Source of the DNA: Xanthobacteraceae bacterium
Lineage (GTDB): Bacteria > Pseudomonadota > Alphaproteobacteria > Rhizobiales > Xanthobacteraceae
Assembly (NCBI GenBank): GCA_031291475.1
Contig: JARLIY010000160.1
Coordinates: 1 to 64,000, forward strand
Length of the DNA: 64,000 nucleotides
Direction of reading: 5' to 3'
Shown here: piece after piece, positions 1-64,000 of the stretch
Layout: every line of letters begins with the position of its first letter
Numbering within the stretch: the first letter of the stretch is position 1
Notes under the pieces: generated by a model
Told to the model about the DNA's origin: nothing
Seen by the model: the letters and a program-made list of their open reading frames with translations, nothing else
Databases searched by the model: none
Position numbers and translations under genes: made by a program

Positions 1-91
1 AATAAGGCAACTGGCAATTTCAGGCGTCTCCATGCCGTCGCCACTGTGCGGCGGTCGCATTCGCCGCCCGCACCGATCGGCTTTGCAGCTA

Positions 92-120
92 TTGCTTAAT
101 TAGAATATGCTAATATATAA
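92..120 (+). promoter_or_regulatory. Sigma-70-type promoter of the persulfide operon with internal operator
   Basis: TTGCTT at 92-97 and TATATA at 114-119 are 16 bases apart and fit -35 and -10 elements. Between them lies the dyad ATTAG-AATATG-CTAAT (99-114), where a bound repressor would block RNA polymerase. The BigR-like repressor encoded two genes downstream is the obvious candidate (inference). The remaining bases 1-91 show no gene I recognise. Confidence 0.6.
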
Positions 121-161
121 ACCATGAACCGCGAAAGGCTAAGTAAGCAGGAGAGACCGCC

Positions 162-1001
162 ATGCGCCGTCAACCGATCATTCGCGCGTTCTTTGACGAA
201 CCGACCAACACCGTGAGCTATATCGTCGCCGACCCCGCCAGCAGACAGGCGGCGGTGATCGATCCGGTGCTCGACTATGACCGCAACTCCGGTCAGGTCG
301 ACACCCGCTCAGTGGATGCGATATTGCACGTCCCCCAAGAGCAGGGCTATACGGTCGTATGGACGCTGGAAACGCATGCCCATGCCGACCAACTGTCCGG
401 CTCGCCTTACATCAAGGCCAAGACCGGGGCGAAAATCGGCATCGGCGAACACATCAAGGACGTGCAACGCATCTTCCGGCCGGTCTTTGACGCCATCGAT
501 CTGAAGACCGACGGCAGCGACTTTGATCATCTGTTCACGGACGGCGAGCGCTTCAACATCGGCGAACTCGACGCCGAGGTCATCTACACGCCCGGTCACA
601 CGCCGGCGGACATCACTTATAAGATCGAGGACGCGGCCTTCGTGGGCGACACCTTGTTCATGCCCGACTACGGTACGGCTCGCGCCGATTTTCCCGGCGG
701 CGACGCCCACCGGCTCTATCGTTCGATCAGGAAATTGATGGAGCTGCCGCCCGAGACCCGACTGTTCATGTGCCACGACTACAAGGCGCCCGGCCGCGAT
801 ACCTACGCTTGGGAGACCACGGTACGCCAAGAACGCGAGCGCAACGTGCAGATCAAGGAGGGCGTGAGCGAAGACGCGTTCGTCGCTATGCGCAATGCAC
901 GCGATGCCACACTCTCCGCCCCGCGGCTCCTGCTGCCGTCAATCCAAGTTAATATCCGCGCCGGGAAATTCCCGCCGGCTCACGCCAACGGCGTGCGCTA
1001 A
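162..1001 (+). CDS. Persulfide dioxygenase (ETHE1/Blh-like metallo-beta-lactamase fold)
   Basis: This 279-residue protein has the metallo-beta-lactamase fold of the ETHE1/Blh family, which oxidises glutathione persulfide to sulfite with a mononuclear iron. The metal motif appears as THAHADQLS, followed by YTPGHTPAD and CHDY in the expected order. The last His of the usual HxHxDH motif is Gln here. In ETHE1 that position is not one of the iron ligands, so activity may be kept. A start with AGGAGAG at 149-155 is well supported. It is the first gene of an operon with an ArsR repressor, rhodanese, TauE and thioredoxin, the same grouping as bigR operons. The C terminus is a few residues shorter than usual. 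Confidence 0.88.
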   Translation: MRRQPIIRAFFDEPTNTVSYIVADPASRQAAVIDPVLDYDRNSGQVDTRSVDAILHVPQEQGYTVVWTLETHAHADQLSGSPYIKAKTGAKIGIGEHIKDVQRIFRPVFDAIDLKTDGSDFDHLFTDGERFNIGELDAEVIYTPGHTPADITYKIEDAAFVGDTLFMPDYGTARADFPGGDAHRLYRSIRKLMELPPETRLFMCHDYKAPGRDTYAWETTVRQERERNVQIKEGVSEDAFVAMRNARDATLSAPRLLLPSIQVNIRAGKFPPAHANGVR

Positions 1002-1082
1002 TCTCACCATCCCGGTAAAGTTCAAGAACGCGGAAGCGGTGCATTGAGATAGTCGCGGTTGCCCAAACTTACGGAGGCGCAT

Positions 1083-1421
1083 TTGTCTTTGCAGCTAAAC
1101 GACGCCAGGAAGCTGGAGGCGAAGGCCCATGAGGCGGCCACGCTGCTTACTGCGCTCGCCAATGAGCGCCGGCTGGCGATCTTATGCGTGCTGGTCGGGG
1201 GCGAGCGGTCGGTCGGCGAACTGGTCAAAGCCAAAGCCGTCGGTCTGACCCAGTCCGCTCTTTCTCAGCATCTCGCCAAGCTGCGCGCCGCCGGCATCGT
1301 CGCCACGCGGCGCGACGCGCAGACGATCTATTACCGGCTCGCGAGCGCGGCGGCCGGCAGCGTTATGACAACGCTGGCCGAGATTTATTGCCGGCGTCAG
1401 CCGCGCAAATCCCCGCACTAA
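1083..1421 (+). CDS. bigR: ArsR-family persulfide-responsive repressor, BigR/SqrR type
   Basis: This is a winged-helix ArsR repressor of 112 residues. I place the start at TTG 1083 because GGAGG at 1073-1077 sits five bases upstream; an upstream TTG at 1059 has no ribosome site. The recognition helix region reads TQSALSQHLAKLR. Cys35 (in LAILC) and Cys103 (in EIYC) match the two cysteines that form a disulfide or polysulfide bridge in BigR, SqrR and YgaV, with similar spacing. By family knowledge it represses persulfide-detoxification genes until reactive sulfur releases it. Autoregulation through the operator at 99-114 is inference. Confidence 0.85.
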   Translation: MSLQLNDARKLEAKAHEAATLLTALANERRLAILCVLVGGERSVGELVKAKAVGLTQSALSQHLAKLRAAGIVATRRDAQTIYYRLASAAAGSVMTTLAEIYCRRQPRKSPH

Positions 1422-1436
1422 ATCTGGAGAAGACCA

Positions 1437-1802
1437 ATGCAGATCAAATCAATCGACGCCCTGTCGTTGAAGAAGCGCCTCGACAAGGGCGATGCCGTGC
1501 TCATCGATGTTCGCGAAGCGCATGAACATGCGCGCGAGCACATTGAGGGCGCGCGGCTCGCATCATTGTCGCGATTCCAAACCGAGGATTTCAGCGAACA
1601 CCGTGAAAAGACGGCTGTGTTCTATTGCCACAGCGGCGGGCGGACTGGCTCGAACGCTCGGCTGCTGGCATCCAAGGGCTTCCGCGACGCCTATCACCTG
1701 AATGGTGGCATCATGGCTTGGAAAGCGGCCGGCTTGCCGACCCACTCCAAGCGAGACGCGTCGAGCGAGGGCGGACGCAAGCGCTTCGGCTGGCTGTTCT
1801 AA
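1437..1802 (+). CDS. Single-domain rhodanese
   Basis: This 121-residue rhodanese-fold sulfurtransferase has the active loop CHSGGRT with catalytic Cys64. The CH1-like segment IDVREAHEHAREHIEGA lies near the N terminus. Single-domain rhodaneses carry persulfide sulfur between thiols; next to a persulfide dioxygenase it probably moves sulfane sulfur between glutathione or protein thiols in the cytoplasm. GGAG at 1426-1429 precedes the ATG. The gene follows the ArsR stop by 15 bases, so the two are probably co-transcribed. About 18 C-terminal residues after the fold are basic and of unknown role. Confidence 0.9.
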   Translation: MQIKSIDALSLKKRLDKGDAVLIDVREAHEHAREHIEGARLASLSRFQTEDFSEHREKTAVFYCHSGGRTGSNARLLASKGFRDAYHLNGGIMAWKAAGLPTHSKRDASSEGGRKRFGWLF

Positions 1803-1830
1803 CCGCGCGCCGAGACGCGGAAGCGCCGCC

Positions 1831-2628
1831 ATGGTTCTTTCCTGGACACAGGATGCGCTGGCGGTGCTCAGCGGCGGCGCGGTAGGATTCTCGCTCGGTC
1901 TGATCGGCGGCGGCGGATCGATTCTCGCCGTGCCGCTCCTGCTCTACGTCGTTGGCGTGGGCGATGTACACGTCGCCATCGGCACCAGCGCGCTCGCCGT
2001 CGCTGCAAATGCTTTCGCCAATCTGCATGGCCACTGGCGCGCCGGCAATGTTAAATGGTCCTGCGCCGCGACCTTTGCGGTTGCCGGCATTATCGGCGCC
2101 GCGATCGGTTCCTCGGCCGGAAAGGTGGTCGACGGCCAAAAGCTCTTGTTCCTGTTCGCGCTCGCCATGATCGTTGTCGGTGCGGCGATGCTGCGGCCCC
2201 GTGCCGGCGCCGGTAATCCAGACGTTCGCATGACGCCCATGATTGCCGCGCGCCTCGCCGCGATCGGAGTCTTGGTCGGCGCGGTCTCGGGCTTTTTCGG
2301 CATCGGCGGCGGCTTTTTGATCGTACCCGGCCTCATGCTCGGCAGCGGCATGCCGATCCTGAACGCAATAGGCTCGTCGCTGTTTTCGGTCGGCAGCTTT
2401 GGCCTGACCACCGCCATAAACTATGCGCTTTCGGGCTTGATCGAGTGGACGATCGCGCTTTTGTTCATCCTCGGAGGATTGGCCGGCGGCTTCCTCGGTA
2501 TGCGGTTAGCAATTCGCTTGGCCGCCGAACGGCGTATGCTGACCTTTGTCTTTGTGGGAATTATCTTTGCCGTCGCCATCTACATGTTGGCGCGCACCGG
2601 TCTTCCTCCTTGGCTGTCCATTCACTGA
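1831..2628 (+). CDS. TauE/SafE-family sulfite or sulfur-anion exporter
   Basis: This 265-residue polytopic membrane protein has the two-fold repeat of the TauE/SafE family: a glycine-rich segment (GLIGGGGSILAVPLLLY) near the N terminus is echoed by FFGIGGGFLIVPGLML in the second half, and about eight hydrophobic segments are visible. Family members export sulfite, sulfoacetate or related anions. Beside a persulfide dioxygenase, whose product is sulfite, export of sulfite across the inner membrane is the likely role. ATG 1831 is preferred because an upstream in-frame start lies inside the rhodanese gene. The ribosome site is weak. Confidence 0.85.
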   Translation: MVLSWTQDALAVLSGGAVGFSLGLIGGGGSILAVPLLLYVVGVGDVHVAIGTSALAVAANAFANLHGHWRAGNVKWSCAATFAVAGIIGAAIGSSAGKVVDGQKLLFLFALAMIVVGAAMLRPRAGAGNPDVRMTPMIAARLAAIGVLVGAVSGFFGIGGGFLIVPGLMLGSGMPILNAIGSSLFSVGSFGLTTAINYALSGLIEWTIALLFILGGLAGGFLGMRLAIRLAAERRMLTFVFVGIIFAVAIYMLARTGLPPWLSIH

Positions 2629-2635
2629 GAAAACC

Positions 2636-3076
2636 ATGGCTTCGTTCGTCACCATTCCCTGTCCGCATTGTCACACGCTGAACCGGGTCCCTGCGGAAAA
2701 ACGCGGCGAAGGCGGCAGATGCGGCCATTGTCACAAGCCGCTTTTCCCCGGACATCCGATCAATCTCGATGCCGCGCATTTCAATCGCCATGCGGACGCA
2801 GCCGATCTGCCAATTCTGGTCGATTTCTGGGCCAAGTGGTGCGGACCTTGCCGCGCCATGGCGCCTATTTTCGAAAACGCAGCGCGGGAGTTCGAACCGC
2901 GTCTGCGTTTTATTAAGGTCGACACTGATGCTGAACCGGACCTAGCCTCGCGCTACCACATTCAGGCAATCCCGACGATGATCCTCGTCCACGCCGGGCG
3001 GGAACTGGCGCGCCACAGCGGCGTCATGCCGGCGGGCGCGCTGCGCGCCTGGATCGAACAGCATCTCCAAACCTAA
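2636..3076 (+). CDS. trxC: Thioredoxin 2-like protein with N-terminal zinc ribbon
   Basis: This 146-residue protein has an N-terminal zinc-binding module (CPHC at residues 9-12 and CGHC at 29-32), then a thioredoxin domain with the WCGPC active site and the cis-proline segment AIPTM. This layout is typical of TrxC, a cytoplasmic disulfide reductase. At the end of the persulfide operon it could reduce persulfidated proteins or regenerate rhodanese (inference). The start ATG lies eight bases after the TauE stop. The gene is convergent with the SoxB-like gene, with about 70 bases between them and no clear terminator. Confidence 0.9.
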   Translation: MASFVTIPCPHCHTLNRVPAEKRGEGGRCGHCHKPLFPGHPINLDAAHFNRHADAADLPILVDFWAKWCGPCRAMAPIFENAAREFEPRLRFIKVDTDAEPDLASRYHIQAIPTMILVHAGRELARHSGVMPAGALRAWIEQHLQT

Positions 3077-3146
3077 CGACGATGGGCTTGGCCACGACCG
3101 CTCCGGATTAGGCCAGCCAACGTGTCTAAACCGTTCCCTGCCGGGG

Positions 3147-4817
3147 TCACCCGTGCGGAAGACCATGCGGCGTAGTCGGGGCCTTGTCCAAATCGCCGCC
3201 GGCGAGCACGGCATCTTGGCTGAAGACTTCGGGCGGCAGGTCGAGCGCGACCTCGCGACCGTCGCGTCTTGGCGCGATGACCGGATGCGCTATAAAATAT
3301 TCTTCCAAAGCTTCATGTATAGACATTGGGAGAACCTGCGTGTCATGCGTGCCCCGATGTCGACAGATCACATCCAGGGGCTCACCCTCGCGTTCGCACC
3401 CTGCAATGGTATAGCGTCCCTCATCTTCGGCCTCGCGGCCGTTGATTTTTATCGACACGATCCTTTGTCCGAATCCAGCCAGCGCATCGAAGACGATCGT
3501 CATTCCGGAAGCGCGTGGGCCCCATCCGCCATTAAGCTTCAGTGGGCTTTTCGAGTACACCATCTCCAGTTCACGTTCCAAATAGCCTCTGAGTTCCTTG
3601 CCGGTTATCCAGCCGCGCTTCATGCGCGCATCCATCGGCAGCAGGTTCCACAGGTCGGCTTCGGTGATCACTTTAGGCGGAACCGGCACCCCGAAGCGAA
3701 AGCCGTTGGTGAAGCCGATGTCGGCTTTCGCGGTTTCGCGTACCGCGTCGGCGATGAAATCATCAGCCGTGGTTTCTAATAGGTCATAGCGCATCAAGAC
3801 AGTTTCGGTTCTTCCTGCTTGCTTGGTCATGCGAGCCCGATACTCCGCCAATGACTTGTCGACCAGCGCTTTAACGTGCGCGTTTTCGTCATAGCGGCTC
3901 GCCAAGATCGGAATGAGCCGGAAGTCATGGCTCGCGACACCGCCGCCCGGTTTGATGACAAGATCAAGGCGGCCCAAAAACGAACCGAAGCAGCCCGGCT
4001 CGACGACAATGACATTGCCTTCAAGGATCGGCCAGGCTGTCCGCTCATGGGTGTGGCCGGAGAGAACCACGTCGAATTCCGGCGTCTCGCGGGCGATTTC
4101 GCGGGCAATCGATAGGCCGGTGTGGGTCAGAGCCACCACGAGATCAGGCCGCTCGCCAACGCGTAACTCTTTGACGAAATCGCGCAAACCCTCGATGCGC
4201 GTTGTATCCATCCCTCTGAATTCCGCAGGTGGCTGACGTCCGCTCGCGCCGATGTCGGTCATGCCCACGACTGCTATCTTCACGCCTTGCCGCTCAAGGA
4301 TGATCGAAGCGGGGAATAATCGGTTGCCGCTCGCCGTGTCGTGGAAATTGTAGCAAACGACTGGGCAGCCGAGCTGCGCCATGGTGCGCTTGAACCGCTC
4401 GGGGCCATAGGCGGGCTCCCAATTGCCGGGGGTGAAGACATCGATGCCGAGCGCCTTGAGCGGCTCGAGGATCACTTCTCCCTCGGACCAAGCGGCAGGA
4501 CCCGACCCCTGGAACTCGTCACCGCCGTCAAGCAAAAAGCAAGGTCCATCACAATGCGCTCGTTCGTGTTCGATCGCGGTCTTGAGGCGTGCATAACCGC
4601 CCATCATCTGGATTTCCGGCGTCGCCCCTGGCAGATATTCAGGATGGGTTTCGAGTTGTGCATGCGTGTCGGTGAAGTGCAAAAGCGTCAGCCGTTTGCC
4701 TTCTCTTATTCGATCGTTTGGCGCGGGTGCCGCAGCCAGATTGGGAGTTGAGACCGCTCCACCGATCGCCGATAGAGCGGTGGATGCGATGACCTCTCTG
4801 CGCGTCCAAAATTTCAT
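3147..4817 (-). CDS. SoxB-like exported metallophosphoesterase / 5'-nucleotidase family protein
   Basis: This 556-residue protein begins with a twin-arginine leader (TRREVIAS, Arg6-Arg7), so export in folded form is likely. The metallophosphoesterase motifs are DTHAQ (Asp50, His52), GGDEFQGS, GNWEPAYG (131-138), THTG (His232) and SGHTHE (254-258); a 5'-nucleotidase C-terminal domain follows. Ordinary 5'-nucleotidases have GNHE and thiosulfohydrolase SoxB has GHWE, so GNWE is intermediate. SoxB releases sulfate from SoxY-bound sulfane-sulfonate, but no soxYZ, soxXA or soxCD is visible in the window. ATG 4817 overlaps the cytochrome stop (TGATG), implying translational coupling. The exact substrate is unknown. 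Confidence 0.7.
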   Translation of the reverse strand: MKFWTRREVIASTALSAIGGAVSTPNLAAAPAPNDRIREGKRLTLLHFTDTHAQLETHPEYLPGATPEIQMMGGYARLKTAIEHERAHCDGPCFLLDGGDEFQGSGPAAWSEGEVILEPLKALGIDVFTPGNWEPAYGPERFKRTMAQLGCPVVCYNFHDTASGNRLFPASIILERQGVKIAVVGMTDIGASGRQPPAEFRGMDTTRIEGLRDFVKELRVGERPDLVVALTHTGLSIAREIARETPEFDVVLSGHTHERTAWPILEGNVIVVEPGCFGSFLGRLDLVIKPGGGVASHDFRLIPILASRYDENAHVKALVDKSLAEYRARMTKQAGRTETVLMRYDLLETTADDFIADAVRETAKADIGFTNGFRFGVPVPPKVITEADLWNLLPMDARMKRGWITGKELRGYLERELEMVYSKSPLKLNGGWGPRASGMTIVFDALAGFGQRIVSIKINGREAEDEGRYTIAGCEREGEPLDVICRHRGTHDTQVLPMSIHEALEEYFIAHPVIAPRRDGREVALDLPPEVFSQDAVLAGGDLDKAPTTPHGLPHG

Positions 4818-6904
4818 CAATATCGCGCATCCTTAGGTTTGCCGCCGTTGGGCCAGTCTTTGACCTTCGGCATAAAATCGGGACGCGGTTGATGGGTGAA
4901 GTATTCCGCCACGTCCACCGCATCCTGATCCGATAGGGCGCCGCCCTGGCCTAGCGGCGTGTTCAGCCCGTAAGCAATCGGCATATTGTTCTTGATGAAG
5001 GCGGCGGCGGTGTAGGTTCTCGCCATGCCGGCGCCGATATTGAACGACTGATCACCCCAGAGCGGTGGAAAGACGAAGTCGGCGCCGCGCGCATCTTTCA
5101 AGCCCTCGCCGTCCTTTCCGTGGCATTCAGAGCACTTCGATTCATAAATTTCCCTACCGCGAACCGGATCGGGCACGAGATTTGTGTCGACTTTTCCGAT
5201 GCCAGCCCCCTCGACTTTGGCGTTTCGCGGCAGCCCGGCGGACAGCCAGTTGAAGTACGCGATCATGGCTTTCATTTCGGGAGAGTCGATAGACAGTGCC
5301 TTGCCATTCATTGACCGCAGCAAGCATCCGTTGACGCGTTCCTCTAATGTCACCCGGCGTCCGGCGCGTGGATTATCTCGCGGGTAATTGACCGACATGC
5401 CGAGGTAAGGCGAGGCAAGAGCCACGTTTCCGCCGTTTAAATGGCAACTGTCGCAGTTCAGCGCAGCACCGACATTGTCCGGTAGTGATTTCTTGGTATC
5501 GACCAACAGACGTCTACCCAGCAAGATTTGTTTGCCGTTGTCGTTATCTGGAATGTCGGCCATGTGCGGCGGGGCCAATTTGATCGCGTCCGGTTGCGCG
5601 CCCGATGGCGGCTTTGCTTGGGTCGTTGTTTCCGCCGGAGCGGGCGAGAGTTCTGCTTCGCTAACGATTGCTCGGAGCTTGGCAACCTGTTCAGTAGTAA
5701 TGGCGCTGGCGGTATTGCCCCAGGCAGTTCGAATATAAGTGACGATCTCAGCTATCTTACGGTCGTCCAGCTTCGTGAAAGCGGGCATGGCGAATGCGTT
5801 GGGGCGCGTCGTCGTCCGCGGCCTTCTCCCGCCGCTCAAAATGATGTGAACAAGCGAGGTCGCGTTGGCCGTTTCAACCACGTCATTACCCGCTAATGCT
5901 GGGAAGATCCCCGCGACGCCTTGGCCATCCGCGCGGTGACAAGCTAGACAAAGTTCTCCGTACTCGGCCTTCGCGAGACTTGCGCGCCCGCCGTCCGCGG
6001 ACGTCACCGCCGGGCGCCCTGTAGCAACAGACGGTTCGGCTTTGCCCGCCGGAAGCGATTTCAGATAATGGGCAATGGCCGTGAGGTCATCAGCGGTAAG
6101 ATACTGGGTGCTGTGCTGTACCACCTCGGCCATGTCACCGAATGCAGCAGTGTGGTCAGTGCTGCCGCTCATGAGAAAGGTGACGATGTCGGCTTCGCTC
6201 CACTTACCGAGCCCGTCCGTCTCGCCGCGCAGAGTCTTGGCGTACCAGCCGTTTACAACTGCTCCCGCCAAAAAGTCTGGGCCATCGCGTTCGGTCAGAG
6301 CCTTTTCGTGAAGAGTGAAAGTGCGCGGCGAGTGGCAGGTTCCACAATGCCCAAGACCTTGCACCAGATAGGCGCCCCGATTCCATTGTGCGTCCCGGGT
6401 GGGATCGGACCGAAACGGTCCGCGGCGAAGCAACGCGTCCCAAAAGAACAACGGAAAGCGGAAGTTCAGCAGAAATGGAATGTCACTCGGTCGATTGGCC
6501 TGTTTGACGGGCGCGACGCCACGCTGGAAATAAGCGTAGAGAGTCTGCATGTCGGCGTCAGTGACCTTGGCGTAGGATGGGAAGGGCATGGCCGGATAGA
6601 GATAACGGCCGCCCTTACCCACACCCTCACGCACCGCGCGGGAAAAGTCGTCGAGGCTATAAGAACCAATCCCGGTTTCCCGGTCTGGCGTAATGTTGGT
6701 CGTGTAAATCCGTCCGAGCGGCGTCGGCAAGGCAAGCCCCCCGGCGAATTCCGCGCCGCCGGGAGCCGTATGGCATGCGACACAGTCCGCAGCCCGCGCC
6801 AAATACTGGCCGCGTTCCACAACCGAATCGGTCGAGCCTGGCTCGGCCTGCGCAGCCGTCGCTACAAATACGATAGAAACGCACAGCCACAGCAGGTTGC
6901 CCAT
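4817..6904 (-). CDS. Five-heme cytochrome c: AdhB-like triheme domain fused to TsdA-like diheme domain
   Basis: This 695-residue protein has a signal peptide (about 1-20, ending AQA). Five CxxCH heme sites are visible at 41-45, 187-191, 319-323, 484-488 and 591-595. Residues 28-400 resemble the triheme subunit of quinohaemoprotein alcohol dehydrogenase (YTTNITPD, AMPFPSYAKV). Residues about 450-690 resemble thiosulfate dehydrogenase TsdA: CDSCH followed by YLGMSVNYPRDNPRAG, and Cys527 in RVNGC at the place of the TsdA heme thiolate ligand. TsdA joins two thiosulfates into tetrathionate; the triheme part may pass electrons to quinone or another cytochrome (inference). It lies between a binding-protein gene and the SoxB-like gene in one operon. 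Confidence 0.85.
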   Translation of the reverse strand: MGNLLWLCVSIVFVATAAQAEPGSTDSVVERGQYLARAADCVACHTAPGGAEFAGGLALPTPLGRIYTTNITPDRETGIGSYSLDDFSRAVREGVGKGGRYLYPAMPFPSYAKVTDADMQTLYAYFQRGVAPVKQANRPSDIPFLLNFRFPLFFWDALLRRGPFRSDPTRDAQWNRGAYLVQGLGHCGTCHSPRTFTLHEKALTERDGPDFLAGAVVNGWYAKTLRGETDGLGKWSEADIVTFLMSGSTDHTAAFGDMAEVVQHSTQYLTADDLTAIAHYLKSLPAGKAEPSVATGRPAVTSADGGRASLAKAEYGELCLACHRADGQGVAGIFPALAGNDVVETANATSLVHIILSGGRRPRTTTRPNAFAMPAFTKLDDRKIAEIVTYIRTAWGNTASAITTEQVAKLRAIVSEAELSPAPAETTTQAKPPSGAQPDAIKLAPPHMADIPDNDNGKQILLGRRLLVDTKKSLPDNVGAALNCDSCHLNGGNVALASPYLGMSVNYPRDNPRAGRRVTLEERVNGCLLRSMNGKALSIDSPEMKAMIAYFNWLSAGLPRNAKVEGAGIGKVDTNLVPDPVRGREIYESKCSECHGKDGEGLKDARGADFVFPPLWGDQSFNIGAGMARTYTAAAFIKNNMPIAYGLNTPLGQGGALSDQDAVDVAEYFTHQPRPDFMPKVKDWPNGGKPKDARY

Positions 6905-6944
6905 CAGCGATTTCGCCTTCGTATCAAACTTCGGTCGGCGCGGA

Positions 6945-7952
6945 TCATGGGTTGTAAGGTTTGAATCCGTAGCGCTCGAATATTTTCAGCGCTTCAGGCG
7001 AGTGAATGAATTCAAGCCATTCCTTTGCTGCCTGCGGATGCGGCGCGCCTTTCACCTCAGCGCCCGCATAGATTGCCGTGACGTTGACATTGTCGGGGAT
7101 GGTGACGTGCTCGATCGGATTGCCTACCTGTTCCTGGAAGCTCGCCTCGGATTGCCAGGTCACACCCGCATCGGCGCAGCCCTGCATGATCGACAACGGC
7201 GTCTGCCGGTGATGGATCATGGTCAGGTAGGTGCTGCCGTCCTTGACTTTGGTCTCGTAAACCATCGTCGCCAAGGTCTCGCCGCCGGCATTGACCAGCG
7301 CAGCCTTGATCTGACGGCCAATTCCTTCGTAGGCTGGATTAGGCATCGCTAACCGGATGTCCGGTCTGCCCAGATCGGCCAAACCGGTGACGTGAGACGG
7401 GTTGCCCTTGGCTACCATGATGGCGAGATTGTTCGTGACGTAGGGCACCACGGGTCCGGTCAGAATGCCCTTGTCGATGCTTTCCTTCACCTTTCTTAAG
7501 CCGCCAAAATAAACGTCGGCCTTCGCCGTCCACGTCATGTTGCCGACGGTGATACGACCGCCCTTTTCGATCTGTTCGATCAATCGTCCCGGAGGGATCG
7601 TCTCCCAGAAAATCCGGCCTTTAAACTCCGGATGGGCGGCCTCGAATGCCAGCACCAGGTCCTTCGTCGCAAAGTAGTAATTGCCGCCGAAGAACAGAAC
7701 CAGCTTGGGATCGGTCAAATCACCATGGAAATCAGCGAGCACGTCGATTTCCGGAACCGTGAACAGCAGGCCCCTGTCGGTAACGTCGTTGTTAGTTCCG
7801 CCTTGCCATGGCGGCAATGTGTGTTCGTCAAAGCGCGGCGGTTGTTTGCACAATGACGCCACCTTGCCCGCCGGTTCTTCGGCCGAAGCGGATCCGGCCA
7901 ATAGGATGCCGGCGATACAGCCGAACATGAATCGCCGCGTCATGGCGCGCAT
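6945..7952 (-). CDS. Exported substrate-binding protein, ModA-like (type II periplasmic binding fold)
   Basis: This protein has 335 residues counting from the ATG preceded by AGGGAGA; a GTG 24 bases upstream lacks a ribosome site. The leader MRAMTRRFMFG to about residue 24 (GSASA) is a signal peptide, possibly Tat-type because of its paired arginines. The mature part resembles molybdate/sulfate-type binding proteins (ALVNAGGE, a C-terminal AKEWLEFIHSPEA helix). No ABC permease or ATPase gene is nearby, so it may work as a ligand carrier or accessory protein for the exported redox enzymes rather than in uptake (inference). It is the second gene of the minus-strand operon. Confidence 0.65.
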   Translation of the reverse strand: MRAMTRRFMFGCIAGILLAGSASAEEPAGKVASLCKQPPRFDEHTLPPWQGGTNNDVTDRGLLFTVPEIDVLADFHGDLTDPKLVLFFGGNYYFATKDLVLAFEAAHPEFKGRIFWETIPPGRLIEQIEKGGRITVGNMTWTAKADVYFGGLRKVKESIDKGILTGPVVPYVTNNLAIMVAKGNPSHVTGLADLGRPDIRLAMPNPAYEGIGRQIKAALVNAGGETLATMVYETKVKDGSTYLTMIHHRQTPLSIMQGCADAGVTWQSEASFQEQVGNPIEHVTIPDNVNVTAIYAGAEVKGAPHPQAAKEWLEFIHSPEALKIFERYGFKPYNP

Positions 7953-7986
7953 CAATCTCTCCCTCTTGAACGTCACGACTGGACGA

Positions 7987-8754
7987 TCAGCGGGCGTAAT
8001 GGAAGCCCGCCTGCTGCATCACCGGCAGCGTCGCAACCACCCCGGGGGTCAGCACGACGTCCGAGATCAAATGATTGGTCAATTCGGCGGTCAGCTGTTC
8101 GAACGACAGATGGTCGGGATTGGCATTCTTCTTGATCAGCTTGTCGGCCAGTTCCGCGATCGCGTTATGGCAGGCGAGAAACACCACGCCGCGCCGCATC
8201 AACGTCGGGATCGCGTTGTCTGCCGATGAAAACACGCCTTCCGGATCCTCGAAGTTCGCCGGATCGTTCGAAGCAAGCTTTGGCTCTTCGATCAGCGTGT
8301 TAGTCTTGAACTTATCGCCGGCAAAGCTTGTTAGCTGATATTTGTCCCACATGGCCTGATCGTAGAGCGCCAAGTGGGCTGTACCGTGCGTACCCGAGAC
8401 GCAGAGAAAGTCCTGGTTCCTGTATGACCAGATTTGCGTATTCAGCGAGTTGCGCATGAGATTGAGCCAAAGACCGCCGATCTCAGTATGATCCCACAGT
8501 TGCTTTGGGCCGGCGGTGTAGCCGACGACCTGCGATAGCGCCTCATGGTCCCATTGGTCGGGGTTGGTCAGGATCATCGGAACGGACTTGAAGTCTCTTC
8601 GCCGCGGAGTTTTGCGCAAACCCTCAGCCAGAGCTTTTAGAGCTCCGGCCCCTGCGGGAGCAAGGTCCGTCGTCACGGCCGCCTGTGCCGTTCCAGACTG
8701 AGTGGCTGCGACCACGAGCGCGCCGCCCGCGACCATCACGCGACGACTGATCAT
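7987..8754 (-). CDS. Tat-exported DsrE/DsrF-fold-like protein
   Basis: This 255-residue protein has a twin-arginine leader (MISRRVMVAGG, to about residue 25). The C-terminal half resembles periplasmic DsrE-like proteins: VVFLACHNAI with Cys195 sits where these have a conserved cysteine, and TPGVV..LPVMQQAGFHYA matches their C-terminal helix. A second cysteine is Cys118. Possible role: a periplasmic thiol carrier of sulfane sulfur, passing it to or from the pentaheme or SoxB-like protein (inference). A perfect AGGAGG lies six bases before the start. It is the first gene of the four-gene minus-strand operon. The fold call comes from motifs only. Confidence 0.5.
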   Translation of the reverse strand: MISRRVMVAGGALVVAATQSGTAQAAVTTDLAPAGAGALKALAEGLRKTPRRRDFKSVPMILTNPDQWDHEALSQVVGYTAGPKQLWDHTEIGGLWLNLMRNSLNTQIWSYRNQDFLCVSGTHGTAHLALYDQAMWDKYQLTSFAGDKFKTNTLIEEPKLASNDPANFEDPEGVFSSADNAIPTLMRRGVVFLACHNAIAELADKLIKKNANPDHLSFEQLTAELTNHLISDVVLTPGVVATLPVMQQAGFHYAR

Positions 8755-8838
8755 CGTTTTCCTCCTGTTATGAGTTTATATGCAAAAGCTAGAATATGAT
8801 GTTCAAGTCCGCAAGCGCCAAGCTCGCTCCACGCTTTC
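8755..8838 (-). promoter_or_regulatory. Leader of the exported sulfur operon with a shared 9-base element
   Basis: The 84 bases between the DsrE-like start and the lipoate ligase stop hold AT-rich sequence, including TAGAATATG at 8790-8798. The same nine bases occur at 101-109 inside the operator of the persulfide operon. No full dyad is present here. AGGAGG at 8761-8766 (read on the minus strand) is the ribosome site. A common repressor is possible but not proven. Confidence 0.4.
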
Positions 8839-9939
8839 TCAGCTTGCGGCCGCAGTTATGCCACGCTGGCGAAGTGCCATCTCAATGACCTGACGAAAAT
8901 CACCGGCGCTCAAGCTGAGAAAATCAGCCGAACTGCGAGCGAAGAAATTTTCGATCGTCCGGCCGGCGTCGGCGACATTTACGCCGCGTAGCGATGCTTC
9001 GAGATCGAATACGAGGCGCGGCGGCGTGACGAAGAAGTCGCCGGTGATCAACGCTTCGCGAATGAGCTCGCGGTGCGGTCCTTCCAGGCGGATATCGGCG
9101 CGTACGGTGCCGCCGCGGCCGGTCAACGATGCGCTGACCAGACCATCGCTGACCGGCGGCGCGTCTAGCATGGTCACATATTCATCCGTGCCGATCTCCT
9201 CGCGAAACGCGCGTTCGGTCAGTTCTTCCTCATAAGGCGTGATCGCTCCCCATTGCGGTGCGATGCCGAGACCCTCGGCAAAGCCCGCGACCAGGCCATC
9301 ATAAATGTCTTCGAGATCGGGTAGAGCATCGCCCATAATTTCACGCATCGTCACCACGCGCTGCGCCGCCGAATCGATTCCGCGTTTGGCAAGCTTCTCC
9401 GCCGGCACGTTGAGGCATGCCAGCATCTTGGCCGGATCGAAATCGATCAACAAAGTGCCCTGATAGAAAATGAGATTGCCGTCGAAAAAACCGCCGGTGC
9501 CGCTGATCTTGCGGCCGTCCACCTCGATATCGTTGCGCGGCCGGTATCGTGCCGGCAGGCCCAATTTTTGCAGACCAAGCGCGGCGGCCTCGCAAATGCG
9601 CCGGGTCACTTCCGCAAGGTCAGTCAATCCCAAAGTGGCGCGATCGAAGACGAGCTCCCAGCCGATCTGACCCTCGTCGAAATAGAGGCCGCCGCCGCCA
9701 GTGATCCGCCGTACCGTCTCGATGCCGTGCGTGCTGCAATAGTCGACCTTGATCTCATGGCTGAGGAACTGATGGATGCCGATCAGCGCGGAGGGGCGAA
9801 AGCGGAGGAAGCGGATGGTGTCGGGAATTTTACCTTCCCGGCGCGCTTCGATGAGTGCTTGATCGAAGGCGATGTTGGCGCGTCCGCCGCGCAATCCGGT
9901 CTCAATCACGCGGAACGGCTTGGCTGGCGACGGGGTCAT
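8839..9939 (-). CDS. slpl: Lipoate-protein ligase of the sHdr-LbpA type, sLpl(AB)
   Basis: This 366-residue single-chain ligase combines an LplA catalytic domain (RRITGGGGLYFDEGQ, then NDIEVDGRKISGTGG with the catalytic-region lysine) and a C-terminal accessory LplB-like domain. By comparison with sulfur oxidisers, sLpl(AB) attaches octanoate or lipoate to the lipoate-binding protein LbpA rather than to dehydrogenase subunits. AAGGA precedes the ATG by about seven bases. It is the last gene of lipS2-lipT-lipS1-slpl, ten bases after lipS1. The lbpA target is on the plus strand at 21012. Confidence 0.85.
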   Translation of the reverse strand: MTPSPAKPFRVIETGLRGGRANIAFDQALIEARREGKIPDTIRFLRFRPSALIGIHQFLSHEIKVDYCSTHGIETVRRITGGGGLYFDEGQIGWELVFDRATLGLTDLAEVTRRICEAAALGLQKLGLPARYRPRNDIEVDGRKISGTGGFFDGNLIFYQGTLLIDFDPAKMLACLNVPAEKLAKRGIDSAAQRVVTMREIMGDALPDLEDIYDGLVAGFAEGLGIAPQWGAITPYEEELTERAFREEIGTDEYVTMLDAPPVSDGLVSASLTGRGGTVRADIRLEGPHRELIREALITGDFFVTPPRLVFDLEASLRGVNVADAGRTIENFFARSSADFLSLSAGDFRQVIEMALRQRGITAAAS

Positions 9940-9949
9940 ATTCGTGTCC

Positions 9950-11239
9950 TTACTTGCTCCTGCTAACAGTCGCTGCGGCGGCGGAAGTACTGCTCATGCC
10001 GGCATCGATCTGACGGCGGGCCTTGCGAATATCATTGCGGTTCAGCCTGAACGGATAGGAAGCGATGTCGCGCGGCGGAGAATCGCCGTACGGCCGATCG
10101 CAAGCCGAAATGTCGTCGGCCTCCTTGCCCGGACAGCCCGAGGTGCGGAAGGCTGTACCGGCATCGATCACGGCGTCGATCTCGTCCTGCGGCAGGCCAA
10201 AATCGATCAACGTGCCATTCGCGTCGAAGCGCATCTGTTCGAGGCGATGGCTGCGATAATCGATGAGGTAGCGCGCGAGCTGAATGCGCCGCCATTGCGG
10301 CCGCGGCACCGGCGGCAGATGATCCATGAGCGAGCCGCGTTCGGGGAAGAACGCGAACATGTGGCTATGGCCGCCAAGGTCGCGAACCGTTTGCACCTGA
10401 GTGAGCACATCACGATCGCTTTCGCCCATGCCAACGATTAGATGCGCGCCAAACCGCTCCGGTCCGAAGATTTCGGCGGCGGCGTGGAGAATTTCCCAAT
10501 ATTTGTCCCAACTGTGCGGCGACTGCACGCCGGAGCCACGCGTGCGGTCAAACACGTCGCGATTACACGCGTCGAGGGCGACCGTGAAGATATCGGCACC
10601 GATGTTTTTCAGCTCCTGCACGTCCAGCCGGGTCATGGTCGTTGGATTGGACAGGATGGACACCGGCACGTGCCGGACGCGCTCGACCCATTTCCTCAGC
10701 ACGATCCTGGTGTCGTCGTCGGAGCGAGGATGGGTAATCATGCTGATGCACATGCGGTGGAACCGGCCGCGATCGCCACCCGCGGCGACGATGTCGATCA
10801 CCTGGTCGTAGGGGACCGCCGGCCAATCAACGCGGATGAAGTTGCGGTCGGCGTAGTTGCGCTCCGCTTCGCGATGCCGCGCTAGTCCACAATAAGCACA
10901 ATTGGCACGACAGCCTTCCGGATAGGTGAGCAGCAGATTCAAGCAACGCGTGCAGCTGGTACGATGCATATATCCGCCCATGAGGCCGAGCGTGATTGCC
11001 GCTGCCGTCGACATTTGCACGTATTCGGGCGAACGCATGTTGGGCGTTAGGAAATTGAAATTCGGCCGGTAAACGCCTTCGGGCTGCACGTCCTGGGTTT
11101 TCACCCGGGCACCGTTGCGCGCGTCGGCTGGCACCACCGCCGGTGCGCGGGGTTGCATCGCTGTGGCATCATTGAACGCACGCTCTGACGCGCCGAGGAA
11201 ATCGGGAACCGGACTTCGGGGCATTTCGAGACAGCTCAT
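9950..11239 (-). CDS. lipS1: Radical SAM lipoyl synthase component LipS1
   Basis: This 429-residue radical SAM protein has the cluster motif CRANCAYC and an extra upstream cysteine pair (CTRC). LipS1 and LipS2 together insert the two sulfur atoms into octanoyl-LbpA, in place of single-chain LipA. I prefer ATG 11239, preceded by AAGGAGG; an adjacent upstream GTG would be too close to that site. The downstream segment VGMGESDRD and the FAFFPERGS region suit the biotin-synthase-like barrel. It sits between lipT and slpl in the lipoate operon. Its assignment as S1 rather than S2 rests on length and gene order. Confidence 0.82.
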   Translation of the reverse strand: MSCLEMPRSPVPDFLGASERAFNDATAMQPRAPAVVPADARNGARVKTQDVQPEGVYRPNFNFLTPNMRSPEYVQMSTAAAITLGLMGGYMHRTSCTRCLNLLLTYPEGCRANCAYCGLARHREAERNYADRNFIRVDWPAVPYDQVIDIVAAGGDRGRFHRMCISMITHPRSDDDTRIVLRKWVERVRHVPVSILSNPTTMTRLDVQELKNIGADIFTVALDACNRDVFDRTRGSGVQSPHSWDKYWEILHAAAEIFGPERFGAHLIVGMGESDRDVLTQVQTVRDLGGHSHMFAFFPERGSLMDHLPPVPRPQWRRIQLARYLIDYRSHRLEQMRFDANGTLIDFGLPQDEIDAVIDAGTAFRTSGCPGKEADDISACDRPYGDSPPRDIASYPFRLNRNDIRKARRQIDAGMSSTSAAAATVSRSK

Positions 11240-11264
11240 CACACCTCCTTCAAGTGCCTGACGT

Positions 11265-12335
11265 TCACGCCGCCCAATAGTGCGGCGAGGCGATCCAGCC
11301 GTCCATCAACGCCTGGGGATTGGGGTGACCGCCGTTCGCGTAGCATGCAAGTACGTCCTGCCGGCGCCGCGCTGCGCGGTTGAGCGCCGCGTCGAAAATG
11401 TCGCCGAGCTCCTCCTCGTAATCTTCGATTGCGCGGGAGCAATCGCCAAGAAAATCTGCGGCTGCACGGCCGGCGAGCGCGCCAGATTGCACGGCCGAGG
11501 CGATGCCGGCTCCGGTTACCGGATTGGTCAGGCCTGCGGCATCGCCTGCTAGCAGCACGGCGGTGCGTCCGAGGCGCGCGATCGATTGCAAACGCCCGCC
11601 GACCGGTATGGAGCCGCCTGTGAGAGCAAACGCCCTGGTGCCAATGCGACGTTCGTCCGCAAGCTTCTCGCAAAGAGCGGCGAGCATCGGCTTGAGCGAT
11701 CTTCGGGCCTCGACGGCGACGCCGAGACCAATATTGGCGACGGCGCCCTTGGGGAACAGCCAACCGTAGCCGCCATAGTAATCGGGGCTCAGGAAAATGT
11801 CGGTGGCGTCGTGCGGTAGGACCAGCGGTACCGTGACCTGCCGCGTATCGACCAGGTCGCGGTTGATCTGTCCGATCGCCATACCGACGCGCGAGTGTGG
11901 GCCGTCGGCGCCAATCAGTATCTGTGGCCGCAGCCGGGCGCCGGACGAGGTTGTTACTGTGCCGTCGACGCCGATGGACATGACGGTCTCGCCGTATCGG
12001 CACTCGGCTCCGTTCCATGCCGCTTCGTGCGCCAGCATGCGGTCAAAAGCGCCGCGATCGATCATGAGGCCGTGAAAATGGTCAGTCACCTCCGGCTGCC
12101 GGGACCCGACGAAGGTCAACATGCGGGTCACTTTCTGCTCGGTCACTGTGGGTACGCGGGGAACGTCGTGCTCGATCACGCTCGGCACGAATTCCGCGCA
12201 TTGCACCGCCACGCCGGCGGTCTTCCGCCGTTCCAGCGCGACGACGCTGAGCCCCGCGGCTGCTGCCGTGGCAGCGGCGCGGCTTCCTGCTGGGCCGAGT
12301 CCCACCACAAGAACGTCCGGAGTTTCGATCAGCAT
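11265..12335 (-). CDS. lipT: FAD-dependent oxidoreductase LipT of the lipoate assembly operon
   Basis: This 356-residue protein is of the geranylgeranyl-reductase-like FAD family: the N-terminal dinucleotide site is GLGPAG followed by ALERR, and a second FAD motif (LLAGDAAGLTNPVTGAGI) lies in the C-terminal half. LipT is encoded with LipS1 and LipS2 and is thought to supply electrons for the synthase reaction. ATG 12335 has GAGGAG upstream. An alternative ATG at 12347 overlaps the lipS2 stop as ATGA. Either way it is tightly coupled to lipS2. Cys50 in VQCAEF is the only prominent cysteine near the FAD site. Confidence 0.82.
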   Translation of the reverse strand: MLIETPDVLVVGLGPAGSRAAATAAAAGLSVVALERRKTAGVAVQCAEFVPSVIEHDVPRVPTVTEQKVTRMLTFVGSRQPEVTDHFHGLMIDRGAFDRMLAHEAAWNGAECRYGETVMSIGVDGTVTTSSGARLRPQILIGADGPHSRVGMAIGQINRDLVDTRQVTVPLVLPHDATDIFLSPDYYGGYGWLFPKGAVANIGLGVAVEARRSLKPMLAALCEKLADERRIGTRAFALTGGSIPVGGRLQSIARLGRTAVLLAGDAAGLTNPVTGAGIASAVQSGALAGRAAADFLGDCSRAIEDYEEELGDIFDAALNRAARRRQDVLACYANGGHPNPQALMDGWIASPHYWAA

Positions 12336-12343
12336 CGTGCTCC

Positions 12344-13375
12344 TCATGCGGCGCAGGCGCGCCGTCCGGCGAGGCCGTCGAGAGAAATCGAGCAGCAGGC
12401 GTGGTTTTGCTCGATCGGGCGGCCGATGGCGCGAGCGAGCGTGACGATTCCCTCGGCCGGATAGGCGATACCGTCGAATCCGGCCATGACGGCATAAGCG
12501 TCAGTCACCATCTTGTGACGTCCCGGCGGGCGAATGCAGCCGAGCTGCACGGGCGCATGGCGGATGCGGTTGCGCGCGGCAACGAAGACCTTGGCCACGT
12601 CGTCGGTCGAGACGGTCGCGAACGGCTTTTCTGCCGGCGCGTAGATCGGCGTAACCACGACCAGCACCAGCGCGGCGACCGGATAACGCGCGACGATGTC
12701 GAGCGCGGCTTCCTCGCCCAATAGACGCCCGTAATGGAGCCCGATCACGATATGCGGCACGACCTCCATCGACGTTGCAGTCAGCGCGGCAAGCGTCGCC
12801 TCGAAGTCGACGACCGGGCGGTCGAGATGATAAACGTCGCGAATCGTCTGCTGCGCCCCGATCACATCGGTCATGGCGACATCGATGCCCGCCGCCTCCA
12901 TCTGTTTGGCCCGACGTTGATCAAGCAATGCCGAGTGTGCGGCAATACGTAGGTGAGGAAAATCGCGCTTGAGCTTCTCGATCGTCGGATAATAGCGCTC
13001 GTAGGGTACCTCGTTACGGCGATTGGAACCGCCTGAAAGGAGGAAGCCGCGCAGATCCTTGAGCAGGACCAAATCCCGCACCTTGCGTTCGAGCTCCGCC
13101 GGGCTCGTTGCCGCGATCATCGGCTCGAGAATTTTCGCCTGGCAATGGTCGCAATTGAGCGCACAGGCCCCGCCGGTAATTGAGAAGGCTGGAAAACTCG
13201 CCTTGCCGCAGCCTTTCAACTCGTCGCTGGCATAGGAACGGAATGTGGGGGTGAAAAACCGTAGCACGCCAAGCGGTTGCTCGCGCGCCGCGACCTCCAA
13301 CGATTCGACAAGCGTCCGGTCGAAAGGCAGTTCGTCGAACGGTTCGATCTCGCGCAATACGTCGAACCAGGTCAT
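12344..13375 (-). CDS. lipS2: Radical SAM lipoyl synthase component LipS2
   Basis: This 343-residue radical SAM protein has the cluster motif CALNCDHC inside ITGGACALNCDHCQAK. It is the partner of LipS1 in sulfur insertion into octanoyl-LbpA. I chose the ATG preceded by GGGGAG. An upstream in-frame GTG (13411) would add 12 residues without a ribosome site. This is the first gene of the lipoate operon and is transcribed divergently from the amidotransferase-like gene, across about 115 bases that should hold both promoters. The assignment to S2 follows gene order in known clusters. Confidence 0.82.
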   Translation of the reverse strand: MTWFDVLREIEPFDELPFDRTLVESLEVAAREQPLGVLRFFTPTFRSYASDELKGCGKASFPAFSITGGACALNCDHCQAKILEPMIAATSPAELERKVRDLVLLKDLRGFLLSGGSNRRNEVPYERYYPTIEKLKRDFPHLRIAAHSALLDQRRAKQMEAAGIDVAMTDVIGAQQTIRDVYHLDRPVVDFEATLAALTATSMEVVPHIVIGLHYGRLLGEEAALDIVARYPVAALVLVVVTPIYAPAEKPFATVSTDDVAKVFVAARNRIRHAPVQLGCIRPPGRHKMVTDAYAVMAGFDGIAYPAEGIVTLARAIGRPIEQNHACCSISLDGLAGRRACAA

Positions 13376-13489
13376 CGTCTCCCCATTTAATTTTCTTCGC
13401 CAGATTATCACATTCAGAAACTTCTATATGTTTTCGGCAAGCGGCGCTAGTGTCTTGCCGCCGCCGGTTCAACGGATCGATGTCCGAGA

Positions 13490-14191
13490 ATGAAGACGCT
13501 GTGCGTCCTCCAGCACGTCGAAGCGGAATATCTCGGGTTGCTGGAGGACCATTTCGAGGCCCGCAATATCCGCTTCCGCTATTGCCGGCCGTTTACGCCG
13601 GGCGCCTCGATTCCGACGAGCGCCGAGGAATATGACGGTCTCATTCTTCTCGGCGCCGGCCCGAAGGGCATCGTCAGCGGCGATTTAATTCCGAGCCTCG
13701 GCGCGGAATTGCGCCTGACCCGAGATTTTCTCGATCGCGGATTGCCGGTTATCGGCATCGGTATCGGGGCCTGTATCCTCACTACCGCGGCTGGCGGTGG
13801 AGCCGAGGAGGCGCCGATGCGCTTCACACTCGATTACGCCCGCCGCGTCGTCCCCGACGCCCTCAACGGTCATTTGCCGCAGACGTTTCCGGTCGCGGTC
13901 TATATGCGCGACCGTCCGGTGTTGCCCGGAACCGCCAGGGCGCTGGCGGTCAACCAGCACGACGAACCGGTGGTTTTTCAATTGCGGAACAATTGCTTCG
14001 GCTTTGTCGGCCATCCGGGAATCAAGTCGGCCCTGATCGAGGACTTGATCATGGAGTTCGAGGAAGCGCCTGACGGAACGGCGGAAACACTCGCCGACCT
14101 GCGCGCTGTGCAAGGTGAAATCGCGGCCAATTTGGGCCCGATCATGGTCGGACTGATCCAGGTAACCGATTTGATGGAGCAGAGCGCCTGA
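13490..14191 (+). CDS. Glutamine-amidotransferase-like protein lacking the nucleophilic cysteine
   Basis: This 233-residue protein has the class I glutamine amidotransferase fold. The nucleophile elbow, normally G-[IV]-C-x-G, reads GIGIGAC here: Gly91 replaces the catalytic cysteine, while Cys94 sits three residues later. QHDEP and GFVGHPGIKS correspond to the later active-site region. Genes of this family accompany lipS1/lipS2 in sulfur oxidisers, with no defined role. Without the nucleophile it is unlikely to release ammonia from glutamine; a binding or scaffold role is inference. The ribosome site before ATG 13490 is weak. It is followed by a 157-base intergenic region with a FixK-like box. 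Confidence 0.75.
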   Translation: MKTLCVLQHVEAEYLGLLEDHFEARNIRFRYCRPFTPGASIPTSAEEYDGLILLGAGPKGIVSGDLIPSLGAELRLTRDFLDRGLPVIGIGIGACILTTAAGGGAEEAPMRFTLDYARRVVPDALNGHLPQTFPVAVYMRDRPVLPGTARALAVNQHDEPVVFQLRNNCFGFVGHPGIKSALIEDLIMEFEEAPDGTAETLADLRAVQGEIAANLGPIMVGLIQVTDLMEQSA

Positions 14192-14286
14192 CGCCTACCG
14201 CGCGCTCGCGCAAACATTCGATTTTTTCTAATTGACCCTATGGCATTCATTCACGTTTTGGAATATGTGGTTGCTAACTGGCCACA

Positions 14287-14300
14287 TTGACCGAGATCAA
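14287..14300 (+). promoter_or_regulatory. FixK/FNR-type box upstream of dsrE3C-shdr
   Basis: TTGAC-CGAG-ATCAA matches the FNR/FixK consensus TTGA[TC]-N4-[AG]TCAA with both half-sites intact. It lies 48 bases before the dsrE3C start. TATGGT at 14322-14327 could be the -10, which would put the box centre near -41, the usual activating position (inference). Confidence 0.6.
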
Positions 14301-14348
14301 TGGGCGCGGTCGCGCAAGGCGTATGGTTTGTGGGAAGGACGCCCGGAA

Positions 14349-14729
14349 ATGGCGAAAAAGCTGATCATCATCATGGTCAACACCGACCCGCGCAACGGCG
14401 AGGAACTCGGCGCGCCGTTCTTTCAGGCGACGGTCGCCGCGGCGATGGACTACGAGGTAGAGGTGGTTTGCACCGCGACGGCCGGACAGCTCATGAAGAA
14501 GGGTGTCGCCGAAAAGCTGGTCGTCAAGCCCGGCTCGCCAAAGACCGTGTACGACTTCATCAAAGATGCGCACGGTGCTGGCGTGAAATTCTATTGCTGT
14601 TCGCCGAACCTTGACCTCTTCGACATGACTGAAGCGGACCTTATTCCCGAATGTGAAGGTATCGTGGGCGGCGCCAAGGTCATCGAGGAGGTCATGGAAG
14701 ACGATGATGCCAGGGTGCTGACCTACTGA
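14349..14729 (+). CDS. dsrE3C: Sulfur carrier DsrE3C
   Basis: This 126-residue DsrE-fold protein carries adjacent Cys83-Cys84 in FYCCSPNLDL, matching the DsrE3C sulfur carriers encoded just ahead of shdr genes in Hyphomicrobium-like sulfur oxidisers. It is thought to exchange persulfide sulfur with TusA and deliver it toward sHdr in the cytoplasm. GAAGGA at 14334-14339 supports this start over upstream in-frame codons. The stop overlaps the shdrC1 start by one base (TGATG), so the two are translationally coupled. Cys41 is a further cysteine of unknown role. Confidence 0.88.
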   Translation: MAKKLIIIMVNTDPRNGEELGAPFFQATVAAAMDYEVEVVCTATAGQLMKKGVAEKLVVKPGSPKTVYDFIKDAHGAGVKFYCCSPNLDLFDMTEADLIPECEGIVGGAKVIEEVMEDDDARVLTY

Positions 14730-15499
14730 TGAGCGCGAACATAGTCCACACTGCCGAACACAGCGACCTGATCGGCGATCCGGTGTCGTCGACCCCTGTC
14801 GTTCCTTACGAAAAGCTCGAGGAAGTCTTCGACGATATCCGCTCGCACGTTCTGTACGACCATGAACTGCACGGCTGCCTCAACTGCGGCATCTGCACCG
14901 CGACCTGCCCGTCGGCGCACTATTACGATTACTCGCCGCGCGAGATCGTTCAGCTCCTTTGGACGGAGAATCTCGAAGGCATCTACGACGCGATGCAGGA
15001 AAAAATCTGGTCCTGCGCCCAGTGCTACACCTGCGCCGCCCGCTGCCCGTTTCAGAATTCCCCCGGCGGCCTCGTCATGATCATGCGCGAGGTTGCAATC
15101 AAGCACGGCATGCAGTCCGCAAAGGATGTGCTGCGACCGTTCTCGCGCGTGCTGCTCAAGGTGATCTCAACCGGCAATCAGCTCGCGCCCAATATGATCA
15201 CGCGGGACGCGTTCCCGGATTGGGGCCCGAATGTCACCAAGGTCGACGCCCCGCTCAACATCCTGCGCAAAGCCATCCCGGTGCCGACCATGCACACTAT
15301 GGACACGGCTTGGGAGGTGAACCTGAAAACCTCGGTCGAGCTTTACACGATCTGGGAGGCAACCGGCGTGCTCGATCAGTTGGAGATGGTCGACGAGAAC
15401 CTGTTCGACGTCGTCAATGACGTAATGGACGAGAAGCGCGACGAGTACAACGAGTGGCTGGAGGAGCAGAAAAAAGAAGAAGAGGACGCGGATGAGTGA
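14729..15499 (+). CDS. shdrC1: sHdrC1, iron-sulfur subunit
   Basis: This 256-residue protein has two [4Fe-4S] ferredoxin motifs, with ligands Cys50/53/56/60 and Cys96/99/102/106, as in HdrC. It is part of the cytoplasmic sulfur-oxidizing heterodisulfide-reductase-like complex that oxidises protein-bound sulfane sulfur toward sulfite with LbpA as partner. The C terminus is strongly acidic (EEQKKEEEDADE). One-base overlap with dsrE3C and a 38-base gap to shdrB1 place it in the main operon. Confidence 0.92.
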   Translation: MSANIVHTAEHSDLIGDPVSSTPVVPYEKLEEVFDDIRSHVLYDHELHGCLNCGICTATCPSAHYYDYSPREIVQLLWTENLEGIYDAMQEKIWSCAQCYTCAARCPFQNSPGGLVMIMREVAIKHGMQSAKDVLRPFSRVLLKVISTGNQLAPNMITRDAFPDWGPNVTKVDAPLNILRKAIPVPTMHTMDTAWEVNLKTSVELYTIWEATGVLDQLEMVDENLFDVVNDVMDEKRDEYNEWLEEQKKEEEDADE

Positions 15500-15537
15500 G
15501 ATGAGACGGACTCATTCGCCGACCAACGGAGGATGCC

Positions 15538-16917
15538 ATGGATGACAAGCATAACGACGGCTCGCCGGCCTTCACCGGCTTTGGCGCCGAATGGCGCCCG
15601 TCCAACCTGACCCCAACCGAGGCCAAGGCGGCCACCTCCTGGGTGGAGGCAAAAATCGACCGCCGTTCCATGCTGACCAACAAGGGCCGCGTCGCCGACA
15701 TCCGCGACGCCATGTGGCAGCTCGAGAAAGACGGCGAGATCCTCGTCCATCGGCTCGACGAGCGGCACGAGCCAGTGGTAGCGCGGACCCTCTACGGCTG
15801 GGAGAAGCGCATCCCGACCACTAATCTTTGGCACCACAAGTCTTGCGGCCAGTGCGGCAACATCCCCGGCTATCCGTCGAGCGTGATGTGGCTGATGAAC
15901 AAGCTCGGCACGCGCTATATCGACGAAACTGACCAGACCTCATGCACGGCCTGGAACTACCATGGCTCCGGCATCGGCAACGTCGTCAGCCTCGCTGCCG
16001 TGTTCCTGCGTAACTTCCACCAAGCCTACGTTTCGGCGAAGGCGCATGGCCTGCCGATCGGCACCTATTATCCGCTCGTGCATTGCGGCACCTCCTTCGG
16101 CAATTACAAGGAAATGCGCATCTTCCTCATGCACTCCGCCGAGCTGCGCGAGCAGGTGAAGAAGATCCTCGGTAAGCTCGGCCGTCTGGTTGATGGCAAG
16201 CTGCTGATCCCTGAAGAGGTGGTGCACTATTCGGAATGGCTGCACATTATGCGCGATCGCATCAAACAGCATCAGGTGATCGACGTCAGCAATATCCGCG
16301 CCACCATCCATCCGGCGTGCCACGTCTACAAGATGGTGCCCGAGGACGTGATTTACGACGACACGGTGATGGACGGCAACCGCGTCGCCGTGTCCACCGG
16401 CCTGATGCAGACGCTCGGCGCCCAGGTGATCGACTATTCCACCTGGTACGATTGCTGCGGCTTCGGCTTCCGCCACATCATCGGCGAGCGCGAGTTCACC
16501 CGCTCATTCGCCATCGATCGCAAGATCAAAGTGGCGGTGGACGAAGCGAGAGCCGACGTGATGGTCGGTCACGACACCGGCTGCATCACCACGCTCGACA
16601 AGAACCAGTGGATCGGCAAGGCGGTGGACAAGGTCTATGCGCTACCGATCCTGGCCGACTGCCAATTCGCCGCGCTCGCCCTCGGCGCGCATCCCTACAA
16701 GCTGGCACAACTGCACTGGCACGCCTCGCCGTTCGAGGGGTTGCTGGAGAAGCTCGGCATCGACTGGCAGAAGGCCAAGATCGAGTTCGAGCAGTACCTC
16801 GATGAGGTCAAGGCCGGCCGCATCGAGACCCTCTATGACCCTAAACGGGCGATCACCTCGGGTCCGGGCTACATCAAGCCCAAGGCTGTCGCCGCACTTC
16901 CGGGAGCCGCGGAATGA
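15538..16917 (+). CDS. shdrB1: sHdrB1, CCG-domain subunit
   Basis: This 459-residue HdrB-like subunit belongs to the sHdr complex. The second CCG-type motif is recognisable: Cys261 (HPACH), Cys306-Cys307 (DCCGFG) and Cys349 (HDTGC), with the first cysteine of the usual final CxxC missing. The first half has Cys103, Cys106, Cys136 and Cys183 in a nonstandard spacing, so the two noncubane-type cluster sites differ from those of sHdrB2. GGAGG at 15528-15532 defines the start. The end overlaps shdrA by four bases (ATGA). Degenerate CCG motifs are a known trait of B1-type subunits, as far as I recall. Confidence 0.9.
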   Translation: MDDKHNDGSPAFTGFGAEWRPSNLTPTEAKAATSWVEAKIDRRSMLTNKGRVADIRDAMWQLEKDGEILVHRLDERHEPVVARTLYGWEKRIPTTNLWHHKSCGQCGNIPGYPSSVMWLMNKLGTRYIDETDQTSCTAWNYHGSGIGNVVSLAAVFLRNFHQAYVSAKAHGLPIGTYYPLVHCGTSFGNYKEMRIFLMHSAELREQVKKILGKLGRLVDGKLLIPEEVVHYSEWLHIMRDRIKQHQVIDVSNIRATIHPACHVYKMVPEDVIYDDTVMDGNRVAVSTGLMQTLGAQVIDYSTWYDCCGFGFRHIIGEREFTRSFAIDRKIKVAVDEARADVMVGHDTGCITTLDKNQWIGKAVDKVYALPILADCQFAALALGAHPYKLAQLHWHASPFEGLLEKLGIDWQKAKIEFEQYLDEVKAGRIETLYDPKRAITSGPGYIKPKAVAALPGAAE

Positions 16918-17966
16918 ATCGTCCGGTTCTCATCGTCGGTGGCGGTCCGTCCGGGTTGTCGGCCGCCCATGCGCTGGCCACGGCCGGGCAACGCGTCGTT
17001 CTCGTCGATAAGGCCGACCAACTCGGCGGTGCGCCGATCCTGTCGGGCTACGCCAAGTTGGTGCCGAGCGGCGACTGGGCGAAAGACGCGATCGGCGGCA
17101 TGGTAAGGCGCGTCGAGGACAATAAGCTGGTCGATGTCAGGAAGAATGCGAGCGTCAAGACCTTCGCCGGCGGCCCCGGCGATTTCCACGCAACGCTATC
17201 CGACGGGACACACGTGGACGCGAGTGCCACCATCCTGTGCACCGGCTTCACCCATTTCGACTCGATCAACAAACCGGAATGGGGCTTCGGTACCTATCCC
17301 GACGTGGTCACCACGACCCAGGTCGAGCAGATGTTCTCTTCGGGTAAAGGCGTGCGTTGCCCCTCCGACGGCCGCGAACCCGACCGCGTCGCCATTCTCC
17401 TTTGCGTCGGCTCGCGCGACCGCCAGATCGGCCGCGAATGGTGTTCGAAAATCTGCTGCACGGTGTCATCCAACCTGGCGATGGAAATCCGCGAGGCGCT
17501 GCCTAAATGCAGCGTCTATATCTACTACATGGATATCCGCACCTTCGGCCTGTACGAAGGCCAGTACTATTGGGAAAGCCAGGAGAAGTACAAGGTCAAG
17601 TACATCAAGGCGCGCATCGCCGAAGTGACATCGGACGGTAAGCGGCTGATCGTGAAGGGTGAAGACACGCTGGTGAAGCGGCCGATTACGATCCCCTTCG
17701 ACATGGTGGTGCACGCGATCGGCATGGACCCCAATGTCGACAACATGACCTTGTCCGCGGTGTTTGACGTCAAGCTGGAGAAGTACGGCCATATCCAGAA
17801 GGCGTCGACCTATTCCAACATGTCGGCGACCTCGCGGCCCGGCGTGTTCGTGGCCGGCGCGGCGACGGGACCTGAGACCATCGACGACTCCATCGCGCAA
17901 GGCCAATCCGCTGCCATGGCGGCACTGCCTCTGGTCCGCGGAGCTTTACTAGTGGCGGCCGAGTGA
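16914..17966 (+). CDS. shdrA: sHdrA, FAD-binding subunit
   Basis: This 350-residue flavoprotein is the core of the sHdr complex. The N-terminal dinucleotide motif is IVGGGPSGLSAA. A cysteine group (Cys164, Cys177, Cys181, Cys182 within LLCVGSRDRQ and WCSKICC) fits the [4Fe-4S] site of HdrA-type proteins. It is much shorter than methanogen HdrA because it lacks the extra ferredoxin domains. The second nucleotide-binding segment ends in FVAGAATGP. The ATGA overlap with shdrB1 and one-base overlap with the next gene imply strong translational coupling. Confidence 0.92.
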   Translation: MNRPVLIVGGGPSGLSAAHALATAGQRVVLVDKADQLGGAPILSGYAKLVPSGDWAKDAIGGMVRRVEDNKLVDVRKNASVKTFAGGPGDFHATLSDGTHVDASATILCTGFTHFDSINKPEWGFGTYPDVVTTTQVEQMFSSGKGVRCPSDGREPDRVAILLCVGSRDRQIGREWCSKICCTVSSNLAMEIREALPKCSVYIYYMDIRTFGLYEGQYYWESQEKYKVKYIKARIAEVTSDGKRLIVKGEDTLVKRPITIPFDMVVHAIGMDPNVDNMTLSAVFDVKLEKYGHIQKASTYSNMSATSRPGVFVAGAATGPETIDDSIAQGQSAAMAALPLVRGALLVAAE

Positions 17967-18841
17967 TGTGGGCGATCGGCAGCCATAAAGCCAAACGGGC
18001 GCCCGTATCGGCGCGGCCGGTGCTAGATCTGTCCGGTCCGAAGCTGCGGCGAGCGTTCGAGAACCTGGTGGAGTCCGCCGATGACACTGGCGGCGTCGAG
18101 CGTTATGTCGGTGCGCTGGCACTCAAGGCCTCCCTGTTCGAGGAAGTGCTCGGCAAGGGTCAGGTCGGCGAGTTGACCGAGCCCGAGTTCTACGATCTCG
18201 CGGCCTTCACCACGCCGGTGCGCCGGCGGATCGGTGCCTGGCTTGGCCGCAACGGTTTCCCCGCGATGCGCTCCCGGCTTGTCGCGCTGCTGGACGGCTG
18301 GTCCGATGTCGGTACTGCGGATCAACGTATCGGCACATTCGTGGCCAGCTTTCCCGCCGACCGAGAGCACCGTTGGTCGCGCGATCTCGCCGCCGAGGTC
18401 TTGCACTTTACCGCTCTCGACCGCTATCCGCTCATGACGCGCTGGATGTGGGACGCCAAGGTCAATACCGGCGTACTGCGCGAAATCTGGTACAGCGAAA
18501 ATAACGTCGAACCCGGCACCATCCCAGTCGGCGACGGTTTTGCCACCTTCGCGATATTACGCGAGGAATTGGAAGGCTTCCTACAGGCAAACGGCGTATT
18601 CCGCGACCTGGCGCTCTACGCGGATATACTCTGCGCTCACATTTATGCCGCCTACATCAATGACCGGGGCGGCCAATATCTGCACGCGGATTTCTGCGGC
18701 GGTGCGAAGGCCGACTCGATGGCACATACGCGCCGTTTGCTGGGACTTGACGCGGTCGATACCGAATCCGGCCGTACCCGCCTCAAGCTGATCGACGGCG
18801 AAGCCTATGTGCTCGGCGAACCCCGTCAGCTGAGCTCGTGA
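17966..18841 (+). CDS. Conserved hypothetical protein of shdr operons (Hyp)
   Basis: This 291-residue soluble protein lies at the fixed place between shdrA and shdrC2 occupied by the conserved 'hyp' gene in shdr clusters. I see no known catalytic motif. The middle is rich in Trp and aromatic residues (MTRWMWDAK, EIWYSENN), and two cysteines lie near the C-terminal third (DILCAH, DFCGG). It may help assemble or bridge the two half-complexes (inference). The ATG overlaps the shdrA stop by one base; a GTG three bases earlier is the alternative start. The stop is followed directly by AAGGAG for shdrC2. Confidence 0.82.
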   Translation: MWAIGSHKAKRAPVSARPVLDLSGPKLRRAFENLVESADDTGGVERYVGALALKASLFEEVLGKGQVGELTEPEFYDLAAFTTPVRRRIGAWLGRNGFPAMRSRLVALLDGWSDVGTADQRIGTFVASFPADREHRWSRDLAAEVLHFTALDRYPLMTRWMWDAKVNTGVLREIWYSENNVEPGTIPVGDGFATFAILREELEGFLQANGVFRDLALYADILCAHIYAAYINDRGGQYLHADFCGGAKADSMAHTRRLLGLDAVDTESGRTRLKLIDGEAYVLGEPRQLSS

Positions 18842-18851
18842 AGGAGCGCCT

Positions 18852-19598
18852 ATGCCGATTCACGAAAAATCGCTGATCCGGCCCGAGAACCTCGTCACGC
18901 ACGAGCATTTGGAGATCGAAGGCGTCGACGTCTCCGGGCATTGGAGCACGTTCATCACCTCGCGCGCCTTGACCGACTACAACGAACAGATGGAAGAAGA
19001 GATTGGCGCGCTGCCGGGCGGCGAGTTCATTCACCGTTGCTGGCAATGCGGCTCGTGCACCAACTCCTGCACGGTGAATGCCTTAAACCAGGACTTCAAC
19101 CCGCGCTATTGGATTTACCTGATCCGCCTGGGGTTCGAAGATGAGTTGCTGCGCGACAAGGACATTATCTGGCAATGCGTCTCGTGCAACAAATGCACGT
19201 ACGCCTGTCCGCGCGACGTCAATCCGGAAGGCGTTATGAAGGCGACCGCTCATTGGCTCGAGCTCAAGGGCCACACCGAGAGGAAGCCGTCGATGACGTT
19301 CGATGAAATCTTCGCAGACCAGGTCTTTGCCACCGGCAAGATCGAGGACGGCCTCGTGCTGCGCCAGTTTTTCAAGCACACCAAACAGTCGCTGTTCCAG
19401 GACTGGCTGATCGCCCTGGTGCGCGGCTTGGCCATGCGGTTGCCGATCGGACTGCTGATGAAGTTCGGCCTTGCCACGTTGTTTCAGCCGCGCACGCGCG
19501 GCTGGAGAAGGGCGAGCGCGGCGATTGCGGAGTACGTTGACGAACGCAAGGCGGCCGATCGCCGCGCGCTGCGTCTTGATGCGCAAGGAGCGGAATGA
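18852..19598 (+). CDS. shdrC2: sHdrC2, iron-sulfur subunit
   Basis: This 248-residue protein has two [4Fe-4S] ferredoxin motifs: Cys63/66/69/73 and Cys109/112/115/119. The last motif ends in CPRDVNP, typical of HdrC. It is the second HdrC-type subunit and pairs with sHdrB2. AAGGAG at 18841-18846 gives a firm start. The C-terminal 80 residues contain a mildly hydrophobic stretch (WLIALVRGLAMRLP), as in other HdrC proteins, which may help dock the complex to the membrane (inference). The stop overlaps the shdrB2 start. Confidence 0.92.
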   Translation: MPIHEKSLIRPENLVTHEHLEIEGVDVSGHWSTFITSRALTDYNEQMEEEIGALPGGEFIHRCWQCGSCTNSCTVNALNQDFNPRYWIYLIRLGFEDELLRDKDIIWQCVSCNKCTYACPRDVNPEGVMKATAHWLELKGHTERKPSMTFDEIFADQVFATGKIEDGLVLRQFFKHTKQSLFQDWLIALVRGLAMRLPIGLLMKFGLATLFQPRTRGWRRASAAIAEYVDERKAADRRALRLDAQGAE

Positions 19599-20521
19599 TG
19601 AGCGGCAAGTACAAAAATGTCGCCTACTATCCGGGCTGCGCGCTGGAAGGGACCGGCCACGCTTACAACCGGTCCACCAAGGAACTCAGCAAGGCGCTTG
19701 GTCTTGAGATTACTGAGCTTGAGAACTGGAATTGTTGCGGCGCGATGGAGGTCAAGAACGTCGATCCCAAGCTGCAGACCTATCTCTCAGCCCGCAATCT
19801 TTCGATCGCGGAAAAGATGGGCTTCGACACTGTCATGGCGCCGTGCAACGGCTGTTATCACAATCTGAAAAAGGCGGAATACGACCTCGCCAACGATGCA
19901 AGCTCACGCGAAGTGACCGATCGTCTGTCACGCAAGGCCGGGCACAAGACCTATGAGAGCGGCAAGGTCGAGACCATCCACGCGCTCGATTGGATCAAGC
20001 AGGCGATCGGCGAGGAGGGCCTGAAAGCGCGCGTGAAGAACTCGCTCAAGGGCCTCAAGGTGGCCAATTATTACGGCTGTATGTATACGCGCCCGCGCCA
20101 CATATTTCCGGAGAAGGACCGCGGGCTGGGTTCGGAGTCTACTGCAAAACCGCACTTCATGGATGATCTCCTCGCGGCTGCCGGTGCCGAGAATGTTGAA
20201 TATCCGCTCAAGACCGCGTGCTGCGGCGGCGCCCACACCCTCTCGGATAGCGACACCTCAACCAAGCTGGTGCTGAATCTTTTGACGACGGCGGAGGCTT
20301 GCGGGGCTGACGTTATCGCCACCGAATGTCCGACCTGTCACACCGGACTGGAGATGCACCAGGTTCGCGCCGAAAAAGTGCTCGGCCGCAAGACCTCGAT
20401 AAAGATCCTATACTTCACTCAGCTTCTCGGCATGGCGCTCGGCCTGTCGGCGCGCAAGGTCGGCGTGCACGAGAACCTTTCGGAATCGTCGGCTTTCCTG
20501 CGGGCACGAGGGCTCGGCTGA
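19598..20521 (+). CDS. shdrB2: sHdrB2, two CCG domains
   Basis: This 307-residue HdrB-type subunit has two complete CCG motifs: Cys14, Cys46-Cys47 and CNGC in the first half, then YYGC, ACCGG and CPTC in the second. These bind the noncubane [4Fe-4S] clusters that carry out disulfide chemistry in HdrB. AAGGAG at 19585-19590 fits the ATG at 19598 best; the adjacent ATG at 19595 is possible. The stop overlaps the next gene by one base (TGATG). Compared with sHdrB1, its motifs are fully canonical, so this is probably the catalytic B subunit. Confidence 0.92.
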   Translation: MSGKYKNVAYYPGCALEGTGHAYNRSTKELSKALGLEITELENWNCCGAMEVKNVDPKLQTYLSARNLSIAEKMGFDTVMAPCNGCYHNLKKAEYDLANDASSREVTDRLSRKAGHKTYESGKVETIHALDWIKQAIGEEGLKARVKNSLKGLKVANYYGCMYTRPRHIFPEKDRGLGSESTAKPHFMDDLLAAAGAENVEYPLKTACCGGAHTLSDSDTSTKLVLNLLTTAEACGADVIATECPTCHTGLEMHQVRAEKVLGRKTSIKILYFTQLLGMALGLSARKVGVHENLSESSAFLRARGLG

Positions 20522-20994
20522 TGACCGGGATGTGCAGCCAACGCATCCACGATATTACGGCGCGCCTCGAGGCAATCGTTGCGTCCACGGACGCCGTGCT
20601 TGTCGCGGCCGCGCCCGAGCTGGCCGATGAATTGTTGGCGCTGGGCGACACGATCCTTGAGACTTGGTTGACCGCACATAATGCAACGTCGACTACCAGT
20701 TCGGTGGAGGGCTTTCGCCTGCTCGCTTTGCAGCGCCAGGGCGCGCGCGGCGATCCTAGCTTCAACGCCTGCCGCGAGACCTGTCGCGAACTCGTCTACC
20801 ACCGCAATCTCGTCCGCCTCGAGCCTGCGCATCCAGACACTGCACGCCGGCTTCGCCTTGGCGCCATGGTGGCAAGACATTTGGCGCTCTTTATCGGTGG
20901 CAAGCTTGAAGTGGCGGGCCTCGGCGAATTCTGCTGCGCATCGCGGCCGCTTCGTTCGCAGGAAGCAAATTCGCAGGCCGCCGAAATTGTGTGA
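20521..20994 (+). CDS. Unknown protein inserted between shdrB2 and lbpA
   Basis: This protein of 157 residues is not one I recognise. It is mainly helical, with an early Cys5, a CRETC pair near the middle and a C-terminal CC (FCCASRP). The TGATG overlap with shdrB2 and the 17-base gap to lbpA, whose AAGGAGAG follows at once, make it an integral operon member. The context suggests a role linked to sHdr or LbpA, such as a chaperone or electron-transfer accessory (inference). The internal cysteines could bind metal or persulfide. Codon use looks like its neighbours. Confidence 0.75.
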   Translation: MTGMCSQRIHDITARLEAIVASTDAVLVAAAPELADELLALGDTILETWLTAHNATSTTSSVEGFRLLALQRQGARGDPSFNACRETCRELVYHRNLVRLEPAHPDTARRLRLGAMVARHLALFIGGKLEVAGLGEFCCASRPLRSQEANSQAAEIV

Positions 20995-21011
20995 CATTTA
21001 AGGAGAGCTAG

Positions 21012-21452
21012 ATGCCGACCGTCCGTGGCTGCCAACTTCCCGACGAACTCCTCTACGATGTCGAGAACAACATTTGGTACCGGGAGAACGCCGACGGCAC
21101 CGTAACGCTCGGGATGACCGCGGTGGCCGCGGCTATGGCCGGTCAACTCGTGGCCTTCACTGCGAAAAAAGTGGGTCGCGCGGTCCAGGCCGGAAAATCG
21201 TGCGCTACTGTCGAGTCCGGCAAATGGGTCGGGCCGGCGAAAATCGCCTTCGACGCCGAAGTGGTGGAAGTCAACGACGCTCTGACCGGAACGCCAAAAG
21301 TCGCCAACGCCGACCCCTACGGTCAGGGCTGGATGGTCAAAGTGCGGCCAACCGATTGGGCCGCCGCCAAAGCGGGTCTCGTTCCCGGAACGGCAGTTGC
21401 GGCACCCTACGATGCAAAAATGACCGCGGACAATTTTGTCGGATGCGCGTGA
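21012..21452 (+). CDS. lbpA: Lipoate-binding protein LbpA (GcvH-like)
   Basis: This 146-residue GcvH-fold protein has the modified lysine in VESGKWVGP (Lys71), which differs from the ES(V)KA context of glycine cleavage GcvH. LbpA carries sulfur as an adduct on lipoamide during sHdr oxidation. Cys64, close to the lipoyl site, and Cys7 are noted. AAGGAGAG at 21000-21007 gives a firm start. The dedicated lipoylation genes are on the opposite strand at 8839-13375. The C terminus (DNFVGCA) overlaps the region upstream of the yeiH start. Confidence 0.92.
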   Translation: MPTVRGCQLPDELLYDVENNIWYRENADGTVTLGMTAVAAAMAGQLVAFTAKKVGRAVQAGKSCATVESGKWVGPAKIAFDAEVVEVNDALTGTPKVANADPYGQGWMVKVRPTDWAAAKAGLVPGTAVAAPYDAKMTADNFVGCA

Positions 21453-21471
21453 GCAGCAGGACAAATCTGCA

Positions 21472-22500
21472 GTGAGCCAGATCGTAGAAACCAAGCCGAC
21501 ATTGGTGAGCCGCGGCCTCGGAGCGGTCGCCGCCGTGCAGGCCTATTTCCCGGGTATGCTGGTGAGCCTAATCATCGCCGTTGCCGCCACCTTCCTCTCC
21601 GAGCATTACGGCGGGCCAGTGATGCTGTTCGCGCTCCTGCTCGGCATGGCCTTCTATTTTCTCTCGCAGGAAGGGCCCTGCGTCGCCGGCATCGAGTTCA
21701 CCTCCAAGAGCATTTTGCGTGTCGCGGTGGGTCTCCTCGGCGCGCAGATCACGATTTCCGAGATCATGAAACTCGGCGCGATGCCGGTCGTCATGGTGGT
21801 CGGCGCGGTTACTCTCACCCTCCTGTTCGGTATACTAACGGCGCGTGTCGCGGGCTTAAGCCGGCAGTTCGGAATTTTGACCTCGGGGGCAGTAGCGATC
21901 TGCGGCGCTTCCGCGGCACTCGCCATTTCGTCGGTGCTTCCGAAAGGTGAGAAGCACGAGCGTGACACCGTTTTTACCGTAATCGGCGTCACCGCCCTGA
22001 GCACGATTGCGATGATCGTCTATCCGGTGATCATCGCCTTCTTCCACCTCGATCACGCGGCGATTGGCATATTCCTCGGCGGCACGATCCACGACGTTGC
22101 ACAAGTCGTCGGCGCCGGCTTCAGCGTGTCCGAGGAGACTGGCAATGTCGCCACCTTCACCAAACTGCTGCGCGTGGCGATGCTGCTGCCCGTGGTGGTG
22201 GCTCTGTCGTTTGTCTTCCATGCCCACAACACGAGCAAGGCCGGCCGGCAATTGCCAGGCTTCCTCGTCGTCTTCGCCCTGCTCGTGGTGATCAACAGCT
22301 TGGGAATCATTCCGGCACCGGCACTCGCGGCGCTCAAGAGTATCTCGCGCTGGTGCCTGGTGACGGCCATCGCCGCACTAGGGATGAAAACGTCGCTCAA
22401 GGCGATGGCGGAAGTCGGTGGACGCGCGATTGCGCTGATGGTCGCCGAGACGGTGTTTCTTGCGATCCTTGTTCTGGTGATCGTGGTGTGGAGATTTTGA
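21472..22500 (+). CDS. yeiH: YeiH/UPF0324-family membrane transporter (putative sulfate or sulfite exporter)
   Basis: This 342-residue protein has about ten hydrophobic segments and the family signatures RVAVGLLGAQIT, AICGASAALAISSVLP, IHDVAQVVGAG and IAALGMKTSLKA. Members are annotated as putative sulfate exporters, but transport has not been firmly shown. In this operon it would remove sulfite or sulfate formed by sHdr (inference). I chose GTG 21472, since AGGA at 21458-21461 lies upstream; a TTG at 21436 would overlap lbpA. A separate TauE-type exporter is at 1831. Confidence 0.85.
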   Translation: MSQIVETKPTLVSRGLGAVAAVQAYFPGMLVSLIIAVAATFLSEHYGGPVMLFALLLGMAFYFLSQEGPCVAGIEFTSKSILRVAVGLLGAQITISEIMKLGAMPVVMVVGAVTLTLLFGILTARVAGLSRQFGILTSGAVAICGASAALAISSVLPKGEKHERDTVFTVIGVTALSTIAMIVYPVIIAFFHLDHAAIGIFLGGTIHDVAQVVGAGFSVSEETGNVATFTKLLRVAMLLPVVVALSFVFHAHNTSKAGRQLPGFLVVFALLVVINSLGIIPAPALAALKSISRWCLVTAIAALGMKTSLKAMAEVGGRAIALMVAETVFLAILVLVIVVWRF

Positions 22501-22546
22501 GTGGAAAGGCGCGGCTACGGCCGCGAAACGAGAGAGAGATAGTCCA

Positions 22547-23041
22547 ATGAACAATGACAGCAATAGCAAGCGCATGTCGATGATTGTCACCAAAGGCACC
22601 CTGGACTGGGCTTATCCGCCCTTCATCTTGGCTACTACAGCCGCCGCAATGGGTCTCGACGTGACGATGTTTTTCACTTTTTACGGACTGACTCTTCTTA
22701 AAAAGAAGCTCAACCTGAAAGTCTCGCCGCTGGGAAACGCGGCAATGGAGATGCCGATGTTCGGGATGCACTTCGGCATGCCCAATCTTATGTCCGCCAT
22801 TCCCGGGGTCGATGCCGCAGCGACGGCGATGATGAAAAATCTGATCAAGAAAAAGGGCGTCGCTTCGATTGAAGAACTGCGCAGCATGGCGCTAGAGTCC
22901 GATGTCAAGATGATCGCCTGCCAGATGACCATGGATTTGTTTGAATACAAGCTCGAAGACATGATCGAGGGGCCGGTCCTCGGCGGTGCGGCCACCTATA
23001 TCGAGAACGCGACAAAGTGCGACGTCAATCTGTTCATCTAA
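22547..23041 (+). CDS. DsrE-family sulfur carrier (DsrE2/DsrE3-type, about 160 residues)
   Basis: This 164-residue DsrE-superfamily protein resembles the DrsE_2 group: a segment MFFTFYGLTLL after the first helix, a Met-rich middle (GMPNLMSA, AMMKNLIKKKGVAS) and a conserved cysteine in IACQMTMDLF (Cys125). Such proteins exchange persulfide sulfur with TusA. It is followed 15 bases later by tusA, and the pair recurs directly downstream. Subclass (DsrE2B versus DsrE3A) cannot be settled by eye. A purine-rich GAGAGAGA precedes the ATG. Confidence 0.8.
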   Translation: MNNDSNSKRMSMIVTKGTLDWAYPPFILATTAAAMGLDVTMFFTFYGLTLLKKKLNLKVSPLGNAAMEMPMFGMHFGMPNLMSAIPGVDAAATAMMKNLIKKKGVASIEELRSMALESDVKMIACQMTMDLFEYKLEDMIEGPVLGGAATYIENATKCDVNLFI

Positions 23042-23056
23042 GGCACGAGCAAACAC

Positions 23057-23284
23057 ATGGCCGACCAGCTTCTGGACGCAAAGGGACTGAACTGTCCACT
23101 GCCGATACTGCGCGCCAAGAAGGCGCTTAGAGATGTGGCGATGGGAGGCACTCTCGAGGTGCTCGCGACCGATCCCGGCGCGGTGAAAGACTTCGAAGCT
23201 TTCTGTCGAGCGACCGGCAACGAGCTGCTCGCCTCAAAAGTGGATGGCAAGATCTTTAGTTTCGTCATCAAGCGCATGTCGTAG
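23057..23284 (+). CDS. tusA: TusA-family sulfur carrier, first copy
   Basis: This 75-residue protein has the TusA motif CPLP (Cys13) in LNCPLPILRAKKAL and the typical short alpha-beta fold. Cys13 carries persulfide sulfur and is expected to pass it to DsrE3C and sHdr. Canonical CPxP spacing distinguishes it from the second copy, which reads CPGP. It is 15 bases downstream of a DsrE gene and 23 bases upstream of another. The ribosome site is weak. Confidence 0.9.
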   Translation: MADQLLDAKGLNCPLPILRAKKALRDVAMGGTLEVLATDPGAVKDFEAFCRATGNELLASKVDGKIFSFVIKRMS

Positions 23285-23307
23285 GGCGACCGCGCGCGGA
23301 GGCTTTG

Positions 23308-23706
23308 ATGGCATCGAAACCCTTGTACATCGTGCTCTGTTCAGGAGAACACGAGAAGGTGCAGATGGCGGCAATGATGGCCTCGGTCGGCGCCGTCTCC
23401 GAACGCGCGGTCGAAGTGTTCGTCAGCATGAATGCGATCTTCGCATTCGTCAGGGACGCGACACCGGATCGGCGCTATCGCGGCGGTGCGTTTTCGCAGT
23501 TCATGAAGGAAAAGCACGCCCCCGACGCCCTGGTGTTGCTGCGTCAGGGCAAGGAGTTTGGCGATCTGAAGATTTGGGCCTGCTCGATGGCTCTCGACGT
23601 AGCAGGCTTGGAAATGGATCACCTCGTTGAGGAACTGTTCGACGGGCCCCTCGGGATGACGAAATTTCTGTCCGACGCCGAAGCCGGCCAGCTGGTTACT
23701 TTATAA
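23308..23706 (+). CDS. DsrE-family protein, second in tandem set
   Basis: This 132-residue DsrE-fold protein has candidate persulfide cysteines Cys92 (IWACSMALD) and Cys11 (VLCSGEH). It differs clearly from the preceding 164-residue DsrE and from dsrE3C, so three DsrE lineages are present in the locus, plus the exported one. GGAGG at 23298-23302 fixes ATG 23308 rather than the adjacent TTG. The flanking tusA copies suggest pairwise sulfur transfer (inference). Confidence 0.78.
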   Translation: MASKPLYIVLCSGEHEKVQMAAMMASVGAVSERAVEVFVSMNAIFAFVRDATPDRRYRGGAFSQFMKEKHAPDALVLLRQGKEFGDLKIWACSMALDVAGLEMDHLVEELFDGPLGMTKFLSDAEAGQLVTL

Positions 23707-23718
23707 GGCGGAACGACG

Positions 23719-23949
23719 ATGTCTGAAAGACAAGTGATCGATGCGCGTGGCGCCTTTTGCCCGGGGCCGTTGATGGAATTGATCGCCGCGCTCCGGCATT
23801 CGGCGATCGGCGACGAAGTCGAGGTCTGGTCGACCGACAAGGGCTCAGCCGCGGACATTCCCGCATGGATCAAAAAAGTCCATCACGAACTCGTATCGAT
23901 CAACGAAGCCGATGGCCACTGGAGCATTGTGATCCGAAAAGCGAAATGA
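23719..23949 (+). CDS. TusA-family sulfur carrier, second copy
   Basis: This 76-residue TusA-like protein has CPGP (Cys14) in AFCPGPLMEL. The rest of the fold is conserved (GDEVEVWSTDKGSAADIPAW). It is divergent from the first copy, so it may serve another partner, such as the adjacent DsrE or the SQR-like flavoprotein 72 bases downstream (inference). The short spacing from the preceding stop supports co-transcription. Confidence 0.88.
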   Translation: MSERQVIDARGAFCPGPLMELIAALRHSAIGDEVEVWSTDKGSAADIPAWIKKVHHELVSINEADGHWSIVIRKAK

Positions 23950-24021
23950 CGCCAACCAACGGCTAAGGACGTCCGAAGAAGACCGCCGTAAAGCACACCT
24001 TACAAGGATGGAGGAACGACA

Positions 24022-25161
24022 ATGGCGAAGAAGATTCTGATTGTTGGCGGTGGTCTTGCCGGAACAATCGTCGCGAATGGCTTATGCCGTCAGCTCAAGG
24101 ACGAACTGGCTTCCGGCGGAACCACAATCACCATGCTAGGCGCATCGCCGAAGCACATGTATCAGCCCGGACTGCTTTACGTGCCGTTTGGTCGCATGCG
24201 CGAATCGGAGCTATTCCGCGATCAACGCAAAGTGCTGGACCGCCGTGTGCCGTATTTCGTCGATCCGGCCAAACGCATCGACATCGACAAGAAAACGGTC
24301 TTGACCGAGTCCGGTAAGAGCCATGCATATGATTTTCTTGTAATTGCGACCGGCTCGCGAATTCGCCCGGACACCATACCCGGCATGGCCGAGGGCGCGC
24401 ATTGGTTCTATGATCTCGACGGTGCTCGGAAGATGCGTGACGCGTTGCGCGATTTCCAAGGCGGCAAGATCGTCGTCAATGTCAACGCGCCGCACAAGTG
24501 CCCCGTGGCGCCGCTGGAAATCACGTTCATGCTGCGCGATTTTCTCGCTGCGAAGGACGTGCTGAATAAGAGCGAGATCACTTATACTTATCCGGTCGGG
24601 CGGCTGCACGGTCTTGAGCCGGTGGCACAATGGGCGGTGCCCGAGTTCGAGCGCTGCGGCATCAAGTCGGAGATTTTCTTCAACACCAAATCGATCGATC
24701 CCAAGGGAAAAACCATCACCTCCGAAGAGGGGGTGACGCTGAGCTATGATCTACTTGTTACGATTCCACCGCATACCGGCCAGCAAGTCATCACCGATTC
24801 GGACCTCGGTAAAGGCGGCTGGGTCCCAACCCAACGCAACACGCTGCTGCGCGAGGGATCGAGCGACGTATTCATCGTCGGCGACACCACCAATATACCA
24901 ATCTCGAAAGCCGGCTCAACCGCGCACTTCGAGGCCGACACGATAGTCGACAATCTGTCGTCGCTGATCAAGGAGGACCGGTGGGCGCGAAACTACGACG
25001 GCAAGGTCTTTTGCTTCATGGAGACCGGCCTCCACACCGGCACCTATGTCTGGTTCAACTATACGACGCCGCCGAATCCCGGCCCGCCCTCGCAGATGAT
25101 TCATTGGTTCAAGCTGGCCTATAACCGCATGTATTGGTTATCCGCCAGCGGCCTGCTGTAA
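24022..25161 (+). CDS. SQR-like FAD/NAD(P)-binding oxidoreductase
   Basis: This 379-residue flavoprotein is of the sulfide:quinone oxidoreductase superfamily. The FAD motif IVGGGLAGT lies at residues 7-15, DFLVIATGS in the middle and FIVGDTTN near 285. Cys160 (HKCPVAPLE) and Cys331 (KVFCF) sit where the two core cysteines of SQR lie; a third SQR cysteine is absent. The C-terminal aromatic segment (MIHWFKLAYNRMYWL) could bind the membrane. GGATGGAGG lies upstream of the ATG. With TusA/DsrE before and DUF1641 after, it may load persulfide onto carriers (inference). It is distinct from the fuller SQR at 28113. Confidence 0.8.
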   Translation: MAKKILIVGGGLAGTIVANGLCRQLKDELASGGTTITMLGASPKHMYQPGLLYVPFGRMRESELFRDQRKVLDRRVPYFVDPAKRIDIDKKTVLTESGKSHAYDFLVIATGSRIRPDTIPGMAEGAHWFYDLDGARKMRDALRDFQGGKIVVNVNAPHKCPVAPLEITFMLRDFLAAKDVLNKSEITYTYPVGRLHGLEPVAQWAVPEFERCGIKSEIFFNTKSIDPKGKTITSEEGVTLSYDLLVTIPPHTGQQVITDSDLGKGGWVPTQRNTLLREGSSDVFIVGDTTNIPISKAGSTAHFEADTIVDNLSSLIKEDRWARNYDGKVFCFMETGLHTGTYVWFNYTTPPNPGPPSQMIHWFKLAYNRMYWLSASGLL

Positions 25162-25172
25162 AGGAGGCGATC

Positions 25173-25694
25173 ATGAACAATGTTTCTCTTTCCAACGAGC
25201 CGATCGACGAGCTCGGCCAGTTGCAGAAGGCAGCGCGCGAAGCCCTGACCGATTCGATGGTTGAGCGTCTCGCCATCACCGGCGCCAACGCTCTCGAACT
25301 GCTTGACCGGCTCAACGACGAGCGTACCAGCGATGCGATCAACGTCCTGATCGATCGGGTGACCGAACTTCACAAGGTCGGCGCGCTCAACACGCTGTTC
25401 GACATGGTTCTGCTGTTGCATGCTGCGCGCGACGCATCGACCGACAATATCATCGAGCGTCTGTTCGGCTTCGTCGAACAGATAATCAATACGGTCGGCA
25501 ATGAAGCGATGGCAACACTGGCGGGCAATGCCAGGCAGGCGCTGGACGAGGCCGCCGCGGAAGCAGCGCAAACGACGCCGCGTGGCGGTTTGTTCGCCAT
25601 GCTGGCGATGTTGTCGAAGCCAGAGGCCCAGCGCAGCTTGGCCTTCTTGCTAGCCTTCGGCGAGAAATTACAGCGAGGCGTGACGGGTGCTTGA
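25173..25694 (+). CDS. DUF1641 protein
   Basis: This 173-residue helical protein is of the DUF1641 type, a family often encoded beside SQR-like flavoproteins or formate dehydrogenase genes. The repeated helical pattern (LLDRLNDERTSDAINVLIDRV, TDNIIERLFGFVEQ) is visible. No cysteines are present, so it is not a sulfur carrier; a structural or membrane-partner role for the preceding oxidoreductase is likely (inference). AAGGAGG directly follows the preceding stop and marks the start. Confidence 0.72.
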   Translation: MNNVSLSNEPIDELGQLQKAAREALTDSMVERLAITGANALELLDRLNDERTSDAINVLIDRVTELHKVGALNTLFDMVLLLHAARDASTDNIIERLFGFVEQIINTVGNEAMATLAGNARQALDEAAAEAAQTTPRGGLFAMLAMLSKPEAQRSLAFLLAFGEKLQRGVTGA

Positions 25695-25807
25695 GTCTTA
25701 TCCGCGCACGAAGGCCGGCACAGCTATGTTTAGGCGTGCCGACCGGTTGCATTTCTTCCTGCCGGATGGTTTATGCAGCCAACGATGCGAATCCCCAGAG
25801 TAAAATT

Positions 25808-26260
25808 ATGAAGCCGCAACACTTGGTCAACCCGGACGGACATTACCTTGATATCGACGCACTGATTGCCAGCGCTCAGGAGGCGAGTGGATTCCTCAAG
25901 GCCTTGTCGCATGAGGCGCGGCTCTTGATCCTTTGCCTGCTGATCGAAGAGGAAAAGTCGGTAACGGAGATCGAAGGGATACTCAGTCTGCGCCAACCGG
26001 CGATTTCGCAGCAACTCGCACGACTGCGCGCCGACGGCTTGGTTGAGACGCGGCGCGAGGGCAAGAACATTTTCTATTCGCTGGCGCGGCCCGAGGTTCG
26101 CGCGGTTATTGGTGTGCTCCACCAGGCTTTTTGCCAACAACCCCAAGTGCGCTCGCGGGCTGTAAGCAGGCGTCCAGTCACTCGCGCCACGGCGCGCGCG
26201 AAAGAAGCTGGTCGCCGCGTCCATTCCCAGGTGAAACGCTCCTCGCGAAGGCCTGGATAG
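25808..26260 (+). CDS. ArsR-family regulator with two-cysteine sensor, sHdrR-like
   Basis: This 150-residue ArsR repressor has its winged-helix core at about residues 22-110, with the recognition region QPAISQQLARLR. Cys43 (LLILCLL) and Cys109 (HQAFC) are 66 residues apart, as in sHdrR and BigR, so it probably senses sulfane sulfur by a disulfide or polysulfide link. The C-terminal 40 residues are Arg-rich and extend beyond the usual fold. The start is uncertain: ATG 25808 lacks a good ribosome site, and ATG 25766 is an alternative. As the last gene of the sulfur-carrier operon, it likely controls the shdr locus (inference). Confidence 0.78.
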   Translation: MKPQHLVNPDGHYLDIDALIASAQEASGFLKALSHEARLLILCLLIEEEKSVTEIEGILSLRQPAISQQLARLRADGLVETRREGKNIFYSLARPEVRAVIGVLHQAFCQQPQVRSRAVSRRPVTRATARAKEAGRRVHSQVKRSSRRPG

Positions 26261-26603
26261 CCGCGGGGAGGAACGCATGCCGTTCGGTAGGCAACTTAAA
26301 ACATGCGAGGGCTTGAGGGCGATGTTGCGTCGGCGAGCGTCGGTAATGCATGATCGTCGGTCGTTTGTTGATCGCGTTTGCTAAGCCGCTCTATGGTCTG
26401 TCCGGGATTTCAAGCTTTTCGGCTAAATCTGTGCACCGCACTACGGTTGATTTGTCGCGTACCGATTGGCCCACGGCCGCAAGTTCAATCACCACTGCAA
26501 GCGCAAGTGCTGCGGTGGTAATGACAGCGGTCATAATATTTTGGCACGCCGAACCTTACCCTTATGCGTGCCGAAAGCTCATCGAATAAATTTGGATGCA
26601 CGT
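26261..26603. other. Intergenic region without recognised gene
   Basis: These 343 bases are AT-richer than the flanking operons. Short open frames exist, one with a hydrophobic stretch near 26,500-26,560, but none resembles a known family or has a good ribosome site. It marks the start of a decayed stretch that runs to about 28,112. Confidence 0.5.
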
Positions 26604-26954
26604 ATGCGAACTGCATCAACATGGCTGGCTGTTTTCTGTATGGGTGTTTGCTCAGCCTGGAGCGAGGAGGGCAATTCGGTAGATGATGTACGAAAAGGCC
26701 ACCATTTGGCGACCATGTTATGTACAGCTTGTCATATCGCGGCGTCCGACCAGAGTTACGCGCCGACTTTGAGCCCACCGGCGCCGTCCTTTGAATCAAT
26801 AGCGCAGCGCAGGGAAATAAGCGCCGATTCACTACAAAAGTTTCTGACCACGACGCATCAGGGCTTAGACAATCCAAAAGGCATGCCGAATCCTAACTTG
26901 GCTGATTTTCAAATAAAGGAAATAGTTGCTTATCTGCTGAGCTTGCGTAATTAG
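26604..26954 (+). CDS. Small monoheme cytochrome c
   Basis: This 116-residue protein has a signal peptide (about 1-20, ending in AWS). One heme site (CTACH) lies in the first half and a probable axial Met in GMPNPNL. The final helix EIVAYLLSLRN is typical of class I cytochromes. It may accept electrons from SQR or from the periplasmic module and pass them to an oxidase (inference). The ribosome site is weak, and an in-frame TTG 12 bases upstream is possible. It stands alone inside a decayed region. Confidence 0.75.
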   Translation: MRTASTWLAVFCMGVCSAWSEEGNSVDDVRKGHHLATMLCTACHIAASDQSYAPTLSPPAPSFESIAQRREISADSLQKFLTTTHQGLDNPKGMPNPNLADFQIKEIVAYLLSLRN

Positions 26955-27371
26955 CAGGGAACGGAACGCCAAGGGCGCTACGACACGTGTTCTCCAGTCG
27001 ACCCAGAAAGCGTTGTCCGCGAGCGCAACGACGCTCAGCACGTCACCGCAATGAGCGTCGTTATCATGGCATCCTTCCTGCCACCGAGATGGGAAAAGTC
27101 GCTTTCGTCTCTTGTATGTACCGAAAATCGGATTCGGCAATATTGGTGGTGAAGTCCACCGAGAACCGGCCGTGAGATGAACCCGAGCAAACGCTCGGAG
27201 TTCTCGGCACGCACAGGGAGCGAGCTAGTTCTGGTATTTTGTACCGGTGCCAAATTCTCTGCGTTCCTCACGCCACTGCCGGCGACGATACTAGAATACC
27301 CGGCCCTATCATCTCAGGCTGCCTCACGAGGACCATCCAAGTGTCAGATTGCGTCCACTTGCTTGTTCTCG
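26955..27371. other. Intergenic region, probably decayed
   Basis: No gene is recognised in these 417 bases. A small dyad, CCGAG-CAAACG-CTCGG, lies at 27183-27198. Minus-strand frames give no similarity I can name. The adjacent metY and rhodanese fragments suggest that this stretch is also degenerate. Confidence 0.45.
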
Positions 27372-27629
<258 letters not shown>

Positions 27630-27793
27630 CTATGCATGGAGGCTATAATGTCGATCCTGAACGAACATCAAGGTGCCAAAGTCGATACCGATAGGCCAGC
27701 AGCGGACTCACGGACTGCAAAAAAGTGTGGCGGCACCCTTCGCCTTTCAGCAGAAGCAGACTCGGCATTCCCGGCTCCGGAGCCGCTACGCAC

Positions 27794-27953
27794 TCACGCG
27801 CCAGGCGTGATCGGCTTCTCGACTGAACCGCCGCTCTCGGCCCAGTCCTTAAAGTCGCCGAGGTTATAAAACCCGGTCATAGCCCAGGTCTTTGAGCACC
27901 TTGCCACCCAGCGCCGCGCGCCCGCCAGAGGCACAGTAGAGGATCACTGTTTT
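27794..27953 (-). pseudogene. Rhodanese 3' remnant with frameshift
   Basis: The minus strand reads KTVILYCASGGRAALGG then KVLKDLGYDRV, the active-site loop and last helices of a single-domain rhodanese. One extra base in the A-run at 27868-27871 (plus strand) shifts the frame; after correction it continues YNLGDFKDWAESGG to a TGA at 27794-27796. An upstream in-frame stop and no recognisable N-terminal half confirm a pseudogene. It lies just ahead of sqr, so an earlier sqr-rhodanese arrangement may have decayed (inference). Confidence 0.8.
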
Positions 27954-28047
27954 GCTTCTCCTTAATTGCGTGACTTCCGACCACACTACCCTGTGGTGCT
28001 GCGGTTTCGGATCGGCTTTCCACCATCGTTCTTATCCCTAGGTCAAA

Positions 28048-28061
28048 TTGACTTGAATCAA
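28048..28061 (+). promoter_or_regulatory. FixK/FNR-type box upstream of sqr
   Basis: TTGAC-TTGA-ATCAA has the same two half-sites as the box at 14287-14300 and lies 51 bases before the sqr start. It fits the FixK/FNR consensus, suggesting control by oxygen or redox state. No convincing -10 at the usual spacing is obvious. Confidence 0.6.
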
Positions 28062-28112
28062 CACAGAGGCGCGGCAAGCGTGGCTTGTTGATTGCATAAT
28101 CGGGAGGAATTT

Positions 28113-29393
28113 ATGGCCCACATTGTCGTGCTTGGTGGTGGCATTGGCGGCGTTTCCTGCGTCTACGAGTTGAAAAATTCGGTGCGTAGGGAAGACCGTG
28201 TCACCCTCGTGTCCAACAAGCCGTTCTTCCAATTCACACCATCGAACCCCTGGGTGGCGGTGAAATGGCGGTCGAAGGACGACATCACCATCGCCCTTGC
28301 AGCGGTGCTCGCGAAGCACGGCGTCGAATTTAGCGCCGCTGGCGCCAAGCGCGTTCATGCGGACGAGAACCGCGTCGAGCTCGGCGACGGCTCATCCTTG
28401 GCTTACGACTATCTGGTCGTAGCGACCGGTCCAGAACTCGCCTTCGATGAGATCGAAGGCCTCGGCCCCGAGTGTAACACAAGCTCGATCTGCGATGTCG
28501 ACCATGCAACGGCGGCCAACAAACGCTGGGAGGAATTCTGCAAGAATCCCGGTCCTATCGTTGTCGGCGGCGTCCAGGGCGCGTCTTGCTTCGGTCCGGC
28601 CTACGAATTCGCCATGATCATGGATGCGGACCTGTGTCGCCGGCGCATCCGTGACAAAGTGCCAATGACCTTCGTTACCGCCGAACCTTATATCGGTCAT
28701 CTCGGCGTCGGCGGAGTCGGCGATACCAAAGGCATGCTCGAATCCGAGATGCGGCAGCGCCACATCAGATGGATCGTCAACGCTAAGGTTGATAAGGTCA
28801 ATCCTGACAAAATGCAGGTGAGCGAAGTCGACGAGGACGGCAAGCATAAAAAGACGCACGAGTTAGCGTTCAAATTCGCGATGATGATCCCGGCATTCCG
28901 CGGCATCGCGGCGCTGCGCGGGATCGAAGGCCTGACGAATCCGCGCGGCTTTATCGTCGTCGATAAGCATCAGCGCAATCCCAAATTCCGCAACGTGTTT
29001 GGAGTCGGCGTCTGCATCGCCATCGCGCCACTTGAGCAGACCGCTGTCCCCGTCGGCGTACCCAAGACCGGCTACATGATCGAGTCTATGGTGACGGCAA
29101 CGGCGCTCAATATCGGTCAGCTCGTTCGCGGTCAGGAGGCGACACACGAAGCAACATGGAATGCGATCTGTCTCGCGGATTTCGGCGATTCCGGCGTAGC
29201 GTTCGTTGCCATGCCGCAAAATCCGCCGCGCAACGTCAATTGGGCCTCGAGCGGACGTTGGGTGCACGTCGCCAAGGTGGCATTCGAAAAGTACTTCCTG
29301 CACAAGATCCGCACCGGTACGACGGAGCCGTATTACGAGAAGGTCGTTATGAAACTTCTCGACATCGGCAAGATCAAACGGCCAGCCGCTTAG
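28113..29393 (+). CDS. sqr: Sulfide:quinone oxidoreductase
   Basis: This 426-residue FAD protein oxidises sulfide to sulfane sulfur or polysulfide and reduces membrane quinone. The N-terminal motif is VVLGGGIGGVS. Three cysteines match the SQR catalytic set of Acidithiobacillus-type enzymes: Cys127 (SSICDVDH), Cys159 (GASCFGPAYE) and Cys353 (NAICLADFG). The C-terminal part GRWVHVAKVAFEKYF is the amphipathic membrane-binding region. GGGAGGA at 28102-28108 fixes ATG 28113. A FixK-type box precedes it. It is the likely entry of sulfide electrons into the chain. Confidence 0.92.
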   Translation: MAHIVVLGGGIGGVSCVYELKNSVRREDRVTLVSNKPFFQFTPSNPWVAVKWRSKDDITIALAAVLAKHGVEFSAAGAKRVHADENRVELGDGSSLAYDYLVVATGPELAFDEIEGLGPECNTSSICDVDHATAANKRWEEFCKNPGPIVVGGVQGASCFGPAYEFAMIMDADLCRRRIRDKVPMTFVTAEPYIGHLGVGGVGDTKGMLESEMRQRHIRWIVNAKVDKVNPDKMQVSEVDEDGKHKKTHELAFKFAMMIPAFRGIAALRGIEGLTNPRGFIVVDKHQRNPKFRNVFGVGVCIAIAPLEQTAVPVGVPKTGYMIESMVTATALNIGQLVRGQEATHEATWNAICLADFGDSGVAFVAMPQNPPRNVNWASSGRWVHVAKVAFEKYFLHKIRTGTTEPYYEKVVMKLLDIGKIKRPAA

Positions 29394-29449
29394 CAAAAGG
29401 ACCGTCAACGAAATGGCGTTGCGTCGAGCGCCAGTTCGGGGAATGCGGG

Positions 29450-30139
29450 ATGAGCGTTGTTGAAGTTACCTATTTTTCGGATCTCCTTTGCGTGTGGGCA
29501 TATGTATCACAAGCGCGCATCGATGCAGTCAAAGAAAAGTTCGGCGATTCCGTGCGAATAAAGCACCGATTCTGCTCCGTCTTCGGTGACACAGTCGGAC
29601 AAATCAATTCAACCTGGAAGGATAAGGGTGGATACGAAGGGTTCAACTTGCATTTGCGACATGTGGCAGAGAGGTTTCCGCATATCGAGGTTCACCCTGA
29701 GATTTGGTTGAAGACGCGCCCGCTGACTTCGGCTAGCCCCCATCTGTTTATGAAAGCAGTCCAGGTATGGGACCATGAATCCGGAGCGATCGGAAACAAA
29801 TCTGAACCGAGCATTTTTGATCAAGTAACCTGGGCATTGCGTTGCGCGTTCTTTCGAGACTGCCGTGACATTTCTCACTGGGAGATCCAATGTCAGATAG
29901 CCGAGGGCCTCGGCGCCGACATCGGCGCTATTGAGAAACTCATTCACAGCGGTGCCGCATTCGCCCGCTTGGCTGCGGATTATCAAGATGCTGACAAGAT
30001 GCGGATCGAAGGCAGTCCGAGTTTGGTGCTAAACGAGGGGCGTCAGAAGCTTTATGGAAATGTCGGCTTCCGCTTGATGGATGCGAACATTCAAGAGCTT
30101 TTCCGCGCACCTCGTGCGGACGAAGCTAGTTGGTGTTGA
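29450..30139 (+). CDS. DsbA-family thioredoxin-fold protein with single active-site cysteine
   Basis: This 229-residue protein resembles DsbA-like/2-hydroxychromene isomerase family members: YFSDLLCVWAYVSQARID at the N terminus places Cys14 where DsbA has CxxC, but the second cysteine is absent. The cis-Pro segment IEGSPSLVLNEG is present. No signal peptide is seen, so it is cytoplasmic. Following sqr by 56 bases, it could form mixed disulfides or glutathione persulfide adducts (inference). Further cysteines lie at positions 42, 131, 137 and 147. The ribosome site (GGGGAA) is moderate. Confidence 0.65.
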   Translation: MSVVEVTYFSDLLCVWAYVSQARIDAVKEKFGDSVRIKHRFCSVFGDTVGQINSTWKDKGGYEGFNLHLRHVAERFPHIEVHPEIWLKTRPLTSASPHLFMKAVQVWDHESGAIGNKSEPSIFDQVTWALRCAFFRDCRDISHWEIQCQIAEGLGADIGAIEKLIHSGAAFARLAADYQDADKMRIEGSPSLVLNEGRQKLYGNVGFRLMDANIQELFRAPRADEASWC

Positions 30140-30260
30140 TACCCGCGCCGTTCACATCGAGCCAACGATAATTCGGAGTTATGTGCCGTTTCACCGTCGG
30201 ACGTATCACATAATTCGCGGACCGTTTGTCAACGACCGTTTCGCTTTCAAAATGCTGTTC

Positions 30261-31529
30261 CTACTCCGGCGCCGTCGCCACGTTCTCGTTGCCGGCCTGC
30301 CCGACATTGCCGCCCGACTGCTGACCGGCAATGCGTACCGTGTCGCCGTCGGCGAGCGAGTCCGGCGGACTGTTCACCACCCGATCGGACAGCGTCAGTC
30401 CTGAGAGAATTTCCACTTCTGTTCCGAGGTTACGCCCGATCGTGACCGGCTTGAGCTCGATCTTGTCGCCGGCGCCGATAGTGGCGACCTCCATGCCGTG
30501 TTCCCGGAAAATGAGCGCGCTGGTCGGCACGCGCACGACGTCGGCATTGGTCGGCAGCTCGAAATCGACCTGGGCGTAGGCGCCCGGTTGCAGCAGGCCG
30601 TCCGGATTGTCGGCATGCAGTTCCACCAGCAAGGTGCGCGCGCTGGTGTTAATCGCGCTCGACGTGGTGGCGACGGCGGCCTTGAAAGTTTTCTCCGGAT
30701 ATTGCGGCAGATGCAGCTCCGCCGTCAGGTCGGCTTGAATTCCGGCCGATAATTGCTGCGGCACCTGCACGTAGACGCGCATCTTGTGAATGTCGGCGAC
30801 GCGGAACAATTCCGGTCCGTTGCCGCCGCTGCCGGCATTGATAAGCGCTCCGATATCGGTCTCGCGCGCGGTGACCACGCCGTCGAAGGGCGCGGTGATG
30901 TTTTTGAAGCTTTCCAGCGCTTGCAGGCGATCGACTTCGCCCTGGTCGGCGGCGACCTCTGCGGTCGCCGCGTTCAGGCGGGCTAGCGCGCTGTTGTAAT
31001 CGGCTTCCTTGCTCTCCTGCTCCTGCTCGGAGACGACGCCCTTGGGCGAGTCGCGCCAGCGCTGATAGGTCGTCTCGGCGAACTGCTTTTCGGCTTCCCT
31101 GACTTTGACCAGGGCGCGCGCCGAATTGAGCTTGCCTTGCGCCGCGGCCAGTTGCGCATCGAGGTCCGGGGTCTCGATCTCAGCGAGGATGGCACCCTTT
31201 TTCACGTGGGCGCCGTAATCGAAGTACCAATCCTTCAAATAACCGGGCACGCGGGCGTAAATAGACGCCTCGTACCAGGCCTGCACGGTACCCGGCAGCG
31301 TCAGGCGTTGCACAGCGGCGCCGGCGTGCGGACTGATCACGGCGACGGTCGGGATCGCCTGCTCCTTCGTCCACTGCGTGACCTCCGCCTCGTGGCTGCG
31401 CCGTTGCAGGATGCCGAACAGGGCAATGACGACCGCAATGGCCGCGGCAATGAGTGCGATCCGGCGCAGATTGCGCGGCGGCGCCGATGTGGGCGTTTCA
31501 TGCGGGGACCTGTGATCTTCCGAGACCAT
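30261..31529 (-). CDS. RND efflux periplasmic adaptor (membrane fusion protein)
   Basis: This 422-residue HlyD/AcrA-type adaptor has an N-terminal membrane anchor at about residues 23-42, a lipoyl-like half-motif (EIETPDLDAQLAAA), a coiled-coil hairpin rich in Ala/Glu (AEKQFAETTYQRWRD onward), and then beta-barrel and membrane-proximal domains. It links the inner-membrane pump to an outer-membrane channel. It is the second gene after the pump (12-base gap), which is the reverse of the common adaptor-pump order. The stretch between 30140 and 30260 is otherwise empty. Confidence 0.9.
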   Translation of the reverse strand: MVSEDHRSPHETPTSAPPRNLRRIALIAAAIAVVIALFGILQRRSHEAEVTQWTKEQAIPTVAVISPHAGAAVQRLTLPGTVQAWYEASIYARVPGYLKDWYFDYGAHVKKGAILAEIETPDLDAQLAAAQGKLNSARALVKVREAEKQFAETTYQRWRDSPKGVVSEQEQESKEADYNSALARLNAATAEVAADQGEVDRLQALESFKNITAPFDGVVTARETDIGALINAGSGGNGPELFRVADIHKMRVYVQVPQQLSAGIQADLTAELHLPQYPEKTFKAAVATTSSAINTSARTLLVELHADNPDGLLQPGAYAQVDFELPTNADVVRVPTSALIFREHGMEVATIGAGDKIELKPVTIGRNLGTEVEILSGLTLSDRVVNSPPDSLADGDTVRIAGQQSGGNVGQAGNENVATAPE

Positions 31530-31541
31530 GGATTATTCCGG

Positions 31542-34500
31542 TTAGGCGGTCGGTTCGGGTTGCGGCCCATTGGTTTCGGCATCCAACCGGCGGCGCCCGG
31601 CATGTAACACGCTGAAAACGGTCGGAACGAAGAATAAAGTCGCCACCGTCGCCACCAATAGACCGCCGATCACGGCGCGGCCGAGCGGCGCATTCTGCTC
31701 GCCGCCCTCGCCGAGCGCGAACGCCATCGGCAGCATGCCGATGATCATCGCCAGCGCCGTCATCAGCACCGGGCGAAAGCGCGTGAACCCGGCCTCGAGT
31801 GCGGCGGCCGCCGAATCCAAGCCCTGCGCCAAACCCTCGCGCGCGAAACTCACCAGCAGAATCGAATTTGCCGTCGCGATGCCCATGCACATGATAGCAC
31901 CGGTCAGCGCCGGGACCGACAGCGTGGTTCCGGTCATGAACAGAATCCAGACAATGCCGGCGAGTGCGCCGGGCAACGCGGTGATGATGATGAAGGGGTC
32001 AAGCCACGACTGGAAGTTGACCACGATCACCAGATAGATAAGCACGATGGCGCCGGCGAGCCCGAAATAAAGCTCGCTGTAGGCGCCGGTCATGGTGTGA
32101 ACCTGCCCGCGCAACACAACGTACGACCCGCGCGGCAGGTCTTTGCGGGTCTCGTCGAGAATACGATTGACGTCGCCTGCGACGGCGCCGAGGTCCCGGC
32201 CCTGGACGGCGCCGTACAGATCGATAACCGGCTGCACGTTGTAATGCGACACGATGCCGGGGCTCGGTCCCGTCGTGATCCGGGCAAGGCCGCCGAGAGA
32301 TTGCGGCTCCTTGGAATCCGCCGAGGTGACCGGCACGTTGACGAGGTCCGACATCGTGTCGATCCGGTATTGCGGCATCTGGACGACGATCGGGTAGGAC
32401 ACGCCGTTCTCGGTGTTCAGCCAGAAATTCGGATGCACCTGCTGGCTGCCCGACAGCGTGACCAGCAAGCTGTTGGCGACGTCGCGTTGCGTCAGGCCGA
32501 CTTCGCCGGCGAGCGTGCGGTCGACATCGACATTGATCTGCGGGTAGTTGAAGACTTGCTGGATGCGCAGGTCGGCGATGCCGGAGACGGTGCGCATGCG
32601 CTTGAGCAGATCGGCGGCGTAGGCGTAGTTGGCCTTCTGGTTGTTGCCGATGATTTGCACGTCGATCGGCGCCGGCAGGCCGAAATTGAGAATCTGCGAC
32701 ACGATGTCGGCCGGCAGGAACGAGAACGTCGTGCCGGGGAATTGCTGCGGCAATTTGGTGCGCAGCTCCTTGATGAAGCCCTCGGTCGGCGCGTGATCCT
32801 CCTTGAGGCTGATCAGCGCGTCGCCGTCCTCGGGGCCGATGGTGCCGGTGTTCTGGTAAGCCATGTTGATGCCGGAAAACGGCAGCCCAATATTGTCGAC
32901 GATGGCGTCAAGTTGCGCGGGCGGGATCGTCTGGCGGACGGTTTGTTCGACGAGATCGAACAGGCGCGCGGTTTCCTCGATGCGCGTACCGGGCTGGGCG
33001 CGAACGTGCATCAGGATTTGCCCGGAATCGACCGCTGGAAAGAAGTTCTGTCCGAGGAACGGCCAGAGCGCGAAAGACACGACGACGCAGGCCAGGAATC
33101 CGGCGATAAAAGCCTTCGGGCGGCCGAGCGCCAGCAACAACAGCGACCGGTACCCGGCGCGCACGCGCGCGAAGCGATCGTCGAACGCCTGTTGCAGCCG
33201 CCGCAGCGGATTGCGCGATTGCCGGGACGCCGTCGCCGCGTCGCTGTGCGCGTGCCCATGTCCGCCGTGATGACCGCGCATGAGATAATTGGCCATGGTC
33301 GGAACGAGCGTGCGCGATAAGAGGAACGAGCCGATCAGCGCGAATACCACCGCCTCGGCCAGCGGCCGGAACAGGTAGCCGGCAACGCCGCCAAGCTGGA
33401 ACATCGGCACGAATACAATGCATAAGCATAATAGCGTGACAAACGCCGGGATGACGATCTGTTGCGCGCCGTCCATGATTGCCGGCCCGATCGGTTTGCC
33501 TTGTTCGAGATGGTAGTTGATGTTCTCGATGGTGACGGTTCCGTCATCGACGAGAATGCCGACGGCGAGCGCAAGCCCGCCGAGGGTCATGACGTTGACG
33601 GTCTCGCCCAGCCACGAAAGCGCGGTCAATGAGAACAATATGGCAAGCGGAATCTCGACAAGGATGATCACCGTTGAGCGCCAGCTGTCGAGGAAGACGA
33701 GGATCATCACGCCGACCAGCAAGGCGGCGAGCGCGGCCTCGCGGACGACACCAAACACGGCGGCCTTGACGAAGATCGATTGATCGCCAACGGCGCGGAG
33801 GTCGAGGCTCGACGGCAGGCTCTCCTCGACCCGCGGCAACAGCGATTTAATCCCCTCGATGACGCTGAGCGTCGAAGCGGAGCCGGCCTTGAGGATGGTC
33901 ATCAGCACCGCGCGCGAGCCGTCGACGCGAACGAGGTTGGTCTGCGGCGGCGAGCCGGCATGCACGTAGGAAACGTCACGCACATAGATGATAGTGCCGT
34001 TGACCTTCTTGATCGGCAGGTTGTTGATGTCTTCCAATAGTGTGGGGCTGGCGTTGAGCGCCACGTTCCAGTCGAATTTTCCGAGCTTCTGGTCGCCGGC
34101 CGGCAGGATGAGATTTTGCAATGTGATGGTGTTGACGAGGTCGTCGGCAGATACTTTGTGGGCCTGCATGGCCTCCTGGTCGAGATCGATCTGGACTTGC
34201 AGGATCTTGCCGCCGTAGGGCGAGGGCACCGCCGCGCCGGCGATGGTGGCGAGCTGCGGCCGGATGAAATTCTGCCCGAAATCGAACAGCTGCATCTGCG
34301 GCAGCTTTTTGCTCGACAAAGCCAGCTGCAAAATCGGCACACTCGAGGCGTTATAGCTGAGCACGTAGGGTGGCGTGATGCCGGGCGGCAAGAGCTTCAG
34401 CACGGTTTGCGAAGCCGCCGTCACCTGCGCCAGGGCCGCGGCGATATTGACGTTTCTCTGAAAGAAGATCTTGACCACCCCGTAGCCGTTGAGCGACTGC

Positions 34501-34748
34501 GATTCCAGGTGCTCGATGTCGCCGACCTGCGCGGTCAAATAGCGCTCGTAGAAATAGATGATGCGGCTGGACATGTCGTTGGGCAAGAGCCCGTTGTAGG
34601 TCCAGACCACGCTGACGACCGGAATGTTGATGTTGGGAAAAATGTCGATCGGGGTGCGCAGTCCCGCGAGCGAGCCGAAGATCGCGATGAGGAAGGCGAA
34701 AACCACAAAAGTGTAGGGCCGCCTCAGGGCGACTTGAACGATCCACAC
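31542..34748 (-). CDS. RND family efflux pump permease
   Basis: This 1068-residue inner-membrane transporter has the typical two halves of six TM helices plus two periplasmic loops. The TM4 proton-relay motif GILVDDGTVTIENI and the C-terminal segment MALGEGGEQ-like FALGEGGEQNAPLG are visible. Near residue 490 the cytoplasmic loop holds a His-rich run (RGHHGGHGHAHSD). The start is GTG with GGAG about ten bases upstream. Substrate is unknown; the sequence looks like the hydrophobe group more than the heavy-metal CusA group. The likely outer-membrane partner is the NodT-type gene at 37010. Confidence 0.92.
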   Translation of the reverse strand: MWIVQVALRRPYTFVVFAFLIAIFGSLAGLRTPIDIFPNINIPVVSVVWTYNGLLPNDMSSRIIYFYERYLTAQVGDIEHLESQSLNGYGVVKIFFQRNVNIAAALAQVTAASQTVLKLLPPGITPPYVLSYNASSVPILQLALSSKKLPQMQLFDFGQNFIRPQLATIAGAAVPSPYGGKILQVQIDLDQEAMQAHKVSADDLVNTITLQNLILPAGDQKLGKFDWNVALNASPTLLEDINNLPIKKVNGTIIYVRDVSYVHAGSPPQTNLVRVDGSRAVLMTILKAGSASTLSVIEGIKSLLPRVEESLPSSLDLRAVGDQSIFVKAAVFGVVREAALAALLVGVMILVFLDSWRSTVIILVEIPLAILFSLTALSWLGETVNVMTLGGLALAVGILVDDGTVTIENINYHLEQGKPIGPAIMDGAQQIVIPAFVTLLCLCIVFVPMFQLGGVAGYLFRPLAEAVVFALIGSFLLSRTLVPTMANYLMRGHHGGHGHAHSDAATASRQSRNPLRRLQQAFDDRFARVRAGYRSLLLLALGRPKAFIAGFLACVVVSFALWPFLGQNFFPAVDSGQILMHVRAQPGTRIEETARLFDLVEQTVRQTIPPAQLDAIVDNIGLPFSGINMAYQNTGTIGPEDGDALISLKEDHAPTEGFIKELRTKLPQQFPGTTFSFLPADIVSQILNFGLPAPIDVQIIGNNQKANYAYAADLLKRMRTVSGIADLRIQQVFNYPQINVDVDRTLAGEVGLTQRDVANSLLVTLSGSQQVHPNFWLNTENGVSYPIVVQMPQYRIDTMSDLVNVPVTSADSKEPQSLGGLARITTGPSPGIVSHYNVQPVIDLYGAVQGRDLGAVAGDVNRILDETRKDLPRGSYVVLRGQVHTMTGAYSELYFGLAGAIVLIYLVIVVNFQSWLDPFIIITALPGALAGIVWILFMTGTTLSVPALTGAIMCMGIATANSILLVSFAREGLAQGLDSAAAALEAGFTRFRPVLMTALAMIIGMLPMAFALGEGGEQNAPLGRAVIGGLLVATVATLFFVPTVFSVLHAGRRRLDAETNGPQPEPTA

Positions 34749-34989
34749 GTCGCTTAGTCTCCGGCCGAAAACGGCAAGGCCGCCGGGGGAATCGGATCGA
34801 TCCGAGCCGTTGGCCTCAATCTATACGAACCGGGAAGTTGTGTAACCGGCGCCGCTGACGGAGCCTGCGGTGTGTTTACGCTCGGCGGATCGAACCGGGC
34901 CGCCCGGTGAGACGTTATGCCGGCATGCCGCTTGGCGACTCTTTGTCGCCTTTAAAGGCTTGGCGCTTTGAAGCAATCATAGGCGCAAC

Positions 34990-35559
34990 ATGGGCCCTCT
35001 GTGCAGCCTGCCGCTGATGACCGTCCTGGCGCTGCTGCTCGCCGGATCGATAGTCGAGGCCGCAGGGCCGCAGCTACTTCCCACGCGCGACGTGGACATC
35101 ACCTATGACGTCACCCGGCCGCAGCAGCCGAAAATCCGCGAGCGCGTGCGCTGGCTCGCCGGCGAGCATCTGGAGCGGGTCGACGGGCCTGACAAATCGG
35201 CCACAATTATCGACCGCAATGCGCACGAGATCACGCTGCTGACGCCGAAAAGCCGTTCCTATCGCAAGCTCGACGGCGCGGCGCGCCGGCCGCTGGAGCC
35301 GGAGCCCGAGGCCTCGCTCACGCGCGGCGGCGAAGCGGTGGTGGCTGGATTGCACTGCACGGACTGGTCATGGACCGAGGACGTGGAGACGCACACCGTA
35401 TGCGCCACGCCGGACGGCGTGCTGCTGCGCCTGGTCGTCGACGGCCACACCGTGATCGAGGCGCGTTCGGTGAGCTACGGCCGGCAAGGGGCCGACCTCT
35501 TCCAGGTGCCGCCGGACTATGCGCCGGCGCTGGCGCCTGAAGGTGGTCCGGCCGACTGA
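34990..35559 (+). CDS. Exported hypothetical protein
   Basis: This 189-residue protein has a signal peptide (about 1-25, ending VEAAGP). The mature part is beta-rich and reads like a LolA- or DUF4412-type soluble domain (DVDITYDV, RVRWLAG, LTPKSRSYRKLD), with two cysteines (HCTDWSW and THTVCATP) that may form a disulfide. Function is unknown. It follows a 241-base region after the divergent RND pump start, and 225 bases separate it from the next gene. The ribosome site is weak. Confidence 0.65.
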   Translation: MGPLCSLPLMTVLALLLAGSIVEAAGPQLLPTRDVDITYDVTRPQQPKIRERVRWLAGEHLERVDGPDKSATIIDRNAHEITLLTPKSRSYRKLDGAARRPLEPEPEASLTRGGEAVVAGLHCTDWSWTEDVETHTVCATPDGVLLRLVVDGHTVIEARSVSYGRQGADLFQVPPDYAPALAPEGGPAD

Positions 35560-35784
35560 AAGGTGTGGTTTAATTGACTGATGGGTCTGCCTTTTCCTCC
35601 ATAGTTGCCAAGAAGTCGCAGTGTCGCGATTGTTGCACCCCCGTCTCGCCTTCGCTTGTCATGATTAGTGTACGAAGCCATAATTTTGCCTTGCCCCGCA
35701 GGCGTGCGGGCGAACACCAATCATTTGTCGACAGGGCGCTGTCGACCGGTGATCGCTCAATCGGTTTGCTTCGGGGGCTTTTCA

Positions 35785-36780
35785 ATGAAAATGCTTGGTT
35801 TGTCCGCGGCCATCGCCGCGGCGTTTGCACTTACGCCTGCTTGCGCGCACGCCCAAGATGCCTTCTCTGTCCCGGTTAAGGCTCCTTCGCCGTCGCCGTA
35901 CCCCGGATATGACCCGATCAACCCTTATGTATCCTGGCAATCGTATCAATCCTTTCAATCATGGCTCACCATGGTGTCGGCGACCCAGCACGCGCAGCCG
36001 TCCTGGATGACGCCGCTGGTGACCGTGACGCCGCGCCTCGAGCAAGAGTACCGGTCCGACTTCTACAGTCAGAAAAACGGGACTGGCAGCCAAGGAAATG
36101 GCCAACAGCTCGAAAATTTCGGTGGGCCCGGCGGAAACCGTCTGGAGATCATCCCCGCCTACAACCTTGAAGCCATTGTGGCGCTTCCGTCCTATGTAAG
36201 CGCCAATGGCCCCAAAGGTGATGCGAGAGGATGGGGCGATTACCCGATGTTCCTTTTCAAATACCGCTTTATGTCCGCGAACGAGCAGAGCGGCAATTAT
36301 ATCGTGACGGCTTTCTTTCAGATGTCGGACCCGCTCGGCACGCCTGCGAAAATCTCAAACAATATTCTAACCGCCCAACCGACCCTCGCGTTCGGCAAGG
36401 GCTGGGGCGATTTCGATATTCAGATGACGGTCAGCACGCAAATTCCGGTTAGCGCGCTAGCTTCGCCCGGCAACACGCCCAGCATGAATATGGCGAACTT
36501 CGGCGATCCGATTCTGTGGAATACCACCTTCCAGTATCATTTCTTCGAGTATCTCTGGCCGGAATTCGAGGTCAACTACACATACTACCCGAACGGAGAG
36601 CATTCCGGTCTCAGCCAAGTCTTGCTCACGCCGGGCATCATATTCGGTCGCTTCAAGATCGGCATGGATAGCCCGACCCGGCCGATAAACCTGATCGTCG
36701 GCGCCGGCTATCAGTTCGCGGTGACGCCTAATCCTGTTATCCAAAACAATTTCGTTGGCACCGTTCGCGTGACATTCTAA
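35785..36780 (+). CDS. Predicted outer-membrane beta-barrel protein
   Basis: This 331-residue protein has a signal peptide cleaved near AHA-QD. The mature part is rich in alternating aromatic beta-strands (QPSWMTPLVTVTPRLEQEYR, NTTFQYHFFEYLWPEFEVNY) and ends in Phe (VRVTF), typical of outer-membrane barrels. I chose the ATG at the signal peptide; an upstream in-frame ATG lacks a leader. Substrate is unknown. Its place between efflux genes suggests an envelope role (inference). Confidence 0.68.
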   Translation: MKMLGLSAAIAAAFALTPACAHAQDAFSVPVKAPSPSPYPGYDPINPYVSWQSYQSFQSWLTMVSATQHAQPSWMTPLVTVTPRLEQEYRSDFYSQKNGTGSQGNGQQLENFGGPGGNRLEIIPAYNLEAIVALPSYVSANGPKGDARGWGDYPMFLFKYRFMSANEQSGNYIVTAFFQMSDPLGTPAKISNNILTAQPTLAFGKGWGDFDIQMTVSTQIPVSALASPGNTPSMNMANFGDPILWNTTFQYHFFEYLWPEFEVNYTYYPNGEHSGLSQVLLTPGIIFGRFKIGMDSPTRPINLIVGAGYQFAVTPNPVIQNNFVGTVRVTF

Positions 36781-36843
36781 AAGCGGCATTCGCCTAGTCG
36801 CGCGGTTAAGCAAAATCGCGGCGAGGTTCCGGCGTTGCCGTGA

Positions 36844-36877
36844 AGCCGCCCTTCCCTTTTTCAGGGGAAGGGCGGCT
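36844..36877. repeat. Perfect 13-bp inverted repeat (hairpin)
   Basis: AGCCGCCCTTCCC at 36844-36856 and its exact complement GGGAAGGGCGGCT at 36865-36877 flank an eight-base loop. No T-run follows on the plus strand, so it is either a factor-assisted terminator for the upstream barrel gene or a small repeat element. Confidence 0.75.
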
Positions 36878-37009
36878 AACGGTCGCTTGCACGCCTATAC
36901 AAAACCGCTCATTCTCGATCGCGGGGGAACACCATCCGCAGGCGCGTTCATGCGTGCCGCGTCGGCGCCGCTGATGGCCTAGAGATCATCCTACAGCCGT
37001 CGTCGCTTC

Positions 37010-38617
37010 GTGAGTGGAGTGCACCCGTCCGTGCCGGCGCCAGCCAAGCTTCCGCGTGAACGTCGCGGCCGCCAGGGCGGCGGGGCGCGGCTCCGTTTCG
37101 CTATCCTCGGCTTCACCTTCGCCGCCTTGGCCTTTCTCGGTTTGGCATCCTGTGCCGTCGGTCCCAATTATCAGCCGCCGGAGCCGCCGATGCCGCAGAG
37201 CTTCATTGCCGCGTCGTCGTCGAAAGTGGCCGCCAACCGCACTGCCGCCAGCACGCAGTGGTGGCGCACCCTGCACGATCGCGAACTCGATTTGTTGATC
37301 GATCGCGCCATTGCGGCGAGCCCGACGCTGGAAATCGCACTCAATCGCCTGCAGCAGGCGCGCGCGCAGGAAGCCGTGGTGATTGGCGCCGCTTTGCCGG
37401 CAGTGGGGGGCAGCGAAGGCGGAGCATGGGGCACCGGCTCCGATCTGGCTCGCGGCCGCGCCTCGCAAACTCTCGTCTCCGGCGAAAACAGTGCCGGCAT
37501 CTCGCACATCAACAATATCGCCGGCTTCGACGCGGCCTGGGAGATCGACGTTTTCGGCAAATTCCGCCGCGCCATCGAGGCCGCCCAATACGACGTCGAT
37601 GCCGCCATCGCCGCCCGCAATATGGTGCTGATCTCGCTCGTTGCCGATGTGACCCGCGCCTATCTCGATTTGCGCGCGCTGCAAATGCAGCTGGCGGTCC
37701 TGCGCAAAAATATCGGGGTGGCCCAGAAATACGTCGACTTCGTCCAGGAGCGGTTCAATCGCGGCATTACCAACGAACTCGATGTGACGTTGGCGCAGCG
37801 CGAACTGGCTCAGTTACAGGCGCAGGTCGCGCCGCTCTCCGCCCGGATCGACGCGGCACGCTATGCCATCGCGGTTCTGCTCGGAGAATTTCCCGAGAAC
37901 CTGGGCAGGGAGCTCGCCAGGCCTAGACTCCTTCCGGTGCTGCCGGCGCGCATCCGCTCAGGGCTGCCGATCGACCTCTTGCGGCGCCGTCCCGATATCG
38001 TCGAAGCCGAACGCCGCTTGGCCAGCGCCACGGCCCTGATCGGCGTCGCCACCGCGGACTTATTTCCTCAGGTCGCGCTCACCGCCGGTTTCGGGCAACA
38101 GACGCAAGGACTCACCCCCACGCCGCTGACCATCAATCCGATATGGTCGGTCGGTCCGGCGGCCGCCGTGCCGATCTTGGATTTCGGCCGGCTGGATGCG
38201 GTGGTTGAAAAGGCGGATTTTCGCAGCCGCGAGCTTTTGTTCAACTACAAGCAAACGGTGCTCAATGCGGTCAGCGAAGTGGATACCGCGATCGATGCTT
38301 ATGCGGCCCAGCAGAATCGCTTGCGGCACCTCGGCGACGCTTTGACGGCGGCGCGGCGCGCGGTGACTTTGGCCACCGAGCGCTTCGATCGCGGGCTGAC
38401 GGATTCGCTCTACGTCATCGATGCGCAACGGCAGGAATACGAGATCGAAGAACAATATGTTCTCGCGCAAGAAAACGCAGCGGCCCAGCTCGTGACGCTC
38501 TACAAATCGCTCGGCAGCGGCTGGGAGGATTACCAGGCGATCCCGCCGATTCCGCCGCCGCTACCCGCCGTGGCGGCCGCTTTCAAGAGCCTGTTCGCGC
38601 CGAACTCGGCGCCTTAG
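37010..38617 (+). CDS. NodT-type outer-membrane efflux lipoprotein (TolC-like)
   Basis: This 535-residue protein of the NodT/OprM family has a basic N-terminal stretch, a hydrophobic segment and a lipobox LASC with Cys48, followed by AVGPNYQPPEPP, the family opening. Two repeats of the coiled-coil outer-membrane channel can be traced (DLLIDRAIAASPTLEIA, LRRRPDIVEAERRLASATA). It probably completes the RND system, though it is on the other strand and 2.3 kb from it. The start is uncertain: GTG codons at 37010, 37019 and 37031 are all in frame, none with an ideal ribosome site. Confidence 0.88.
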   Translation: MSGVHPSVPAPAKLPRERRGRQGGGARLRFAILGFTFAALAFLGLASCAVGPNYQPPEPPMPQSFIAASSSKVAANRTAASTQWWRTLHDRELDLLIDRAIAASPTLEIALNRLQQARAQEAVVIGAALPAVGGSEGGAWGTGSDLARGRASQTLVSGENSAGISHINNIAGFDAAWEIDVFGKFRRAIEAAQYDVDAAIAARNMVLISLVADVTRAYLDLRALQMQLAVLRKNIGVAQKYVDFVQERFNRGITNELDVTLAQRELAQLQAQVAPLSARIDAARYAIAVLLGEFPENLGRELARPRLLPVLPARIRSGLPIDLLRRRPDIVEAERRLASATALIGVATADLFPQVALTAGFGQQTQGLTPTPLTINPIWSVGPAAAVPILDFGRLDAVVEKADFRSRELLFNYKQTVLNAVSEVDTAIDAYAAQQNRLRHLGDALTAARRAVTLATERFDRGLTDSLYVIDAQRQEYEIEEQYVLAQENAAAQLVTLYKSLGSGWEDYQAIPPIPPPLPAVAAAFKSLFAPNSAP

Positions 38618-38855
38618 CGCGGAATCCGCTCGAATGGCGGCTTAGTCGGGGCCCTAGTCGCGGCAGGTTGGCCTCTAAATGCCTCGGCAAATTGGCGAAT
38701 TGAAACTCGTGGCAATTATATCACGGGGATAACTAATCGCGGTGAATCTGCGCCCAAAACAAGGGGAAATGGAACAAATGTCATGGACCTGTCATGCGCC
38801 GACGGTTAATTTCGCGTGAATTCTTCGAGGTAATTGGACACATCGGAGGGGCTTT

Positions 38856-40505
38856 ATGTTCATCGGGGGAACGAAGGCAAAAAGCAGCGGTTTGTTGGCC
38901 GCGTTTGCCGCGGCGGTGGTGATTGGGTGCGGCAGCGCCGCGAGCGCGGCCGATATGCCGATTCCGGCCAAGGCGGAGCCGATGTACTATGCGCCGCCCG
39001 CCGCGTGCGGTAGCGTTTACGACTTCTTTTTTACCAAGTGCCCGCTGACTTGGTACGGGGTCACCTTTTACGGCACGGTCGATATGGGCGTCACGTACCA
39101 GACCCATGGCACGCCGTTCGACCGGAACTTCCCGACCGGCGCCTCCTATTTGCTTGGTGGTGGTGGGGGGAATGCGACAAACCGGACACCGGGATTTGGC
39201 CTCGGTCCCAACGGCCTGAGTCAGTCGAACTTCGGCTTTAAGGTGCTAGAGCCTCTCGGGGGCGGCTGGTCGTTCGTTTCCCAAGCCGGGGTTGCTTTCG
39301 ATCCCTATTCGCTGTTGTTGTCCAACGCGCCGCAATCTTTGCAGAACGGCATCGGCGTGCCGGAGAATCAGCAACAGCTACCGATCGACTCGAGCCGCTG
39401 GGGCTGGCTCGCGGACCAGATCTATGCTGGCGTCAACTCGGCGACCTTCGGCACGCTGACGTTCGGCCGGCAAAACACGCTGGATAACGACGCCATCGTT
39501 GCCTACGATCCAATGGGCGCCTCGTACGCCTTCTCGGTGATCGGCTTTTCCGGTAAGACCGCTGGCGCCGGTGACACCGAGGACGCCCGCTGGACCACGG
39601 CGATCAAGTATCGCGTCAATATCGGCGACTTCCGGCTGTCAGCGATGGGGCAACCGGGCTTTGGCTATGGGGCATATAACCCCAACCAAGGCGCGGTCGC
39701 AGGTGGCATCGGCGGGGACATCAGGCATTTGGGTCCCGGCACCCTCTCGTTGGATGTCATCGGCACTTGGGAGAAAGACGCGGTTAATATTGGGACAACG
39801 TTCCCTGGCCAAGCCACTGCCGGTGGCTGGCCGACTACGTTCCCCGGTGGCGTAGCCGCAGCGCTGGGTAGCGGTCTCAAGGCGACGATCTCCAACCAGA
39901 CGTCCGTCATGGCGCTCGCGAAATATAGCTTCGGTGGATGGACGAACCCGGCGCCGGTCGTGGGTAAAGAACCTCCTGCGCCATCCGGGCCCTCCGGTAT
40001 CCCGCTCACGCTGTACGCCGGCTACGAATGGATCCAGTTCGTCAACCCGAGCGATCCTCAGAGGGCCTTCCGGGATGACGGCTTCTTGTTCAATTTCGTT
40101 AACGCGGCCGGCTCTCACCTTTCGGCTAATGGCACGACGATCGCCAACAACGCGTTCAACGCCGCGTGCGGATCGGGTACCGGCTGCAGCAACGAAGCTT
40201 TTCAGGTCATGTGGACGGGTGCCAAATACGGCATCACTAAAGATCTGGATATCATCGGTGCCTACTATCACTACATCCAGAGCACGTTCGTTAACGGGGT
40301 TAATTGCAGTGCCTCGGCGGCGGCCGGCAACTCGCGGTGCCAAGGCTGGTTTGACGCGTACTCACTGGTTCTCGACTGGCGGTTCTTGCCTAAGTGGGAT
40401 GCCTACATCGGCACCATGTACTCGGCTGCGTTTGGCGGCCTCGCCAACGGCGATATTGCCCGCAACAACCTTGCGACAACGGCCGGCGTTCGCTTCCGGT
40501 TCTAA
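38856..40505 (+). CDS. Outer-membrane porin
   Basis: This 549-residue Gram-negative porin resembles those common in Bradyrhizobium-like bacteria. The signal peptide ends near ASAADMP. The mature sequence has repeated amphipathic beta-strands, glycine-rich loops and a terminal Phe (GVRFRF). Cysteines pair in loops (ACGSVYDFFFTKC, ACGSGTGC, NCSAS...RC), as in this porin group. GGAGGGG lies before ATG 38856. The 238 bases upstream should hold the promoter. Confidence 0.88.
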   Translation: MFIGGTKAKSSGLLAAFAAAVVIGCGSAASAADMPIPAKAEPMYYAPPAACGSVYDFFFTKCPLTWYGVTFYGTVDMGVTYQTHGTPFDRNFPTGASYLLGGGGGNATNRTPGFGLGPNGLSQSNFGFKVLEPLGGGWSFVSQAGVAFDPYSLLLSNAPQSLQNGIGVPENQQQLPIDSSRWGWLADQIYAGVNSATFGTLTFGRQNTLDNDAIVAYDPMGASYAFSVIGFSGKTAGAGDTEDARWTTAIKYRVNIGDFRLSAMGQPGFGYGAYNPNQGAVAGGIGGDIRHLGPGTLSLDVIGTWEKDAVNIGTTFPGQATAGGWPTTFPGGVAAALGSGLKATISNQTSVMALAKYSFGGWTNPAPVVGKEPPAPSGPSGIPLTLYAGYEWIQFVNPSDPQRAFRDDGFLFNFVNAAGSHLSANGTTIANNAFNAACGSGTGCSNEAFQVMWTGAKYGITKDLDIIGAYYHYIQSTFVNGVNCSASAAAGNSRCQGWFDAYSLVLDWRFLPKWDAYIGTMYSAAFGGLANGDIARNNLATTAGVRFRF

Positions 40506-40845
40506 AAATCCGCAAGCTTGAACTTTGCGAAGCGCCGCCGGCCGGACCGGCGGCGCTTTCGTTTATGCGCGATGCCACGTCGTGCGACCGACCGACTGAG
40601 CCATATTTGCAACACCGGCGGGAAAAACCCGGGAAGGCGAAAAAACTTAACAGAAATAATGGCTTGTGCCTGGCGCTTCAATCAGATCCGGAATCGACCG
40701 GAAGCCGCCGCCGGTATATCATCTAGTGGGCGAGGTGCGCCGAATCGGAAAGCGCGCGTGTTTGCGCTTGAGCCCGCGTAACGTGTGTTTGGACGTGCGT
40801 CGGGCTCTTACGTCTCGTCGTAACCGAACGGCCGCGAACGAGGTG
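40506..40845. other. Porin downstream and Omp upstream region
   Basis: Apart from the terminator at 40531-40564, this 340-base gap holds no recognised gene. An in-frame extension of the next gene reaches 40666 but is not protein-like and lacks a signal peptide, so it is probably leader sequence. Confidence 0.5.
40531..40564 (+). terminator. Rho-independent terminator of the porin gene
   Basis: AGCGCCGCCGG (40531-40541) pairs with CCGGCGGCGCT (40547-40557) around a five-base loop, followed by TTCGTTT. It lies 26 bases after the porin stop. Confidence 0.85.
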
Positions 40846-41586
40846 ATGCTGGTGCTGGTCAAGAGGGCTTGCACATTTTTGGTCGTTGCCGGCGTAGCGA
40901 CTTGCCTGGCGCAAGTTGCGACCGCGCTCGATTTGAATTCTGTTACGCTCGCACCCGCCGCGCCGCAAAAACCTGATTGGGCCGGCTTCTACCTCAAATC
41001 TAATCCGGGCAGCGGCTCCGACGCCATTCCGTGGACGGCGGTGGGGCCTTCGAACGGTTTTTCGCCGACCGGCGCGGGCCGCCCGGTCAACGACAATTTC
41101 GGCTACAATTTTCAGTCGGGAAATTTCGTGTTCGGCCTCGAAGGCTCCTTGGCCGCGGCGAATTTCGATGGTCGCTTCACCGCGCCGTTTTCGCCGGCGA
41201 TGACATCGGCTGCGTGGTCGCCCAACATGAACTGGCTCGGCACCGTGACCGGCCGGGTCGGGTATTCATTCGGGCAGTGGCTTCCCTACGTGAAAGGCGG
41301 CTTCGCCACCGCCGAAGTCGGTTCGCCGCTGCAAGGCGCCGGCCCGATGCTCGGAGCATTCTCGCAGGGTTCGCAGGTCAACGGCTGGACCGCAGGCCTC
41401 GGCCTCGAATATCAGATCACGTCCAAACTGTCGTTGGGGGTCGAATATCTCTACACCGATTTCGGCAATAACCCGGGCGGCGCCCCAAGTGGCGCCCCGC
41501 CGATCTCCGGCTCGCCGGAGGTGTATTCGACCGCGCTGAAGAGCCAGAGCCTGCTCGGCCGGCTCAACTATAAAGCGGGCTGGTAA
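40846..41586 (+). CDS. Omp25/Omp31-like outer-membrane protein
   Basis: This 246-residue protein has a signal peptide (about 1-27, ending VATALD). The mature part resembles the eight-stranded Omp25/Omp31 group: WAGFYL near the start, FGLEGSLAAANFDG, GTVTGRVGYSF, PYVKGGFATAEV and a final RLNYKAGW. This is typical of alphaproteobacterial surface proteins. ATG 40846 sits very close to CGAGG; GTG 40852 is an alternative. It is convergent with the hydrolase gene, with 14 bases between the stops. Confidence 0.82.
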   Translation: MLVLVKRACTFLVVAGVATCLAQVATALDLNSVTLAPAAPQKPDWAGFYLKSNPGSGSDAIPWTAVGPSNGFSPTGAGRPVNDNFGYNFQSGNFVFGLEGSLAAANFDGRFTAPFSPAMTSAAWSPNMNWLGTVTGRVGYSFGQWLPYVKGGFATAEVGSPLQGAGPMLGAFSQGSQVNGWTAGLGLEYQITSKLSLGVEYLYTDFGNNPGGAPSGAPPISGSPEVYSTALKSQSLLGRLNYKAGW

Positions 41587-41600
41587 GCCCAACCGCGAAA

Positions 41601-42557
41601 CTACGCCGCGGGGTTTGGGGTCGCTGACGCGTCTTGGCGCGCGTTTTCGCAATCACTCACGAAGCGGACGATCCGGCGCACCAGCTCGCCCTCGAGCAGC
41701 GGGGCGTGTCCCTGGTCGGGAATTTCGATCAGTTCCATCGAAGCGCGCCGCGCGCGCATGGCGGCCACGGTGGCGACCGTCAAGATGTCGGAATTGGCGC
41801 CGCGGATGACCAGCATCGGCACGCCGGCAAGGGCGTCGAATTCGTTCCACATCGCCGGCATGGGCAACTCGATGTCGATGCCGGCGAGCGCGTTGGCGAT
41901 GCCGACATCGTAGGCTGGCTTGAACGCGCCATGCTTGAAATGCCAAGTTCGCCGCGCGGCGCCGAGCCATTGCTCCGTGGTCAGCTTGGGAAATTGCGCG
42001 CTCATCAGGCGGCGAAGCACGTCGGCGCCTTCTTCATAGCTGCGCGGGTGCGGAAGTTTGCCGACATAGCCTTTGAGCCGCGCGACGCCCTTGGCTTCCA
42101 TGACCGGGCCGACATCGTGCAGCACGACGCCGGCGATTGCGGTCGGATGCATCGCGCCGAGCAGCATGGTGAGAATGCCGCCGCGCGAGCTTCCCACGAT
42201 GATCGCCGGGCCGACGCCGAGCGCGAACAAAACGCTGATGATGTCGCCGAGCTCCACCGTGCAGTTGTAGTTGGCATGATCGGCGTCGTGGTCGGAATGG
42301 CCGCGCCCGCGGGAATCGATGGCGATGACGTGGCGCTGCGGCGGACCATTGGCCAACGCCGGCGCCAGCTCGTCGAAATCGGCGGCGGTGCGCGCCAGTC
42401 CCGGCAGGCAGACTACCGGAAGGCCGGGCGCGGAGGCTGTGCCGTATTCGCGAACGTGGAGCCGTAGCCCGTCCTGCGCGGCGACGAACAGGCTCTTGCC
42501 CGGATCGGCCACGCCGCCGTGCGTGTCTGGCACCAGATAAGGGGATGGCTTGTTCAT
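41601..42557 (-). CDS. Alpha/beta-hydrolase
   Basis: This 318-residue alpha/beta-hydrolase-fold enzyme has nucleophile elbow GSSRGG, the oxyanion-region segment VVCLPGLARTAADF, and catalytic His in DQGHAPLL. The cap region is short. The substrate cannot be assigned; such genes include esterases and epoxide or haloalkane hydrolases. GGCAGGGAC precedes the ATG. It stands alone, with 111 bases to slt. Confidence 0.85.
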   Translation of the reverse strand: MNKPSPYLVPDTHGGVADPGKSLFVAAQDGLRLHVREYGTASAPGLPVVCLPGLARTAADFDELAPALANGPPQRHVIAIDSRGRGHSDHDADHANYNCTVELGDIISVLFALGVGPAIIVGSSRGGILTMLLGAMHPTAIAGVVLHDVGPVMEAKGVARLKGYVGKLPHPRSYEEGADVLRRLMSAQFPKLTTEQWLGAARRTWHFKHGAFKPAYDVGIANALAGIDIELPMPAMWNEFDALAGVPMLVIRGANSDILTVATVAAMRARRASMELIEIPDQGHAPLLEGELVRRIVRFVSDCENARQDASATPNPAA

Positions 42558-42668
42558 GCCGGTCCCTGCCGCCCACCGTCGCCGTTCCTATACGGCGAGG
42601 TCACAAAAGCGACATTAGCTGCGAGCCGGGCCGGAGTGCAACGAGGAAATGATCCCCGAACGGCCCCA

Positions 42669-44924
42669 TCAGCCGCCACGGTGCAAATCGGCTTCGATCA
42701 GAAGCCGCGGATCGTTGCCGAAGCGGGCGCGATATATCTGCATGTTCTCGATCACGCGCTGGACGTAATTGCGCGTTTCCGAGATCGGTATGCGCTCGAT
42801 CCAGTCGATCGGGTCGACCTTGGGATCGCGCGGGTCGCCGTATTGCTCGATCCATTCCCGCGCCCGCCGCGGGCCGGCATTGTAGGCGACGAACGCCAGG
42901 ATATAGGAGCCGCGCCAGCTGGCGATGTCGTTGCCGAGCTCGGCGGTACCAAGCTGCGCATTGTAGGCGACGTCGGCCATCAGCCGCTGCCGGTCGAACG
43001 AGACATTGAAGCGCTTGGCGGTGTCGCGGCCGGCGGCCGGCGTGACCTGCATCAGCCCTATGGCGTTGGCGCTTGAAATCACCCGTGGATTGAACGCGCT
43101 TTCCTGGCGCACGATGGAATAGACGACGCAGCGTTCGACCTCGGGTCCGATCTGCTGATAATTCGGCACGCCAAAGTCCGGAAACGCGTAGCGTTCGAGC
43201 GGCAGGCCATGCCCGAGCGCAGCCTTGCCGATGAGCAAAGTCGCCCGCGCGTCGTTATGCTGCGCGGCGATCTCGGCGGCGGTGGTGAGCGCGACGACGT
43301 CGGTCGCCTTGTCGCCGAGCTCGGCGGCCAGCACCGCGGCGAGGTCGCGCTCGTCGACGGCGTAGAGAATTTCGAGAGCGCGCACCACCTCCAGACGCCG
43401 GTGTTCGGGGGTCGGCTCCGGCAGCGTGCGCAAGGTGACCGCTTCGATGCCGAGCCGCGCGCGCGCCAGTTGGCCGTAATAGGCGGTCGGATAGCGCGCC
43501 GCCGTTTCGTAAAATGCGCGCGCCTCGGCGCTGCGGCCGAGCACCTCGGCGGCGCGGCCCTGCCAGTAATAGGCGCGCGCCAGCGTGATCGGATTGGTCA
43601 TGCCCTCGGCGATGCGGGCGAAATGCGCCAGCGCGGCCGCCGGTTCGTGCAGGAAGCGCAGCGCGATCCAGCCGGCGGTGAAATGCTGCTCGGCGCGATA
43701 ATTGTCGTTGACCGGCGGCGCAGCGCCGCTGGCGACCTCGTAGGCTTTTTTCACTTCGCCGAGGTCGAGGAGCTTGCGGGCGATGAGCCGGCGCTCCACC
43801 CACCATTGATCGAGATCGCCGAGCCGTTCCGGCTCGCGCGGCGCCGCCACCATCCATTGCGCCGCTTCGACGATCTTGTCGGCGCGGCGCAGCCACTGAA
43901 TGTGACTGAACATATAGCCGGCATCGCGCCGGGCCGCGGCCGGGACCGCCTCGAGCAACGCCTTAGCCTTGGACGACTTGTTGATGACCGCCGCGCGCGC
44001 TTTGGCGATGGCGGTTTCGATCCCGCCGAGCTGCCTCGCCGCGCGCAATCCGGCATCGTCGTCCTCGACGTCGAACCGTGCGTCCATGCGCGCCTTGTCG
44101 TCGGCGGCGCCGATCAGGCCGGCGAATGCGGCGCGCGCCTGCGCTTCGACATCCGCGGAAAAACTGTCTTTGCGCCAGGCCTCGCGCACCGCCGCCTGCG
44201 CCCCGTCGCGATCGCCCTCGGCGAGCAGGGCGCGCGCCAGCGCAAACCGTCCCTTGGCGGTTGTGGGCCGCTCGTTCCTGAAAAATTCGATGACCGCGCG
44301 CGGCGCGGCTTGCTGTTGCCACAGCGCCGCTTCGGCGCGTCGGCGCAGGAAAACAATGCCGGGCCAACCCGGATTCGCTGCGATGAAGGCCGCGTAGCGC
44401 GGGAAGTCGAGATTGGCCTCGTCGCTGCGCAGGATCACCCATTCGACGAGCTTGCGCGCCGTCGGATCGGCAATCGAGCCTTCGGCGGAGGTCGCGTCGT
44501 CCGGCCGGCCGTGGTGCGTCAGCTCGATGGCCTGCTTGACCGCGGCGAGATCGAGCGGTGAGGTCGCCGAGGTTGCGGCCATGGCGAGCTGCGGCGCGGA
44601 TCGCGCCGGCGCGGCTGCGGCCGGAACGTGCATCGGCGGGGGTCCGCCCGAACTTCGCGGTTGATCATAGGCGGCGAGCCCGGGAGGCCGGATCGAGGAG
44701 GTGGCGAAAACATCGGCGGATGACGGAGCGAGCGACAGTGGCGCGGGCGCGGTTGCCCCGTGCGCGGGGACCTGTGCCGCCAGCTTTGCCGCTCCGTCGG
44801 ATTTAAGCGCCGGCCTTGGCCGCGGCAGTGGGATCGCCTCGGTCGGCGACGCCGCGCGGGCTTGCCCAGCGAACAGGCCGCCGAGAGCGAGGAGAAGTAT
44901 GAGCCGAGTGGCCGTCACCGGCAC
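42669..44924 (-). CDS. slt: Soluble lytic murein transglycosylase
   Basis: This 751-residue Slt70-like enzyme cleaves the glycan strands of peptidoglycan in the periplasm with 1,6-anhydro products. It has a signal peptide (LILLLALGGLFAGQARA), a Pro/Ala-rich linker, a long helical U-shaped domain, and the C-terminal SLT domain: IVRQESAFNP with catalytic Glu, GLMQVTPAAG and AYNAGPRRAREW. The start is GTG with AAAGG upstream. It is transcribed divergently from dapA, as in several Rhizobiales. Confidence 0.92.
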   Translation of the reverse strand: MPVTATRLILLLALGGLFAGQARAASPTEAIPLPRPRPALKSDGAAKLAAQVPAHGATAPAPLSLAPSSADVFATSSIRPPGLAAYDQPRSSGGPPPMHVPAAAAPARSAPQLAMAATSATSPLDLAAVKQAIELTHHGRPDDATSAEGSIADPTARKLVEWVILRSDEANLDFPRYAAFIAANPGWPGIVFLRRRAEAALWQQQAAPRAVIEFFRNERPTTAKGRFALARALLAEGDRDGAQAAVREAWRKDSFSADVEAQARAAFAGLIGAADDKARMDARFDVEDDDAGLRAARQLGGIETAIAKARAAVINKSSKAKALLEAVPAAARRDAGYMFSHIQWLRRADKIVEAAQWMVAAPREPERLGDLDQWWVERRLIARKLLDLGEVKKAYEVASGAAPPVNDNYRAEQHFTAGWIALRFLHEPAAALAHFARIAEGMTNPITLARAYYWQGRAAEVLGRSAEARAFYETAARYPTAYYGQLARARLGIEAVTLRTLPEPTPEHRRLEVVRALEILYAVDERDLAAVLAAELGDKATDVVALTTAAEIAAQHNDARATLLIGKAALGHGLPLERYAFPDFGVPNYQQIGPEVERCVVYSIVRQESAFNPRVISSANAIGLMQVTPAAGRDTAKRFNVSFDRQRLMADVAYNAQLGTAELGNDIASWRGSYILAFVAYNAGPRRAREWIEQYGDPRDPKVDPIDWIERIPISETRNYVQRVIENMQIYRARFGNDPRLLIEADLHRGG

Positions 44925-45264
44925 GGACCTTTCTGCCCCAGCGTCCCCGTCCCAAGCGCCGCGGCGCCGCTCTCCGGCGATCCCGGAAACCCCTCATCGG
45001 CTGCCAAGATTGAGGAAGTACTAATGTCCGCGCCTCGGAACGGCAATCGGCGAATTTCGCGGCAAAAGCGGGGCATTGCGGGGTTCTGTACTCGTCCGTC
45101 TGTTGGATTCGCGGATTATAAGTCTAGCGCCGGCGGCGCGTGCTTCCTATCGTGAAGGGGCTTTCAAGCCGGTTCACGACCCGATATTTATCCTGCCGGC
45201 AAAAGCCGCGCCCCGACTCAACCCCCGGCGGGCGCGCCGCCGGAGCCGCGCACAGGATCGTGTC
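44925..45264. other. Divergent slt/dapA intergenic region
   Basis: This gap of 340 bases should contain the promoters of both slt and dapA. I see no RNA gene or clear operator. An in-frame extension of dapA to 45076 reads as non-protein sequence and lacks a ribosome site. Confidence 0.5.
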
Positions 45265-46155
45265 ATGACCGCCAAGACGAGCTTTCGAGGCTCATTCACC
45301 GCGCTCGTCACGCCGTTCAAGAACGGTTTCGTGGACGAGAAGGCCTTCCGCGGTCTGGTCGACTGGCAGATCGCCGAGGGCACCAGCGGGCTGGTTCCGG
45401 TCGGCACCACCGGCGAAAGTCCGACATTATCCCATGACGAGCACCGCCAGGTGGTCGAATGGTGCGTCGAGCAGGCCCGCGGCCGGGTTCCGGTTGTCGC
45501 CGGCGCCGGCTCGAACTCGACCAAGGAGGCGATCGATCTCGCCCGCGAGGCGGAGAAGTCAGGCGCCGACGCTGTCCTTGTCGTCACCCCATACTACAAT
45601 AAGCCGACCCAGGAAGGGCTCTATCAGCACTACAAGGCAATCAACGACGCGATCGGCATTCCGATCATCATCTACAATATTCCGCCGCGGTCGGTGATCG
45701 ACATGTCGGTCGACACCATGAAGCGGCTGTTCGAGCTTAAGAACATCGCCGGCGTCAAGGACGCCACCGCGAACATGACGCGCGTCACGCAACAGCGCGC
45801 AGTGATGGGCGAAGATTTCAATCAAATGTCCGGCGAGGACATCACCGCGCTTGGTTTCATGGCGCATGGCGGCCACGGTTGCATCTCGGTGACTTCGAAC
45901 GTGGCTCCGCGCCTGTGCGCCGAATTCCAGGCGGCGTGCCGCAAGGGCGACTATTCCGCGGCGCTGAAGATTCAGGACAAGCTTGCGCCTCTGCACATAA
46001 ATCTCTTCCTCGAAACAAGTCCGGCGCCGGTCAAGTATGCGCTCTCGCTCATCGGCAAATGCGCGGAGACCGTGCGGCTTCCCATGGTCCCGATTTCCGA
46101 CAAGACCCGCGCCGCTGTGCGTGATGCCATGGTGCATGCGGGTCTGATCAACTAA
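45265..46155 (+). CDS. dapA: 4-hydroxy-tetrahydrodipicolinate synthase
   Basis: This 296-residue TIM-barrel enzyme condenses pyruvate with aspartate semialdehyde in lysine and diaminopimelate synthesis. Schiff-base Lys165 (GVKDATAN) and Tyr137 (IIIYNIPPR) are present, as are [10 protein letters not shown] and [14 protein letters not shown] at 45254-45257 defines ATG 45265; the longer in-frame reading is noncoding. It is followed by mscL and smpB on the same strand. Confidence 0.95.
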
Positions 46156-46237
46156 GACGGTTCATCCCGGCGCGGCTGGGGAGGGCAGGCATGTCCCCCC
46201 TCTCCCGTCGCACGGGGGTAGAATAGGGGGTGATCAG

Positions 46238-46654
46238 ATGTCGATGCTCGATGATTTCAAGAAGTTCGCATTGCGTGGCAATGTCGTGGATCTCGCCGTT
46301 GGCGTGATCATCGGCGTGGCCTTCAACAATATCGTGCAATCCCTGGTCGGCGATCTCATCATGCCGGTCATCGGCGCGCTCACCGGCGGGCTCGATTTCT
46401 CCAATCACTTCCTGCCGCTGTCGGCCAAGGTGACGGCGACCAGCCTCGCCGACGCCAAGAAGGAAGGTGCCGTGCTCGCCTGGGGCAATTTTCTCACGGT
46501 CACGCTGAATTTTCTCATCGTCGCCTGGGTGTTGTTCTGGGTGATGCGTCTGGTCAGCCGGCTCATGCGTGACGAACCGCCCAAGGCGCCGCCGGTGACC
46601 AAGCAGGAGCAACTTCTCACCGAGATCCGCGATCTTTTGAAGAGCCGCTCCTAA
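46238..46654 (+). CDS. mscL: Large-conductance mechanosensitive channel
   Basis: This 138-residue protein has two TM helices. TM1 carries the family signature [20 protein letters not shown], the gate region; TM2 is [14 protein letters not shown], and the charged C-terminal helix ends the protein. It releases solutes on hypo-osmotic shock. GGGGTGATCAG precedes the ATG. The stop is four bases before smpB. Confidence 0.95.
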
Positions 46655-46658
46655 GGCC

Positions 46659-47129
46659 ATGGCGAAGGCCGAAAGGAAATTGCGGGTCGTTGCCGACAAC
46701 CGCAAGGCCCGCTTCAACTACTTTATCGACGAGACCATGGAGGCCGGCATTGCGCTCACTGGCACGGAAGTTAAATCGCTGCGCGCAGGCAAAGCCACGA
46801 TCGCGGAATCCTACGCCGACGCCCGCGACAACGAGATCTGGCTCATCAATTCCAACATTCCCGAATACCAGCAGGCGAACCGCTTCAACCACGCGCCGAA
46901 ACGGCCGCGCAAGCTCCTGCTGCACCGCCGGCAGATCAACAAGCTGATCGGCGCGGTCGAGCGCGAAGGGATGACGCTGGTGCCGCTCAAGCTCTATTTT
47001 AACGAGAAAGGCCGTGCCAAGATCGAGATCGCTCTGGCGCGCGGCAAGAAGCTTTACGACAAGCGCGAGACCGAGAAGAAGCGCTCGTGGCAGCGCGAGC
47101 GCGGCCGGCTGTTGCGGCAGAAGGGCTAA
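46659..47129 (+). CDS. smpB: SsrA-binding protein
   Basis: This 156-residue SmpB binds tmRNA and brings it to stalled ribosomes. The family core ([45 protein letters not shown]) and the basic C-terminal tail ([14 protein letters not shown]) are present. The tmRNA gene itself was not seen in the window. dapA, mscL and smpB lie in close succession. Confidence 0.96.
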
Positions 47130-47133
47130 GGCG

Positions 47134-48168
47134 ATGCTTCCGGTGACGCTCGATCATTGCGTCATTCACGTGACCGACTGGGAACGCTCCAATGCATTCT
47201 ACACGGCGGTGCTCGGCGCCGAGCTGGTGGCGCGGCCGGCCGGCTACGCCTACCGTTTCGGCGACCGTCAGCTCAACGTCCACGGCCCGGGGGTAACGCC
47301 CGCCGAAGTGGCGCGCCTTCCGGTCGCCCCCGGCAACAGCGATCTTTGCTTCGAATGGAGCGGCCCGATCGCCGACGCGATAAGCCATCTGCAACGTTGC
47401 GGCGTCGCCGTCGAGCGGGGCCCGCTGCAGCGGTTCGGCGCCAAGGGGGCGGGTACCAGCGTCTATTTTCGCGATCCCGACGGCTCGCTGATGGAGTTTA
47501 TTTCCTATGCGCGAGGTCCGGAAAAAGAGCTACAGGATTTAGCGCAACATCAAACGCAAGCGATATCCGGAGCACATGGAATGAGCGCGGCACGAGAAGC
47601 ACCCGGCAAGCACGATCCGACGCACCTGCCGCCGGGCATCCCGGTCCCGCAGGACGACGGCGCCGCGCGGCACCTTCCCGGCATGCAGTTACCCGATCTG
47701 GCGCTTCCGGCGACCCGCCGCGGCGCCTTCAATCTGGCGCACGTGCCGGGCCGCACCGTGCTTTACATCTATCCGCGCACCGGCGTGCCGGGAGTCGATC
47801 TGCCGCCGGGCTGGGACGACATTCCCGGCGCGCGCGGCTGCACGCCGCAATCGTGCGGCTTCCGCGATCATTTCGCCGCGCTCAAGGATTTGGGCGTGAA
47901 CCATGTTTTCGGCCTGTCGACCCAGGATACCGATTATCAGCGCGAGGCTGCCGAGCGCCTGCATTTGCCGTTCCCGATCCTGTCCGATGCCGAGCTCAAA
48001 TTCGCACGCGCGCTGAAGCTGCCCACCTTCTCGGTCGCCGGGATGACGCTGCTCAAGCGCATGGTGCTGGTGATCGATGACGGCACAATCGCCAAGGTCT
48101 TTTATCCGGTGTTCCCGCCAGACCGCAGTGCCGCCGAGGTCGTTGCCTGGCTGCGCAGCCACGGTTAG
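47134..48168 (+). CDS. Fusion of VOC (glyoxalase-like) domain and peroxiredoxin
   Basis: This 344-residue protein is uninterrupted. Residues 1-130 form a vicinal-oxygen-chelate domain (DHCVIHVTDWERSNAFY, VYFRDPDGSLMEF), and residues about 175-344 form a BCP/AhpC-like peroxiredoxin (GCTPQSCGFRDHF with the catalytic cysteine, GLSTQDTDYQREAA, LPFPILSD). The linker carries no stop. An internal ATG at 47581 (GGAG upstream) could also start the peroxiredoxin alone, so two proteins may be made. The VOC part usually occurs as a separate small gene. Only four bases separate it from smpB. Confidence 0.78.
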   Translation: MLPVTLDHCVIHVTDWERSNAFYTAVLGAELVARPAGYAYRFGDRQLNVHGPGVTPAEVARLPVAPGNSDLCFEWSGPIADAISHLQRCGVAVERGPLQRFGAKGAGTSVYFRDPDGSLMEFISYARGPEKELQDLAQHQTQAISGAHGMSAAREAPGKHDPTHLPPGIPVPQDDGAARHLPGMQLPDLALPATRRGAFNLAHVPGRTVLYIYPRTGVPGVDLPPGWDDIPGARGCTPQSCGFRDHFAALKDLGVNHVFGLSTQDTDYQREAAERLHLPFPILSDAELKFARALKLPTFSVAGMTLLKRMVLVIDDGTIAKVFYPVFPPDRSAAEVVAWLRSHG

Positions 48169-48198
48169 CTTTAAGCGCAAACGGGAAAGGATCCTTTG

Positions 48199-49077
48199 AT
48201 GTCGAAATTCATCGTTGCTCCGCATTTCCGGCTCCAGGAATGGGTCGCCGAGGAGAAGGGTTATTTCGCTGCCGAGGCACTCGACTACGAATTTCGCGAG
48301 GCCATCGTTTCGAGTACCGGCAGCGGCCACCAGCTCGGCGACAAGGTCGGCGCCTATCAGACCTTCGAAGCCGGCCGCACCTGCAACGTCAGCGGCGCCT
48401 GCCATTGGACGGTGAACGTGGCGGCCTCCAACGGCCACGGCAAGCTTTACGCCGATTGTTATTCGGTATCGCCCTGCGGCGTGTTCGTGCCGCCGGATTC
48501 GCCGGTGAAGGCCCCGACCGACCTTGCCGGCGTGCCGATTTCCGTCGGCTTCCAGTCAGGGAGCCACTACGCGACGATCCAGGGGCTCGAACAATATCTC
48601 GCGCCAGACGAGATCAAGCTGTCGTTCGCCGACGGACTGTTGTTCAGCCGCATGGAAATGCTGATCGACCGCAAGGTGCCGGCGGCTTCCCTGTTTAGCG
48701 GGCCATATTATTTTGCCGAGCAGCTCGGCTTCCGCAAGATCATCGACACCACCTTCATGATCGCATCGATGGTCACCGGCACGCCGGACCCGGAGGATGT
48801 GCGCAAATATTTCCGGGCGCTGCGCCGCGCCCAGCGCGACATCGATTTGCGGCCGGAGCTCTATACGCATTACTACCGGCGCGAATTCCCGGTGCGTTTT
48901 CACGGTCAGATGGACACGCGGCGCTGGGGGCCGGGCGAGCGTCTGGTGTTCGAGCCGTATTCGAAAGAGACGTTCGATGAATCGTTTGCCTGGATCGAGC
49001 GGCACGACATCTTCCCGCCGGGCGAAATGGGCAGCGGCAAATACGAGAGCGCGATTTTCAGCCAGGCGGCCGGGTAG
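48199..49077 (+). CDS. Substrate-binding-protein homologue without signal peptide
   Basis: This 292-residue protein resembles NMT1/THI5- or SsuA-like binding proteins (EWVAEEKGYFAAEALDYEF, SVGFQSGSHYATIQGLEQYL), but the N terminus begins inside the fold with no signal peptide. Conserved polar positions and three cysteines (TCNVSGAC, DCYS) are visible. No ABC partners are near. It may be a cytoplasmic enzyme derived from the fold (inference). AAAGGA precedes ATG 48199. The 3' end overlaps the convergent glycosylase gene by 20 bases. Confidence 0.65.
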   Translation: MSKFIVAPHFRLQEWVAEEKGYFAAEALDYEFREAIVSSTGSGHQLGDKVGAYQTFEAGRTCNVSGACHWTVNVAASNGHGKLYADCYSVSPCGVFVPPDSPVKAPTDLAGVPISVGFQSGSHYATIQGLEQYLAPDEIKLSFADGLLFSRMEMLIDRKVPAASLFSGPYYFAEQLGFRKIIDTTFMIASMVTGTPDPEDVRKYFRALRRAQRDIDLRPELYTHYYRREFPVRFHGQMDTRRWGPGERLVFEPYSKETFDESFAWIERHDIFPPGEMGSGKYESAIFSQAAG

Positions 49078-49723
49078 GCGTTTCCGCGTCCAGGTGCTTG
49101 CGCACTTGCGCGAACACGTCGCGGAACATTTGCGGCGTCAACACGCCGGTATTCGTGTTGTAGCGCGAGCAGTGATAGCTATCGAACAACATGGCCGCGC
49201 CCATTGGCTGCGCGCCGCCGTGGGCGAACGGATAGTCGCGCCGCCGCGCGGATTGCGCTGCGACCAGCGTTTCGTGGGCAATGCGCCCGAGCGCGACGAT
49301 CGCCCGGAGCTTGGTCATTTCCGCAATCGTCGCGGTGAGGAAGCTCCGGCAGGTGGCGATCTCCTGCGGCGTCGGTTTGTTCTCCGGCGGCACGCAGCGC
49401 ACCGCATTGGTGATGCGGCAATCGATCAATGTCAGCCCGTCGTCGGGGCGCGCGGCATAGTTTCCTTGCGCGAAGCCGAATTCCTTGAGCGTCGTGTAAA
49501 GAAGATCGCCGGCATAGTCGCCGGTGAATGGCCGGCCGGTGCGATTGGCGCCGCGCAGCCCGGGCGCGAGCCCGACGATCAGGAGCCGCGCGTCGATCGG
49601 TCCGAAGGACGGGACCGGCGCGTTGAACCACTCGGGCTCGGCGTTGCGCCAGTTTTCCCGAAAGGCGACCAGACGCGGACAGCGCGGGCAGTCGCGGCCG
49701 GGCTTGCCGCTTGCGGGCGCCAT
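49058..49723 (-). CDS. Family 5 uracil-DNA glycosylase (UdgB-like)
   Basis: This 221-residue enzyme excises uracil and related lesions from DNA. It shows CPRC near the N terminus with later cysteines (DCRITNAVRC) for a [4Fe-4S] cluster, GLAPGLRGANRTGRPFTGD as motif A, and SYHCSRYNTNTG as the motif B equivalent, where the usual form is HPSxxNT. The start is ATG 49723 or GTG nine bases upstream (49732); neither has a clear ribosome site. It lies 18 bases after the NYN gene, or 9 if GTG is used. Confidence 0.88.
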   Translation of the reverse strand: MAPASGKPGRDCPRCPRLVAFRENWRNAEPEWFNAPVPSFGPIDARLLIVGLAPGLRGANRTGRPFTGDYAGDLLYTTLKEFGFAQGNYAARPDDGLTLIDCRITNAVRCVPPENKPTPQEIATCRSFLTATIAEMTKLRAIVALGRIAHETLVAAQSARRRDYPFAHGGAQPMGAAMLFDSYHCSRYNTNTGVLTPQMFRDVFAQVRKHLDAETPTRPPG

Positions 49724-49741
49724 GGCGGTCACGGCGCGCAG

Positions 49742-50407
49742 CTAGTCTTCGTCGAACTCGTCTTCGACTTCGACCTCGACGCGCTGAGCGGTGCTGCCGG
49801 TGCTGCGCTGGAGGAATTGCGGCGTGTGCCGCGGCTCGCGTGCCTCGCGCGGTTCCCGTGGCTCGCGTATCGGGCGTTCGGCCGGATCTCGGCCGATCTT
49901 GTTCTGCAGTGAGATGATGTCGATGAATTCGTCGGCCTGACGGCGCAATTCGTCGGCTACCATCGGCGGCTGCGTGGAAATGGTGGATACGACGATGACG
50001 CGGACGCCGCGCCTTTGCACCGCCTCGACCAGCGAGCGGAAGTCGCCGTCGCCGGAGAACAGCACGATCTGGTCGACGTGCGGGGCGATCTCCATGGCAT
50101 CGACCGCCAGCTCGATGTCCATGTTGCCCTTGACCTTGCGCCGCCCGGTCTGATCGACGAACTCCTTGGTCGCCTTGGTCACCACGGTGTAGCCGTTATA
50201 GTCGAGCCAATCGATCAGCGGACGGATCGACGAATATTCCTGATCCTCGATCACGGCGGTGTAGTAGAACGCCCGCACTAGATAACCGCGCGACTGGAAT
50301 TCGCGCAGCAGGCGTTTGTAGTCGATATCGAAGCCGAGCGATTTCGCCGTGGCGTAGAGGTTCGCGCCGTCAATGAATAATGCAATCTTCTCGATCTGTG
50401 CCGACAT
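49742..50407 (-). CDS. NYN/LabA-like PIN-fold domain protein
   Basis: This 221-residue protein has the NYN (PIN-like) RNase fold: IALFIDGANLYATAKSLGF, GNMDIELAVDAM and LFSGDGDFRSLVEA provide the acidic cluster for metal binding. The C-terminal 50 residues are an Arg/Glu-rich repeat (REPREPREAREP) followed by an acidic tail. It probably acts on RNA; exact targets are unknown. It is transcribed away from rpoZ across a 438-base gap. Confidence 0.88.
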   Translation of the reverse strand: MSAQIEKIALFIDGANLYATAKSLGFDIDYKRLLREFQSRGYLVRAFYYTAVIEDQEYSSIRPLIDWLDYNGYTVVTKATKEFVDQTGRRKVKGNMDIELAVDAMEIAPHVDQIVLFSGDGDFRSLVEAVQRRGVRVIVVSTISTQPPMVADELRRQADEFIDIISLQNKIGRDPAERPIREPREPREAREPRHTPQFLQRSTGSTAQRVEVEVEDEFDED

Positions 50408-50845
50408 GATGTCTCTCGATGTGTTTTCTGGTTATGAAACCGGATCAGCCGCAATAGACCCGACGTTTCCGGTATTCTTCAAAAACTGGTTTGTCGCCAC
50501 CAGTGACAAAATAAGCAGCCACGATGGCAAAAACACGGTAGCCCAGCTTGCGACTGACGCGGTCGCACGGCAAGCACCGCGCGTGCCATATGGCGCGGCC
50601 GCCCTCACTGTGGCACGCCATCGCGGTAAATCGCAAATAGGGGATTGGTCCTGCCGCCGGCGAGTTCCCGCGATCTGCGGTAAAGCGGTCTTGGCAAAGC
50701 GGTTTTGCCGTAAGGCAAGATCGGTGATTTCACAGAACAATCCTGGAAAACGCCCTTGCACTTGCCCGCACGTGACGATAGGTAACGCCCGGCTGGAGCG
50801 AAATCCGCCGCCGCACCCCGCCGGACCCGCGCAGGAGCACCGACT
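50408..50845. other. Intergenic region between NYN and rpoZ genes
   Basis: These 438 bases have no recognised gene on either strand. A small hairpin with a GTAA tetraloop (TTGCC-GTAA-GGCAA, 50705-50718) is visible. The rpoZ promoter must lie near its right end. An unannotated small RNA cannot be excluded. Confidence 0.4.
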
Positions 50846-51259
50846 ATGGCCCGTGTTACCGTGGAAGATTGCATCGACAAGGTCGAAAACCGCTTCGATC
50901 TCGTTTTGCTGGCAAGTCACCGCGCCCGCATGATCTCCTCCGGCGGCCAGATCACGGTCGAGCGCGACAACGACAAGAACCCGGTGGTGGCGTTGCGCGA
51001 GATCGCCGAGCAGGGGGTGTCTCCCGAGGACCTCAAAGAGGAACTCGTTCATTCCCTGCAGAAATATGTCGAGGTCGACGAACCGGAAGCCGAAGGGGTG
51101 CCGCTGATCGGAGCGCCCGGCACCGGCGCCGATGTCGACGACACCGAGGTGACCACCGACCGCATGAGCGAGGAAGAGCTGCTCAAGGGCCTCGAGGGTC
51201 TTACCCCGCCGGAGAGCCAGCCCGAGCCCGACACTGACGCCGGCGACGAAGAGGAATAG
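50846..51259 (+). CDS. rpoZ: RNA polymerase omega subunit
   Basis: This 137-residue omega subunit has the family opening [20 protein letters not shown] and [13 protein letters not shown], with [11 protein letters not shown] following. The C-terminal half is very acidic, as in other Rhizobiales. It helps assemble RNA polymerase and, with Rsh downstream, links to the stringent response. It is 179 bases upstream of rsh. Confidence 0.95.
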
Positions 51260-51438
51260 GGCTTTCTTCGTTCGCGGTTGCGGCCGCCGAGCCCGCGCCT
51301 GTTAACGATAAGTTTGCGAACCGCCGCGACTTTAGTCGCCACGGCGGCCGCCCGTCGGTCGCCTTGTGGCGCCGGGCCCACGCCATGATATCCTTGTCAT
51401 GAGCTTGCGCCGGTTGTCCGGCGAAGCCGAGGTCTTTC

Positions 51439-53769
51439 ATGGCGCGCTCGCCGATCGATCTGCCGCGGATGCAGAACCAGCCCCGGTCGCGGGTCGCGGT
51501 CGCGCGTGGCCCCAACCTCGTCCCGCAGGACGACGAGGGGCTGACCACAAAGCCGCGCAAGCCTCGATTGCTGCGGCAATTCGAGCTCATCGACCGCGTC
51601 AGGCAATATAACCCGGCGACCAACGAAGACCTGCTCAACCGCGCCTACGTCTATGCCATGCGGGCGCATGGCGAGCAGAAGCGGGCCTCCGGCGATCCCT
51701 ATTTCTCCCACCCGTTGCAGGTCGCCGCGATCCTCACCGATCTCAAGCTCGACGACGCCACCATTGCCGCCGCGCTCCTGCACGACACCATCGAGGATAC
51801 GGACGCCACTCGCGCCGAGATCGACCGGCTGTTCGGCCGCGACATCGGCACTTTGGTCGAGGGCCTGACCAAGCTGAAAAAGCTCGATCTCGTCTCCAAG
51901 GAGGCCAAGCAAGCGGAAAACCTGCGCAAGCTTCTGCTCGCCATCGCCGCCGATGTGCGCGTCCTCCTGATCAAGCTCGCCGACCGGCTGCACAATATGC
52001 GAACGCTGGAGCATCGGCCGCCGGAAGCGCGCCGGGTGACGGCGGAGGAGACGCTCGACATCTACGCTCCGCTTGCCGGCCGCATGGGCATGCAGGAGAT
52101 GCGCGACGAGCTCGAGGACCTGTCCTTCCGCGAGCTTAATCCCGACGCTTACAAGGTCATCACCGAGCGGCTCGAGGCACTGGCTGCGCGCAGCAAAGGC
52201 TGGATCACCGAGATCGAGCAGCAACTCGCCCGCAAGCTTGCCGACAGCGGCATCGCCGCCGAGGTCTCCGGCCGCCGCAAGCGCGCCTATTCCATCTGGC
52301 GCAAGATGGAAAGGAAGGCGGTCGGCTTCGAGCAGCTTTCGGACATCTTTGGCTTCCGTGTCGTGGTCGGCAGCGTGGCCGAGTGCTACCGTGCGCTTGG
52401 CATCGTCCACACCAGCTGGCCGGTCGTGCCCGGACGCTTCAAGGACTATATCTCCACGCCGAAGCAGAACGATTACCGCTCGATCCATTCCACCGTGATC
52501 GGGCCGGGCAAGCAGCGCGTCGAGCTGCAAATCCGCACGCGCGAGATGCAGCAGATCGCCGAATACGGCATCGCTGCGCATGCGCTCTACAAGGACGGCG
52601 TCGGCTCGCCGACGGAGATGCTCTCGCGCGAGTCGAACGCCTATGCATGGCTGCGCCGTACCATCGAGCTTCTGGCCGAAGGCTCCAACCCGGAAGAGTT
52701 CCTGGAGCACACCAAGCTCGAACTGTTCCACGACCAGGTGTTTTGCTTTACGCCGAAGGGCAAGCTCATCGCGTTGCCGCGCGGCGCCACGCCGATCGAT
52801 TTTGCTTATGCCGTACACACCGACGTCGGCAATATGGCGGTCGGCGCGAAAATCAACGGCAAGATCGGCCCGTTGAGCGCGCCGCTGCAAAACGGCGACG
52901 AGGTGCAGATTCTGACTTCGAAGGCGCAGACCGCTCCGCCCGCGGCTTGGGAATCTATCGTCGTGACCGGCAAGGCGCGCGCTTCGATCCGCCGCGCCAC
53001 CCGCGCCGCCGTTCGCAACCAATATTCTGGTCTTGGCCGGCGCATCGTCGAGCGGCTGTGCCAGCGCGCCAAATTCGCCTATTCGGACGACCAGCTTGAA
53101 GGCGCATTGCCGCGGCTTGCCCGCGTCTCGATCGAGGACGTGATGTCGGCCGTCGGGCGCGGCGAAATGAAAGCCGCCGACGTGGTGCGTGCCATGTATC
53201 CCGATTACAAGGACGAGCGCGTCACCGCCCTCGCGCCCAAGGCGGAGAGCGGCTGGTTCGGGCTCAAGCGCGCCAAGGCGGTGAAGTTCAAGCTGCCGGA
53301 AAAATCCGAGAATGGCGCCGCGATCCCGATCCGCGGCATCAACACCGATTTGCCGGTGCGTTTTGCGCCCAATGGCGGCGCGGTGCCGGGCGACCGCATC
53401 GTCGGCATCATGACGCCGGGCGAGGGCATCACGATCTATCCGATCCATTCACCGGCGCTGAAGGAATTCGAGGACGAGCCGGAGCGCTGGCTCGACGTGC
53501 GCTGGGACGTGGACGAGAAGACGCCGCAGCGGTTTCCCGCGCAGCTTGCCGTGCAGTCCGTGAACGAGCCGGGCTCGCTCGCCCAGATCGCGCAAGTAAT
53601 CGCCGAGCATGACGGCAACATCGACAATATTCGCATGTCGCGGCAGTCGCCGGATTTCACCGAGCTGACCATCGATCTCGAAGTCTACAATCTCAAGCAT
53701 CTGACTTCGATCATCTCGCAATTGCGCGCGAAGAAGGTGATCGCCAACGCCGAGCGGGTTAACGGGTAG
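51439..53769 (+). CDS. rsh: Bifunctional (p)ppGpp synthetase/hydrolase Rsh
   Basis: This 776-residue RelA/SpoT homologue has the N-terminal HD hydrolase domain (YFSHPLQVA, LLHDTIEDT), a synthetase domain (SIWRKMERK, DIFGFRVVV, NDYRSIHSTVIGP), a TGS domain (FTPKGKLIALPRGATPIDFAYAVH) and a C-terminal ACT domain (SLAQIAQVIAEHDGNI). It controls (p)ppGpp levels under nutrient stress. GAGG lies six bases before the ATG. rpoZ-rsh adjacency is typical of alphaproteobacteria. Confidence 0.95.
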   Translation: MARSPIDLPRMQNQPRSRVAVARGPNLVPQDDEGLTTKPRKPRLLRQFELIDRVRQYNPATNEDLLNRAYVYAMRAHGEQKRASGDPYFSHPLQVAAILTDLKLDDATIAAALLHDTIEDTDATRAEIDRLFGRDIGTLVEGLTKLKKLDLVSKEAKQAENLRKLLLAIAADVRVLLIKLADRLHNMRTLEHRPPEARRVTAEETLDIYAPLAGRMGMQEMRDELEDLSFRELNPDAYKVITERLEALAARSKGWITEIEQQLARKLADSGIAAEVSGRRKRAYSIWRKMERKAVGFEQLSDIFGFRVVVGSVAECYRALGIVHTSWPVVPGRFKDYISTPKQNDYRSIHSTVIGPGKQRVELQIRTREMQQIAEYGIAAHALYKDGVGSPTEMLSRESNAYAWLRRTIELLAEGSNPEEFLEHTKLELFHDQVFCFTPKGKLIALPRGATPIDFAYAVHTDVGNMAVGAKINGKIGPLSAPLQNGDEVQILTSKAQTAPPAAWESIVVTGKARASIRRATRAAVRNQYSGLGRRIVERLCQRAKFAYSDDQLEGALPRLARVSIEDVMSAVGRGEMKAADVVRAMYPDYKDERVTALAPKAESGWFGLKRAKAVKFKLPEKSENGAAIPIRGINTDLPVRFAPNGGAVPGDRIVGIMTPGEGITIYPIHSPALKEFEDEPERWLDVRWDVDEKTPQRFPAQLAVQSVNEPGSLAQIAQVIAEHDGNIDNIRMSRQSPDFTELTIDLEVYNLKHLTSIISQLRAKKVIANAERVNG

Positions 53770-53805
53770 AAACCAGCGGTGCTTGATCTTGACGATGACT
53801 TTCTT

Positions 53806-53911
53806 CCATCACCCTGAGCTGCGAGCAAAGCGAGCCTCGAAGGGCGGCGGCCGGGCACCTCGGCCGATTCATCCTTCGAGGGCCGCTTTGCGGCCACGTC
53901 AGGATGACGGC
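53806..53911. repeat. Inverted pair of about 40-bp repeat units (REP-like palindrome)
   Basis: The segment 53807-53846 (CATCACCCTGAG ... CCTCGAAGG) recurs in inverted, imperfect form at 53868-53910 (ATCCTTCGAGG ... CAGGATGACGG). Such palindromic units between genes are common in Bradyrhizobium relatives. It follows rsh and may act as an mRNA 3' hairpin. Confidence 0.75.
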
Positions 53912-53937
53912 TATATTGAGTGCACAGGGGGAATTGC

Positions 53938-54138
53938 ATGACGACTGCGCGGATATTCACGGTACGAAACAGCCAAGCGGTCCGGTTGCCGGTTCGATTC
54001 CGTTTTCGCAGCCAAGACGTGGAAATTTTCCGGAACGGCGACGAGGTGATATTGCGCGAGAAACTTAACGGGGGAAGGCGATCGCGGCAGGGGCCGCAAA
54101 GGTGGCGCCCAAGTCGCACAAATTCCGGGCCGGCCTGA
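53938..54138 (+). CDS. VapB-like antitoxin, orphan and probably truncated
   Basis: This 66-residue protein begins with a clear AbrB/VapB-type DNA-binding domain (IFTVRNSQAVRLP, DVEIFRNGDEVILREK). After residue about 43 the usual toxin-binding tail is replaced by Arg-rich sequence (GGRRSRQGPQRW), consistent with a frameshift or decay. No PIN-domain VapC follows; pdxJ starts ten bases later. It is likely a remnant of a VapBC module. A GGGGG run precedes the ATG. Confidence 0.6.
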   Translation: MTTARIFTVRNSQAVRLPVRFRFRSQDVEIFRNGDEVILREKLNGGRRSRQGPQRWRPSRTNSGPA

Positions 54139-54147
54139 TTGTCTGAT

Positions 54148-54915
54148 ATGCCTGCCCCTCCCATCCGCCTTGGCGTCAACATCGATCACGTCGCCACCTT
54201 GCGTAACGCCCGCGGCGGCCGGCATCCCGATCCGGTCAAGGCCGCGGCGGTCGCCATCGCCGCCGGCGCCGACGGCATCACCGCGCATCTGCGCGAGGAT
54301 CGCCGCCACATCCGCGACGACGACATCGCCCGGCTCAAGGCGAGCATCGAGAAACCGCTCAATCTGGAAATGGCGGCGACGCGGGAGATGGTGGAGATCG
54401 CCCGCAAGACGCGCCCGCACGCCGCCTGCCTCGTGCCGGAGCGGCGGGCCGAGCGCACCACCGAAGGCGGGCTGGATGCCGCGGGCGGCGGCGAGCCCCT
54501 GCGCGCGGCGGTCGCACAACTTGCCGAGGTCGGCATTCGCGTGTCGCTCTTCATTGCCGCCGAGCCGGTGCAAATCGAGGCTGCGGTCGCGATCGGCGCG
54601 CCGGTCATCGAGATTCATACCGGGGCCTGGTGCGAGGCGCTTGCTGCGGCCAACGCATCCGCCGCCGCGACCGAGTTCGCGCACATCACCCGCGGCGCAG
54701 CGCTGGCGGCGGGCGTCGGCCTCGAAGTCCATGCCGGGCACGGTCTCGATTTTGCCAGCGCTGAAAAAATCGCAACGCTATCCGAGGTCATCGAGCTTAA
54801 TATCGGGCATTTCCTGGTCGGCGAGGCGATGTTTGAGGGGCTTGCCGGCGCGGTGCGCAAGATGCGCGCCGCCATGGATCGCGGCCGGGCGAAAATCGGC
54901 AGCGGTGCGCGATGA
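54148..54915 (+). CDS. pdxJ: Pyridoxine 5'-phosphate synthase
   Basis: This 255-residue TIM-barrel enzyme closes the pyridoxine ring from 1-deoxyxylulose phosphate and aminoacetone phosphate derivatives. The family opening [17 protein letters not shown], then [17 protein letters not shown] and the C-terminal [10 protein letters not shown] are present. ATG 54148 gives the usual length; a TTG nine bases upstream is less likely. It overlaps acpS by four bases (ATGA). Confidence 0.95.
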
Positions 54916-55319
54916 TTCTCGGCATCGGCTCCGACATCTGCGACGCCCGCCGCATCGCCAAAGTGATCGAACGCCATGGCGATCGCTTCATCGACCGCAT
55001 CTTCACGCCGACGGAGCAGGCCAAGGCCGACAAACGCCGAAACCGGGCCGAGACCTACGCCAAGCGCTTTGCCGCCAAGGAAGCCTGCGCCAAGGCACTG
55101 GGCACGGGGCTGCGCGCCGGGGTGTGGTGGCGCGATATTGGCGTCGTCAATCTGCCGGGTGGGCGGCCGACTTTGGCGCTGACCGGCGGCGCCAAACGCC
55201 GCCTCGATGCCATCACACCCGCCGGCTACCAGGCCCGGATCGACCTCACCATGACCGACGAGGGGCCGATGGCGCAGGCTTTCGTCGTCATCTCGGCGAC
55301 CGCGATCCCCGGCCATTGA
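54912..55319 (+). CDS. acpS: Holo-acyl-carrier-protein synthase
   Basis: This 135-residue enzyme transfers phosphopantetheine to acyl carrier protein. The core [12 protein letters not shown] and the [15 protein letters not shown] segment with metal-binding Asp and Glu are conserved. It is translationally coupled to pdxJ and lies 209 bases before lepB, in the usual pdxJ-acpS-lepB-rnc-era order. Confidence 0.95.
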
Positions 55320-55528
55320 TCCGGCGCGGCTGACCCATGGAAGTCGGGGATGCCGGGGTGACAAATTTGTCATCTGCGCGCCGCCCTTACGGTAAGCCTA
55401 TGGCGCGCCTAGCGAATGCCGGTCGGGCGGGGTCCGCGGCGAAATCCCGCGTGTAATTGCGTGGGCTTGCCTCAGGGGCTACAAGGTCGCGGGGCGCGCG
55501 GGAACAGGATAACGGAAACCATAGGCCG

Positions 55529-56281
55529 ATGAGCGTGCAGACCGGAACCAAACGGAAAGAGGGCGGATTCGCTGAAACCATTCGCGTGATCTTCCACGCC
55601 CTCGTCATCGCGCTGGTCATCCGCACTTTCCTGTTTCAGCCGTTCAATATCCCTTCCGGCTCGATGATCCCGACGCTGCTCGTCGGCGATTATCTGTTCG
55701 TGTCCAAATATTCCTACGGCTACACCCATTACTCGCTGCCATTTTCGCCGCCGGTTTTCTCCGGCCGCATTATCGGCCGGCCGGTCGATCGCGGCGACGT
55801 GGTGGTGTTCCGCCTGCCCAAGGACGACTCCACCGACTACATCAAACGCGTCATCGGATTGCCGGGCGACCGCATTCAGATGATCGACGGCGTGCTCAAC
55901 ATCAACGGGGAGCCGGTCAAGCGCGAGCGCATGGAGGATTTTGTCACCGACGAAGATGGTGTCGTCCAGCGCGTCAAACGCTATCGCGAGACGCTGCCAA
56001 ACGGCGTGATCTACACGACGCTCGATCTCACCGACAACGGCTTCTACGACAATACCCAGGTCTATGTCGTGCCGCCCGGCCATTATTTCATGATGGGCGA
56101 CAACCGCGACAATTCGACCGACAGCCGGGTGCTCAGCGCGGTCGGCTACGTGCCCTATGAGAACATCATCGGCAGGGCACAGATCATTTTCTTCTCGATC
56201 AGGGACGGCGCGCACGCCTGGGAGGTGTGGCGCTGGCCGTGGACCGTGCGCTGGACGAGGTTGTTCACGCTGGTCAGATGA
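55529..56281 (+). CDS. lepB: Signal peptidase I
   Basis: This 250-residue type I signal peptidase has an N-terminal TM segment, catalytic Ser45 in IPSGSMIPTL, catalytic Lys106 in YIKRVIGLPGD, and the box MGDNRDNSTDSR. It cleaves signal peptides of exported proteins in the inner membrane. ATG 55529 gives the normal length; an earlier in-frame codon would add 24 residues of non-matching sequence. It overlaps rnc by four bases. Confidence 0.95.
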   Translation: MSVQTGTKRKEGGFAETIRVIFHALVIALVIRTFLFQPFNIPSGSMIPTLLVGDYLFVSKYSYGYTHYSLPFSPPVFSGRIIGRPVDRGDVVVFRLPKDDSTDYIKRVIGLPGDRIQMIDGVLNINGEPVKRERMEDFVTDEDGVVQRVKRYRETLPNGVIYTTLDLTDNGFYDNTQVYVVPPGHYFMMGDNRDNSTDSRVLSAVGYVPYENIIGRAQIIFFSIRDGAHAWEVWRWPWTVRWTRLFTLVR

Positions 56282-57105
56282 GCGGCAGGGGCAAAAGCAA
56301 GTCAGTTCCCGCTCTACAAGAGCCGTATGTCGTTGAGGTCGCCCGCGCGCCGTCCGCGCCGGGCGCTGCCAGCGAGGGGCAGAAGGATCCTCGCCGCCGC
56401 CGTCGCCGCGGCGATGGCTCGCTCGAAGAACGCATCGGCTATCGCTTCACCGATCTAGCGTTGCTCGACAGCGCGCTGTCGCATATTTCCGCGCTCAAGG
56501 GTTCGCGCAATCGCGCCGGCAGCTATCAGCGGCTCGAATTCCTCGGCGACCATGTGCTCGGGCTGGTGATTTCCGACATGCTGTTCCGCGCCTTCCCCAA
56601 GGCCGATGAGGGCGAGCTTTCGCGCCGGCTCGCCGATCTGGTGCGCAAGGAAACCTGCGCCGAGATCGCGCGCACCATCGATCTTGGCGCCGCGATCCGG
56701 CTTGGCGCTTCGGAAGCCAATGCCGGCGGCCGCAAGCGTCCGGCGATCCTCGCGGACGTGTGCGAGGCGCTGATCGGGGCGGTTTATCTCGACGGCGGCT
56801 ATGCCGCGGCCGAGGCGATGGTCGGCCTGCTGTGGGAGGCGCGCATGCGGACGACGGCGCAGCCTTTGCGCGATCCGAAGACCGTTTTGCAGGAATGGGC
56901 GCAGGCGCGCGGCCTGCCGACGCCGGCCTATCGCGAAGTGGCCCGCTCCGGTCCAGACCACGACCCGGAGTTTCGCGTCGCCGTGCAGTTGCCGCAGCTG
57001 GCTCCCGCCGAAGGCACCGGCCGCTCCAAGCGCACCGCCGAGCAGGCCGCCGCCGCAGCCATGATGGCCCGCGAAGGCGTCAAGCCCAACCGCCGCAATG
57101 GCTGA
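56278..57105 (+). CDS. rnc: Ribonuclease III
   Basis: This 275-residue RNase III has the signature QRLEFLGDHVLG (residues 84-95), the second acidic box DVCEALIGAVYLDGG and a C-terminal double-stranded RNA-binding domain (DPKTVLQEWAQARG, AEQAAAAAMM). About 45 extra N-terminal residues, Arg-rich (RRRRRRGDGS), precede the domain. It processes rRNA and mRNA duplexes. The ATGA overlap with lepB supports this start. It overlaps era by eight bases. Confidence 0.95.
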   Translation: MSGRGKSKSVPALQEPYVVEVARAPSAPGAASEGQKDPRRRRRRGDGSLEERIGYRFTDLALLDSALSHISALKGSRNRAGSYQRLEFLGDHVLGLVISDMLFRAFPKADEGELSRRLADLVRKETCAEIARTIDLGAAIRLGASEANAGGRKRPAILADVCEALIGAVYLDGGYAAAEAMVGLLWEARMRTTAQPLRDPKTVLQEWAQARGLPTPAYREVARSGPDHDPEFRVAVQLPQLAPAEGTGRSKRTAEQAAAAAMMAREGVKPNRRNG

Positions 57106-58039
57106 GCCGGCCGAGCAAGCCGCCGGCCTTGCCGCGGTCGCCGCCGCCACGCGCTGCGGCTTCGTGGCGTTGATCGGGGCGCCGAATGTCGGCAAATCGA
57201 CTTTGCTCAACGCGCTGGTCGGCGCAAAAATTTCGATCGTCACGCCCAAGGTGCAGACCACGCGCGCGCTCATCCGCGGCATCGCTATCGAAGGACCCGC
57301 GCAGCTCATCTTCGTCGATACGCCCGGGATTTTCGTGCCGCGCCGGCGGCTCGACCGCGCCATGGTGGGAACCGCCTGGGGCAGCACGCAGGACGCCGAC
57401 GTGGTCGCCGTGCTGATCGATACGCACAAGGGCGTGAAGGACGACGAGGACGCGATCTTGCGCAAGCTTGCCGATATCCGCGCGCCCAAAGTTCTGGTGC
57501 TCAACAAGGTTGATCTCGTGGAGAAACCGACGCTGCTCGCATTGGCGCAAGCGCTCAACGAGCGCGCGTCATTCGCCGCGACATTCATGATTTCGGCGCG
57601 CTCCGGCGACGGTGTCGGTGCGCTCAAGAGCTTTTTCGCCGCGAGTGTTCCGGAGGGTCCCTGGCTGTACCCGGAGGATCAGATTTCGGATGCGCCGCTC
57701 CGGTCGCTCGCCGCCGAGATCACCCGCGAGAAGCTTTATCTGCGGCTGCACCAGGAATTGCCCTACCAGTCGACGGTCGAGACCGAAGTGTGGAAAGAGC
57801 TCAAGGACGGAGCGGTGCGTATCGAGCAGACGATCTATGTGGAGCGCGAAAGCCAGCGCAAGATCGTGCTCGGCAAGGGCGGGGCGACCATCAAGGCGAT
57901 CGGCTCTGCGGCGCGCGCCGACATTGCCGCCGCCATCGAACGTCCCGTCCACCTCTTCTTGTTCGTCAAGGTCCGCGAAGGCTGGGGGGACGACCCGGAG
58001 CGCTATCGGGAGATGGGGCTGGAATTTCCCAAAGAGTAG
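57098..58039 (+). CDS. era: GTPase Era
   Basis: This 313-residue Era GTPase has G1 [10 protein letters not shown]3 DTPG, G4 NKVD and a C-terminal KH domain ([17 protein letters not shown]). It binds the 3' end of 16S rRNA during 30S maturation. It has eight bases of overlap with rnc and is followed by recO after 37 bases. Confidence 0.96.
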
Positions 58040-58076
58040 CCCTGCGAATCCCCGCGAAGCGCGCTACATACATCCC

Positions 58077-58826
58077 ATGCAATGGACCGATGAAGGCATC
58101 GTGCTGGGCGTGCGCCGCCACGGCGAGACCAGCGTCATCCTCGAATTGATGACGCTCGAGCGCGGCCGCCATCTCGGCCTCGTTCGCGGTGGCGCCGGCA
58201 CGCGGCTGCGGGGCGTGCTCCAGCCGGGGAATTCGCTGCGCGCCACCTGGCGGGCGCGGCTTGACGATCATCTGGGCAATTACGCGGTCGAGGGCATCAA
58301 TTTGCGCGCCGCCGGATTTCTCAGCGCCGCCCACGCCGTGCACGGCGTCACCCATCTCGCGGCCTTGTGCCGGCTGCTTGCCGAACGCGAGCCGCATGCG
58401 GGCATCCACGGTGCACTCGAAGCGATCCTCGATGCGCTCGACGACCCGACCGCGGTCGCGCCCATGATCGCCCGCTTCGAGCTTGCGTTCCTCGCTGAAC
58501 TCGGTTTCGGCCTCGACCTTTCATCTTGCGCCGCGACCGGCGCCAAGGACGATCTGATCTACGTGTCGCCGCGTTCGGGCCGGGCGGTTTCGCGCGCGGG
58601 CGGCGAAGCGTACAAGGAAAAGCTCATGCGGTTGCCGGATTTCCTGCGCGCCGAAACCGGGCCTTTCTCGCCCGCCGATCTTGCCGATGCGTTCGCGCTG
58701 ACCGGCTTCTTTCTTGAGCGTTACGCTTTCGCCCCGCGCGGTCTGGCCATGCCCGATGCGCGCGGGCGTTTCGTCGCCGCCGTTCTTGTCCGCAACGGCC
58801 AAGCGCGCTACCCCTCTTCGCCATGA
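58077..58826 (+). CDS. recO: DNA repair protein RecO
   Basis: This 249-residue protein has an OB-fold N terminus ([21 protein letters not shown]) and a helical C-terminal part. RecO works with RecR and RecF to load RecA at gaps. ATG 58077 fits the family length; its stop overlaps parC by four bases (ATGA). The zinc-binding cysteines of some RecO proteins are mostly absent here (only SCAATG is visible). Confidence 0.92.
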
Positions 58827-61099
58827 ATAAGAAGGTGATTCCCCCGGGTTTAGGCGATGTTCAGGAGATCGCGCTGCGCGAGGCGCTCGAAGAGCGCTAT
58901 CTCGCTTATGCACTCTCGACCATCATGCATCGCGCCTTGCCGGACGCGCGCGATGGGCTCAAGCCAGTGCATCGGCGCATCCTCTACGGCATGCGGCTCT
59001 TGCGCCTCGATCCGGGTGCGGCGCTGAAGAAATCGGCAAAAATCGTCGGCGACGTGATGGGCAATTTCCATCCCCACGGCGATCAGGCGATCTACGACGC
59101 GCTGGTGCGGCTCGCCCAGGATTTCGCCTCGCGCTATCCGCTGGTCGACGGGCAAGGCAATTTCGGCAACATCGACGGCGATAATCCCGCCGCCATGCGT
59201 TACACCGAAGCGCGGTTGACCGATGCCGCGCGGCTCCTGCTCGACGGCATCGACGAAGATGCCGTGGACTTCCGCCCGAGCTACGACGGCGTATCGCAGG
59301 AGCCGGTGGTGCTGCCGGCAGCCATCCCCAATCTTCTCGCCAACGGCTCGCAAGGCATCGCGGTCGGCATGGCGACCGCGATCCCGCCGCACAATATCGC
59401 CGAGCTCTGCGACGCGGCGTTGCATCTCATCGATCAGCCCAAGGCGCGCACCCGCACATTGCTTAAATTCGTGCCCGGACCGGATTTCCCGACCGGCGGA
59501 GTCGTCGTCGATCCGCCGGACACGATCGCCGAAGCTTACGCCACCGGCCGCGGCTCGTTCCGGCTCCGCGCGCGCTGGAAGGTCGAAGATACCGGGCGCG
59601 GCACCTATCTGGTGGTGGTCACCGAAATTCCCTGGCAGGTGCAGAAGATGCGGCTCGTCGAGCGCATCGCCGAACTGATGAACGAGAAGAAGCTGCCGCT
59701 ACTCGCGGACATGCGCGACGAATCCGCCGAAGACGTGCGGCTCGTCTTCGAGCCGCGCTCGCGCAGCGTCGATCCGGCGTTGCTGATGGAAAGCCTGTTC
59801 AAGCTCACCGAGCTGGAAAGCCGCGTGGCGCTGAACATGAACGTGCTGGTGCGCGGCCGCATTCCAACCGTCATCGGCCTTGCCGAAGCCTTGAACGAAT
59901 GGCTCACGCACCGGCGCGACGTTCTGCTTCGCCGCTCGCGCTTTCGGCTCAGTCAGATCGAGCATCGCCTCGAAGTCCTGGGGGGCTATCTCGTCGCCTA
60001 TCTGAACATCGACAAAGTCATCAAGATCATTCGCAAGGAGGACGAGCCGAAGCCGGTGCTGATGAAGACGTTCAAGCTTTCGGACGTCCAGGCCGACGCC
60101 ATCCTCAACATGCGGCTGCGCAATCTGCGTCGGCTGGAAGAGATCGAAATCCGCACCGAGGACAAAGAGCTGCGTGCGGAAAAGAAGTCGATCGAGGAGC
60201 TGCTGCGCTCGGAGAAGGCGCAGTGGAAGACCATTGCCGGCCAGATTCGCGACGTGCGCGACCGGTTCGGCACCAAGACGCCGCTCGGCAAACGCCGTAC
60301 CGGCTTCGCCGAGGCGCCGGCGCATGACGAAGCCGCGATTGAGCAAGCTCTGGTCGAACGCGAGCCGATCACCGTCGTCGTTTCCGAGAAGGGCTGGATT
60401 CGCGCGTTGCGTGGGCAGGTCGCCGATCTGTCCGGCCTAGTGTTCAAGGCCGACGATGCGCTCAAGCTCGCTTTCTTCGCCGAGACGACGTCGAAGCTTC
60501 TCGTCTTCGCCACCAACGGGCGCTGCTATACCATCGAGGCTGCGAAATTGCCGGGCGGCCGCGGCCACGGCGAACCCGTGCGTTTGTTCATCGAGCTGGA
60601 GCAGGAGGCTGATGTTATTTCGGTGTTCCGCCACGAAGGCGGGCGCAAGCTGATCGTGGCGAGCCACGAAGGCAGGGGATTTATCGTCCCCGAAGACGAA
60701 TGCCTCGCCAATACCCGCAAAGGCAAGCAGGTGCTCAACGTGTCGGCGCCCGACAAGGCCTGTGCTATCGCCCCGGCCGAGGGCGAACTGGTGGCGGCGA
60801 TCGGCGAGAACCGCAAGATGTTGGTGTTCCCGATCGATCAGGTGCCGGAGATGTCGCGCGGCCGCGGCGTGCGGCTGCAGCGTCACAAGGACGGCGGGCT
60901 TTCCGATATCAAGGTGTTCGAGGCGGAGAAGGGTCTGAGCTGGACCGATTCCGCCGAACGCGTCTTCACGCTGTCATTGAAAGAGCTTGCCGACTGGCGC
61001 GGCAACCGCGCCGACGCCGGGCGTCTCGCGCCCAAGGGCTTTCCCAAAACCAACAAGTTCGACAGCGAAAGCAATGAGCGAATGGCGAGCAGCGAGTAA
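58823..61099 (+). CDS. parC: DNA topoisomerase IV subunit A
   Basis: This 758-residue GyrA/ParC-family subunit has the active-site Tyr127 in [10 protein letters not shown] and the quinolone-region segment [19 protein letters not shown]. The C-terminal half has the beta-propeller blades ([28 protein letters not shown]). It decatenates daughter chromosomes with ParE. Length and the [22 protein letters not shown] segment suit ParC rather than GyrA. It overlaps recO and is convergent with bpt, two bases apart. Confidence 0.94.
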
Positions 61100-61101
61100 T
61101 T

Positions 61102-61866
61102 CTATTCGCTGCTCGTATGCTCCTCCACCCTTGCCCAGCCGTCTGGCGTGAGCCGCTCCTGCGGCAGGAAGCGGCTCTTGTAATCCATTTTGCGCGAACC
61201 GCTCACCCAATAGCCGAGATAGACGTAAGCGAGCCCCATGCGCTGCGCGCGGGCGATGTGGTCGAGCACCATGAAGGTGCCGAGCGAGCGGTCGGCTTCG
61301 TCCGGTTCGAAGAACGAATAGACCATGGACAATCCGTCGGCGAGCACGTCGGTCAGCGCCACGGCGATGAGGTCGCCGGCGTGGCGGCCGGGCATCGACG
61401 ATCCGGGTTCGCGCCGCCGATACTCGATGATGCGCGTCTCGATGTGGCTGTCCTCGACCATCATGGCGTAATCGAGCACGGTCATGTCGGCCATGCCGCC
61501 GTCGCGGTGGCGCGAATCGAGATAGCCGCGGAAAATCGCGTATTGCTCCGAGGTCGGCACGGCGATCCGCATCTCGCCGACGATATCGGCGTTGCGGCTG
61601 ACGATGCGCCGCATGCTGCGCGTCGGACGAAATTCCTTGCTAACCACGCGCACCGAGACGCAACAGCGGCAACCCTCGCAAGCCGGGCGGTAGGCGATCG
61701 ACTGGCTGCGGCGAAATCCGCCCTGGGTGAGGATATTGTTGAGCTCAGGAGCGCGCTCACCGACCAGGTGGGTAAAGACCTTCCGCTCCTCCTTGCCCGC
61801 GAGATAAGGGCAGGGCGACGGAGCGGTCAGGTAGAATTGCGGGGTATCGCGCGAATGCTGGGTCAC
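61102..61866 (-). CDS. bpt: Aspartate/glutamate leucyltransferase (Bpt/ATE family)
   Basis: This 254-residue aminoacyl-tRNA-protein transferase adds leucine to N-terminal Asp or Glu and so marks proteins for ClpS/ClpAP turnover. The cysteine cluster [17 protein letters not shown] and [16 protein letters not shown] are typical. The start is GTG. It stands alone, with 89 bases to the RDD gene on the same strand. Confidence 0.92.
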
Positions 61867-61955
61867 GGGACGTATCGGGCCGTTGCCGGCCCTTGAGCCT
61901 CCTGTCGCCGAGACTGACCCGGCTGCTGCCTAGATTGCCCGAGAATACCGGCGCG

Positions 61956-62513
61956 TTAAAGGCCGAATCCGCTATATCCCGGCGTACGCGTTCGCAGCAT
62001 GGCAGCCCGCGCCGCGCTGTTGATGACGATGGCGCCGACCACCATGTCGTGCAGCAGCCGCCGGCGCGGGCTGAAGAAGCCGACCACGAGGATGAGCGGC
62101 GAAAGCACGCTGACGCTGACCCAGTAAACGATCGCATGCACCGCGCCGAGCACGAAATAAGCGGGCGCGCCGTACCAGGTGCGCATTTCGAGTTCCATGG
62201 CGCGCATGCCGAGCGTGGCCGAAGCCGGGCTGCCGAGCGTGATTCCATAGTAGAACAGCGCCCAGATCACCGAAGCCGGCGATAACAGCCAGAACAAGGC
62301 CCAGCCCAGCCCGAAGGTGATCAGCCCGAAAACGAAGATGAACATCGCCGCTGCGACCAGCGGCAGCGTAATGATGATGAGGTCGATGACAAAGGCGACG
62401 ACGCGCCGCGCCAAGACGCCTTCGAACAGCTCGGGATTGGCGGCCGGATCGTAGGCATGCGGCCGCAAATCGGCCGAGAAGCCCGGTCGCGGATCTGGCC
62501 CGGAATAGCTCAT
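61956..62513 (-). CDS. RDD-family membrane protein
   Basis: This 185-residue protein has three or four TM helices and the RDD signature (LARRVVAFVIDLIIITLP, then TLGMRAMELEM and RRLLHDMVVG). Its function is unknown; some RDD proteins act in ion or small-molecule transport. It is transcribed divergently from the threonine ammonia-lyase gene, across 60 bases. Confidence 0.9.
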   Translation of the reverse strand: MSYSGPDPRPGFSADLRPHAYDPAANPELFEGVLARRVVAFVIDLIIITLPLVAAAMFIFVFGLITFGLGWALFWLLSPASVIWALFYYGITLGSPASATLGMRAMELEMRTWYGAPAYFVLGAVHAIVYWVSVSVLSPLILVVGFFSPRRRLLHDMVVGAIVINSAARAAMLRTRTPGYSGFGL

Positions 62514-62573
62514 GACGGCCTCGCTTGCGACTCTGACATTGTAACGCCGGCGGAAATGAGGAAAAAGGCCGAC

Positions 62574-63794
62574 ATGGTGACGCTAGCCGATATCGAAGCC
62601 GCCCGCCGCATCCTTGCCGGCCAGGTGTTGCGCACGCCGCTGCTCGCGGCGCCGCCGCTCTCGACGCTGACCGGCGCCGAGGTATTCGTGAAGTACGAGA
62701 ATTTGCAGGTCACCAATTCGTTCAAGGAGCGCGGCGCCTATGTGAAGCTTGCGGCGCTGTCAGCCGACGAGCGCCGCCGCGGCGTTATCGCCATGTCGGC
62801 CGGCAACCATGCGCAAGCCGTAGCCTATCATGCCCGCCGCCTCGCCATCCCGGCGACCATCGTCATGCCGGTGACCACGCCGTTCGTCAAGATCAAGGCG
62901 ACCGAGGCATCCGGCGCCACCGTCGTCCTTGACGGCGAGACGATCAGCGAGGCGCAGGCGCGCGCCGAGGCGATCGCGGCCGAGCGCAATCTCGTTTGGG
63001 TCCACCCCTACGACGATCCGCGCATCATCGCCGGTCAGGGAACCATCGCGCTCGAAATGCTGGAAGAGGCGCCCGATCTCGACACGCTGGTGGTCCCGAT
63101 CGGCGGCGGCGGACTGATCGCCGGCTGCGCCATCGCCGCGCGGGCGAAAAAGCCTTCGATCGAAATCGTCGGCGTTGAAGCTGCACTCTACCCGTCGATG
63201 TGGAACGCCGTGCACAAGGGCAACCGTCCGTGCGGCGGCGCCACGTTGGCGGAAGGCATCGCGGTGAAGAATGTCGGCAAACTGACGCTGCCGGTGGTGC
63301 GCGAATTCGTCCGCGACATCATCCTCGTCGACGAGCCGCAGATCGAGCGCGCGGTCAACGCCTTCCTCACGTTACAGAAGACCATGGCGGAAGGAGCGGG
63401 CGCCGCCGGGCTTGCCGCCATGCTGGCTTCGCCCGCGCGCTTCCGCGGCCGCAGGGTCGGGCTGATCCTTTGCGGCGGCAATATCGATCCGCGCATTCTC
63501 GCTTCCATCATGGTGCGCGAATTGGAGCGCGCCGACCGCATCGTGTCGTTTCGCCTGACCATTCCCGATCGGCCCGGAATCCTCGGCCAGATCGCCACGC
63601 GGCTGGGCGAGTTCGGCGCCAACATATTAAGCGTCGATCATCACCGGCTGTTCCTCGACGTTCCCGCCAAGGGCGCCAAGCTCGACGTGACCATGGAGAC
63701 GCGCGACGCGGCGCATGCCGAGGAAATTTTCAGCGCGCTCGCCGCCGACGGCTATCGGCCGGTGCGCATGCCGAGCGGTACGGCGCTGGAGTGA
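62574..63794 (+). CDS. ilvA: Threonine ammonia-lyase with C-terminal ACT domain
   Basis: This 406-residue PLP enzyme deaminates threonine to 2-oxobutanoate. Lys51 in NSFKERGA binds PLP; SAGNHAQAVA and IGGGGLIAG contact the cofactor. A single ACT domain follows (SFRLTIPDRPGILGQIA), so it belongs to the short form rather than the two-ACT IlvA. AAGG five bases before ATG 62574 is preferred over ATG 62556. Confidence 0.92.
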   Translation: MVTLADIEAARRILAGQVLRTPLLAAPPLSTLTGAEVFVKYENLQVTNSFKERGAYVKLAALSADERRRGVIAMSAGNHAQAVAYHARRLAIPATIVMPVTTPFVKIKATEASGATVVLDGETISEAQARAEAIAAERNLVWVHPYDDPRIIAGQGTIALEMLEEAPDLDTLVVPIGGGGLIAGCAIAARAKKPSIEIVGVEAALYPSMWNAVHKGNRPCGGATLAEGIAVKNVGKLTLPVVREFVRDIILVDEPQIERAVNAFLTLQKTMAEGAGAAGLAAMLASPARFRGRRVGLILCGGNIDPRILASIMVRELERADRIVSFRLTIPDRPGILGQIATRLGEFGANILSVDHHRLFLDVPAKGAKLDVTMETRDAAHAEEIFSALAADGYRPVRMPSGTALE

Positions 63795-63811
63795 GGACCC
63801 GGCTACAGTCG

Positions 63812-64000
63812 TTATTTTCCGCCGAAGAGATTTTGCAGAAAATCGAGCGGTCCGCTGCTTGCGGGTTCCGCGGGCGCGCCGGGGCCGGCGGCGTCCGGCC
63901 GCGGCCGCGGCCGCGGCATCGGCACGCCGCTCGAACTTGCTGAAGCCATCTGCGTCATCGGTGCCGTCGGCGCCGTCTGTGCGTCGACGGCGACGTGCGG
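63812..64000 (-). CDS. C-terminal end of a gene cut by the window edge
   Basis: The minus strand is open from the window edge to a TAA at 63812-63814. The 62 residues seen are Ala/Pro-rich with a PRPRPRP run, and end in PLDFLQNLFGGK. This tail form is common in exported Rhizobiales proteins (for example cell-wall enzymes), but the catalytic part is outside the window, so no function is assigned. Confidence 0.6.
   Translation of the reverse strand, partial: PHVAVDAQTAPTAPMTQMASASSSGVPMPRPRPRPDAAGPGAPAEPASSGPLDFLQNLFGGK

What the first reader, a model, noticed from the sequence alone, without database searches (positions are those of the whole stretch)
3147..8754. Four-gene operon of exported sulfur proteins: DsrE-fold, ModA-like, pentaheme cytochrome and SoxB-like
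All four products carry export leaders, two of them clearly Tat-type. The gene set is unlike sox, tsd or dsr operons: a DsrE-fold protein with a Tat leader, a binding protein without a transporter, a TsdA-containing cytochrome and a SoxB-like hydrolase. Together they could form a periplasmic thiosulfate/sulfane pathway that uses a soluble carrier in place of SoxYZ. Head-to-tail spacing and TGATG coupling show one transcription unit beside the sHdr locus. I do not know a described system with this composition.
Basis: partly seen in the sequence, partly recalled or inferred. Interest (0 to 1): 0.82.

Follow-up and report, generated by a model that had tools for sequence, protein, structure and literature searches.

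The report
Thiosulfate operon beside sHdr genes
Four neighbouring bacterial genes appear to oxidise thiosulfate outside the inner membrane with two unrelated thiosulfate-oxidising enzymes, a binding protein and a SoxB-like hydrolase; the parts are known, but this assembly beside the sHdr pathway, with no sign of the usual SoxYZ carrier, looks like a new variant.

Summary
In detail: four co-directional, tightly packed genes with export leaders lie at 3147-8754 (minus strand), beside lipoate and sHdr genes. The interpretation needs correction. The "DsrE-fold" protein passes NCBI's equivalog cut-off for the tetrathionate-forming thiosulfate dehydrogenase TSD (376 bits, cut-off 300); with the binding protein it matches the published tsd-sbp pair of Acidithiobacillus ferrooxidans. 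The cytochrome is an alcohol-dehydrogenase-type triheme subunit fused to a complete TsdA. The last gene is SoxB-like, but far below SoxB's cut-off and outside the SoxB clade. TsdA plus a SoxB-like hydrolase without SoxYZ is a published pathway (Erythrobacter flavus 21-3). What looks new: two unrelated thiosulfate dehydrogenases in one operon; TsdA cytochrome and DoxD never found together near TSD (36 versus 16 of 63 loci, both in 0); binding protein-TsdA fusions (3 loci); and linkage to sHdr in a draft genome where SoxY, DoxD, canonical SoxB and any further SoxA/TsdA domain were not found. Most likely it makes tetrathionate, passes electrons to the respiratory chain, and cleaves tetrathionate so that sulfane sulfur can feed sHdr. 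Function is inferred, not shown. New variant of a known kind; interest 0.6.

The parts
7987..8754 (-). TSD: Tat-type exported thiosulfate dehydrogenase family protein (255 aa); Cys195 (codon 8170-8172) and His196 are invariant in the alignments
   Evidence: NF052225 376 bits, cut-off 300; alignments A1-A3; model pLDDT 89
6945..7976 (-). Exported type II solute-binding protein (sbp of the tsd-sbp pair); no transporter gene in the operon
   Evidence: PF13531 158.6 bits; modA 42.2 bits, below cut-off 62.5; fold matches PEB3/ModA/SubI
4817..6904 (-). Pentaheme cytochrome: AdhB-type triheme part fused to TsdA
   Evidence: 8gy2_B E 9.6e-109 over residues 11-413; TsdA 4wqc E 2.9e-58 over 437-683; five CxxCH
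4856..5596 (-). TsdA domain with two CxxCH and the putative heme Cys ligand Cys527 (codon 5324-5326, in RVNGCLLRSMNG)
   Evidence: PF21342 match; ligand role recalled
3147..4820 (-). SoxB-like, Tat-type exported metallophosphatase/5'-nucleotidase-family protein; GNWE motif at residues 132-135 of the listed ORF
   Evidence: TIGR04486 255 bits, cut-off 550; SoxB 2wdc E 6.8e-37; motif and tree
4815..4819 (-). TGATG stop/start overlap between cytochrome and SoxB-like
   Evidence: sequence
8839..13411 (-). Upstream same-strand lipoate assembly genes: ligase 8839-9939, LipS2-like 9950-11242, LipT-like 11265-12347, LipS1-like 12344-13411
   Evidence: ligase and LipS2 (both below the models' cut-offs); LipT and LipS1 named from position and recall
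14729..20521 (+). sHdr-type genes; LbpA-, DsrE- and TusA-like ORFs follow to 23949
   Evidence: names recalled; sHdrB2 matches of 68-85% identity in six other genomes
162..2628 (+). Convergent neighbours: persulfide-dioxygenase-like MBL protein, ArsR-type regulator, rhodanese, TauE exporter
   Evidence: ArsR named by eye

Best explanation
A periplasmic thiosulfate-oxidation operon that works through tetrathionate and feeds sHdr without SoxYZ. (1) Thiosulfate is captured by the solute-binding protein, which acts as a subunit or donor for the dehydrogenases, not for a transporter (inferred). (2) Two thiosulfates are coupled to tetrathionate by TSD and/or the TsdA domain (family assignment shown, activity here inferred). 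(3) Electrons leave through the TsdA hemes into the fused AdhB-type triheme part and on to the quinone pool or an oxidase (inferred); this cytochrome takes the place that DoxD has in Acidithiobacillus. (4) The SoxB-like hydrolase removes the terminal sulfonate of tetrathionate as sulfate, leaving sulfane sulfur, as proposed for E. flavus (inferred). (5) The sulfane sulfur reaches the cytoplasm by a route not identified and is passed by TusA/DsrE-type carriers to sHdr-LbpA, which makes sulfite (inferred from the neighbourhood).
For: TSD passes the NCBIfam equivalog cut-off. The order tsd-sbp-doxDA is published for A. ferrooxidans, with lower signals on iron than on sulfur (log2 -1.5, -2.2, -2.3; PMC2754497 table); in Acidithiobacillus ferruginosus (L077) relatives at 55 and 53% identity lie in two such TSD-binding protein-DoxD sets. 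The fused cytochrome holds a full TsdA with both CxxCH and the Cys motif, which is present in 50 of 52 TsdA-type sequences examined, the window and near-identical copies included. Near TSD, TsdA and DoxD exclude each other: 36 and 16 of 63 loci, both in 0, 9.1 expected; still 0 after collapsing to 50 or 37 clusters at 90 or 80% identity. Three single-ORF fusions of binding protein and TsdA. SoxB-like genes of the window's group also lie beside TsdA-type cytochromes in Pontibacter and Runella. In this genome SoxY, DoxD, a second SoxB-type match and a second SoxA/TsdA domain were not found. In L037 sHdr, LbpA, DsrE3, TusA, TauE, TSD and the start of the binding protein lie in a row. E. flavus tsdA and soxB mutants (PMC7608252 passages).
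Against: No SoxB-like gene was found in the fetched flanks of the two closest relatives (L023, L024; TSD 74% identical), whose genomes have SoxY; only 3 of the 63 loci have a SoxB-like gene at 150 bits or more, 4 at 100 bits. In the unrooted tree two ordinary nucleotidases sit next to canonical SoxB (support 96) while the window protein lies in another group, so descent from a thiosulfohydrolase is not shown. At 70% clustering the clusters mix states and 2 of 10 contain both TsdA and DoxD loci. The genome is 95.6% complete with 5.1% contamination, so absences are soft. In Hyphomicrobium denitrificans tetrathionate is a dead end and sHdr is fed by Sox proteins (passages of PMC10332631 and PMC11582611). 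Tetrathionate hydrolase, SoxZ and SoxT were not searched for. Strong sHdrB2 matches occur in only 7 of 51 TSD genomes.
Confidence: 0.6

Rival explanations
1. A Sox-like carrier cycle without SoxYZ: TSD is not mainly a dehydrogenase but a periplasmic thiol carrier. TsdA (a SoxA relative) conjugates thiosulfate to the invariant Cys195 of TSD, the SoxB-like enzyme releases sulfate, and the Cys persulfide hands sulfane sulfur on.
For: Single invariant Cys195 at the end of a strand before a helix in the model; the leading fold matches include proteins titled DsrE or YchN, though none is significant; TsdA and SoxA share PF21342; [quoted passage not shown] a second, unrelated thiosulfate dehydrogenase near TSD in 36 of 63 loci would be odd if both did the same job.
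Against: TSD was identified as a tetrathionate-forming enzyme (review text); the alignment shows no C-terminal arm like that of SoxY (SoxY feature recalled); 59 or 60 of 63 TSD loci have no SoxB-like match nearby, by threshold; 32 of 51 TSD genomes also have SoxY.
Confidence: 0.17
2. A thiosulfate-to-tetrathionate respiratory side-branch (detoxification or electron supply) in which tetrathionate is excreted; the SoxB-like gene is an accessory 5'-nucleotidase-family enzyme not tied to sulfur, and sHdr is fed from sulfide or organosulfur through SQR-like genes.
For: SoxB-like falls far below the SoxB cut-off and outside the SoxB clade; two SQR-like ORFs at 24022 and 28092 (named by eye); tetrathionate is a dead end in H. 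denitrificans (PMC10332631); the closest loci lack SoxB-like.
Against: Stop/start overlap of SoxB-like with the cytochrome; the His of nucleotidases (GNHE, GNHD) is replaced by Trp (GNWE), as in SoxB (xHWE) (its catalytic role is recalled); SoxB is by far its best NCBIfam model (255 bits, next 80); SoxB-like genes of two tree groups sit beside TsdA-type cytochromes.
Confidence: 0.18
3. Tetrathionate reduction: the TsdA domain runs backwards as a terminal reductase and the module supports anaerobic respiration.
For: TsdA enzymes can be bifunctional (title and start of abstract of PMC5146829 in a listing).
Against: The neighbourhood looks oxidative (sHdr, persulfide-dioxygenase-like and SQR-like genes) and DoxD, named thiosulfate:quinone oxidoreductase, stands in the place of TsdA in other loci.
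Confidence: 0.05

Closest known systems
A. ferrooxidans tsd-sbp-doxDA cluster (AFE_0042-0044)
   Same: TSD followed by the same kind of binding protein; periplasmic thiosulfate oxidation (PMC2754497, PMC6335251; passages). Compared here through the family model and through A. ferruginosus L077, not with AFE_0042 itself
   Different: The partner gene is doxDA, not a TsdA cytochrome; no SoxB-like gene named in the passages seen
Erythrobacter flavus 21-3 TsdA-SoxB pathway (PMC7608252)
   Same: TsdA plus SoxB-like enzymes annotated as metallophosphatase/5'-nucleotidase, proposed to bypass SoxYZ; tetrathionate intermediate
   Different: Sulfur is oxidised by SdoA/SdoB, not sHdr; a TsdB partner is proposed instead of an AdhB-type fusion; TSD and binding protein not mentioned in the passages seen; sequences were not compared
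TsdA/TsdBA thiosulfate dehydrogenases (Allochromatium, Marichromatium)
   Same: Catalytic domain with two CxxCH and the Cys motif; fusion to an electron-accepting cytochrome is a known theme (PDB 5lo9 matched; its identity as TsdBA is recalled)
   Different: Partner is a triheme AdhB-type part; that fusion also occurs elsewhere
Sox plus sHdr system of Hyphomicrobium denitrificans
   Same: sHdr-LbpA with lipS1-lipT-lipS2-sLpl genes (PMC10332631 passages)
   Different: There sHdr is fed by SoxXA, SoxB and SoxYZ (PMC11582611 passages); no SoxY found here

Membership tests
TSD (NF052225) | Score above the curated cut-off of 300 bits | tested here: met
   376.4 bits, residues 8-255 on profile 12-259
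TSD (NF052225) | Tetrathionate-forming activity | not testable with these tools
   -
TSD (NF052225) | Paired with the sbp gene | tested here: met
   Next gene here; adjacent in 59 of 80 loci
TsdA | Two CxxCH and the Cys heme-ligand motif, homology to solved TsdA | tested here: met
   ligand role of the Cys recalled
SoxB | TIGR04486 cut-off of 550 bits | tested here: not met
   255 bits
SoxB | Falls in the clade of canonical SoxB | tested here: not met
   Unrooted 18-sequence tree: with Pontibacter L103a and Runella L104 (support 99), apart from three annotated SoxB
SoxB | Trp in place of the nucleotidase His | tested here: met
   GNWE versus xHWE versus GNHE/GNHD
Sox system | SoxY and SoxA in the genome | tested here: not met
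   No SoxY (same search rings in 18 of 21 genomes); the only PF21342 (SoxA/TsdA) match is this TsdA
ModA molybdate-binding protein | modA cut-off and a neighbouring ABC transporter | tested here: not met
   42.2 bits, cut-off 62.5; no transporter gene in the operon
DsrE family | Sequence match to Pfam DsrE | tested here: not met
   No match (15 homologues at E up to 1)
DsrE family | DsrE/YchN fold | tested here: inconclusive
   No Foldseek match at E 0.001; 2pd2 first (E 0.03, no family in its title), then 3pnx, 3mc3 and 1jx7, titled DsrE or YchN, within the top 23 (E 0.3-1.1)
S4I pathway (DoxDA type) | DoxD present | tested here: not met
   No DoxD in the genome; control rang in 3 of 14
S4I pathway (DoxDA type) | Tetrathionate hydrolase present | not tested
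   -
E. flavus TsdA-SoxB pathway | TsdA and SoxB-like present, SoxY absent | tested here: met
   SoxZ not searched

The most novel reading that the evidence does not exclude
A complete analogue of the Sox cycle built from different parts: TSD, a probably DsrE-fold protein with one invariant cysteine, is the SoxYZ substitute; the TsdA-AdhB cytochrome loads it with thiosulfate (as SoxXA loads SoxY), the SoxB-like hydrolase releases sulfate, and the persulfide on TSD goes to sHdr. The A. ferrooxidans 'thiosulfate dehydrogenase' would then be a carrier whose true partners are TsdA or DoxDA, interchangeable electron exits.
Probability: 0.17. Interest if true: 0.88.

Novelty: new variant of a known kind. 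Interest (0 to 1): 0.6.

Why it matters
It suggests how sHdr bacteria without SoxYZ could oxidise thiosulfate, and it points to the physiological electron partner of the A. [quoted passage not shown] It also gives a role to a binding protein without a transporter, through three natural fusions with TsdA. All of this can be tested with small purified proteins.

Tried and rejected
DsrE sulfurtransferase by sequence: no Pfam DsrE match at E up to 1 in 15 homologues, and no PDB sequence match. ModA or CysP importer: scores below cut-offs and no permease or ATPase in the operon. Canonical SoxB: below cut-off and outside the clade. sHdr/SoxYZ co-occurrence as a definition of the module: not supported (SoxY missing in 4 of 7 sHdr-positive and 15 of 44 other genomes; two weak 35-38% HdrB matches that one search counted in its 9 of 51 were treated as negative). 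Promoter scan: 4 found, 3.5 expected by chance, so uninformative; terminator scan 8 found, 11.7 expected. A first motif search used the wrong spacing and gave 0 of 52; corrected (50 of 52, missing L041 and L064). VIA-align was not available. Kikumoto 2013 itself is not held; its results are cited from the review.

Dropped rows: the exclusion count uses the 63 of 80 loci with at least 5.5 kb downstream; the 80 are the best of 275 relatives, so biased to close ones, and the first P value ignores kinship. The co-occurrence count uses 50 of the 80 loci plus the own genome. L011's SoxB-like (annotated short) was left out of the tree. L085 runs into its contig end and is counted neither as fused nor as split.
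Full report
What is there. On the minus strand four ORFs follow each other: TSD 7987-8754, binding protein 6945-7976, cytochrome 4817-6904, SoxB-like 3147-4820. Spacing is short and the last pair overlaps as TGATG. Upstream on the same strand, 84 bp away, lies the end of the lipoate assembly set (a lipoate-protein ligase, LipS2-like, then LipT- and LipS1-like genes); sHdr-, LbpA-, DsrE- and TusA-type genes lie on the other strand from 14232 to 23949 (several names recalled). No convincing promoter signal separates the blocks.

Identity of the parts. TSD has no Pfam match but passes the NCBIfam equivalog for 'thiosulfate dehydrogenase' (NF052225, 376 bits, cut-off 300). In alignments of 48 and 53 sequences one cysteine, Cys195, is invariant, followed by invariant His196, and the twin-arginine pair is conserved. 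The AlphaFold model is good (pLDDT 89, pTM 0.85); Foldseek gives no match at E 0.001 or better, but 2pd2 (a conserved hypothetical), 3pnx, 3mc3 and 1jx7 (titled DsrE or YchN proteins) stand among the top 23 (E 0.03 to 1.1). The binding protein is a type II solute-binding protein of the PEB3/ModA/sulfate-binding kind. The cytochrome aligns over residues 11-413 with an alcohol dehydrogenase cytochrome subunit (8gy2_B, E 9.6e-109) and over 437-683 with TsdA (4wqc, E 2.9e-58). SoxB-like matches SoxB 2wdc at E 6.8e-37, scores 255 bits against the SoxB cut-off of 550, the next best model reaching 80, and has Trp where nucleotidases have His (GNWE). In an unrooted 18-sequence tree it groups with SoxB-like proteins of Pontibacter and Runella (support 99), apart from three annotated SoxB and from the Bradyrhizobium/Bosea/Novosphingobium group; two ordinary nucleotidases fall next to SoxB, not next to the window protein, so its descent from a thiosulfohydrolase is not shown.

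Genome context. The window lies in a 4.0 Mb draft of 172 contigs, 95.6% complete, 5.1% contamination. It has one TSD, one SoxB-family match, this one, no SoxY, no DoxD and one SoxA/TsdA domain, this one. The SoxY search rings in 18 of 21 and 32 of 51 genomes, so the method works. TSD is uncommon among relatives: 2 of 385 class genomes and 6 of 297 order genomes, own genome included in both counts.

Comparative neighbourhoods. One scan of genome contigs gave 275 relatives, of which 80 were kept. Of these, 59 have the binding-protein gene directly after TSD. In the 63 with at least 5.5 kb downstream, the binding protein is near in 46, a TsdA-type cytochrome in 36, DoxD in 16, both TsdA and DoxD in 0, neither in 11. 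Chance overlap would be about 9 (hypergeometric P 3.6e-8, ignoring kinship); the count stays 0 in 50 clusters at 90% and 37 at 80% identity, while at 70% the 10 clusters mix states and 2 contain both kinds of locus. L087, L096 and L100 encode the binding protein and TsdA as one ORF (606, 633, 615 aa). The five-heme AdhB-TsdA fusion recurs in L041, L063, L064, L072, L086 and L094; in the closest relatives L023 and L024 the two are separate, overlapping genes. Eleven plasmid records also hold a match over at least 80% of the fused protein, among them Cupriavidus metallidurans pMOL30, where the 14 kb fetched hold no TSD match. The four-part set TSD, binding protein, SoxB-like, TsdA cytochrome occurs in L011, L016, L017, L030, L036 and L068, in a different order and with unfused TsdA; the four of these placed on the tree (L017, L030, L036, L068) have a SoxB-like of another group, and several are near-identical copies. 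L037 has sHdr, LbpA, DsrE3, TusA, TauE, TSD and the start of the binding protein in a row. Acidithiobacillus ferruginosus (L077) has two TSD-binding protein-DoxD sets facing each other, like the two-copy cluster described for A. ferrooxidans.

Co-occurrence. Among 51 genomes (own plus those of 50 of the 80 loci) sHdrB2 is found at 68% identity or more in 7, own included; SoxY is missing in 4 of these 7 and in 15 of the other 44.

Literature seen. PMC2754497 (table and passages): AFE_0042 Tat-signal protein, AFE_0043 periplasmic solute-binding protein, AFE_0044 DoxDA, higher on sulfur than on iron. [quoted passage not shown] PMC7608252 and PMC9426585 (passages): TsdA and SoxB-like enzymes of E. 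flavus make sulfate and zero-valent sulfur from thiosulfate through tetrathionate, proposed to bypass SoxYZ. PMC10332631 and PMC11582611 (passages): lipoate genes with sHdr; tetrathionate as dead end; Sox feeding of sHdr. Eight searches listed no paper that, from its listing, describes TSD with TsdA, binding protein and SoxB-like in one operon, the TsdA/DoxD exclusion, or binding protein-TsdA fusions; only open-licence papers were searched and most listed papers were not opened.

Reading. The most economical account is a tetrathionate-type thiosulfate pathway that joins the A. ferrooxidans tsd-sbp core to the E. flavus TsdA-SoxB logic, with an AdhB-type electron exit and sHdr as the cytoplasmic sink. 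Shown: gene identities at family level, order, conservation, exclusion pattern, fusions, and the Sox genes not found in this draft. Inferred: every reaction, the binding protein's role, the electron route and sulfur import. The bolder account, TSD as a SoxYZ-like carrier on Cys195, is not excluded and is directly testable.

Noticed in passing
window 21436-22500; L010, L017, L028, L057, L103: A YeiH/UPF0324-type putative sulfate exporter lies behind LbpA here; distant relatives (26-33% identity) recur near TSD or SoxB-like loci, perhaps the sulfate or sulfite exit.
   Followed up: partly
L010-L021, plasmid records: TSD relatives occur on 24 plasmid records, 7 predicted conjugative, so the module is mobile; Gluconobacter oxydans 621H carries TSD, binding protein and DoxD on a plasmid.
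   Followed up: partly
L105, L106, L107: AdhB-TsdA fusion with no TSD match in the fetched flanks; in Thioclava and Ideonella it is followed by a PhnD-like binding protein and a response regulator, perhaps another way to pair TsdA with a binding protein.
   Followed up: no
window 162-1001: Persulfide-dioxygenase-like protein resembling part of Blh (profile positions 139-414 of 423); 373 bits, cut-off 625. A separate rhodanese gene lies at 1437-1802.
   Followed up: no
L073, L089: SoxB of the canonical clade lies within the fetched flank of TSD in Methylobacterium brachiatum and a Rhodospirillales MAG, hinting at mixing of TSD and Sox modules.
   Followed up: no
L017 and L108 (same Bradyrhizobium betae plasmid): Two SoxB-like plus cytochrome sets on one plasmid, one with TSD and binding protein, one without.
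   Followed up: no
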